36,954 nucleotides of DNA from assembly GCA_030600585.1 (NCBI GenBank), contig JAUVLU010000027.1, positions 1 through 36,954 on the forward strand, given 5' to 3'. The notes beneath the pieces were generated by a model. That model was not told the DNA's origin, searched no databases, and saw only the letters and a program-made list of their open reading frames with translations. This document shows positions 1-36,954 of this stretch, piece after piece (positions within the stretch are counted from its first letter, which is position 1; every line of letters starts with the position of its first letter). The translations under genes were made by a program, and so were the position numbers. The stretch is from Candidatus Cloacimonadota bacterium (GTDB lineage Bacteria; Cloacimonadota; Cloacimonadia; Cloacimonadales; TCS61).

Positions 1-168
1 AAATATTTTGAATATGATTTTCTCAATACAAATACCAATATTATTGAAAATATGATCAGACAATTAAATCGAAAGTTAAAGAACTTGGATGGTTTCAAAT
101 CAGAGAAAAACCTTGCTGATTTTATGAACATCTGGTTTACGGGTTACCATGAAAAATTTAATAATTAG
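1..168 (+). CDS. C-terminal fragment of a DDE-type transposase (partial)
   Basis: Frame 1 is open from the window edge to a TAG at 166-168, giving the last 55 residues of a protein. The segment NTNIIENMIRQLNRKLK followed by GFKSEKNLADFMNIWF resembles the end of DDE transposases, where an N-x-IEN block carries the last catalytic Glu and is followed by a basic helix and an aromatic tail. I cannot assign the IS family from 55 residues. The 5' part lies outside the window, so I cannot tell whether the element is intact. No terminal inverted repeat is evident just after the stop; the next recognisable structure is the inverted pair at 207-294. Confidence 0.6.
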   Translation, partial: KYFEYDFLNTNTNIIENMIRQLNRKLKNLDGFKSEKNLADFMNIWFTGYHEKFNN

Positions 169-206
169 ACACAGTTATCTTAACGCTACCTAAATTAAAA
201 AGATAA

Positions 207-294
207 GACAGGATTTACATGATTGACCGGATAAAAACTGAAAGAGAAAGTGAGAGAAAAAAGACATAATCCAGTTGATCATGTTGATCCCGTC
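207..294. repeat. Imperfect inverted repeat pair between transposase tail and sigma factor
   Basis: Two 26-nt arms at 207-232 and 269-294 are inverted copies of each other, 20 of 26 positions matching by eye. They share the pattern GA(C)(A/G)GGAT..ACATGAT..AC.GGAT. A purine-rich spacer of 36 nt separates them. The pair lies in the 5' leader of the sigma-factor gene, only 24 nt before its start, so the hairpin could affect its expression, or it may be a dispersed intergenic repeat left by the neighbouring mobile element. Confidence 0.6.
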
Positions 295-318
295 AGAAAA
301 GAAATAGAGGAAAAGTAA

Positions 319-1179
319 ATGTCGGAAAACGTATTTAATGATAAGGCGCTGCAGAATTATCTTAATCAGATTGCTGAGATCGAACCTTTGAGCAGAGAAG
401 AAGAGCATGTATTGGCAATTAAAGCTCAAAAGGGCAATAAAGCTGCTATCGAAAAACTTGTTACTTCTAACCTTAAATTTGTTGTTAAAATTGCAGCGAA
501 ATATCAGAATCGCGGACTAACCTTATCCGAACTTATCAGTGAAGGAAATATGGGGCTTATTAAGGCAATTGATAAATTCGATCCTAAGCTGCATAATAAA
601 CTTATCTCTTATGCTGTCTGGTGGATACGGCAGAAAATTCTTTTTGCGCTCGCAGAGAAAACATCTGTTATCAGAATGCCGCTTGGAAAGGCAACCCAGG
701 CAAATAAGATAAAATATGCCAGAGATAAAATATTCAGTGAAACCGGACATAAAGCAACTATTGAAGAGATTTCCGAAATCACGGATCTTGATAAAAATGC
801 TATAAAAAAAATAAGCGGTCAAACCAAAAATACACTCTCAATTGATAATGCCGGCTTTTCAAGAAATCACAGTAATGTTACACTTAGTGAATTGCTGACC
901 GATAAAGCTGAAGTTGACCCAAAAACTTTATACTACCGCGAAAAAGTTGAAGAAAGTATAGATAGATCTATAAACTCTCTCGGATCTCGTGAAGCATATA
1001 TTGTTAAACAGTATTTCGGTTTGGAAAGTGGAAAAGGAAAAAATTTTGCGCAGATCGGTGAAGAGCTGGGATTATCCCGCGAGAGGGTAAGACAGATTCA
1101 GAAAGCAACTCTAAAAAAAATATTGGAAGATTCTTACAGCAAAATTGAAAACGACTTTGATAATCTATTGAATAATTAA
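319..1179 (+). CDS. RNA polymerase sigma factor, RpoD/sigma-70 family (short form)
   Basis: This 286-aa protein directs RNA polymerase to promoters. Visible regions are 1.2 (about 8-45), 2.1-2.4 (about 50-108, with NLKFVVKIAAKYQNRG and YAVWWIRQKI), 3 (about 112-190) and a 4.2 helix-turn-helix with GLSRERVRQIQKATLKKI (about 250-267). It lacks the acidic region 1.1 and the non-conserved insert, as do the compact RpoD proteins of Bacteroidetes-like bacteria. Region 2.4 and its flanks deviate from the usual KFSTYATWWIRQAI (here LISYAVWWIRQKI), so this may be a second, group-2-like sigma rather than the main one. The ATG at 319 follows a GAGGAAA ribosome site. Its stop overlaps the convergent pyrophosphorylase stop by 4 nt, so there is no room for an intergenic terminator. 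Confidence 0.93.
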   Translation: MSENVFNDKALQNYLNQIAEIEPLSREEEHVLAIKAQKGNKAAIEKLVTSNLKFVVKIAAKYQNRGLTLSELISEGNMGLIKAIDKFDPKLHNKLISYAVWWIRQKILFALAEKTSVIRMPLGKATQANKIKYARDKIFSETGHKATIEEISEITDLDKNAIKKISGQTKNTLSIDNAGFSRNHSNVTLSELLTDKAEVDPKTLYYREKVEESIDRSINSLGSREAYIVKQYFGLESGKGKNFAQIGEELGLSRERVRQIQKATLKKILEDSYSKIENDFDNLLNN

Positions 1180-2537
1180 TTAAGAGCTTCATCTTCCAAA
1201 ATTATATTATTCAAAACTCCATCTTTAGCTATCTTCACATCTCCTCTTATCTCAACATTTTTACCAAAATAAACATCACCGGCAACTTCAAGGCTTTTGC
1301 ATTTCCTCAAAGATGGAATTCCCTTCACAAATCGTTTCTCAAAATCATTTATATTTTTATAATATTTGTCATTCAACTCGATATGCGGAACTTTGCCGTA
1401 TTCATTAATCAATTTCAATTTATTCTCAGAAGTAAGTTCATAAGCATCACTTAAAATTGCCAGCATATCATTTGTCGTTTTTACAGGTGCAAATCTATCA
1501 CGATTAACTATTATAGCCCGTGAATTTTTAAATACACTTATTGCCGCTCCCATGGCGGATTCCACCTGATAAACTTTTTCACCATCAACTTCCTTTTTAT
1601 TCAAGATCATGGTGAGAGGAAGCAGATATCTGGTCTCATAAAGCCGTTGTTTTAATGCTTTCAAATTTACCCAGAGATTGTTCGTATTAAAGTATGAGTA
1701 TCTATCAATATCCTGAAAAAGTGCCAGTTCGTCATCCGGACATTGTGCTGTTTCTCTCAACAAAAGTTGCCTTTTTTTTGATTGTGCCAGATGTCCGCCC
1801 TTCTTATCCATTTTCGTGCGCTTGCAAACTTCCATCATGAACGGTATATTTTCTTCAGCAAAATGAGCTAATATCTTTTCATCAATTACCGCACCAAGAT
1901 TATCGGAATTAGAAATAAACGCAAATTCAAATCCTTGTGTTATGAGTTTATCCAGAACACCGGAAATCGCAAGAACTGTGTATATCTCACCATGACCGGG
2001 CGGATTCCAATTAAGATTATTGTTTTCGTTTTTCAAAGGAGAGAGATCACTCTGTAATATCTTGGGAAATTTATTCTGCACAAAATCGAGTGGAATATGT
2101 GGAAGAGCTAACCTGCTGTATTTTTCCAGATAGGAAAGTGAATCTTTTTGAGTATTGAAGCTGTGCATCAAGATCAACGGGATATCTTTACCGGATACTT
2201 TTCGTAAATGTAATATCTGACGAGCGATCACATCCAGAAAATTATATTCCCCTTTAATTTTAAGAAGAGTCTTTGCTTTTTTGAGCCCCATGCTTGTACC
2301 GAGTCCGCCATTCAATTTAATTACAGCAAGTTTTTCTAATGGGGAAGATTCAGCAGATTCAAGTTTATCATAATCGATAAGATATTCTTTTGCCGGTGGC
2401 TCGATCTCACTTTCTGAAAGTGTTCCGGTTGCGCCTTCAAGAATTTTATAATAGGAATTGGAAAACGACTGAATAGTCAGATCTTCCAAACCTTCTTTTC
2501 TCATTAATTCTACAAATTCGTTTAAATAACTTTTCAT
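1176..2537 (-). CDS. UTP-glucose-1-phosphate uridylyltransferase, eukaryotic (UDPGP) type
   Basis: This 453-aa enzyme makes UDP-glucose from UTP and glucose-1-phosphate in the cytoplasm. The nucleotide-binding loop LNGGLGTSMG (75-84) followed by KAKTLLKIK, the uridine-site stretch FISNSDNLGA, and PPGHGEIYTVL in the middle are those of the UDPGP family of eukaryotes and some bacteria, not of bacterial GalU. The C-terminus has a short left-handed beta-helix-like strand pattern (VAGDVYFGKNVEIRGDVKIA). Length fits the family (about 450-510). It is the last gene of the minus-strand cluster, 19 nt after the glycosyltransferase, for which it probably supplies the donor sugar. UDP-N-acetylhexosamine pyrophosphorylase is a less likely alternative because of the loop sequence. 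Confidence 0.92.
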   Translation of the reverse strand: MKSYLNEFVELMRKEGLEDLTIQSFSNSYYKILEGATGTLSESEIEPPAKEYLIDYDKLESAESSPLEKLAVIKLNGGLGTSMGLKKAKTLLKIKGEYNFLDVIARQILHLRKVSGKDIPLILMHSFNTQKDSLSYLEKYSRLALPHIPLDFVQNKFPKILQSDLSPLKNENNNLNWNPPGHGEIYTVLAISGVLDKLITQGFEFAFISNSDNLGAVIDEKILAHFAEENIPFMMEVCKRTKMDKKGGHLAQSKKRQLLLRETAQCPDDELALFQDIDRYSYFNTNNLWVNLKALKQRLYETRYLLPLTMILNKKEVDGEKVYQVESAMGAAISVFKNSRAIIVNRDRFAPVKTTNDMLAILSDAYELTSENKLKLINEYGKVPHIELNDKYYKNINDFEKRFVKGIPSLRKCKSLEVAGDVYFGKNVEIRGDVKIAKDGVLNNIILEDEALN

Positions 2538-2556
2538 GTTTTCTCTTTAAGGTATA

Positions 2557-3504
2557 TCATAAATTTATCTTTTCTGCTATCGAGATATTCTTTTTTCTAT
2601 TCCCGCCTCTATTACGATTTATTATCAATTCTCCGAGAAGTCCTATCGAGAAAAATTGCAGTCCGATTACCATTAACAGGGTTCCTAAATACAAGAGTGG
2701 ACGATTATACAACGGAATGCCAAACCCCAGCTTCATAATTGAAAGATAGAGTGCAATAATGAAACCTGTAATACCGAATCCAAAGCCAACTCTGCCAAAT
2801 AAATAGAGCGGACTATGAATATATCCGGTAACCAGTTTTACTGTGAGCAGATCCAGAAATCCGCGTAAATACCGCTCTGAACCATACTTGGTTTTTCCGA
2901 ATTGCCTTTTGCGGTGATGAACAGGGATCTCGGCAATTTTAAATCCGAGAGAATCAGCGAGTGCCGGTATGTAACGATGCATTTCTCCATAGATATCAAG
3001 CTCGTTTATCACTTCTTTTTTATATGCTTTAAACCCGCAATTATAGTCGTGCAGTTTTAATTTAAATGTATTGGAAGTTACTTTATTATAAAGTTTGGAA
3101 GGCAATTTTTTTGAGATTGGATCGCGGCGTTTTACTTTCCAACCTGTAACCATATCGTATCCTTCATCCAGCTTTTTTATGAATTGCTCTATCTCTTTCG
3201 GATCATCCTGAAGATCGGCATCCATCGTGAAGATAATATCTCCTCTCGCAGCTTCAAATCCTACATTCAAACCGGCAGATTTCCCAAAATTTTTCCTGAA
3301 TTTAATCAGCTTAACATTTTTATCATTATTTGCTAATTCCTGTAATATGTTGTAAGTATTGTCCGTACTGCCGTCATCAATAAAAATGATCTCATATTTG
3401 TATTCTTTGATGTTCTCTATAATTTCAGAATACAGTTGTTTCAAACTGTCTTGCTCGTTATAAACCGGTATTACAAATGACAATTTTTCAAATGATAATT
3501 TCAT
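2557..3504 (-). CDS. Family 2 glycosyltransferase, GtrB/DPM1-like, membrane-anchored
   Basis: This 315-aa GT-A enzyme is predicted to transfer a sugar from a nucleotide sugar to a polyprenyl phosphate at the cytoplasmic face. Residues 7-120 hold the nucleotide-binding fold: FVIPVYNE, FIDDGSTDNT (41-50), and the metal-binding DAD at 95-97 within TMDADLQDDP. The C-terminal third has two strong hydrophobic segments (about 236-260 and 268-292), the architecture of GtrB-type polyprenyl-phosphate-glucose or mannose synthases. It follows the lipoprotein gene and precedes the UDP-glucose pyrophosphorylase by 19 nt. With the polyprenol kinase-like gene upstream this suggests polyprenyl-phosphate glucose synthesis. 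The sugar and lipid specificity are inferred, not seen. Confidence 0.9.
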   Translation of the reverse strand: MKLSFEKLSFVIPVYNEQDSLKQLYSEIIENIKEYKYEIIFIDDGSTDNTYNILQELANNDKNVKLIKFRKNFGKSAGLNVGFEAARGDIIFTMDADLQDDPKEIEQFIKKLDEGYDMVTGWKVKRRDPISKKLPSKLYNKVTSNTFKLKLHDYNCGFKAYKKEVINELDIYGEMHRYIPALADSLGFKIAEIPVHHRKRQFGKTKYGSERYLRGFLDLLTVKLVTGYIHSPLYLFGRVGFGFGITGFIIALYLSIMKLGFGIPLYNRPLLYLGTLLMVIGLQFFSIGLLGELIINRNRGGNRKKNISIAEKINL

Positions 3505-3578
3505 TTTTCCATCCTTACATTTTACTTATTAATGTTTATCAGCTGCCACACTCTTCCATAAAACCTATAATTAATTTT

Positions 3579-5309
3579 TTATTGAGATTTATTTATATGC
3601 CTTTCAATTTCAAGATACATATTTTCACCACGTAACCATAAAGCAGTATTGACAAGCTTACCTTCCGTATCAATCAGGAAGAATGCTGGAATGCCGGATA
3701 CACCATATTTTGATCTAATTGAATTTTGTTCATCCTGTGAATCTAAGGTAGTTATCCAATTTTCGTTATGTTTTTTAGTGTGTTGTTTTACTTTTTCAAT
3801 ATCTTTTTCCCGCGCAATTCCAATTATGATAAGTTCTTCTGTGCTGAACATTTCCCGAGTTTTTTTCACATTAACAATCTCCATTTCACAGGGAGCACAC
3901 GAAGTTGCCCAAAAATCCAGAAAAACCCATTTTCCTCTGAAATCACTCAATTGATATGATTTTCCTTCAAGATCTGTAAAACTAAATTCTGGAGCATAAT
4001 CCAATGAATTTAGTTTAATTTTATTCTTCAATTTTTCAATATCATTTTTTTTGTCAGGTAAATTTGTTTCAATTTCGGCAAGTCCTTGTAATATTTCACC
4101 GGAATACTTCTTTCCTTTATAGATATATTGGTCAAATTGGGAAAGAGAATAATAATAATAGAACAATTGACGATCTCTTTTGTTTTCGCCATAACTATTT
4201 ATAATTTTTTCTTTTATCATTTTTAAGTATTCAACCTCATTTTCCTTAAATTCAGGATACCACATTAATGTTTTATAATTACCATTACGTCTTGTAAAAT
4301 TCAAACCATTTATTTGTTTAAATAATTTAAGAAAATCAGTGAAATCGAAATCTTTCAAATTCCCACTCTTTAAATATATCTTTTGATCTAACAAGTAATC
4401 AATACTTTGTGAATATAAAACTTTTGTAAGCATACTATCTATATATGTATTTGCCTTGCTTATTTGAATTTTAGCTTCGGAGATTAGTTCCTCAATTTTT
4501 TTATCAGAATAATTCCTGAAATATGTCTTTTTTGTTTTCTTATCACGGTGTTCATACATTAACATAGAAACATTTGCTGCCAGATTCATCTTTTCAATTT
4601 CATCTTTTATTTCTGTATATTCATTGAATATTGGTGCATCGATAAAATTCCCTGAAGATATTTCTTTCTTAGTTAAATCATTATATTTTGGATATTTATT
4701 CAAGTCAGCAATAATCTTATATGTAGTTGAATCAGAGGAGATTATTGAATAATAATCTCCTCCGTGATCATACTCATAATCCACATTGTCAGAAATATCT
4801 GAAAAGGAATGACTCTCAGTATCAAAAAGAAATTGATATTTCATTTTCGGTTGGTCATATTTTATTTCCGATTCATATAAATCATTACCAATTTCTGGCA
4901 TAATAACAGCAGCATCATATTTAAAATCATTGAAATCACCAACTAAAGATACTTCTGTCGCTTTTTCTGAAATAGCAGCAGGTACAAGAACAGCATTTAG
5001 TTTAGGGATTTCGTCTATCATAAAAAATTCAGTTCTGTATGATTCATAGTTTGGATATGAAATATGAATTTTATATTTTATATTTTTATCTGGAATTTCG
5101 ATTTTAAAATTTCCTTTAGCATTTGTTTTTACTAAACCTATCAAATCTTTTTCTTTTTCTCTGCTCACATCGTTATAAAGCCTAATCTCAATATCCTTTT
5201 TGATATTGGAATTTTTAAGTTCTACATTCCCTTTAAGAAAATATTTTTGTTTTGAAGAACAGCCAATAATTACAATTATAATTATTAATAAGCCGATTAT
5301 TTTTTTCAT
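3579..5309 (-). CDS. Lipoprotein with CBM48-like domain and C-terminal TlpA/thioredoxin domain
   Basis: A 576-aa protein. Residues 1-17 form a lipoprotein signal peptide ending in IIGC (lipid-modified Cys 17). Residues about 22-95 look like a carboxypeptidase-regulatory-type beta sandwich. Residues about 118-163 (SLVGDFNDF...YQFLFD) resemble the AMPK/CBM48 early-set fold. A helical, Lys/Asp-rich middle follows. The C-terminus (about 448-576) is a peroxiredoxin/TlpA thioredoxin fold with active site WATSCAPC (Cys 471 and 474) and a GIP cis-proline at about 541. It is probably an envelope-anchored thiol-disulfide oxidoreductase. It has 24 nt spacing to the kinase upstream and 74 nt to the glycosyltransferase downstream. 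Its substrates are unknown, and the link to the lipid genes is by position only. Confidence 0.85.
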   Translation of the reverse strand: MKKIIGLLIIIIVIIGCSSKQKYFLKGNVELKNSNIKKDIEIRLYNDVSREKEKDLIGLVKTNAKGNFKIEIPDKNIKYKIHISYPNYESYRTEFFMIDEIPKLNAVLVPAAISEKATEVSLVGDFNDFKYDAAVIMPEIGNDLYESEIKYDQPKMKYQFLFDTESHSFSDISDNVDYEYDHGGDYYSIISSDSTTYKIIADLNKYPKYNDLTKKEISSGNFIDAPIFNEYTEIKDEIEKMNLAANVSMLMYEHRDKKTKKTYFRNYSDKKIEELISEAKIQISKANTYIDSMLTKVLYSQSIDYLLDQKIYLKSGNLKDFDFTDFLKLFKQINGLNFTRRNGNYKTLMWYPEFKENEVEYLKMIKEKIINSYGENKRDRQLFYYYYSLSQFDQYIYKGKKYSGEILQGLAEIETNLPDKKNDIEKLKNKIKLNSLDYAPEFSFTDLEGKSYQLSDFRGKWVFLDFWATSCAPCEMEIVNVKKTREMFSTEELIIIGIAREKDIEKVKQHTKKHNENWITTLDSQDEQNSIRSKYGVSGIPAFFLIDTEGKLVNTALWLRGENMYLEIERHINKSQ

Positions 5310-5333
5310 TTTCCCATCCTTACATTTTATCTC

Positions 5334-5924
5334 TTAAAAAAACATATTTACAAAACTCATTACCAATCCTGAAGCTATTGGAATCTTTATATTATCATCA
5401 ATCGGAATCCATGAAAATTCTGCAATTGTTGCAGTTAAAGCACCTGCCACGGCAACAACCGGATTTAAGAAGAGAAGTCCGAAAATAAAACATCCTGCAA
5501 AACAGGCTAAGCTTCCTTCCAGACTTTTATCGGTATTCAATATTTTTCTTTTACCATACGGAATTCCCACAAGTGCAGCGAGAGTATCTCCGATTGCCAG
5601 AAAAGCAAGGGCTGCAACAGCAATTTCAGCAGGGAAAAAGCCGATACACAATATTGCAGAAATCATCATATAGGTAGCTCCGGTAAAATTGTGGATCTCG
5701 TGTTTACGCAGCATAATACCAACTAAATTTAAAAAAATACGCTTAAATGTTTTATGCTCAAGTCTTGCTATCTCGACAATAAGCGCAGTAACGGTTAACG
5801 GAACAAGAACCATAAACATCAATTTCCGGTTATAATGAAAAATATAATAATAGGAAAGGGGCAGCAATATCGAACTTACATGAATTGATTTTCGATATAG
5901 TTCCTTCTTCTGTTTTTCGGTCAT
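5334..5924 (-). CDS. Dolichol kinase / CTP-dependent polyprenol or diacylglycerol kinase-like membrane protein
   Basis: A 196-aa integral membrane protein with about six hydrophobic segments. The pattern RKSIHV near the N-terminus, then GDTLAALVG (112-120), YGKRK and DKSLEGSLA (132-140), is the CTP-binding signature of the SEC59/DGK1/VTE5 group, which phosphorylates dolichol, diacylglycerol or phytol using CTP. Phosphatidate cytidylyltransferases are related and remain an alternative. Its ATG overlaps the TGA of the geranylgeranyl reductase by 4 nt (ATGA), so the two are probably translationally coupled and act on the same isoprenoid. Length is typical for prokaryotic members (about 190-220). 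Confidence 0.8.
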   Translation of the reverse strand: MTEKQKKELYRKSIHVSSILLPLSYYYIFHYNRKLMFMVLVPLTVTALIVEIARLEHKTFKRIFLNLVGIMLRKHEIHNFTGATYMMISAILCIGFFPAEIAVAALAFLAIGDTLAALVGIPYGKRKILNTDKSLEGSLACFAGCFIFGLLFLNPVVAVAGALTATIAEFSWIPIDDNIKIPIASGLVMSFVNMFF

Positions 5925-7114
5925 TTTAGTTTTATTTTACTCACTATAAATGATTTTGCAACATCTAACACCAGTTTTGGATCTCCTTTCACTGCTTCCA
6001 TAAATAACGCTTTTAGGGTTAATTTATCCGCAGGTATCTTCTTACAGAAATTCACTAAATTATTAAATCTTTCATCTGTCATAAATAGGAATTTTTCTTT
6101 CATTGTATGCATTACTTTTTGAGTGTTGCCCAGTGTTTTATTCCATTCTTTGCGGTATTTTTTTAGGAATTTAGCATCGAATTGTCCTGTTTTAACAGCT
6201 TTGGCAGCAACCTTTCCGGCAATACTTCCGGCTATCATTCCCTGCACAATTCCACCGCCGGTTATCGGGTTTACCTGCCGCGCAGCATCTCCAACCAGCA
6301 TAATATTATCCCTGACAATTTCTTTTAAAGTTGCCGCAGTTGGAACTCCTCCAAACATAGTATAAGTAATTGTTGCATTAGGAAATCTCTTCGCAACGAA
6401 TTCATCTAAGTATTCTTTCGGTCCCTTTTCGTGCGACAGATGTCCGGCGATCCCGATACCGACATTTGCAGTACTATCGGATTTTGGGAAGATCCAGAGA
6501 TATCCGCCGGGAGAGACTTCATTTCCAAAATAGAATTCGCAGGTATTTTTCTTTACGTCAAGACCGGCGAGTGTATATTGTACACATGTATCAATATCTC
6601 TGAGGGCAACAGTCGTATTTATTCCTGCCCATCTTCCTACACGGGATCCTGTTCCGTCGGCTGCGATGACTATATCACATTTCACTTCCCTGGTTTTTCC
6701 CATATAACGATATTTCACACCAATAATTTTATTGTTTTCTTTTATCAAATCAAGTGCATCTGCTTTTGTAATTAATCGTGCTCCGTGTTTTGCTGCAAGT
6801 CCGCAAAGTGCAGTATCAAATATTCTTCTTTCCAGAACATAGCCGGTTCCATTGTTATACATAAATGCACTCTCACCATTTGGAGAGGTCAGTTTTGCAA
6901 TATCAATTTGTGATGCGATCCAACGTTTATCAACATCAATAAACGGCGCAATACCCTTATGGGAAACACCTTCGGCACAGCGTACCGGAATTCCCGGTTC
7001 CCTATCACGTTCCAACATAAGAACGGAAGCACCGTTCTCTGCTGCAAATCTGGCTGCAACACTTCCTGCCGGTCCTGCTCCAATTACAACTATATCATAT
7101 CTATCTTTCAGCAT
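5921..7114 (-). CDS. Geranylgeranyl reductase family flavoprotein (archaeal-type)
   Basis: A 397-aa FAD enzyme expected to hydrogenate isoprenoid double bonds on a lipid or polyprenol. Seen directly: the dinucleotide loop GAGPAG (12-17), the family's PVRCAEG segment with Cys 46, the YLWIFP motif (205-210; YxWxFP in characterised archaeal enzymes) followed by a GIG, and the second FAD motif LVGDAARQVNPITGGG (273-288). Archaeal homologues saturate di-geranylgeranyl glycerol ethers or dolichol. The gene overlaps the ferredoxin upstream by 1 nt (TAATG) and the kinase downstream by 4 nt. Alternatives are menaquinone-tail or chlorophyll-type prenyl reductases. No bacteriochlorophyll gene is nearby. 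Confidence 0.9.
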   Translation of the reverse strand: MLKDRYDIVVIGAGPAGSVAARFAAENGASVLMLERDREPGIPVRCAEGVSHKGIAPFIDVDKRWIASQIDIAKLTSPNGESAFMYNNGTGYVLERRIFDTALCGLAAKHGARLITKADALDLIKENNKIIGVKYRYMGKTREVKCDIVIAADGTGSRVGRWAGINTTVALRDIDTCVQYTLAGLDVKKNTCEFYFGNEVSPGGYLWIFPKSDSTANVGIGIAGHLSHEKGPKEYLDEFVAKRFPNATITYTMFGGVPTAATLKEIVRDNIMLVGDAARQVNPITGGGIVQGMIAGSIAGKVAAKAVKTGQFDAKFLKKYRKEWNKTLGNTQKVMHTMKEKFLFMTDERFNNLVNFCKKIPADKLTLKALFMEAVKGDPKLVLDVAKSFIVSKIKLK

Positions 7115-7284
7115 TATTCACCTTCCTCGATAGCTTTTGCAGGACACACTTTTAAACAATTCAGACAGTTTATGCATATCTCATTATCAATATCAACCCT
7201 AAATTCCGAAACTGTTATTGCATCTACAGGACATACAGCAACGCAGGTTCCGCAAATATCACATAATTCAGGTATAACTTTCAT
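7114..7284 (-). CDS. 2[4Fe-4S] ferredoxin, 56 aa, probable electron donor to the geranylgeranyl reductase
   Basis: A short gene read on the minus strand from ATG 7284 to TAA 7114. Its product has two perfect cluster motifs: C8-x2-C11-x2-C14-x3-C18-P and C37-x2-C40-x2-C43-x3-C47-P. This is the classical clostridial/archaeal two-cluster ferredoxin fold. The TAA shares its last A with the ATG of the reductase (TAATG), which implies translational coupling. It begins 16 nt after the recJ stop. In Methanosarcina acetivorans a ferredoxin encoded beside geranylgeranyl reductase is needed for full lipid saturation, so the same partnership is likely here. Confidence 0.93.
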   Translation of the reverse strand: MKVIPELCDICGTCVAVCPVDAITVSEFRVDIDNEICINCLNCLKVCPAKAIEEGE

Positions 7285-7300
7285 AATCTATTTCTCCATA

Positions 7301-8872
7301 TTAAAGCATATAAATTTTTTCTCTGTAATCTATGAATCTAAAAGACGAATCTTTAAAGGTGAACACAATATTGTATGGTACTTCCGGCTCCATCTTATTA
7401 TCCATTTTATTAAATTTCATTCTGTGAACATCACGTTCGGGAAGAAAATCTATAAGAAGAAATTTCGGTTCAGGATTTCCCTGTCCGAACGGTTGCAGCA
7501 GATTATAATCCATCTGAATATATTCATTGAATTTATCCAGTTCTCCGCTGCTGATAACAGCATCGATATCGATTCTTTTATTTTCTTCGATAACCATTTG
7601 ATTCTGTTTGATATATTCTTCAAATTTTTCAATAAATTTATCCACTTCATTACTTCTCATAGTAAATCCGGCAGCTTTTGCATGACCACCATATTGAATA
7701 AGATGTTCACTGCAATATGTGAAAGCATCAACCAGATTAAAGCCATTTGTTCCACGTGCTTCTCCAACTGCAATTCCATTTTTGTTCTTAATAAATATTA
7801 CCGGAATTCTATGTTTTTTTGTAATACAAGAAGCGGAATAACCGAGAAGTTCAAATGGTATTTGATGTTCCAGATCTCTAAACACAAAAAAATTCTCCAG
7901 TTTTTGTGGAATTTTCGTTCGGATGTAACGACGAATACCATCGAGCCTTATCTCTTGATTTTTTTGAAGGTTCTGCATCTCGGCTATTATCATATCCTTT
8001 TCTTTATCGTGAGTTACAAGTAATTTCATGCTTTTATGTTCACCGTTTTTTTCCCTGCCGTTAGAAAGTAATTTAATAATGTGATGGATGTTATTCATTC
8101 TCTGGGAATAATTGATCCCCGGCTTCAGGTAAGGGCTTAATTTGTAAAGTGTGCTATCATCAAATGTGCTCCATGTATCCAGAACTTCCTTTACCAAGAT
8201 TCTATTAACTTCCAATAGTGGAACTTTATCTGAGATACTGCCGACTGCAACCCAGAAAAGATAATTTCTATCGTCAATGATTCCGGTTATTTCTGCAATT
8301 TTCTTTATCAGGAAATATGTTACTCCAACACCTGCTATCATTTCAAATGGATATTTGCAATCTTTCTGTTTGGGATTTACAATTGCCAGAGCCGGCGGCA
8401 GAAGATCTTCCTGAACAATATGATGATCTGTAACAATAACATCGCAGCCAAGTTCCACAATTTCTTCAATTGCATCCCGGCACGAGACACCACCATCCAC
8501 AGTTATCACTAAATTAAATTTTTCTTCTTTTATTTTATCGATGAAATTCTGCTGAATTCCATGATTATCTATCAGTCTGTTAGGAATATAATAAAAATGA
8601 TTTTGAGAACCCATTTTTTCTAAAAAATCATATAAAATATATGTTGCGGTGATACCATCAACGTCGTCATGTCCGTAAATAATGATTTTCTCTTTTTGTT
8701 GAACTGCTTCAATAATTCTTTCGGCAGCAATATTAATATCTTTGAGCAGTGAATGATCCGGCAAATCGGACATTGAGGAGTGGATAAAAGAATCACTGAT
8801 TTCCCGATTTTCCCTTATCTGATCAAAGATTGTATCTTTATTAGAATGTTTATAGCTCCACCTGAATTTCAT
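7301..8872 (-). CDS. recJ: Single-stranded-DNA-specific exonuclease RecJ
   Basis: A 523-aa DHH-family nuclease for 5'-3' degradation of single-stranded DNA in recombination and mismatch repair. Motifs visible: YGHDDVDG (66-73), ITVDGGVS, TDHH (148-151, the DHH motif), NPKQKDCKYPFEMIAGVG (166-183), and the DHHA1 motif GGHAKAAGF (395-403) followed by PFGQGNPEP (about 462-470) of the C-terminal OB-like part. It is slightly shorter than E. coli RecJ (577). The ATG at 8872 lies 8 nt after the stop of the outer-membrane gene, so the two are co-transcribed, and the ferredoxin gene follows after 16 nt. Confidence 0.92.
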   Translation of the reverse strand: MKFRWSYKHSNKDTIFDQIRENREISDSFIHSSMSDLPDHSLLKDINIAAERIIEAVQQKEKIIIYGHDDVDGITATYILYDFLEKMGSQNHFYYIPNRLIDNHGIQQNFIDKIKEEKFNLVITVDGGVSCRDAIEEIVELGCDVIVTDHHIVQEDLLPPALAIVNPKQKDCKYPFEMIAGVGVTYFLIKKIAEITGIIDDRNYLFWVAVGSISDKVPLLEVNRILVKEVLDTWSTFDDSTLYKLSPYLKPGINYSQRMNNIHHIIKLLSNGREKNGEHKSMKLLVTHDKEKDMIIAEMQNLQKNQEIRLDGIRRYIRTKIPQKLENFFVFRDLEHQIPFELLGYSASCITKKHRIPVIFIKNKNGIAVGEARGTNGFNLVDAFTYCSEHLIQYGGHAKAAGFTMRSNEVDKFIEKFEEYIKQNQMVIEENKRIDIDAVISSGELDKFNEYIQMDYNLLQPFGQGNPEPKFLLIDFLPERDVHRMKFNKMDNKMEPEVPYNIVFTFKDSSFRFIDYREKIYML

Positions 8873-8880
8873 TGAGTTTG

Positions 8881-10101
8881 TTACCTGTCTTCATCAGCTT
8901 TGGGAATTTCACGATGTTCAATTTTTTTGTAACGTTTCTTAAAAATATCAAAACCGGTAATTCCAAGTGAGAACATTAAAGATTCATCGCTGAGTCCATG
9001 TTTATCCACATCTCCGCGAGTAGTGTATGTAACTGCAAATTCAATTTTTTTATTGGGAGATTTTAAGGGAATAGAAGAACCAAAGGTAAGTGCTTTTTCT
9101 ATTATTTTCTCATTGTTTACTTGGAAAGGAAGTTCACGGTAATAGCCGCCAATTCTTAACGGGATCTTTTCATACCATGAGCCATAACCGCTCAGCGGGT
9201 CGTATGCAAATCCCAAACCAAGCTTCAATGTGTTCTTGTCATAATCTTCCGTATCCTGCCACATTTGATAATAACCATCAAAAGAGGCTTTATATTTTTC
9301 CAGAAATTTCAAGGTGATCCCGCCCGAAACTTGAGCAGGCACTTCAAAATGAAAATCATCACTTAACGTATCGGCGTATGGTGTATGGGCATATTTATAG
9401 GTTTCGGATCCTTCCAAATTTACGTTGGAAGAAAAGGCGGCTCCGAGAGAAATTTTACCGATTTTTTTAGAAAGTCCTACTGTAAATCCCGGGTTTTTAT
9501 AGATCTTTTCTATTTCATATTTTACATCGATATAATCACTATCTTCAAAATCTAATTTCCAATAGCGGATACGATGACCGAGATAATAATTCATTGCGAT
9601 ACCAATATTTACAATGGAACTTTTGTATGCATAAAGCATATCGGCTTTGTATAGTGAAGTACTTAATCTGTTAATTTCAGAATATTGTAATGTATCACTA
9701 AAACTTACAAAAGGGTCACATTCTTTTGCATTCTCAATATTTCCGGATGCAATAGAATTAAAACTGAAAGCAAATCTATGTTTTTTTATTGGAATCGCCA
9801 TGCTGAAATACGGCATATAAATTCCATCATCACGGAATTCATTATTATCTGAATCTTTGTACCACATATATCCCAGTGAAGTTGCAGTTGAGAATAATAC
9901 GTTATTTGTTGTTGCAGCTAAAGACGGATTATGAAAATTAGGGTTGATCCGGAACATATCGGCAGAGCCGGTTTCACCCATTCCCATACCATAAACATCA
10001 TTTCCGTAATATTCAAGCGGCATTCCATCGAATGAAAAAATTGAATTCCCTGCCAATAGAACAAACATTAATAGTAACATTAAAATTAATTTGTATTTCA
10101 T
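8881..10101 (-). CDS. Outer-membrane beta-barrel protein, PorV/FadL-like
   Basis: A 406-aa protein with a Sec signal peptide (about 1-23) and then an alternating aromatic/polar pattern ending many strands, typical of an outer-membrane barrel. The start of the mature part, YGMGMGETGSAD then INPNFHNPSLA, matches the layout (G-M-G-G-x-x-A then N-P-A-x-L) of FadL/PorV-type proteins. The C-terminus, after a strand ending in GITGFDIFK, is charged. A strong AGGAG site precedes ATG 10101, and this is the first gene of the long minus-strand cluster. In PorV systems such barrels take part in delivery of sorting-domain cargo, and this window encodes five such cargos, but a role in that pathway is only suggested. 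Confidence 0.7.
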   Translation of the reverse strand: MKYKLILMLLLMFVLLAGNSIFSFDGMPLEYYGNDVYGMGMGETGSADMFRINPNFHNPSLAATTNNVLFSTATSLGYMWYKDSDNNEFRDDGIYMPYFSMAIPIKKHRFAFSFNSIASGNIENAKECDPFVSFSDTLQYSEINRLSTSLYKADMLYAYKSSIVNIGIAMNYYLGHRIRYWKLDFEDSDYIDVKYEIEKIYKNPGFTVGLSKKIGKISLGAAFSSNVNLEGSETYKYAHTPYADTLSDDFHFEVPAQVSGGITLKFLEKYKASFDGYYQMWQDTEDYDKNTLKLGLGFAYDPLSGYGSWYEKIPLRIGGYYRELPFQVNNEKIIEKALTFGSSIPLKSPNKKIEFAVTYTTRGDVDKHGLSDESLMFSLGITGFDIFKKRYKKIEHREIPKADEDR

Positions 10102-10438
10102 TATAACTCCTGATTTATATTTATTATTTAACTATAACAAAAAAATTAACATTCTTTTCTTTGTCAATTTTAAGTTGGAAAGTGAATGATGAAAAAGCTT
10201 GGATGATTTAAAGAAAGTAAACGTGTCTTCCTGTCCGTTCTCCGTAGTCCCGATTATCGGGACGAAGGACGAGAGTGTCCGGCAACTGCCGGATGTATCG
10301 AAGGATGATAAAGAATAATTGATATTGTCACACAATTCGGTATAAAGATGCACAAAATATTTGACAGGAAAGTTGATCCAATAAATTCTCTCGATAGGTT
10401 TTACATTGTCTAAACAGATCAAGATTATGAGGTTAAAT
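10102..10438. other. Divergent intergenic region with two palindromes and a possible -35 box
   Basis: The gap lies between the divergent genes starting at 10101 (-) and 10439 (+). It holds two perfect palindromes: TCCCGATTATCGGGA (10248-10262) and TCCGGCAACTGCCGGA (10278-10293). Closer to the plus-strand gene is TTTGACAGGAAAGTTG (10360-10375), whose TTGACA could be a -35 element. No convincing -10 is seen at 16-18 nt. The segment is AT-rich apart from the palindromes. Confidence 0.6.
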
Positions 10439-10903
10439 ATGAAAAAGGAAAAATGGATTATTATCTACTTTTTGTTTATAGTTGTAATTGCATCTGCTGA
10501 AAATTTTGATGATACTGTGTTTATTAAATTCTATCAAGCTCTCGATTCACTTAACTTTATCAAAAATGAAATTGCTCCGACTGCTTTTGAATTTGATAAT
10601 AAAACCTACAATGGCTACGAGATAATTTTTGAAACAAAATGGTCGCTGCTCGATAAAGATATCGACCCGATGGATATGTTCTATCCTTATGAAAACAGCT
10701 ATTGGTACAATGCCGGCTGGAGAGCAGATACAAGATTCTGCGCCGATGGTGCAGGCTCTACGTTTTATTTGATCAGGAATGGTGATCTTTTCTGCACTGT
10801 CCGCTGGGAATTTGTTTCGTATATCGATGATTATGGTGACTATGTCACGGGTGATGAACTTTCTGGCAAAATACAATGCGCAGTTGAGATTATTGAAAAA
10901 TGA
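10439..10903 (+). CDS. Exported protein of unknown function
   Basis: Encodes 154 aa when started at ATG 10439, which has a GAGG site 8 nt upstream and gives a good signal peptide (MKKEKWIIIYFLFIVVIASA). A start 33 nt earlier would add a non-conserved-looking charged leader and has no ribosome site. The mature part is rich in Tyr, Trp and Asp (YPYENSYWYNAGW, RADTRFCADGAGSTFY) and looks like a compact beta-rich domain with three Cys residues. I do not recognise the family. It is followed, after a palindromic leader, by another envelope protein on the same strand. Confidence 0.7.
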   Translation: MKKEKWIIIYFLFIVVIASAENFDDTVFIKFYQALDSLNFIKNEIAPTAFEFDNKTYNGYEIIFETKWSLLDKDIDPMDMFYPYENSYWYNAGWRADTRFCADGAGSTFYLIRNGDLFCTVRWEFVSYIDDYGDYVTGDELSGKIQCAVEIIEK

Positions 10904-10934
10904 GATAGCGTTTGAAGAATTGATGTAACGTACT

Positions 10935-10982
10935 GTCGGGGCTTGCCCCGGCAAGCACTTATAAAAATATAGGAGATTAGTA
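10935..10982 (+). promoter_or_regulatory. Palindromic 5' leader, copy A, with two mutually exclusive hairpins
   Basis: Directly upstream of ATG 10983. GGGGC-TT-GCCCC (10938-10949) and GCTTGCC-CC-GGCAAGC (10941-10956) overlap, so only one can form. An AGGAGATTAGTA ribosome site follows. Nearly the same 54 nt, including the first codons, recur at 11636-11689 (50 of 54 identical). Confidence 0.6.
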
Positions 10983-11633
10983 ATGAAAAAAATGTTGATG
11001 TTGTTAGTATTAATGCTTATGTTCTCAAGTATATTTGCTGAGTTGGTTATTCTCAATGATGGTCGTATCTTAAAGGGTGAAATTGTTGGTAAAAAAAGTG
11101 ATTCGATTTATCTCAGATCAGAAGGAAACATCTATCTGCTAACTCGTGATCTGGTAAAGAAAATCAAAAATGATGGAAATCTAACTATTACAAAACTCAC
11201 TTACAAGAAAAAAGACTTTGTGAAAGATGATGTTGATATTTCGCAATTGACTCCAATTGGCGAGCGTGAAGAGGCGATCACTTATGGTAAGTCGGTTTCT
11301 AATGATATGCAGCCAACACATAAAGCCAAAATGAATCTGCCAATCGTAGGTCTTAGCGTATTGTTTGGAGTATGTGCATGGGATTACTTTGCTTCTGCTA
11401 GCGATATAAATGATGCAATTGAATTTAATAAAGATTTTCTGGAAAATTCGAGTGGCTCTATCTATGAAGAAAGCTATGAGAAATTAATAGATAACTTAGA
11501 AAAGGCAAAAACTCGCAAGATGATAACTGCTTCATTCCTTACTGCTGCATCAGCTTTATCTCTTGGTTTATCTATTGAAAGCGTTGAGATTAAAGCATCT
11601 CCAACTTCAATTGAACTTGGGTATAAATTTTAA
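10983..11633 (+). CDS. Envelope protein with small N-terminal beta domain and two hydrophobic segments
   Basis: A 216-aa protein of unknown function. Residues 1-19 are a signal peptide (MKKMLMLLVLMLMFSSIFA). Residues 20-60 read ELVILNDGRILKGEIVGKKS then DSIYL, a short SH3/Sm-like barrel pattern common at the start of exported proteins in this lineage. A Lys-rich linker leads to two hydrophobic segments (about 119-137 and 179-198), and the protein ends in a strand with a terminal Phe (SIELGYKF), which could be a barrel-type end. It is preceded by the duplicated palindromic leader. Context gives no function beyond the cell envelope. Confidence 0.75.
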   Translation: MKKMLMLLVLMLMFSSIFAELVILNDGRILKGEIVGKKSDSIYLRSEGNIYLLTRDLVKKIKNDGNLTITKLTYKKKDFVKDDVDISQLTPIGEREEAITYGKSVSNDMQPTHKAKMNLPIVGLSVLFGVCAWDYFASASDINDAIEFNKDFLENSSGSIYEESYEKLIDNLEKAKTRKMITASFLTAASALSLGLSIESVEIKASPTSIELGYKF

Positions 11634-11635
11634 CC

Positions 11636-11689
11636 GTCGGGGCTTGCCCCGGCAAGCCCTTACAAAAACATAGGAGATTAGTAGTGAAA
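11636..11689 (+). repeat. Palindromic 5' leader, copy B, without a full gene behind it
   Basis: This is a duplicate of 10935-10988 with four substitutions, including ATG changed to GTG. It keeps the same GGGGC/GCCCC and GCTTGCC/GGCAAGC alternative hairpins and the AGGAGATTAGTA site. The frame that follows stops after 21 codons (11747-11749), so this is a displaced leader or the stub of a lost paralogue. Confidence 0.7.
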
Positions 11690-11710
11690 CAAAATCTTCA
11701 CGTGCTATTA

Positions 11711-11743
11711 CATTCCAATCCGGCAGTTGCCGGATTAGGAATG
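11711..11743. repeat. Long hairpin, 15-bp stem with one bulge
   Basis: CATTCCAATCCGGCA pairs with the following TGCCGGATTAGGAATG around a GT centre, with a single bulged base. The core TCCGGCA..TGCCGGA is the same word as the palindrome at 10278-10293 and is close to the one at 35758. It lies after the + strand gene and could act as a transcription barrier, but no T-run follows immediately. Confidence 0.65.
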
Positions 11744-11816
11744 AGATAGAATTTTTTGTTCGTTAAGAAATGCCGTTTTGCTACACAAAGCCAACAATAA
11801 TTGTTCGTTGCTAATC

Positions 11817-12596
11817 CTATTCCGCCACCACAATTACACCGGTTCCAATTATATTTTTCTTGTAATAATCCAGCAGCATAAAAACAAAAGCAATTGGGTA
11901 GAAAATAATATAATAAATTGGAAGAAAAATTGATAATAGCTTAGATTTGGAGATCATTGAAAGTGGAATCTTTAGTGCCAGTTTCCAATATATCTGTCCG
12001 AATTTACCATAAGAATATTCAAATGAAACAATTTTAAAACCTGCATTTTCCAGTTTGGAACAGATGTCTTCTTTGCTGTAACCCGGGCGCACATGTTCTG
12101 CCGTGAATTTGGCAGATTCATCAAAATTGCTGGGGGATGAAATTACCAGTTTTCCTCCCTTATTGAGTACCTTTCTAAAATTTCGTAAAACTTGCTCATC
12201 ATTTTCGATATGTTCCAGAATATCGATTGCGATAATGAGATCGAAACTTTCTTTTGGTGTATATTCTGCCAAATCTGCCTGCTGAGCTGTGAAATTCTGC
12301 CAGCCGATTTCCTCAGCATAATGAGTAAATGAATTCATGTAATCGGTTTTGAGGTCGACTGCATGAACTTTTGCTTTTTTGAATTGCTTGAGAATGAAGT
12401 AGGAATACTGTCCAAATCCGGCACCGGCATCATAAAAACGCAATTGTTTCCCAGATGGAAAATATTTTTTAATCTCTCTTTTCACGTACCACTGACGCAG
12501 CAGCAGCATATCCAAAAGCAGATAGAACAGCTTCCTGAAAACAGGAAAACGTTCTATCAAACTGGCGAATTTATCTTTTACTTTATCGTATTTCAT
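11817..12596 (-). CDS. Class I SAM-dependent methyltransferase with C-terminal hydrophobic tail
   Basis: A 259-aa protein. The SAM-binding glycine motif is DAGAGFGQYS (56-65), followed by the acidic HAVDL after strand 2, DLIIAIDILEHIENDEQVL (motif for post-I/II) and GGKLVISSPS, as in UbiE/Coq3-like methyltransferases. The last about 50 residues are strongly hydrophobic (LLSIFLPIYYIIFYPIAFVF), suggesting membrane association and a lipid or quinone-like substrate. The ATG directly abuts the glucokinase stop (TAAATG), so the two genes form an operon. The substrate is unknown. Confidence 0.85.
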   Translation of the reverse strand: MKYDKVKDKFASLIERFPVFRKLFYLLLDMLLLRQWYVKREIKKYFPSGKQLRFYDAGAGFGQYSYFILKQFKKAKVHAVDLKTDYMNSFTHYAEEIGWQNFTAQQADLAEYTPKESFDLIIAIDILEHIENDEQVLRNFRKVLNKGGKLVISSPSNFDESAKFTAEHVRPGYSKEDICSKLENAGFKIVSFEYSYGKFGQIYWKLALKIPLSMISKSKLLSIFLPIYYIIFYPIAFVFMLLDYYKKNIIGTGVIVVAE

Positions 12597-13631
12597 TTAT
12601 ATAACATTCCTGCAAGCCCATAATCCGCCTGCAATATTTATGTCCGGTTTAGTTACAATGTAAACAGGAAACTGAATGAGAAGCTGTTGGCGGATAAGAC
12701 AATTGTGAAATTCCTCCATTAACCCGCTTCGATGAATAAATTCTGCATTATTTACTGTAGAAGTTCCGCAAAGATAAATTCCGCCGTAGGGCTGTGCTAC
12801 CAGCGACATTGCCTGAATTATTCTGCCTACACATCTGTAAAAAATATTGAGTGCTTCGACAGCATATTTATCAATTCCATTAACGGCTGAATTAGCAATT
12901 TCAGTAGCTTCTTTCTTTTCTTTTTGCATCATTCCATCCAATTTTAATAATGCTTCATAGGTTTTGCATAACCCTTTTCCGGAAACGAAATCTTCGAAAT
13001 TTAAAAAATTTCTTTCTGGTTTATCGGAAAGAATGACCTTAATAATTTCTGCATGTCTTTCATCCAATGGAGGAACCTGAATATGCTGGATCTCAGAAGA
13101 CAATACATCTTTTACCTTTTCACCGGAATGAGTAGTAAACTCGATAATACTTGCAGTTCCAAAGCCGGTTCCAGGCGCTATTATAAGTTTGTTATTTATA
13201 CGGTTTTTTGCAGGAAAATCCGGCTTATACAGGATTTCACATTGTCCCGAATTCAGTTCACTTTTTTCTTCCATATCAAGAATACCGTATCCTGCCAGTT
13301 CCATATCATTGACCATGATCGTGTTATTTTCCGGGAATCCCCACTCGATCAGATCTTCTAAAATTATGGACGGTCTGCTCTTCCAATTTGTGATTTCTAC
13401 TTCACGATGATCTATAACCGCTCCGGCAAAACCAATAACACAATTAGTTGGTTTCATTCCTGAATTAATATCATTTAGAGAAGAAATAAGGAAGCTTTTG
13501 AGTTCTTCTTTAGAATTGATCTTCTGTTTATATTCTCGAGATGAAGAAACTATTTTTTCTTTCTCAATTATTTCTGCTCGAAAACGTGTATGTGTCCCGC
13601 CTGCATCGATAGATATATTTAAACTTTTCAT
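12597..13631 (-). CDS. Glucokinase family protein (Glk/ASKHA fold)
   Basis: A 344-aa ATP-dependent sugar kinase candidate. Seen: the phosphate-1 loop ISIDAGGTHTRF (6-17), the GFAGAV substrate-side motif, MVNDMELAGYGIL, the second phosphate loop APGTGFGTASI, VSGKGLCKTYEALL, and the adenosine-site GGIYLCG. These follow the order of bacterial Glk-type glucokinases. The usual EGGH is replaced by SEIQHI, so sugar specificity could differ. Length fits Glk (about 320-340). It is the first gene of a two-gene operon with the methyltransferase; no clear ribosome site is visible before ATG 13631. Confidence 0.8.
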   Translation of the reverse strand: MKSLNISIDAGGTHTRFRAEIIEKEKIVSSSREYKQKINSKEELKSFLISSLNDINSGMKPTNCVIGFAGAVIDHREVEITNWKSRPSIILEDLIEWGFPENNTIMVNDMELAGYGILDMEEKSELNSGQCEILYKPDFPAKNRINNKLIIAPGTGFGTASIIEFTTHSGEKVKDVLSSEIQHIQVPPLDERHAEIIKVILSDKPERNFLNFEDFVSGKGLCKTYEALLKLDGMMQKEKKEATEIANSAVNGIDKYAVEALNIFYRCVGRIIQAMSLVAQPYGGIYLCGTSTVNNAEFIHRSGLMEEFHNCLIRQQLLIQFPVYIVTKPDINIAGGLWACRNVI

Positions 13632-13867
13632 AATTGGCTAAATGTAATAATCAATTTCATGAGTCAATAAAAAAGTAAATAGCACACATTCTCCGAAAAA
13701 ATTTTGGGTATCAATTGAAAAAATATGTTATAGATATTTCATCCATATTTTACCTTATATTTATTGCTAACTGAATTATAGGCGGATTATTGAACTTGAC
13801 AAAATGACAGGTAAAAATCACCTAACAAAAAATATGAAATAATAAAATTATTTATAAAGGAGTAATT
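13632..13867. promoter_or_regulatory. Divergent promoter region between glucokinase and subtilase
   Basis: A 236-nt AT-rich gap between divergent genes. TTGACA occurs at 13797-13802 on the plus strand, about 65 nt before the subtilase start, followed by a further TGACAGG. No good -10 box is found at standard spacing. A strong AAAGGAG ribosome site (13856-13862) fixes the start at ATG 13868. No other structure is seen. Confidence 0.4.
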
Positions 13868-16800
13868 ATGAAAAAAGTTTTTTTCTTTATTGTAACAGTG
13901 TTGTGTTTTACATCACTCTTTGCCAATATGGCAATACCATTTAATGAGGAATATTTTCTACCCAAAAGAATAATTGTGGGGTTTGAATGGAATGCAATTG
14001 GTAACAGGGAATGTGTTTTGGAACACGAACTTAACGATGGTATTGTTGAAACAGGAATTGCAAGTTTTGATATTCTATCCGAACAATTTGAATTTGTAGA
14101 ATTAAAACAGCGTATTGATTTTGTGAAAGATCTGGATTGGAACGATAACGGATTATATCCAAGATGTATTTATAATATTACATTGGCAAACAATGATAAT
14201 ATCGAGGCAGCCGTTGAAGCACTTGCGGCAGATCCAAATATCATCTATGCCGAGTATGAGCCGATTTATAAAATTGATTACGTTCCAAATGATGCTTCTT
14301 ATGATATGCAGTGGTATCATGAATTCATTCAAAGTGAACCAGCTTGGGATTATACAACTGGAAGTGAAGATGTCATTATCGGTATTGTGGACTCCGGTAT
14401 CAAATGGAATCATCCTGACCTACTGAATAATATCTGGATCAATGAACCTGAATTAAACTCTACATCCGGTGGGAGTCCAATGAATATAAATTGGACGGCA
14501 GGGTCGGTTTCAGGAGGTAATGGAATAGATGATGATGGAAACGGAAAGATAGACGACTGTATAGGCTGGAATTTCTATGGTGCTCAAAGTAATCAATCAT
14601 ATCAGGGTTATGCGGATAATGCTCATGGTACCCACGTTGCGGGATGTGCCGGTGCAGTAGGAGATAATTATATTGGTGTAACGGGTCCCATGATGAACGT
14701 TAAACTAATTTCATCCCGCCATTCACCAACCAATACATCATCCAATTCAATTTACAATGGCTACCTTGGAGTTTATTACTGTGCAGATTCGGGTGCTGAT
14801 ATAATCAACTGTAGCTGGGGTGGAGGTGGTAGTCCATATACTCCCAATCTTGCTATAAATTATGCCATGGATCATGGAGCAATAGTAACATGTGCTGCCG
14901 GAAATGATAATGAAAATCTTGCTTCGAATCCTCATTACCCCGGCAACTGTACTAACGCTGTTTGTGTTGCTGCTACCGGTCCTAATAATGATGTAAAAGC
15001 CATGTTTTCAAATTATGGTACTACCGTGGATGTTTCCGCACCAGGTGCTAATATATATTCTACAATAATTTCAGGAAATGGCTACGAAAACTATAGTGGT
15101 ACCTCTATGGCTTCTCCTGTTGCAGCCGGTGTTGCCGGACTTATTAAGTCTGTCCATCCAGAGTTAACCTCTCAGGAACTTAAAACCAGATTGGAATACA
15201 CTTGTGATGACATTGAGGCTGTTAATGATTCAATGTACATTGGCATGTTAGGAGCAGGGCGTGTTAATTCTTTTAAAGGAGCCATGTACGATCTGATCCC
15301 TAATCTCACAATTGCTGAAATTACTATACTCGAACAAACCGGCGACGGTGATGGTGTTCCTAATCCGGGTGAAGTAATAAATCTTTTGGTTAACCTTGAA
15401 AATGATGCATTCTGGCTTGATGCTGAAAATATTACGGCTACTATCAGTTGTGAGGTTGCTGAAGTAACTATACTCAACGATGAAACTACATATTCTGATA
15501 TCTCCTCAGGATCCAGCGGTTGGAATTCCGGTGATCCTTTTAGCTTTGAAACTCCTGCCGAACTTTCTGATTTCGTTATTCCTTTTACTATGACCATTTC
15601 GGCAAATCCGAGTGCCGCATGGCCTTATGTTATAGAACATGAAGTAATAGTTGAATTAACTTTGGCTCAAGCTGGCTGGCCTTTGGTTTTAGGAAGTGTT
15701 TCTACATCAAGCGGGGTTATTGTAGACCTTGAAAATGATGGTTCAAACGAAATAATATTTGGTGATTATGCGGGGATGATTCATGTTATGCAGGCAGATG
15801 GAACTCCCGTTGCCCCATTCCCTATCGATACAGGTGCTACAATTGGTGTCGCAGTTGCAGTTGGTTTTGTAGATAGTGATGATAATGAAGATATTGTTAT
15901 CGGTAATGATGCAGGTCATGTGATTGCTTACGATCATGATGGAAACATTATTTTTGATTATCTCGCGGGTGGAAGTATAAAAAGTAATCCTATGATTGCC
16001 GATGTTGACGGTAATGGTACAATGGAAGTTATAGTTTGTACATACCCAGTCGGTGCAGTTCACATTATAAATTCAGATGGAACTTCCTTTCCTAATTTTC
16101 CGGCTACATTAGACAGCCCCGTAATGTTCTCTGCTGCTATTGGTGATTTGAATAACGATGGAAATCTTGAAGTTCTGGTCGTAACAATAGCAGGTTCCCT
16201 GTATGCGATCTCTTCCAATACCGGTTCCAATCTTTCCGGATGGCCATATGCTCTTGGTTCAGGCTCAACCCAAGGTCCGACTCTTTCAAACTTAGATGCC
16301 GATATTTATCCCGAAGTGCTGATCGCAACAGCTGCAACTCCAGGTAATGTTCATGTTATAGATAATGACGGTTCTCTTATCTTGGATTTGGCTATAGATG
16401 CTCAAGTTCGTACAGCAATCGTAACAGCAGATTTCAATAATAATGGAAACAACGATATTTGCTTTATTGATTTTAGCGGTAATATTCATCTTGTAGATCA
16501 AGCTGGAAATGATCTTCCAAATTTTCCGGTTAATATTGGTGAATCAGTTGACTCAACACCGGTTATTGTTGATATGGACGCAAATGGAACTCTTGATATT
16601 GTGTTTGGAGATAACGCTGGATATCTGCATTCAATAGATATTACCGGTAATGAAACATTTATGTTCCCAATAAATTTAGGAAGTTCTCTCAAAGTAGCTC
16701 CTGCTATAGGATATGCCGATGATGACGGAGATATTGAAATACTGATACCAAATCAGACATCCTACTTTCTGATAGATTACAAAAATTCAAGCGGCGCAGT

Positions 16801-17167
16801 ACATTGGGCAAATTTTAAACGTAATCCACAAAGAACCGGTAATGCTTCCGATCCTACATCCGGAATCGAGCCGGAAGTAGTTCCTGTATTTTCAAACGAA
16901 CTGAGCAAGAACTATCCCAACCCGTTCAATCCGGAAACTAATATCAGCTTCAGTATTAAGGAAGATGGTTATGTGAGCTTGAAAGTTTATAATATGCGTG
17001 GACAACTGGTAAAAACTCTCATCTCAGAAAACCTGCAGGAAGGTGTTCATTTTACACTATGGAACGGTAAAGATAATAGCAATAAATCTGTTTCCAGCGG
17101 AATTTATTTTTACAAAATGGATTCCAAAAACTATTCATCAACCAGAAAAATGATCCTTCTAAAATAA
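13868..17167 (+). CDS. Secreted subtilisin-like serine protease with FG-GAP/VCBS-like repeats and C-terminal sorting domain
   Basis: A 1099-aa exported protease. Residues 1-19 are a signal peptide and about 20-140 a propeptide. About 165-475 is an S8 catalytic domain with Asp 175 (IVDSG), His 253 (AHGTHVAG), oxyanion Asn 346 (AAGNDNEN) and Ser 413 (GTSMASPVAAG), so all catalytic residues are present. Residues about 480-600 form an Asp/Asn-rich Ig-like segment. About 600-985 hold repeats of the form DLNNDGNLEVLV and DVDGNGTMEVIV, an FG-GAP/VCBS-like beta-propeller with calcium-loop character. About 1005-1099 (KNYPNPFNPET to RKMILLK) is the FlgD-Ig/Por-type sorting domain. It is probably delivered to the cell surface or medium. 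It heads a plus-strand run of similar cargo genes. Confidence 0.95.
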   Translation: MKKVFFFIVTVLCFTSLFANMAIPFNEEYFLPKRIIVGFEWNAIGNRECVLEHELNDGIVETGIASFDILSEQFEFVELKQRIDFVKDLDWNDNGLYPRCIYNITLANNDNIEAAVEALAADPNIIYAEYEPIYKIDYVPNDASYDMQWYHEFIQSEPAWDYTTGSEDVIIGIVDSGIKWNHPDLLNNIWINEPELNSTSGGSPMNINWTAGSVSGGNGIDDDGNGKIDDCIGWNFYGAQSNQSYQGYADNAHGTHVAGCAGAVGDNYIGVTGPMMNVKLISSRHSPTNTSSNSIYNGYLGVYYCADSGADIINCSWGGGGSPYTPNLAINYAMDHGAIVTCAAGNDNENLASNPHYPGNCTNAVCVAATGPNNDVKAMFSNYGTTVDVSAPGANIYSTIISGNGYENYSGTSMASPVAAGVAGLIKSVHPELTSQELKTRLEYTCDDIEAVNDSMYIGMLGAGRVNSFKGAMYDLIPNLTIAEITILEQTGDGDGVPNPGEVINLLVNLENDAFWLDAENITATISCEVAEVTILNDETTYSDISSGSSGWNSGDPFSFETPAELSDFVIPFTMTISANPSAAWPYVIEHEVIVELTLAQAGWPLVLGSVSTSSGVIVDLENDGSNEIIFGDYAGMIHVMQADGTPVAPFPIDTGATIGVAVAVGFVDSDDNEDIVIGNDAGHVIAYDHDGNIIFDYLAGGSIKSNPMIADVDGNGTMEVIVCTYPVGAVHIINSDGTSFPNFPATLDSPVMFSAAIGDLNNDGNLEVLVVTIAGSLYAISSNTGSNLSGWPYALGSGSTQGPTLSNLDADIYPEVLIATAATPGNVHVIDNDGSLILDLAIDAQVRTAIVTADFNNNGNNDICFIDFSGNIHLVDQAGNDLPNFPVNIGESVDSTPVIVDMDANGTLDIVFGDNAGYLHSIDITGNETFMFPINLGSSLKVAPAIGYADDDGDIEILIPNQTSYFLIDYKNSSGAVHWANFKRNPQRTGNASDPTSGIEPEVVPVFSNELSKNYPNPFNPETNISFSIKEDGYVSLKVYNMRGQLVKTLISENLQEGVHFTLWNGKDNSNKSVSSGIYFYKMDSKNYSSTRKMILLK

Positions 17168-17282
17168 CCTTCGGAACGATGTATCGGCTTGAGTAACAAA
17201 CGATGCTGGAATTCTCTTGCCTGTCTTACGATTGATTCTGAGAGATCTTCCGAAAGGTTGCGTTCATAAAAAGTGGGGAAAG
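17159..17282 (+). repeat. About 125-nt dispersed repeat, copy 1, in the 3' region of the subtilase gene
   Basis: Starts at the last codons of the gene (CTAAAATAACC) and runs to GGGGAAAG. The second copy is at 21498-21624 with about six substitutions and one 3-nt indel over the compared stretch. The ends carry roughly inverted words (AACCTTCGGAACG on the left, CTTCCGAAAGGTT on the right), so the transcript could fold into a long stem. Confidence 0.8.
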
Positions 17283-17297
17283 CAATTTGCTTTCCCC
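17275..17297 (+). terminator. Rho-independent-type terminator hairpin after the subtilase
   Basis: GGGGAAAGCAA pairs perfectly with TTGCTTTCCCC around a single T (a realistic 5-nt loop leaves a 9-bp stem), followed by ATTTATTATTAT. Its left arm lies in the end of the dispersed repeat. Copy 2 of the repeat keeps only the left arm. Confidence 0.7.
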
Positions 17298-17583
17298 ATT
17301 TATTATTATAAATTAACACCCAAAGTATTTGACAGAAAAAGTTGTTTGAATTGAACTGCCGGTTGAAACATAAAAGAAATTTGTTTGCTGAAAGATTGTA
17401 AAAAAGATAAATTAATTAATTCTAATATCGAAGTGAAGGAATCTGAGTTCATAATTTAGAACTACGAATTAATTATATGTGAAATATTACTATCATAAAT
17501 AGGTTTTTTCTACAAAAAATGACATTTAATTATCGTGGTTAAATATTGAATTTTATATTAAAAAATTAAAAAAGGAGGAGATC
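17298..17583 (+). promoter_or_regulatory. AT-rich leader with TTTGACAG motif and a 28-nt block shared with the next gene
   Basis: TTTGACAG at 17328-17335 resembles motifs at 10360, 13797, 21681 and 31022 (minus). The 28-nt block at 17444-17471 (beginning TGAGTTCATAATTTAGAA) recurs at 19703-19730 upstream of the paralogue with 2 mismatches. AGGAGGAG precedes ATG 17584. No clear -10 box is seen. Confidence 0.45.
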
Positions 17584-19590
17584 ATGAAAAAAGTAATTTT
17601 ATTAACGATTGTTTTGATTCTATCATTTGTTTCTGAAGTAACAGCTCAGACACATGGTGACATACTCTGGACGAACTGCTATGGAGGGCCAGGCAGTGAT
17701 AAAGGTTCTGAAGTTCAACTGACATCTGATGGTGGATACATCATTACAGGACGAACAGGTTCATTCGGTGCAGGTGCTCAAGATGCTTATCTTATAAGGA
17801 CCGATGCAAATGGTGATACACTCTGGACAAAAACCTATGGCGGCACAGACTGGGATTATGCCTACTCGGTTAAGCAAACAACAGATGATGGATTTATTGT
17901 TGTAGGAGGATCAAGGTCGTTCAGTAGTGGTGGGGATTATGATGTTTATCTTATAAAGACCGATGCGAATGGTGATACCCTTTGGACAAAAACATACGGC
18001 GGAACAGATACTGAATATGGTTCTTCGGTTCAATTGACATCTGATGGGGGCTACATCATTATCGGAGTTACAATGTCGTACGGTGCAGGTGACAGAGATT
18101 TCTATCTTATAAAGACCGATGCAAATGGTGATATACTCTGGACGCAAACATACGGCGGAACAGATAGCGATGAAGGTTATTCAGTTCAACTAACATCTGA
18201 TGGAGGATATATTCTTGTAGGAGAAACATGCTCATACGGTGTACCAGTTGGTTCAGCAGATGTTTGGCTAATCAAAACCGATGCAGACGGTAATTTACTC
18301 TGGTCGCAAACCTATGGGGGTGCCTATACTGATTTTGGCAATTCTGTCCAACTGACATCTGACGGCGGATACATTATTGCAGCAGGAACGTGGTCGTATG
18401 GTGCCGGCAATACAGATGGTTATCTTATAAAGACAGATGCAGATGGTAATTCTCTCTGGACGCAAACCTATGGAAATACTTTTTATGACACTGCATATTC
18501 TATTCAGCAGACCGCTGATGGCGGTTATATTTTTACCGGCGATTATGGGTATGCAGATTATACAAATGATGTTTGGATAGTTAAGACAGATGAATCCGGT
18601 AATACAATTTGGGAAGAAACGTATGGAGAGGCAGGTGGCTGGAATTATGATTGTGGGGCTTCAATACAAATAACCTCTGATTATAACTATATTATTGCAG
18701 GGCAAACGTATTCCTATGGTGCAGGAGATTGGGATGTATGGATGTTAAAAATTGCTGGTGATGGTATTCCTCAATTAAATCCACCGACAAACGTTGTGTT
18801 CAATTCCTTTGTCGAGATCATTTTCTGGGAACCTCCGGAAGATTCAAATGCTACTTTAATAAATTATAACATATATCTGGATGGAGTTCTGGTAGAAATT
18901 GTTGGAATCGATATATTTGAATATCAATATATTGATATTCCACCTGGGCTTTATATTGTTGGTGTTTCTGCGGTTTATGAAGAAGGTGAATCAGAAATTA
19001 TTGAAGATGATGGTTGGGGATATATACGTTATCCCCCTACAAATGCTTCTTATGAGATAATTGATGACCACATTCATCTAACATGGCAGGAACCTGAACC
19101 GGGAAGTACATTTCCATTTCTGAATTACAAAATCTACCTGGATGGAGAGTTATTAGAAGAAACCAATGAACTTTTCTGCGATATATACGGTCTTGTCAGT
19201 GGTCAATCCTATCTTGTAGGGCTTACAGCTTTTTATGAGTATTTGTTTGAGTCCGATCCGATAGAATTTGAAATTACGTTTACCGGAATAAATCCGGGAA
19301 ATATCCAACCTGTTTCTGTTCTTTACCAGAATTATCCCAACCCATTCAATCCTGAAACTACAATCTCTTTTTCTGTAACACAAACGTCCCCGTTTGTGAC
19401 TCTTGAAATATTCAACATCAAAGGACAGAAGGTAAAAACACTTGTAAATGAAATACTGGATGCAGGTACACATCAGGTTGTTTGGAACGGAACTGACGAA
19501 AACAATAAGCAGGTTACATCAGGAATCTATTACTATCAATTGAAAGCAGAAAAATATACAAGCATTAAAAAGATGATTTTGATGAAATAG
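17584..19590 (+). CDS. Secreted seven-repeat protein (probable beta-propeller) with two FN3-like domains and C-terminal sorting domain
   Basis: A 668-aa protein of unknown function. Signal peptide 1-21. Residues about 25-390 hold seven repeats of about 50 aa, each starting (L/I)W(T/E/S)xxYG and containing TSDGGYI, G.T.SYGAG and D.YLIKTDANGDTL; seven units suggest one closed seven-bladed propeller. Two FN3-like domains follow (about 393-475 and 478-560, each with YNIYLDG or YKIYLDG). Residues about 580-668 (NYPNPFNPET to IKKMILMK) are the FlgD/Por-type sorting domain. The tandem paralogue at 19746 shares the repeats and about 95% of the DNA of the sorting module. It is likely surface-exposed or released; binding partners are unknown. 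Confidence 0.9.
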   Translation: MKKVILLTIVLILSFVSEVTAQTHGDILWTNCYGGPGSDKGSEVQLTSDGGYIITGRTGSFGAGAQDAYLIRTDANGDTLWTKTYGGTDWDYAYSVKQTTDDGFIVVGGSRSFSSGGDYDVYLIKTDANGDTLWTKTYGGTDTEYGSSVQLTSDGGYIIIGVTMSYGAGDRDFYLIKTDANGDILWTQTYGGTDSDEGYSVQLTSDGGYILVGETCSYGVPVGSADVWLIKTDADGNLLWSQTYGGAYTDFGNSVQLTSDGGYIIAAGTWSYGAGNTDGYLIKTDADGNSLWTQTYGNTFYDTAYSIQQTADGGYIFTGDYGYADYTNDVWIVKTDESGNTIWEETYGEAGGWNYDCGASIQITSDYNYIIAGQTYSYGAGDWDVWMLKIAGDGIPQLNPPTNVVFNSFVEIIFWEPPEDSNATLINYNIYLDGVLVEIVGIDIFEYQYIDIPPGLYIVGVSAVYEEGESEIIEDDGWGYIRYPPTNASYEIIDDHIHLTWQEPEPGSTFPFLNYKIYLDGELLEETNELFCDIYGLVSGQSYLVGLTAFYEYLFESDPIEFEITFTGINPGNIQPVSVLYQNYPNPFNPETTISFSVTQTSPFVTLEIFNIKGQKVKTLVNEILDAGTHQVVWNGTDENNKQVTSGIYYYQLKAEKYTSIKKMILMK

Positions 19591-19702
19591 GGTTCAACTC
19601 CCTCTTTGGTTACCTCCATAATTAGAGGATGTTTGTGTTTGCGAGATGCAATGTTTCACCGCTGGAACTAATTTTAAAATTAGCATGTGGATGAGGCAAA
19701 AT

Positions 19703-19730
19703 TGAGTTCAAAATTTAGAAATACGAATTA
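19703..19730 (+). promoter_or_regulatory. 28-nt leader block shared with the upstream paralogue
   Basis: This block matches 17444-17471 at 26 of 28 positions. It ends 15 nt before ATG 19746, whereas the other copy ends 112 nt before its gene, so it is probably a relic of the gene duplication and not a fixed-position operator. Confidence 0.5.
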
Positions 19731-19745
19731 TTCTAAGGAGAAAAC

Positions 19746-21476
19746 ATGAAAAAAGTAATGTTAATAACAGTGATGCTGTGCTTATTTTTTGTATCTGGAT
19801 TATTGGGCCAGGCACCTGGTGACACATTATGGACGAAGACCTATGGAGGAGTAGATATTGATTCTGGAACCTCAGTTCAACAGACTACAGATGGCGGATA
19901 CATCGTTACAGGGACTACGGAAAATTTCGGTGCAGGCGGTAATGATGTATGGCTCATCAAGACAAATACATCCGGTGATACCCTGTGGACAAAGACATAT
20001 GGAGGGACAAATGATGATTTGGGACAATCAGTTCAGCAAACCACAGATGGTGGATACATCGTTGCAGGATGGACAAAATCTTCTTCCTTTTGTAATTTGG
20101 GATACTTAATAAAGACTGATTCAGATGGTGATACTCTCTGGACAAAGATCTTGGGAGATGATGGATTTATCAAATTTACTGAGTTTTATTCAGTTCAGCA
20201 GACCACAGATGGCGGATATGTCGCTGCGGGATTTACAACTTGCTATGGTGCTGGTGGATACGATGTTTATCTAATTAAGACCGATTCAAATGGGGATACT
20301 CTCTGGACAAATACATATGGAGGTGCAGGTGCCGATCAAGGCTGGTCGGTCCAGCAGACGACAGATGGCGGTTACATAGTAGCAGGATTTACAGAATCCT
20401 ATGCTATAGGTAATTTGGATGTGTACTTAGTAAAGACCGATTCAAATGGGGATACTCTCTGGACAAAGACCTATGGAGGGACAGGTTACGAAAAAGGCTT
20501 TTCGGCCAGGCAAACTTCTGATGGAGGATATATTGTTGGGGGATATACGGGGACAGCCGATATGTACTCTAGAGATATGTATCTAATAAAGACAGATTCA
20601 AATGGTGATACCCTCTGGACAAAAATCTATGGGGGTGCAACTGGTGATGAGGAGAGCCGCCTAGTTATACAGACCTCAGATGGTGGATATATTGCTACAG
20701 GATCTACAGCTTCCTATGGTGCAGGTAGTCATGATGTTTATTTATTAAAGACAGATTCAGATGGTGATACCCTCTGGACAGGTACCTATGGTGGTACAGG
20801 TTTCGATTATGGCTATTCAGTCCAGCAGATCACAGGTGGTGGATATATTGTTGCAGGTTATACAACATCATATGGTGCAGGTTATTATGATGTATGGATG
20901 TTAAAAATTGCTGGTGATGGTATACCTCCACTCAACCCACCACAAAATTTATTTGTAGACGAACTTGGTTATGCAACATGGGATCCTCCTTTAGCTCGAG
21001 ACTTACTTGGTTATAACATCTATCTGGATGGAGTATTTATAGGTCTCACAACAGACCTGTTCTGGCAATATACAGATTTAGTAAATGGCCAAATTTATAT
21101 AGCTGGTGTTTCTGCATTATATGATGAGGGTGAATCCGATCCTATTAATAATGACTTCATGTATATCGGAACAAATGCTGAGAATGATATTATACTGACA
21201 ACGAAGCTCATGGGTAATTATCCCAACCCGTTCAATCCGACAACTACAATCTCTTTTTCTGTAACACAAACGTCCCCGTTTGTGACTCTTGAAATATTCA
21301 ACACCAAAGGGCAGAAGGTAAAAACACTCGTAAATGAAAAACTGGATGCAGGTGCACATCAGGTTGTATGGAACGGAACTGACGAAAACAATAAGCAGGT
21401 TACATCAGGAATCTATTACTATCAATTGAAAGCAGGAAAATATACTGAAACGAAGAAAATGATTCTCCTTCGCTAA
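19746..21476 (+). CDS. Secreted seven-repeat protein (probable beta-propeller), paralogue, with FN3-like and C-terminal sorting domain
   Basis: A 576-aa paralogue of the preceding gene. Signal peptide about 1-21 (ends LLGQA). Seven repeats (about 25-395) begin LWTKTYGG or close variants; repeat 3 is the most divergent (LWTKILGDDG). One FN3-like domain (about 398-475) replaces the two in the neighbour. Residues about 488-576 are the sorting domain (GNYPNPFNPTT to KKMILLR). The C-terminal residue is Arg instead of the usual Lys, because a 30-nt palindromic segment appears to have entered at the last codons and supplied a new stop. CTAAGGAG precedes ATG 19746. Same strand, 155 nt after its paralogue. 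Confidence 0.9.
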   Translation: MKKVMLITVMLCLFFVSGLLGQAPGDTLWTKTYGGVDIDSGTSVQQTTDGGYIVTGTTENFGAGGNDVWLIKTNTSGDTLWTKTYGGTNDDLGQSVQQTTDGGYIVAGWTKSSSFCNLGYLIKTDSDGDTLWTKILGDDGFIKFTEFYSVQQTTDGGYVAAGFTTCYGAGGYDVYLIKTDSNGDTLWTNTYGGAGADQGWSVQQTTDGGYIVAGFTESYAIGNLDVYLVKTDSNGDTLWTKTYGGTGYEKGFSARQTSDGGYIVGGYTGTADMYSRDMYLIKTDSNGDTLWTKIYGGATGDEESRLVIQTSDGGYIATGSTASYGAGSHDVYLLKTDSDGDTLWTGTYGGTGFDYGYSVQQITGGGYIVAGYTTSYGAGYYDVWMLKIAGDGIPPLNPPQNLFVDELGYATWDPPLARDLLGYNIYLDGVFIGLTTDLFWQYTDLVNGQIYIAGVSALYDEGESDPINNDFMYIGTNAENDIILTTKLMGNYPNPFNPTTTISFSVTQTSPFVTLEIFNTKGQKVKTLVNEKLDAGAHQVVWNGTDENNKQVTSGIYYYQLKAGKYTETKKMILLR

Positions 21477-21499
21477 AGCTTCGGAGGACAAGTCCTCCT
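21470..21499 (+). repeat. Palindromic insert at the stop codon of the paralogue
   Basis: The segment contains GGAGGAC-AA-GTCCTCC (21483-21498). Removing 21470-21499 restores ATT CTC CT.AAAATAACC, the same end (ILLK stop, then AACC) as in the subtilase gene. CTCCT occurs on both sides of the proposed insert, although part of it belongs to the palindrome. The insert is 30 nt, a multiple of three. Confidence 0.65.
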
Positions 21500-21624
21500 A
21501 AAATAACCTTCGGAACGATGTATCGGCTTGAGTAACAAACGATGCTGGAATTCTCTTGCCTGTCTTACGGTCGATTCTGAGAGACCTTCCGAACGGTTAT
21601 GTTCATTTAAAAAGATGGGGAAAG
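21498..21624 (+). repeat. About 125-nt dispersed repeat, copy 2
   Basis: Second copy of the 17159-17282 repeat, beginning with the residual CTAAAATAACC of an old gene end and finishing at GGGGAAAG. The right arm of the terminator present after copy 1 is missing here. Clearer terminal inversion than copy 1: AACCTTCGGAACG against CCTTCCGAACGGTT. Confidence 0.8.
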
Positions 21625-21681
21625 AAGAATATCTGTGAGTAATCTATTGAGCTTTCTAAATGTAGGAGAGACAGAATAAAT

Positions 21682-21687
21682 TTGACA
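21682..21687 (+). promoter_or_regulatory. Possible -35 box (TTGACA) before the orphan gene
   Basis: TTTGACAGGAAAAGTT (21681-21696) nearly matches 10360-10374 and 17328-17343. It sits about 60 nt before ATG 21747. TATAAA lies only about 10 nt downstream, which is too close for a standard -10, so the promoter assignment is weak. Confidence 0.4.
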
Positions 21688-21746
21688 GGAAAAGTTTTAT
21701 AAATTGTAGTGTAAGTTAAATATGAGTCAAATTTATTGGAGGTTTT

Positions 21747-22259
21747 ATGAAAAAATTAATTTATCAATCTTCACCTATTGTAACTTTAGCTACAAATAAT
21801 TTTATTAATATCCCCGTTATCTTTCAATATGAAAAAACACCATTAATTGAGATAGTATATGAACAAAGTATTGGTTATACTTCAAAAATACCAATTTATC
21901 ATCCGGATGGGACATACTTAGCAAAAGTTAATGGTACTCGTGTTTATCCTACAGAAGATGGGAAAAAAGCAGGTATTACAATGAATGAGTACTCTGATCA
22001 ATGGATTTGTAAAATGGATGATAAAACTATCTTTGAAGTTCATCATCAAAAAGGAGATTCCTTTAAATTATTTGCTGAATTATATACTCCAGATGGTTGT
22101 TTTGTAAAATTTGAAGATAATCCAAAGCCATCTTTAATAAATATTACTGGAAACGATATTAATGTTGGAGGTGTTAGTATGAGTGGCTGTACGTTTAATA
22201 ATCTCCAAATTGGTATTTGGTTAAAAAAAGATGGTTCCTGCCTAATTGGTTGTTCATAA
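21747..22259 (+). CDS. Protein of unknown function, 170 aa, probably cytoplasmic
   Basis: Not recognised. There is no signal peptide and no membrane segment. The middle contains IPIYHPDGTYLAKVNGTRVYP and then GKKAGI, and a second HPDG-like element (YTPDGCFVKF). The C-terminus has alternating hydrophobics (INITGNDINVGGVSMSGC, TFNNLQIGIWL), suggesting short stacked strands like a small beta-helix or sandwich, and ends with Cys residues (CLIGCS). GGAGG lies 7 nt before ATG 21747. It stands alone between the secreted-protein genes and the convergent helicase gene, with a terminator at 22322-22349. Its different character from the exported neighbours could indicate separate acquisition. Confidence 0.75.
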   Translation: MKKLIYQSSPIVTLATNNFINIPVIFQYEKTPLIEIVYEQSIGYTSKIPIYHPDGTYLAKVNGTRVYPTEDGKKAGITMNEYSDQWICKMDDKTIFEVHHQKGDSFKLFAELYTPDGCFVKFEDNPKPSLINITGNDINVGGVSMSGCTFNNLQIGIWLKKDGSCLIGCS

Positions 22260-22321
22260 AGAAAAACTTATTACAATAGCTATATTATTTTTTATAAGTT
22301 GAAAATAATAGAATAACTTAA

Positions 22322-22349
22322 AACAGCTAGATTTAATAATCTGGCTGTT
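22322..22349. terminator. Bidirectional terminator-like hairpin between convergent genes
   Basis: AACAGCTAGATT and AATCTGGCTGTT form a 12-bp stem with one G-U pair around a TAAT loop. The plus side continues ATATTTTATAG and the minus side continues TTTAAG, so it could stop transcripts from both 21747-22259 and 22362-24080. Confidence 0.65.
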
Positions 22350-22361
22350 ATATTTTATAGT

Positions 22362-24080
22362 TTAATATCTTTTCTTCCTGCGTGGTTTACCGCTTCCCGA
22401 TTTTCTATCATAACTTTTGCGTGGACTACCTGAACGGAAGTTTTTTTTTGGAGCGGATTTCTCTTTTCCTTTTGCTTCCACGATAAGAGGTTTTTTATCT
22501 CTTCCGCGACCACGGAATATTTCGATGATATGTTCTGCTTCTTCAAAAGGAACATTTGCAAAAGAAAAATTATCATAAATCTCTACATTGCGAATAAGAT
22601 GCGAATCTACCATTGCCTCTTCCTGGATAAGTTTAACCAACTTTGGTGGATCCATTTTATCTTTACGACCCAGTGCAATGAACAGCCGTGTAATTCCTTC
22701 CTGATCTGGAGAATTGTCGGGTCGTCTTCTTCCTGTATGTTTCTGTTTTCTGCCCGGTTCATGGATTTCAGTGTATTTATCAGGCGAGAACTCATCTTTA
22801 TAGGCATGAGTTAAAAGGGCAGCAATTACTTGATCTGCCGGATATTGTGCTAGAAGTTCAATTGCCACATGCATATTTTCATCAAATTTACCAGCAACAA
22901 TTATCTCATTGATCTCTTCAACAATTCTCTTTCGTTTCAGCTTGATAAGCTGCTTAACTTTAGGAAGTGATTCCTTACGGATCTCTGATTTGGAAACACG
23001 TTGAATATTCATCAGTTTGCGATATTCGGATGGTGTGATAAAGGTGATAGCAGTTCCCTGTTTTCCTGCTCTTCCGGTTCTCCCGATACGGTGTACATAA
23101 CTTTCCGGATCTTGTGGAAGTGAATAATTCAAAACATGCGTAAGGTTATTAATATCAATACCTCTGGCAGCAACATCGGTGGCTACCAGAATAGTAACAC
23201 GCTTTTTCTTGAATTGGCTGAGAATGCGTTCCCGCTGAGGTTGGGAGATATCTCCATGAATTGCGGCAGCATCATAACCACGATCTATAAGAGCATTTGC
23301 CAGATGATCTACCTTTAGTTTTGTCCGGCAGAAAACAAGAGCATAAAACTCCTTTTCCACATCGATAATGCGGCAGAGTGCTTCAAACTTATCTGAGGTA
23401 CGAACTTCAAAATAGATCTGGTCGGTCAAATTTACCGTTAGCTGCTTGGATTGAACTTTTACGACTTCGTATTCACCCATGAATTTTTCTGCCAACTGCA
23501 CGATTCTTTGAGGCATTGTGGCAGAGAATAATAAAACTCTTTTTTCTTTTGGTGTTTTAGAAAGTATCAGTTCGATATCATCAATGAATCCCATATTCAG
23601 CATTTCATCTGCTTCATCTAAAACCATAAATTTAAGGTCATCTAATTTCAATGTCTCGCGGTTCAAATGATCTATCAAACGACCGGGTGTTCCTACTATA
23701 ATTTCCACGCCCTTCTTCAAACGGCGAAATTGTTGATCGTAAGATTGTCCGCCATAAACCGGCAGAATTCCAATACTTCTACCACCACGGTAGGAATTCA
23801 TCTCCTCTGCAACCTGCACAGCAAGTTCGCGGGTTGGAGCCATGATAAGTGCCTGAACTTTTCCGGTATTTTCTATTATATTATCCATTATCGGCAGACC
23901 AAAAGCTGCAGTTTTTCCGGTTCCGGTTTGTGCCTGTCCTACAATATCTTTCTCGTTTTTCAGGAGTAAAGGGATCGTTAATTTCTGAATTGGGGAAGGT
24001 TCTTCAAATCCTTTTTTACTGATCGCCAGCAGTGATTTTTTCGATAACCCCAGATTTTCAAATTTTTCTAAATTACTCAT
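22362..24080 (-). CDS. DEAD-box ATP-dependent RNA helicase (CsdA/DeaD-like)
   Basis: A 572-aa helicase when started at ATG 24080 (AGGA site upstream; an in-frame TTG at 24110 lacks a ribosome site). Motifs in order: F-x-x-LGLSKKSL Q-motif region, SPIQ, AQTGTGKTAAF (motif I), PTRELAVQ (Ia), TPGRL (Ib), VLDEADEML (II), FSATMP (III), LVFCRTK (IV), ATDVAARGID (V), HRIGRTGRAG (VI). The C-terminal part has a DbpA-type RNA-binding fold (about 455-535) and a basic Lys/Arg/Gly/Ser-rich tail ending KPRRKKRY. This layout is that of CsdA/DeaD helicases acting on ribosome assembly or cold-structured RNA. Monocistronic by position. Confidence 0.95.
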   Translation of the reverse strand: MSNLEKFENLGLSKKSLLAISKKGFEEPSPIQKLTIPLLLKNEKDIVGQAQTGTGKTAAFGLPIMDNIIENTGKVQALIMAPTRELAVQVAEEMNSYRGGRSIGILPVYGGQSYDQQFRRLKKGVEIIVGTPGRLIDHLNRETLKLDDLKFMVLDEADEMLNMGFIDDIELILSKTPKEKRVLLFSATMPQRIVQLAEKFMGEYEVVKVQSKQLTVNLTDQIYFEVRTSDKFEALCRIIDVEKEFYALVFCRTKLKVDHLANALIDRGYDAAAIHGDISQPQRERILSQFKKKRVTILVATDVAARGIDINNLTHVLNYSLPQDPESYVHRIGRTGRAGKQGTAITFITPSEYRKLMNIQRVSKSEIRKESLPKVKQLIKLKRKRIVEEINEIIVAGKFDENMHVAIELLAQYPADQVIAALLTHAYKDEFSPDKYTEIHEPGRKQKHTGRRRPDNSPDQEGITRLFIALGRKDKMDPPKLVKLIQEEAMVDSHLIRNVEIYDNFSFANVPFEEAEHIIEIFRGRGRDKKPLIVEAKGKEKSAPKKNFRSGSPRKSYDRKSGSGKPRRKKRY

Positions 24081-24500
24081 GTGTTTCCTATACTTATATT
24101 TTTTTTGCAACGACCAGAAAGAATAAAAATGTTTCTGAAAATTACGTAAACCAAGATTTATGAGGGGGTTGTATTAGCAAGGTATTTGTTTGGGAACGCG
24201 GATCGGCTTAACTTCACCCTCGTTCATATAAAGTAGTAAAGTCAAATATAGAACTCAATCTACAATTGTAAATTTTTTAATGTTCAATTGTCTCGTTACG
24301 AAGTTATAGCGTTCCCAAGACGAACTTGGGAACGAGATTAATGTGGGATGGGCAATTGCCTATCAGGTTAGGTCATTCTGGCGCTTGCCAGCTTTGGGCT
24401 GGTATCTTGCACGTTGTTCTTTGGAAGAATCTCGAACGGAATAATAATGAAAAACATAACAATTTTCATATTATTAATCGTGTTTATTTCTATCCTTTCT
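24081..24500. other. Intergenic region with nested palindromes
   Basis: About 420 nt without a supported gene. Perfect or near-perfect palindromes: GTTCCCAAG/CTTGGGAAC around ACGAA (24311-24333), GGCAATTGCC (24351-24360), CTGGC-GCTT-GCCAG (24378-24391). TTGGGAACGC at 24190-24199 is inverted against GCGTTCCCAA at 24309-24318, so a roughly 130-nt outer stem is possible. A 21-codon plus-strand frame (24447-24512) encodes only a signal-peptide-like stub and overlaps the end of the TPR gene; I do not call it a gene. Confidence 0.6.
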
Positions 24501-25631
24501 TTAGAATTTTAGATTCTTTAATCTTGCTTTTGCTGTTTCTGTGTAGAAGGTCTCTTTTCCCTTACCATTTGCAATTATTCTTTCCAACCAGATTCTTGCT
24601 TTTTTCGTATTGCCCTCTGCCCAATATGCTTGTGCGATTTGATATCTGAAACCTTGCATGTAAGCACTTTTGGGGAAATCTTTTTCAAAATCTGAAAATG
24701 TTTTAAGAACAACAGGAATGTATTTTTTAAAATCTTCTTTCAAGCCGAATGCTTTTTGATTATCATCGGGATTTGATGAACCGAGAAGAGCAAAGAGTTT
24801 CCTCCTGTAAGCAACTTCTGCAGAAGGAGTATTCGCAAATTCTTTTAAAACTTTATCATACCATTTTATAGCGATTTCTACATTTGGCATCCAGGAAGAA
24901 TCTATTATGAATTCTCTATCTGCATTCGACCAGAAATCTCCATTTTGCAGATATGCTCTGGCAACAAGCGTTATAGTATTTCTATCGGAATCAAAAGTAA
25001 CGATATCGGAAACCTGCGAATAAATTGTTGCTATTTGCTTAGCATATTCGGAATCTGGAAATTTGGTGATCAGAAGTTCCCAATCTTCCAGTGCAAGCGA
25101 GAAATTTCCTTCTTCAAAGATGATCTGACCGACGATATACAAAGCTTTTGCTTTTTCATCCGCAGATGATTCGGAATTATGATATATAGAAAGAAATTTT
25201 TCTTTGGCTATCTCATTAAAATCATGTCGATAATAATCATTTGCAATATCCAGAGCAGAGACTTCATACTTTTTTTCTTTTAATATTGCTTGTTTTATAT
25301 TTTCAAGTTTTTCCAATATTGTCTTATTCAATTTGTGATCCGGATATTTTTGTTTGAAATTATTCCAATCTGCAATTGCATTATTAAAATCTTTTTTCTC
25401 ATACGAAATTTCACCCATCATATATAATGATTCAGCTTTATATTCTTTTGGTGTTCGTTCATTATTATATAATATAATAAATCGTTCCAATGCATCATCC
25501 AGAAATCCGTGATTATATAGGTCAAAAGCTGATTCTAAATTATATAATAAATTTGACCTATGTGATATTTCTGTAGAATATAATAGATTAGAAATGATAA
25601 TAATAACAATAAGAAATAGTATTTTTCTCAT
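24501..25631 (-). CDS. Exported TPR-repeat protein, last gene of the Mot/Fli-like operon
   Basis: A 376-aa protein with a signal peptide (MRKILFLIVIIIISNLLYS). At least two long TPR-type units are clear: YNHGFLDDALERFIILYNN...SLYMMGEISYEKKDF, and YRHDFNEIAKEKFLSIYHN...ALYIVGQIIFEEGNF, plus further units to the end (YQIAQAYWAEGNTKKARIWL). This resembles YbgF/CpoB or BamD-like periplasmic TPR proteins. The ATG at 25631 is 2 nt after the MotB stop and has an AGGAG site, so co-translation is likely. In the periplasm it could link the MotB-like peptidoglycan anchor to outer-envelope partners, similar to CpoB beside TolQR; that is inference. Confidence 0.85.
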   Translation of the reverse strand: MRKILFLIVIIIISNLLYSTEISHRSNLLYNLESAFDLYNHGFLDDALERFIILYNNERTPKEYKAESLYMMGEISYEKKDFNNAIADWNNFKQKYPDHKLNKTILEKLENIKQAILKEKKYEVSALDIANDYYRHDFNEIAKEKFLSIYHNSESSADEKAKALYIVGQIIFEEGNFSLALEDWELLITKFPDSEYAKQIATIYSQVSDIVTFDSDRNTITLVARAYLQNGDFWSNADREFIIDSSWMPNVEIAIKWYDKVLKEFANTPSAEVAYRRKLFALLGSSNPDDNQKAFGLKEDFKKYIPVVLKTFSDFEKDFPKSAYMQGFRYQIAQAYWAEGNTKKARIWLERIIANGKGKETFYTETAKARLKNLKF

Positions 25632-25633
25632 TT

Positions 25634-26323
25634 TTATCTCCTTGTCTCATCAAACTTTTTATTAATTTTTATATCAACACGTCTATTTTTTTTTCTATTC
25701 TCAGCCGAGTCATTATCAACTATAGGTTTATATTCACCAAATCCCATGGCTTGCAGTTGAGATGGTAAAAAATGGTCATTTTCGATAAATACTCTTACTA
25801 CAGAAATTGCTCTTGCTGTAGAAAGTTCCCAATTAGAAGGAAACTCACTGTTATTTATTGGAATGTTGTCGGTATGTCCTTCAATTCTTATTTCCCAACC
25901 GAGATCTAATTGGAAAGAATCTTTAATGCTTTTGGCAATAAGATCAAGAGCTTCTTCTGCACCTTTTTTCAGATCGGCTTTTCCACTTTTAAAAAGGATC
26001 TCACTTGGAACGGTTATTGTTTTTTCATTCAAATCAAAAGAGAGTCCCTTAGCTTTCATTGCTTCTTGTTGTAATAATTCGTACTGTGAACTAACAATAA
26101 AGAAAAACACGAAGAAAACCAGAAGAAGCGTCATTAAGTCTGCATAAGGTATCATTGTATCTAAAAGTGTTTCATCAAGTTTTTTTTCCGATCCTTTTAC
26201 AAGAGTTTCCATTTCATCTTTTATCTGGGTTTTTTCCAGATCAATATATTCTGCCTGATACTTCACAGCATTAGCTTTCATAGATATGTCTTTCCGCTTT
26301 TTAAGATTATTTATATATTTCAT
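25634..26323 (-). CDS. motB: MotB-like stator protein with OmpA peptidoglycan-binding domain
   Basis: A 229-aa protein. Residues 1-57 are a long charged cytoplasmic segment. The single membrane helix (about 59-78) starts MIPYADLMTLLLVFF, with Asp 62 at the position of the proton-carrying Asp 32 of E. coli MotB. A plug-like stretch (about 79-95) leads to an OmpA-type domain (about 105-222) with the IEGHTDNIPI, NWELSTARA and NRRVDIKI motifs for peptidoglycan. An in-frame ATG at 26281 would remove 14 residues; both starts have weak Shine-Dalgarno sites, so the exact start is uncertain. It lies 16 nt after MotA. Presence of the conserved Asp argues for a working ion-driven stator. Confidence 0.92.
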   Translation of the reverse strand: MKYINNLKKRKDISMKANAVKYQAEYIDLEKTQIKDEMETLVKGSEKKLDETLLDTMIPYADLMTLLLVFFVFFFIVSSQYELLQQEAMKAKGLSFDLNEKTITVPSEILFKSGKADLKKGAEEALDLIAKSIKDSFQLDLGWEIRIEGHTDNIPINNSEFPSNWELSTARAISVVRVFIENDHFLPSQLQAMGFGEYKPIVDNDSAENRKKNRRVDIKINKKFDETRR

Positions 26324-26339
26324 ATTCCTATTTTAATAA

Positions 26340-27077
26340 TTAATCTAAAAATCCGTGTAATCTTTCTTTAAGGATCAGATTAGTATCACCTCTTTGAATG
26401 GATAGAATTCCTTCCAGAACTAATAATCTCAGACGAGTATTGCGAAGATTTCTAACTCCGATCTTTCCTGCAATGGGTTTAAAGATCAAAGCTGCCAAAA
26501 TCAAACCATATAAAGTAGTTACCAGGGCAAGTCCCATAGCAGCCGGTATTTCTGCAGGGTTCTGAACTCTGTTAAGCATTGCAATAAGACCGATCACAGT
26601 TCCCATCATTCCAAACATTGGAGATAACGAACCGGCAATATAAAAAACATTCTCGGCAATATTATGTTTTCTTGTCAAACCCCTGTTTTCTCTTAAGAGG
26701 ACATCACGGATAAATGCAGGATCCATATTATCAGTAATTAAAGTTATACCTTTTATCAGGAAAGAAAAATTTGTGTATGCATCGAAGTTCGTAATGTTAT
26801 TTACTCCATTCTTTTTCGCTTCGCTGTTTATTTCTACTAATGTATTTATGATCTCTTTTTCAGAATGATCTTTTTCGAATATTATTTTGAAAAATGCATC
26901 GAAAGCATGATGAATATCATTATAAGAAAAAAAAACCAGAATTGCACAAATAGTACCACCGAGAGTAATTAATAAACCCGAATAATTAATAAAAAGTCTA
27001 ACGTCTTCATTCAGAAATATTACATAAGCAATAACCGCAACACCTAAGATTAATCCAATTATCAACGAAGATTTCAT
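26340..27077 (-). CDS. motA: MotA-like stator protein (MotA/TolQ/ExbB superfamily)
   Basis: A 245-aa protein with four membrane helices (about 4-22, 33-52, 145-166, 182-204) and a cytoplasmic loop of about 90 residues, the size and layout of MotA and unlike the shorter ExbB/TolQ. GTVIGLIAML (159-168) and GLALVTTLYGLILAALIFKP are typical of the proton-channel helices, with Pro 153 and Pro 201 at the places of the two conserved MotA prolines. A strong AAGGAAGG site precedes ATG 27077, 10 nt after the FliF-FliG fusion stop. Together with MotB it would form an ion-driven stator; its natural partner here is the FliG domain of the gene upstream. Confidence 0.93.
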   Translation of the reverse strand: MKSSLIIGLILGVAVIAYVIFLNEDVRLFINYSGLLITLGGTICAILVFFSYNDIHHAFDAFFKIIFEKDHSEKEIINTLVEINSEAKKNGVNNITNFDAYTNFSFLIKGITLITDNMDPAFIRDVLLRENRGLTRKHNIAENVFYIAGSLSPMFGMMGTVIGLIAMLNRVQNPAEIPAAMGLALVTTLYGLILAALIFKPIAGKIGVRNLRNTRLRLLVLEGILSIQRGDTNLILKERLHGFLD

Positions 27078-27087
27078 AATTCCTTCC

Positions 27088-28560
27088 TTATATATATCCT
27101 AAGATCGTTTTAATTAATTTTAATGTATCATTGATCGCAATTTCTTTTTCTTCATCTATTTGTACACCGGCAAATTGTAGTTCCTCATTTATCATCGATG
27201 CATTTCTGTCCGTCATATTGGAAATAAACTTGTTTCTTATTGTTTCATCTGTACTTGCCAGAAAATCAACTAACAACTCATGATCGATCTCAAAGATAAT
27301 ATCTTTTAGCATAGAATCACCCAATTTCATAATATCTTCCGATAAGAATATTTTGTCTCTGATCTCTGCTGCTGTCTCTTGATTTAATTTACAGATCCGT
27401 TCAAAGACCGAATTTGCTTTTTTATCTGGCAGATTATTAATGAATTTCACTAACGATGCTTTGCCGTCTGTTTTGATAATTTGTTCATCGATCGTTTTGC
27501 TATAACTCTTTAAAATGTTCGTTCTAAGTTCGACGAGTTTATCTTTCGGTAAATTTGTTTCTTTCATCATGATTTCAACTAATTTGTTAGTTCTTTCATC
27601 TGAATCATTAATTAATAATCGATTTACAAAATCAATCGGAAGTACGGAAAGTAGATATGATAATTCATTTTTCTGCAAATTTCTATTTTCTATTAGATTA
27701 AAGAATTCATCGTTTGTTAAATTCTCCAGAAAATTGAAATCAGGAAGTTCTTTTGTTTTTTCATTTTTATCTTCCCGGATATTTATTCCAAGAGGATTTT
27801 TTTTCGATTCTTCTAAAATTGCAGTACTGTGTCTTACTGATGAAAAAGCTTTATCGGGCTTGACCTTATAAGAATTACTTGCATTGGATGTTTTGATCTG
27901 AACAATTGAATCACGAAGTGATCGTATTCCAAAGCGAAGTGTAAAAACCAATAATATTAAGCTAATTGATAAGATCAACCCGATAATCGCTATCAACCAG
28001 ATATTTGTGGAAATTCCCCCTTCTCCGCCAGTAAATGGTAAATTATTATTATTTTTATAAGGAAGAGAAGTTTTATCCGTTTTCTCAGGTTTTTCCCCGG
28101 CAGCAGTAAAAGAAAGAGTTTTATTGATCGTGAGTTCGTCACCTTTTTGCAAATCGAGTCCCAACCAGTCAGTTACGCTTTGTTCTACGTATTTCTCTTT
28201 AGCAGATTTAATTGATTTCATCAAATAAATACTAACTTTCATATTAACAATCTGGATTTGATCAATATTAGCATTTGTCAGTTTGTTTTTTAATTGTTCG
28301 GTTTTGCTCTTCTGAATATCATCTTTATAATAAGATTTATTATCTTCTTTGGAAATATGTGATCGAGAAGAAGGATATTTAAGATCAAGATCGATAATTA
28401 CAATAGATTCTCCGACGAACGGAAATAATAATTTTTCAATTCGTTCAGAAATTTTCTGCTCAGTTTCCAATTCTACAACAGTATTAATATTCTCTGATTT
28501 TATTGCAGGAAGAACACAAACAGCAGAAAATAAACATAACAATATTAAAATTTTCTTCAT
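27088..28560 (-). CDS. FliF(C-terminal)-FliG fusion protein: signal peptide, periplasmic FliF-like domain, membrane helix, FliG middle and torque domains
   Basis: 490 aa from ATG 28560 (AAAGGA site; a longer frame to 28632 lacks one). Residues 1-20 are a signal peptide. About 30-150 resemble the C-terminal part of FliF: SERIEKLLFPFVG then ...IVNMKVSIYLM and VTDWLGLDLQKGDELTI, compared with the LLEPVVG...V.V.V and AVGLD..RGD.V.V signature of FliF. Residues 187-208 form one membrane helix. About 275-355 match the FliG middle domain (DEFFNLIENRN, LSYLLSVLPIDFVNRLL). About 365-488 match FliG-C (AAEIRDKIFLSEDIMKLGDS, EIDHELLVDFL, FISNMTDRNASMINEEL). The first membrane helix and RBM1/RBM2 of normal FliF and the N-terminal domain of FliG are missing. 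It heads an operon with MotA, MotB and a TPR protein. Domain calls are by eye but strong for FliG-C. Confidence 0.85.
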   Translation of the reverse strand: MKKILILLCLFSAVCVLPAIKSENINTVVELETEQKISERIEKLLFPFVGESIVIIDLDLKYPSSRSHISKEDNKSYYKDDIQKSKTEQLKNKLTNANIDQIQIVNMKVSIYLMKSIKSAKEKYVEQSVTDWLGLDLQKGDELTINKTLSFTAAGEKPEKTDKTSLPYKNNNNLPFTGGEGGISTNIWLIAIIGLILSISLILLVFTLRFGIRSLRDSIVQIKTSNASNSYKVKPDKAFSSVRHSTAILEESKKNPLGINIREDKNEKTKELPDFNFLENLTNDEFFNLIENRNLQKNELSYLLSVLPIDFVNRLLINDSDERTNKLVEIMMKETNLPKDKLVELRTNILKSYSKTIDEQIIKTDGKASLVKFINNLPDKKANSVFERICKLNQETAAEIRDKIFLSEDIMKLGDSMLKDIIFEIDHELLVDFLASTDETIRNKFISNMTDRNASMINEELQFAGVQIDEEKEIAINDTLKLIKTILGYI

Positions 28561-28949
28561 ATTTTTTCCTTTGATTCTTAAGAATAGATCAACTATATAA
28601 TATATCTGAATGATATTTCTGAATCTACTCAATATTTACTATTTAATACTAATTTCATTATCTTTGCATATATAATTCATCTATGAACAATCGCCATATT
28701 ACAGAATGTTTTAGTTTTCTAAAACACATTTCTCAAACATCTATATTAAAAAAGATAGATTCGAAATTAAATTGTTTATGTCAAAGCTTTTTTAATAATA
28801 CTTATAATACATTACTATTTGGATTAAAGACGATTTCTATCGTTTGGGATGAAATATATAATTTGTAATAATTGGCTATACATTCTTTATATCTCAACTC
28901 ATGGTTTGTAAACTCGAATCAAGTTATGCTTCAATTACAAGATTCATAA
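28561..28949. promoter_or_regulatory. AT-rich region upstream of the FliF-FliG operon
   Basis: 389 nt without a supported gene. Its left part must hold the minus-strand leader of the operon: read on the minus strand it carries ATATATTATATAG about 35-50 nt before the start, AT-rich enough for a -10 region, but no clear -35. None of the GC-rich palindromes seen elsewhere occur here. A 61-codon plus-strand frame (28683-28868) has no ribosome site and is not called. Confidence 0.35.
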
Positions 28950-29573
28950 TTATTCCAATTCTATTCTAAGTTGTTCATCAACTGTTAAATCATCAATATT
29001 TATGTATGATGTGTCATCAATATAACCATTATCAAATTCAATGACAAACGAATATGAGATCGAGTCATATTCTGTAGTTGCTCTTAATCTGCTCCATGCA
29101 GAATCACCCGAAGCTATTGACTGAATTATAGAAATAAGAGAATCAGAATCATTAGTATAATATGCCAGATCAATTACATCTATTGGAAAATTATTTATAA
29201 GTTTTATTCCTGCGTGGGTTGGATCACAGTAAATGTTAAGTGTTTCTTTTGGTATAACCTGCAAGGTGGTTTCAGAATAGTATTCCCAATCCGGTGGTCC
29301 GTGAAACTCATCCTTCATCATGAATGTTTCACCTTCTAAGTGCAGATCAACTTCCACATAAGCTTCGCTGTAAAACAGAACCTGCTTGCCTGTATCAACA
29401 CTAATTGTCATTTCGGGGTTGGAAGTTTCCGAGCCTTCTAAAGTGTAATCGTTTCCCTCGATCGTAAAGTAAAGACTGTGGTTTGTTCGGTTGATTATTC
29501 TTATATCGCCTTCTGTTGAACAACCGGCTATAACAATGATCAACAACATAAATGGGAATAATAATTTTTTCAT
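28950..29573 (-). CDS. Lipoprotein of unknown function
   Basis: 207 aa from ATG 29573, chosen because AGGAG precedes it and it gives a clean lipoprotein signal (MKKLLFPFMLLIIVIAGC, Cys 18). The mature part is acidic and beta-rich: IRIINRTNHSLYFTIEG resembles an Ig-like strand pair. A second similar unit (about 120-205) starts IKLINNFPIDVIDLAYYTN, so the protein may contain two related sandwich domains. I do not recognise the family. It lies 98 nt after enolase on the same strand. Confidence 0.75.
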   Translation of the reverse strand: MKKLLFPFMLLIIVIAGCSTEGDIRIINRTNHSLYFTIEGNDYTLEGSETSNPEMTISVDTGKQVLFYSEAYVEVDLHLEGETFMMKDEFHGPPDWEYYSETTLQVIPKETLNIYCDPTHAGIKLINNFPIDVIDLAYYTNDSDSLISIIQSIASGDSAWSRLRATTEYDSISYSFVIEFDNGYIDDTSYINIDDLTVDEQLRIELE

Positions 29574-29611
29574 TAACTCTCCTGACATTTTAACATCCAG
29601 CAAAAACGAAC

Positions 29612-29629
29612 AAGAATGAACTTATTCTT
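29612..29629 (-). terminator. Weak terminator-like hairpin after enolase
   Basis: On the minus strand AAGAAT-AAGTTC-ATTCTT is followed by GTTCGTTTTT. The stem is only 6 bp and AT-rich. The adjacent plus-strand stretch 29638-29665 (CTCTGTGTCTTTGTGTCTCT and following) is a low-complexity GT/CT string. Confidence 0.35.
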
Positions 29630-29671
29630 TTCCTTTTCTCTGTGTCTTTGTGTCTCTGTGTTAAGCCTTTT

Positions 29672-30967
<1,296 letters not shown>

Positions 30968-30981
30968 CTAAAATAATAAAT

Positions 30982-31015
30982 AATATAGGGAACAAGTTCC
31001 CCTATTCCCTATATT
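30982..31015 (-). promoter_or_regulatory. Perfect inverted repeat in the enolase leader
   Basis: AATATAGGGAA (30982-30992) and TTCCCTATATT (31005-31015) are exact inverted arms of 11 nt. An alternative inner palindrome GGGAAC-AA-GTTCCC occurs at 30988-31001. On the minus strand it follows TTGACA (31022-31017) directly. It could be an attenuator, an mRNA-stabilising hairpin, or a terminator for the SPFH gene. Confidence 0.6.
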
Positions 31016-31047
31016 CTGTCAAACTTATAAAGTCTATGTTTTTTATA

Positions 31048-31983
31048 TCAGCTCTTAAATATTTTCTCCATTGTTTTTATCGAGCCCAGCATTGCGGAAG
31101 CTTCATAGGGGACAACAACCGTTTTATCGTTATTCTGCACGATCTCACTAAACGCTTTAATATATTTTACTGCTAATAGATATTGAGCAGGATCGGTACC
31201 TGTTTTTTCTACCGCTGAAGCAACTTTGACAATTGCTTTTGCTTCTGCTTCCGCTACCAGGTATTTGGCTTTTGCTTCACCTTCGGCACGGGCAATTTCA
31301 GCTTCTTTTTCACCTTCCGCAATCAATATCTGAGAACGTTTTTCACCTTCAGCGGTAAGGATTTTGGCACGACGATCACGTTCTGCACGCATTTGTTTTT
31401 CCATCGCCATTTTTATTTCCTGCGGAGGATTTATATCCTGAAGTTCCACACGGTTAACCTTAACTCCCCATTTATCGGTAGCTTCATCCAAAATAAGACG
31501 CAACTTGATATTTATCGTATCTCTTGAGGTAAGTGTTTTATCAAGCTCCATTTCACCTATCACATTACGAAGAGTTGTTTGAGTAAGTTTTTCTATAGCA
31601 TTTGGAAGATTATTAATTTCATAAGTTGCCTTTGTGGGATCGGTTACCTGAAAATATAAAAGCGCATCTATCTCGATGGAAACATTATCGCTGATGATCA
31701 CGTTCTGACGTGGGAAATCATAAACTGTTTCACGCAGATCTATTCTGCTTTGAGATTTCACCTGAACATACTTATTCCCCTTCATATCTGTTCTGGAATA
31801 CCGCCAGTTAATATTACGGGGTTTATCGATTACGGGCCAGAGAATATTCAATCCGCTTTCCAGTGTTCTGTTGTATTTACCCAATCTCTCGATGATCATT
31901 ACTTCTGCCTGCTTCACAATAATCAATCCTTTCGAGATCAAGATTATTATCAAAACGGCAAATACCATTATTACAATTGTCAT
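31048..31983 (-). CDS. SPFH/band 7 (stomatin-like, QmcA-type) membrane protein
   Basis: 311 aa. One N-terminal membrane helix (about 2-22), then the SPFH domain (VKQAEVMIIERLGKYNRTLE, GLNILWPVID, about 24-190) and an Ala/Glu/Lys-rich coiled coil (about 195-260, with AEGEKEAEIARAEGEAKAKY). This is the paraslipin/stomatin layout, forming oligomeric rings in membrane microdomains. GGAGG precedes ATG 31983. In many genomes an NfeD-family partner is adjacent, but none is seen here. Enolase lies downstream, probably under its own control. Confidence 0.92.
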   Translation of the reverse strand: MTIVIMVFAVLIIILISKGLIIVKQAEVMIIERLGKYNRTLESGLNILWPVIDKPRNINWRYSRTDMKGNKYVQVKSQSRIDLRETVYDFPRQNVIISDNVSIEIDALLYFQVTDPTKATYEINNLPNAIEKLTQTTLRNVIGEMELDKTLTSRDTINIKLRLILDEATDKWGVKVNRVELQDINPPQEIKMAMEKQMRAERDRRAKILTAEGEKRSQILIAEGEKEAEIARAEGEAKAKYLVAEAEAKAIVKVASAVEKTGTDPAQYLLAVKYIKAFSEIVQNNDKTVVVPYEASAMLGSIKTMEKIFKS

Positions 31984-32157
31984 ACTTCCTCCTTTTTACA
32001 GTATAATTTAACTAAACCGGACAGGTCTTAATTGCCCGGGTTTTAAAGTTCCGCCACTGCCACGTTTACCCGCAAGCCAATGGCTTGTAAACCTCTGGCT
32101 GGCTTGTAAACTTTTCTCTCAATTTGAATGTGGAGCAGCTTATTAGCAGCATCTTTT
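31984..32157. repeat. Palindrome-rich 3' region, copy 1 of the TGCCACGTTTACCCG repeat
   Basis: Downstream of the 32158-33696 gene. It contains TGCCACGTTTACCCG (32058-32072) and CTTTTCTCTCAATTTGAATG then TGGAG (32111-32135). Both recur at 33734-33748 and 33771-33795, downstream of the next secreted-protein gene. CAAGCC-AAT-GGCTTG (32073-32087) is a palindrome, and GGCTTGTAAAC is repeated at 32082 and 32101. Confidence 0.7.
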
Positions 32158-33696
32158 TCATTTAAGCAGCAAGCATTTTTTTACGGATTTTGACTTACCA
32201 TTAATAGATAATTTATAGAAATATATTCCTGATGAAACAGGTTGGTTATTGTCATCAGTGCCGTTCCAAGATATGGAGTAGCTGACTCCGTCAGCAAAAA
32301 ACGGCGAGGGACTCGCCGACTCCAAAATATCAAAAGTTTTTACTTTCTGTCCTTTTATGTTGTAGATTTCAAGAGTCACAAAATCGGAATTTTGTGTTAC
32401 AGAAAAAGAGATTGTTGTTGTAGGATTAAATGGGTTAGGGTAATTTTGGTTTAAATGTGTATTCAAACAAGGTAATTGATCATTTGTTCCCGTCCAATTT
32501 ACTATGATAGTATTTGTAGGTTCTGTATCACCATTATTATTATATGCCGTAACATAGTATTCATGTGTATTGTTTGGATTTGTTATTAAATATTCTGTTT
32601 GAGTTGCATCTACAGTTTGGAATAAAATACCATCTTCATAAATATGATATCCAAGCCAATCGATTTCATCTCTTCCGTCTGGTTCTTGTCCATAGGGTGG
32701 GTCCCATTTTAACAAAACTGAAGCATCTTGGTTAATAGAGATTAAATCTGTTGGACGATCATAAAAAATTAATGAATAAACCCATCGATTATTTTCATCT
32801 AGTGGCATCATACCTGATCCGCTTTCAATATGGTAATCAAATAACTCAAAATTTCTCAATGTATAAGGGATGTCATTATAATAGAAGATGTTTTTTTCTT
32901 TAACAATACCATAATCAGAAACAAACCATTTTTTTACAAGTTCAGGATAATTAGTTGTAGCTTCTGTTATAATTGCAATTTCATCAATTCCATTAACTTG
33001 AACAATTTGAGTCCCTATTGCTTCCATTTCAGTATAATAAGCATTTAGTGGACCGGGAGAGTCTCTATCTAAAAATGCAGTTGTCCATATATCATTTACG
33101 GTCATTTGCTCAGGACACCAAACAGCATTTTCATCGTAAATAATTTCATCAATCGAACCATATCCATTATATCCAAAAATTCTTGCACCATATATTTTTA
33201 TGCTGTCTTGTTCAGCATAAAGATAGTGTTGTTCGTAACAATTCAATGGCATATGAAAAAATTCGAGTGGAATAACTTCAGTTTGGCCAAAATTAATCGG
33301 TTCGACAAATCGTGCGAGATACATTGGGGAATAGTCGAGTAACTCAAGGGTTAAGTCTTCAACAGGTTGGCCTTCTTCAACATTTACTATCTCAGGATAC
33401 AAACATGATGGGTAAATGCCGTATGCAAAATTATTATCATTATCTGTATATGCAGAAAAAGTATAAATGTAATAATTATCTGGTTCCAATGTAAAAGTGA
33501 ATGAACCATCAGGCTCTAACGGAAATGGTAATACCCAACCATTACTCAAATCAAATACAACAACTGCTGGATTATTTAGTGTAAAATTACCATTGTATGT
33601 AACCGTACCTTCAACTACTACTTCTCTATTTCTACTTTCAGTAGAGAATAATACTGTATTACAAATTATCATCAAAAATAATATAATTTTTCTCAT
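32158..33696 (-). CDS. Secreted multidomain protein with C-terminal sorting domain carrying a palindromic insert
   Basis: 512 aa, function unknown. Signal peptide about 1-20. Residues about 25-115 (VVVEGTVTYNG, FTLEPDNYYIYTF) look like a carboxypeptidase-regulatory beta sandwich. The middle is Tyr/Asp-rich without a recognised domain. About 315-400 is FN3-like (VLLKWDPPY, YHIYEDG). About 415-512 is the FlgD/Por-type sorting domain (NQNYPNPFNPTTTISFSV to VKKCLLLK). Within it, residues 460-472 (SASPSPFFADGVS) have no counterpart in the paralogous domains and are encoded by two palindromes. AAAAAGGAG precedes ATG 33696. It is followed on the same strand by the SPFH gene after 174 nt. Confidence 0.88.
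   Translation of the reverse strand: MRKIILFLMIICNTVLFSTESRNREVVVEGTVTYNGNFTLNNPAVVVFDLSNGWVLPFPLEPDGSFTFTLEPDNYYIYTFSAYTDNDNNFAYGIYPSCLYPEIVNVEEGQPVEDLTLELLDYSPMYLARFVEPINFGQTEVIPLEFFHMPLNCYEQHYLYAEQDSIKIYGARIFGYNGYGSIDEIIYDENAVWCPEQMTVNDIWTTAFLDRDSPGPLNAYYTEMEAIGTQIVQVNGIDEIAIITEATTNYPELVKKWFVSDYGIVKEKNIFYYNDIPYTLRNFELFDYHIESGSGMMPLDENNRWVYSLIFYDRPTDLISINQDASVLLKWDPPYGQEPDGRDEIDWLGYHIYEDGILFQTVDATQTEYLITNPNNTHEYYVTAYNNNGDTEPTNTIIVNWTGTNDQLPCLNTHLNQNYPNPFNPTTTISFSVTQNSDFVTLEIYNIKGQKVKTFDILESASPSPFFADGVSYSISWNGTDDNNQPVSSGIYFYKLSINGKSKSVKKCLLLK
32281..32317 (-). repeat. Paired palindromes inserted in frame inside a coding region
   Basis: GCTGAC-TCC-GTCAGC (32281-32295) and GGCGAG-GGA-CTCGCC (32303-32317) are both perfect. 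They lie inside the sorting domain of the gene above, making it about 8 residues longer than its paralogues between KGQKVKT and WNGTD. Confidence 0.75.
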
Positions 33697-33818
33697 TTGC
33701 TAGCTCCTTTTTTTATTGCCTATAATGGCAGCGTGCCACGTTTACCCGACCTTTGGCGTGGTTCTTCTTGCTTTTCTCTCAATCTGAATGTGGAGGCTTT
33801 TGTTAGCAGCTTCTTCTA
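33697..33818. repeat. Palindrome-rich gap, copy 2 of the TGCCACGTTTACCCG repeat
   Basis: Carries TGCCACGTTTACCCG (33734-33748, identical to copy 1) and CTTTTCTCTCAATCTGAATG then TGGAG (33771-33795, 24 of 25 identical). ACC-TTTGGCGTGGTTCTTCTTG here also resembles 36108-36132 next to the IS element. Confidence 0.7.
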
Positions 33819-35366
33819 TCATTTCAAAAGCAAACACTTTTTCACTGCTTCGATTTTGCCGTTAACTTTCAAATTATACAGATAAACGCATGAACTAACA
33901 GGTTTATTGGATTCATCATCTCCATTCCAGATAATTGAATGGCTACCTTTTGTAAATTCATTGTTAGCTAAAGTTTTGATTTTCTGACCTTTGATATTGA
34001 AAACTGAAAGTTCAATTTGAGAATCATTTTGGATAGAAAACTCAATTGTTGTTGTAGGATTGAATGGATTGGGGTGGTTACACAACTTAGATATTGGTTC
34101 CGCAATTATGTTATTTTCACAACTGACTTGAATCTCATTTTCAAGTTGATAAACATTATAATACTCTGGATTACTAGGATTGCCCCCTCCTTCAATAAAA
34201 TAAAGAGAATTATCATTTGCTCTCAAAATGAAATCTGGATGAATATCTGACTGCTGAGTTAATACAATTTGACCAGTTAAGCGATCTCTTATCTCTAACT
34301 TAGGAAGATCTGGTTGATCATAATTTTCTCCAAAATAGAGAATGTAATTTTCTCCAAGATTTGTTGAAACACAAGTTGAAACAGTTAAATAATATCCTTC
34401 TTCCATTATACCTAATTGCTGTGAAATCCATAAAGTATCTGAAAAATCTGGAGAATAACTTTGAAACCAATAATCTGAATTTGATAATAAAACTGATAAA
34501 CCATAATCAGAATAATTTAAATCATTTTCTGTTAATAGTTTGAGAGTACTGTTAGTTGAATAACGAATATCATATATTTGAGAAGGAATATCAAATGATA
34601 GCGTTTTTAGATATTCCGATGATCCCATCGATTGATTACCCATATTATCACAATATGACCAACTATTTTTACAAAATGAAATTAGTGAATTAAAATCATT
34701 GTAATGTAGCAAAATAGAACCAGCATTTGCAATTGTTTCTTCAAAAACAAGTGTATTATTATCGAAAGAGAATCTATTGATTTTATTAGATTTAGTAGTA
34801 TGGTAACCTTCTTCCCAACTGCCCCAAGAATGGGTTATTTTTTCTCCAATATAAAGATTTAATGAATTGTTTAACACAATAGGATTAATCTGATTAACAT
34901 CAAAACCATAACCTTCTTCATCCATACAAGTGCCAATAAATATAGATGAACTATCTATAAGTGTGTAATTATCCCATTCATAAATCTTTAGATCAGAATA
35001 TACATCAGATACGTAAGGTGCTTGCTCTTCATATCTTATTAATACGGTGGCAAGATACAAAGAATCATTATAATTAAATAACAGCCCATTTTTAAAAGGA
35101 ATAAAATTATTTGGATAATCGTATGTATAATTCCACAAAACTGTTCCGCTAAAGTCTAAACAATATAATTTCCAATTATCTTCAGAATAATTAATGTATA
35201 GGACATACATTTCATCAACACCGTTATTATCCAAATCATCAATCCAGATATTATGTAAGTAATCATCTGGTGTAGGATCTTCGATATTGAAAATGTATTC
35301 AAAGTTTACTTGAGAAAAAAGGTGTACTGTAAAACAAATTAAAATTATTAATAAAATATATTTCAC
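33819..35366 (-). CDS. Secreted protein with C-terminal sorting domain
   Basis: 515 aa from a GTG at 35366, preferred because GGAGG lies 6 nt upstream and the product starts with a signal peptide (MKYILLIILICFTVHLFSQ with the initiator). The longer frame to 35441 would translate a palindrome and has no ribosome site. Residues about 25-75 contain an FG-GAP-like calcium-loop unit (DDLDNNGVDEMYVLY). The middle is beta-rich with WN, WE and YD strands, perhaps a propeller, and is not recognised. About 430-515 is the sorting domain with NHPNPFNPTT replacing NYPNPFNP and ending VKKCLLLK, like its neighbour. The likely role is a surface or released protein. Confidence 0.85.
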   Translation of the reverse strand: MKYILLIILICFTVHLFSQVNFEYIFNIEDPTPDDYLHNIWIDDLDNNGVDEMYVLYINYSEDNWKLYCLDFSGTVLWNYTYDYPNNFIPFKNGLLFNYNDSLYLATVLIRYEEQAPYVSDVYSDLKIYEWDNYTLIDSSSIFIGTCMDEEGYGFDVNQINPIVLNNSLNLYIGEKITHSWGSWEEGYHTTKSNKINRFSFDNNTLVFEETIANAGSILLHYNDFNSLISFCKNSWSYCDNMGNQSMGSSEYLKTLSFDIPSQIYDIRYSTNSTLKLLTENDLNYSDYGLSVLLSNSDYWFQSYSPDFSDTLWISQQLGIMEEGYYLTVSTCVSTNLGENYILYFGENYDQPDLPKLEIRDRLTGQIVLTQQSDIHPDFILRANDNSLYFIEGGGNPSNPEYYNVYQLENEIQVSCENNIIAEPISKLCNHPNPFNPTTTIEFSIQNDSQIELSVFNIKGQKIKTLANNEFTKGSHSIIWNGDDESNKPVSSCVYLYNLKVNGKIEAVKKCLLLK

Positions 35367-35404
35367 AATTCCTCCAGTTTTTTTGTTGCTGCTAATGAAT
35401 ATGT

Positions 35405-35490
35405 CCCCGAACAAGTTCGGGGATTTCTCCTTTAGATTCATAAAAAAGTTCGGGGATACTCCCGATTTGGGAGTGTATACGAACTTTTTT
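35405..35490. terminator. Two hairpins, the second bidirectional and flanked by A/T runs
   Basis: CCCCGAAC-AA-GTTCGGGG (35405-35422) is perfect. AAAAAAGTTCG (35442-35452) pairs with CGAACTTTTTT (35480-35490) around an inner CTCCC-GATTT-GGGAG stem; with A6 on one side and T6 on the other it could terminate transcripts in both directions. It sits in the leader of the minus-strand gene. Confidence 0.6.
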
Positions 35491-35705
35491 GTATTATTTC
35501 GATATTATTCATCATTTAAGTTTAGCTCGTTTATCGGGGTTTTTAAATTTTTATGTCCCAAAATCTTTTGTATAAACCTCAAGCCTTCTCCCCTAAATTC
35601 CAATGCTGCAAATTAATTATTAAAATCAAAACCGAATTTGGTAAATTATAAGTTAGGTGTCAATTAGAAAAAGTAGATGTTTAATTTCTACGTTCCTAAA
35701 GCAAT

Positions 35706-35860
35706 CCGTCAAATGCCGGAGAAACGAGAATTAAAAAATCTGAGATTCTTCCGTCTACTCCGGCAGTTACCGGATACGCCGCGACAAGTCGTCGAATGTC
35801 TCTGTAGGTTTTTATCAGCCTTAGGCTGACAAGCCTCAGACTGTGTCCGGCTTTTGACGG
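35706..35860. repeat. Structured palindromic element, about 155 nt
   Basis: Outer arms CCGTCAAATGCCGGA (35706-35720) and TCCGGCTTTTGACGG (35846-35860) are inverted with one mismatch. Inside are CTCCGGCAGTTACCGGATAC (about 35758-35777), CGACAAGTCG, and CAGCC-TTA-GGCTG. The TCCGGCA core is shared with 10278 and 11719. Confidence 0.65.
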
Positions 35861-36165
35861 AAAGACAGTTTTTTTTACTCCCTTCCCATTTAAGTATCGG
35901 CTTTGCAAAGCAAAACGATTGTCTTCTCTTTTTAAGGGGAATGGTTGGGGATGGGATTCAGAAAGACAGATTTTTCATTCTCAAATCATAAATCGTTAAT
36001 CGAAATTCGTAAATCAATTCTTCCAGCGGCATCTTGTGTTCCCTCTCTTGCGTTTGAAGAGAGGGACAGCAGGGTGAGTTATTTCTTCCAGCGGCATCTT
36101 GTGCTTGCCCGCCTCTGGCGTGGTTTGTCTTGTCCTAAAATAAGTTGTCACTATTGGAGGTCAAG

Positions 36166-36591
36166 TTGAAAGGAAAAAGAGTTTATAATGGAAAAGGCAC
36201 AAGCCGTCGTTATAGTGATGCTTTTAAGCGAAAAGTAGTTTCCGACATTCATGATGGATTATACAGTGCCAATCGGGCATTGGTTATTTACAAAATAGGC
36301 GGAACGATGACAGTTTACAATTGGCTTGCTAAATATGATTCCTGTAATGTGTTGACTCATCGAGGTAATAAGATGAATAATACTAAGAAAGAAACTGTCG
36401 TAGATATGAAATCCCGCATCCGTTATTTAGAACAGATCGTATCTGATTTGAACATCGAGAAGAAGATATTGGAAACGACTATTGATATAGTTAGTGAGGA
36501 GTATGGTATAGACTTAAAAAAAAACATCGGCAACGGATTATTAAGCAGATCCGTGAAGAAAGTGAGCCAACGATCTCACTCGAAAAGATGA
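36166..36591 (+). CDS. IS3-family transposase OrfA
   Basis: 141 aa from a TTG at 36166, chosen because GGAGG lies 6 nt upstream. The N-terminal helix-turn-helix (RRYSDAFKRKVVSDIHDG through GGTMTVYNWLAKY, about 13-55) binds the IS ends, and a leucine-zipper-like helix follows (about 85-120, MKSRIRYLEQIVSDLNIEKK). After the slip site the zero frame runs on for about 22 residues to TGA 36591, so unshifted ribosomes yield OrfA alone. Confidence 0.85.
   Translation: MKGKRVYNGKGTSRRYSDAFKRKVVSDIHDGLYSANRALVIYKIGGTMTVYNWLAKYDSCNVLTHRGNKMNNTKKETVVDMKSRIRYLEQIVSDLNIEKKILETTIDIVSEEYGIDLKKNIGNGLLSRSVKKVSQRSHSKR
36519..36525 (+). promoter_or_regulatory. Programmed -1 frameshift heptamer A AAA AAC
   Basis: In the orfA frame the codons read TTA AAA AAA AAC, giving the classical slippery A-AAA-AAC inside a run of nine A. 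A -1 slip enters the orfB frame (mod-3 class of 36522), which is open to the window end. This would produce the OrfAB transposase. Confidence 0.75.
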
Positions 36592-36954
36592 CAGATTACT
36601 TTAGCATCAGCAGGCAAGCTTTTTATAAAGCAGAGAAACTGATGCACGAGAAATTATTATCAGAGGAATTAGCTTTGAAAATGGTGAATGAGATTAGATG
36701 TCGTCAACCCAAGATAGGTGTGAAGAAGTTGTATTATCTTCTATCGGAGGATCTACATTTATTACCCTGTAAGATTGGCAGAGACGCTCTGTTTGCTCTG
36801 TTGCGTAATAATTCATTGTTAATTGAACGAAAACGCAGCAGGTATTGCACAACTAATTCTAATCACGGCAACAAGATATATCCGAATCTGATAAAAGATT
36901 TGAAAATAACAAAGTCGAATCAGGTATTAGTTTCAGATATAACCTATATTCGGC
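36522..36954 (+). CDS. IS3-family transposase OrfB (partial, expressed by frameshift)
   Basis: Open in the -1 frame from the slip site to the window edge. The product reads KHRQRIIKQIREESEP, then a helical HTH_21-like part (RQPKIGVKKLYYLL) and the start of the integrase core with the first catalytic Asp in VSDITYIR at the very end. The remaining DDE residues lie outside the window. A separate start is possible at ATG 36588. Confidence 0.82.

Follow-up and report, generated by a model that had tools for sequence, protein, structure and literature searches.

Fusions of FliF and FliG have been described in Vibrio (8z4d; PMC11481574) and in Salmonella, where a motor built on a FliF-FliG fusion-deletion still turns (PMC9389320). 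Stators of the MotA/TolQ family also act in non-flagellar movement, as does AglRQS in the Agl-Glt gliding of Myxococcus (PMC9389320), with Agl-Nfs serving spore-coat transport in the same organism (PMC3858216). Non-flagellar members of the MotAB family have been treated as "generic ion transporters," with the FliG-facing stator type being tied to flagella; there, FliG comes up a single time, in the introductory text, without being named as a neighbour of stators outside flagella (PMC12505986). In type IX secretion (T9SS), a type-B substrate gene followed by a PorP/SprF shuttle gene is a known order (PMC12618676), and in Flavobacterium the part of SprF linked with the moving track is its periplasmic C-tail (PMC12635249).

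The stretch of DNA analysed here ("the window"; 36,954 nt, from the 96.8%-complete Cloacimonadota genome G000) carries a compact rotor-stator operon at 24501-28560. To our knowledge, and as far as could be searched, descriptions of a FliF/FliG rotor are confined to flagella; we likewise know of none for Agl. From the sequences, we propose, at a probability of about 0.6, a flagellum-independent, proton-driven rotary motor derived from flagellar rotor and stator parts, delivering force to the outer membrane (OM) or cell surface. The rotary component of this reading is one we infer strongly; its surface output is plausible. Searches of open-access PMC text yielded no description of FliG-MotAB without a flagellum, nor of such genes in Cloacimonadota or Marinimicrobia, in keeping with the preliminary description, which knew of no system of this composition. 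Since the protein families are known and the machine as a whole is undescribed in the open-access literature searched, we count the system, and not its proteins, as new.

Composition of the window operon

The ORFs, minus-strand orientation, and spacing of the four-gene operon agreed with those first reported, with intergenic gaps of 10, 16, and 2 nt. The FliF-FliG fusion (490 aa; 27088..28560, minus strand, ATG at 28560), which a 514-aa ORF starting with TTG at 28632 extends in a purely mechanical way, is followed on the same strand by a MotA-like stator subunit (245 aa; 26340..27077; Pfam MotA_ExbB, 2.9e-20), a MotB-like stator subunit with Asp62 and an OmpA-like domain (229 aa; 25634..26323; OmpA, 7.7e-20; MotB_plug, 2.5e-7), and an exported TPR protein with YbgF/CpoB- and BamD-like repeats (376 aa; 24501..25631; TPR_6, 6e-12). 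A scan for promoters and terminators gave no more matches than did shuffled sequence.

Sequence profiles, comparison of profile with profile, and the predicted fold all identify the 490-aa protein as a FliF(RBM3)-FliG(M+C) fusion, as had been suggested from its FliF C-terminal-like periplasmic part and its cytoplasmic FliG middle and C-terminal domains. A predicted signal peptide (residues ~1-22) precedes an RBM3-like periplasmic domain (~28-147), a transmembrane (TM) helix corresponding to the second TM helix of FliF (~186-210), a linker (~222-270), and the FliG middle and C-terminal domains (~276-487). The first FliF TM helix and RBM1/RBM2 are absent, the signal peptide standing in their place as previously noted, and the FliG N domain is absent as well. 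For the FliG part, matches were obtained with the single sequence (Pfam FliG_C, 1.8e-13; TIGR00207 fliG, 6.9e-16) and with the family profile against FliG in the PDB (6e-34). The FliF part gave no Pfam match as a single sequence; the family profile matched an S-ring chain of FliF (9yh6, 8.9e-5), and hhalign against the flagellar FliF of relatives returned 5e-5, compared to 0.2-0.8 for controls. The matches of both halves are significant. Foldseek searches with an AF2 monomer model (pTM 0.31) placed FliG at ranks 1-13 (best, 1e-7) and almost exclusively FliF at ranks 14-31 (1.2e-3 to 1.4e-2). A likeness to MgtE (Pfam MgtE_N, 2.4e-6) is secondary, because the matches to FliG extend further and score far better.

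The stator pair is likewise as first described, i.e., a full MotA and a MotB with its proton-carrying Asp62 and peptidoglycan domain. MotA matches PomA over its whole length (2e-36), and values of 5.8e-47 for PomA versus 0.0056 for TolQ mark the stator as being of the full flagellar MotA type. Its channel-motif prolines are conserved, and the sites matching E. coli R90 and E98 are only partly kept: the former is often R, K, or H across the family, the latter mostly non-acidic, with K and T at these sites in the window. MotB matches MotB structures at 2.5e-27, and its proton Asp is present in 24/25 family members, the exception being Asn in genome G047; in two f13 loci, MotB lacks the OmpA domain.

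The order of domains places an S-ring domain of FliF type in the periplasm and the torque domain of FliG on the cytoplasmic side, and the fusion comes with its own stator genes of the MotA5-MotB2 type. RBM3 domains would assemble into a ring, MotB would tether MotA to the peptidoglycan, and a flow of protons would make the pentamer of MotA rotate against the ringed FliG C domains. Transmission of ring motion across the periplasm to a TPR partner is a less certain step; in the window variant, the free periplasmic TPR protein may take this coupling role.

Distribution of the fusion and the flagellar gene complement

The fusion is present in 24/125 Cloacimonadota genomes and in one Neomarinimicrobiota genome, a degree of conservation that argues against a chance arrangement, and MotA-MotB directly follow it in each of the 22 loci where the contig extends far enough. 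FlhA is absent from 23 of the 24 Cloacimonadota carriers. For the window genome, FlhA and FliG_C served as the genome-wide markers: no FlhA (PF00771) match was obtained, and FliG_C is present in two proteins only, each of them a FliF-FliG fusion. No rod, hook, or filament gene was detected among the window proteins scanned. Ordinary flagellar FliF, FliG, and MotAB with their remaining genes elsewhere in the genome would account for the flagellar ancestry of all four motor components; at 96.8% completeness, however, with FlhA missing, no canonical FliG, no RBM1/RBM2, and near-uniform lack of FlhA among carriers, we regard this explanation as having a negligible probability, and on the evidence of FlhA and FliG it is ruled out for this genome. 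By these two markers, the original view of an operon without a flagellum stands.

Arg281 of FliG and its acidic residues 288/289 (E. coli numbering) are kept in 22/22 fusions, whereas the FliM-binding EHPQ motif, present in 23/23 flagellar FliGs of the same two phyla, is found in 0/22, and the Arg of GPVR (E. coli FliG Arg297) is likewise retained in none (Lys in one). The loss of this last Arg, like the partial retention of the MotA sites, weighs against the rotary reading. The window fusion follows suit, with torque Arg and acidic pair present, EHPQ and GPVR gone. With FliM binding lost and FliF and FliG in a single chain, such a rotor would lack both the C-ring switch and the export gate and would probably turn one way.

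Loss of FliM binding might instead mark a non-rotating remnant that outlived its flagellum and was retained for use as a scaffold, a sensor, or a channel for ions. FlhA-positive relatives do exist in the same order, and the Asn-bearing MotB and the two truncated MotBs would suit such a history. Invariance of the torque residues (Arg and acidic pair, 22/22), together with the retained stator linkage, is nevertheless unlike decay, as are transfer of the genes as a unit and the deep fusion clade, which stands apart from flagellar FliG sequences within this phylum (support 100/98 in the tree). We therefore consider a relict improbable.

Such transfer is apparent in the window, where, as judged from blastn and gene order in locus L118, the operon lies within an inserted segment (24190..28956, no strand assigned). 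In the same-genus genome G001, the two flanks of the insert meet with ~10 nt between them, and positions 24502-28597 are 87.9% identical to a genome of another genus (G106; blastn), in which the TPR protein is 87% identical. A misbinned contig is out: RecJ encoded in the window shares 86-87% identity with genomes of its own genus, compared to 55% with genus g13, and G001 matches in the flanks. No convincing terminal repeats were found around the insert. By these sequence comparisons, the operon in the window is not the main form but a paralogous variant that arrived by horizontal insertion as a unit; having moved between genera in this way, it is probably self-contained.

The main cassette and candidate outputs

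Window genome G000 carries two compact rotor-stator gene sets, the second of which lies beside genes for a giant surface protein and a barrel. This is the main form (17 loci), in which a TPR-tailed OM barrel of PorV/FadL type is encoded directly upstream of the fusion, preceded in turn by the gene for a giant surface protein that is Ig/cadherin-like and has a C-terminus of type-IX-like character. The model of the barrel-TPR protein has 14 strands plus the TPR, its best PDB match being a chain of the T9SS RemA-substrate complex (8gl6, 6e-11), followed by FadL; PorP_SprF matches 2/10 barrels, and PorV 6/10, mostly weakly. The C-terminus of the giant protein is conserved across families, and the gene order is conserved as well, with CHU_C matching in L049 (3.8e-6) and the type-B sorting model TIGR04131 scoring below its cut-off in L068 (1.5e-4) and L037 (5.6e-3). 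No homology was found between the window TPR protein and the barrel-TPR protein.

In the main cassette, the TPR partner of the motor would be the tail of the barrel, and because the gene next to the barrel encodes a giant protein whose C-terminus is type-IX-like, the motor would serve to move a surface adhesin, for gliding or other surface work. A new surface or motility machine, in which a natural FliF-FliG ring turned by MotAB drives shuttle-bound giant adhesins, is the specific form of our proposal, tentative and at somewhat under even odds. The preliminary description had listed the moving of surface adhesins as a possible role and pointed to five sorting-domain proteins nearby. The genome's second copy and its relatives lend support to this role, for they pair the motor with a giant protein and a T9SS-shuttle-like barrel; neither a barrel nor an adhesin gene adjoins the window operon, and the five proteins, although encoded in the window, lie outside it, the adhesin pair of interest being that of the other cassette.

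Adhesins would remain unmoved if these genes formed an envelope complex of Tol-Pal or T9SS-motor type, pulling or cycling a periplasmic TPR protein for envelope maintenance, or powering T9SS in place of GldLM. The window TPR protein resembles YbgF/CpoB (tol_pal_ybgF, 1.3e-15, below the model's cut-off), and every one of the phylum's 71 good genomes has SprA_N (in G000 on contig C19, 7e-19), yet GldM_1st gave no match above cut-off in any of the 125 genomes, with no positive in the control-set genomes either; on this count, GldLM was set aside as the local T9SS motor. However, the restriction of the fusion to 24 genomes against a near-universal SprA implies that it is not a general T9SS motor. 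The operon contains no TolA, TolB, or Pal, and Tol/Ton stators push no FliG-like rotor, whereas the conserved torque residues point to one. We deem an envelope complex unlikely.

A motor for surface polysaccharide export or movement, akin to Agl-Nfs, draws on the Poly_export/SLBB genes that adjoin the module in genomes G036 (L049) and G107 (L084) and in the Neomarinimicrobiota genome (L068), with LytR-CpsA-Psr also nearby in L068 and L084, and Wzz/AAA_31 in L049 and L068. Most loci, though, are free of polysaccharide genes in their vicinity but carry those for the giant protein and the barrel, and no gene of polysaccharide-export type adjoins the window operon, making a polysaccharide motor a poor candidate.

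Relation to known motors

A natural, minimal rotor-stator without a flagellum would show the flagellar motor to be a separable, re-usable module, bearing on whether flagellar parts work or evolve outside the flagellum. It would also add one machine to the few rotary ones known to be driven by the proton motive force (pmf), and would offer a much simpler model of torque, with a single rotor protein and stator pair and with neither switch nor export. The link to T9SS-like adhesin cassettes would join two motility systems thought to be unrelated, and related unfused FliF-FliG-MotAB-barrel operons in Neomarinimicrobiota would, if the proposal is true, make the machine widespread.

Shared with the flagellar rotor and stator are RBM3 and its following TM helix, FliG M/C with torque residues, MotA, and MotB with its Asp and peptidoglycan domain. 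Differences from the flagellum comprise the natural fusion, the lack of RBM1/RBM2, FliG N, and EHPQ, a genome without FlhA, and neighbours that are a TPR protein or an OM barrel plus surface protein. The Salmonella and Vibrio fusions likewise hold S-ring and torque ring in one polypeptide; these engineered or spontaneous forms sit in complete flagella with the export-side domains of FliF, whereas the present one is natural, minimal, and non-flagellar. As in the generic ion transporters, a MotAB-like stator is used outside flagella, and a MotA/TolQ-family stator outside the flagellum is also common to Myxococcus Agl-Glt, although the OM partners differ. The main cassette would resemble Bacteroidota gliding/T9SS (GldLM or PorLM, GldKN ring, SprF, SprB) in its pmf-driven inner-membrane motor (PMC12618676, PMC12635249, PMC9143113), as well as in its giant adhesin with a putative sorting C-terminus, its PorV/SprF-like barrel with a periplasmic tail, and its substrate-then-shuttle gene order. 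In Bacteroidota, however, the barrel tail is a GldK-bound cysteine tail, versus a TPR domain here, and in place of GldM, whose N-terminal domain was not found, the motor would be MotAB acting on a FliF-FliG rotor.

The four-gene operon and its FliF-FliG fusion

The operon (24501-28560, minus strand) encodes a FliF-FliG fusion, MotA, MotB and an exported TPR protein, spaced as tightly as the preliminary description had it (gaps of 10, 16 and 2 nt). The fusion (27088-28560, minus strand; 490 aa, ATG at 28560) contains a FliG_C domain (1.8e-13, single-protein domain search) and matches the fliG equivalog model across its middle and C domains (6.9e-16). Against solved structures, a profile of 12 relatives retrieves FliG at 6e-34 and, with its N-terminal third, the FliF S-ring domain 9yh6 at 8.9e-5; in profile-profile comparison (hhalign), the fusion matches FliF of flagellated Cloacimonadota at 5e-5, versus 0.2-0.8 for unrelated controls. 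The AlphaFold2 model (mean pLDDT 68; FliG part mostly 75-93, RBM part mostly 70-83) predicts a signal helix and an RBM fold (alpha-beta-beta-alpha-beta), then a single TM helix, followed by a disordered linker and a helical FliG M-C region; with this model, Foldseek places FliG at ranks 1-13 and almost exclusively FliF MS-/S-ring structures at ranks 14-31. The fusion proposed from the sequence alone is thus supported on both its sides, and its companions are as then described; i.e., MotA is full length (PomA match, 2e-36), and MotB carries the proton-carrying Asp62 and a peptidoglycan (OmpA) domain.

Distribution and residue conservation

The preliminary description saw no flagellum in the window, and this extends genome-wide for the two markers searched, FlhA and FliG_C: in the source genome (2.58 Mb, 96.8% complete) FlhA was not found, and the sole two FliG_C proteins are both fusions, the window copy and a second on contig C24. 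Across 125 Cloacimonadota genomes (Ca. Tenebribacter is among the named relatives), 24 carry the fusion and 12 carry FlhA, with both present only in G047 (81% complete). In that genome, the proton-carrying Asp of MotB is replaced by Asn (locus L050, 216-797). Families of the same order in which FlhA is present have FliF-FliG-FliH-FliI operons of the ordinary kind.

The fusions group into a single clade separate from flagellar FliG (support 100/98, to be read with caution given long branches). Equivalents of E. coli R281, D288 and D289, the FliG Arg and acidic pair meeting MotA, are kept in 22/22 fusions, all of which have lost the GPVR arginine and the FliM-binding EHPQ motif, the latter being kept in 23/23 flagellar FliG of the same two phyla. 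MotA and MotB come directly after the fusion in all 22 loci with sufficient contig, and 24 of 25 MotB retain the proton Asp. A relict operon is a less probable rival reading; the conservation pattern fits a rotor that would still be driven, with switching lost.

Two family f13 loci encode MotB of 140 and 179 aa (L067, 9579-10001; L066, 9490-10029) with no recognisable peptidoglycan-binding domain in otherwise intact cassettes, where assembly error is possible. Immediately after MotB, and overlapping it or nearly so, lies a gene for an MscS-type mechanosensitive channel in L033 (7664-8569) and at the same site in genomes of genera g1 and g13.

Main cassette, mobile variant and proposed output

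In 17 Cloacimonadota loci, a TPR-tailed outer-membrane barrel is encoded directly upstream of the fusion, preceded, contig permitting, by a surface protein (772 to >2,700 aa) that carries Ig- or cadherin-like repeats and has a C-terminus common to these proteins ('..KILNRRGKLI..GGFYIYQV..YQGSIIIAR'). The barrel is modelled with 14 strands; in the PDB the model comes closest to a chain from the T9SS RemA-substrate complex 8gl6 (6e-11), then to FadL. In Bacteroidota, the cognate PorP/SprF shuttle gene usually comes after the type-B substrate gene (PMC12618676). The adhesin is held by these shuttles, which are 14-strand barrels of the FadL family (PMC9143113), and the moving gliding track is linked to the periplasmic tail of SprF (PMC12635249). 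SprA is present in 71/71 good Cloacimonadota genomes, and GldM-N had no match above cut-off among the 125. Because the sorting-signal matches are weak, T9SS dependence is something we infer. The module recurs, with FG-GAP surface proteins and a different gene order, in G036 and one Neomarinimicrobiota genome.

The window operon has a free TPR protein in place of barrel and adhesin. Its DNA is 87.9% identical to the operon in G106, a genome of another genus (g13), versus only 55% protein identity for RecJ to another g13 genome (G021); in G001, the flanking genes abut, with window 28957 onward and 24189 downward aligning to sites 10 nt apart. The four-gene set thus entered the source genome as one unit, an argument for a set that functions together, perhaps with partners in trans. 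Five proteins with T9SS sorting-type C-termini (Por_Secre_tail/FlgD_ig; one a subtilase) surround the operon (13868-21476 and 32158-35441), none within it.

Beyond the domain make-up, gene linkage, residue conservation, FlhA lack and unit mobility, each shown at sequence level, we infer that the fusion would assemble into a ring, that proton-driven rotation would proceed in a single direction, that TPR domains would couple the rotor to the outer membrane, and that the output would be movement of a surface adhesin. We put a working rotary stator-rotor at a probability of about 0.8; adhesin movement as its output is a tentative proposal, about half as probable. Rival roles for the motor would be energising of the envelope or polysaccharide-linked work, the latter favoured by three loci in two phyla (L049, L068, L084) in which fusion-MotA-MotB adjoins Poly_export/SLBB genes. 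Also beside the module are LytR-CpsA-Psr (L068, L084) and Wzz/AAA_31 (L049, L068).

Relatives in Neomarinimicrobiota and comparison with known systems

Four Neomarinimicrobiota loci read by eye (L107 in G357, L112 in G309, L113 in G253, L114 in G146) hold unfused operons of barrel-TPR, MotA, MotB, a short RBM3-only FliF (YscJ_FliF_C, 1.8e-15 in L114) and full FliG, with the torque Arg and acidic pair replaced (KKQAMYEP) in three of the four; in G309, FlhA and a flagellar FliG distinct from this one are also present. A second fusion type (509-533 aa), followed by two TPR proteins with no MotAB adjoining, occurs in four other loci (L108 in G330, L109 in G148, L110 in G301, L111 in G277), and torque residues are absent in 3/3 aligned. 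FliG-like matches occur in 156/245 Neomarinimicrobiota genomes, a raw count of which a minority was inspected, and FlhA exceeds cut-off in 42/245.

No described system with the same combination was found in the open-access PMC text searched. Every protein of the system is a member of a known family; pending experiments, we rate the system as categorically new, composed of known parts.
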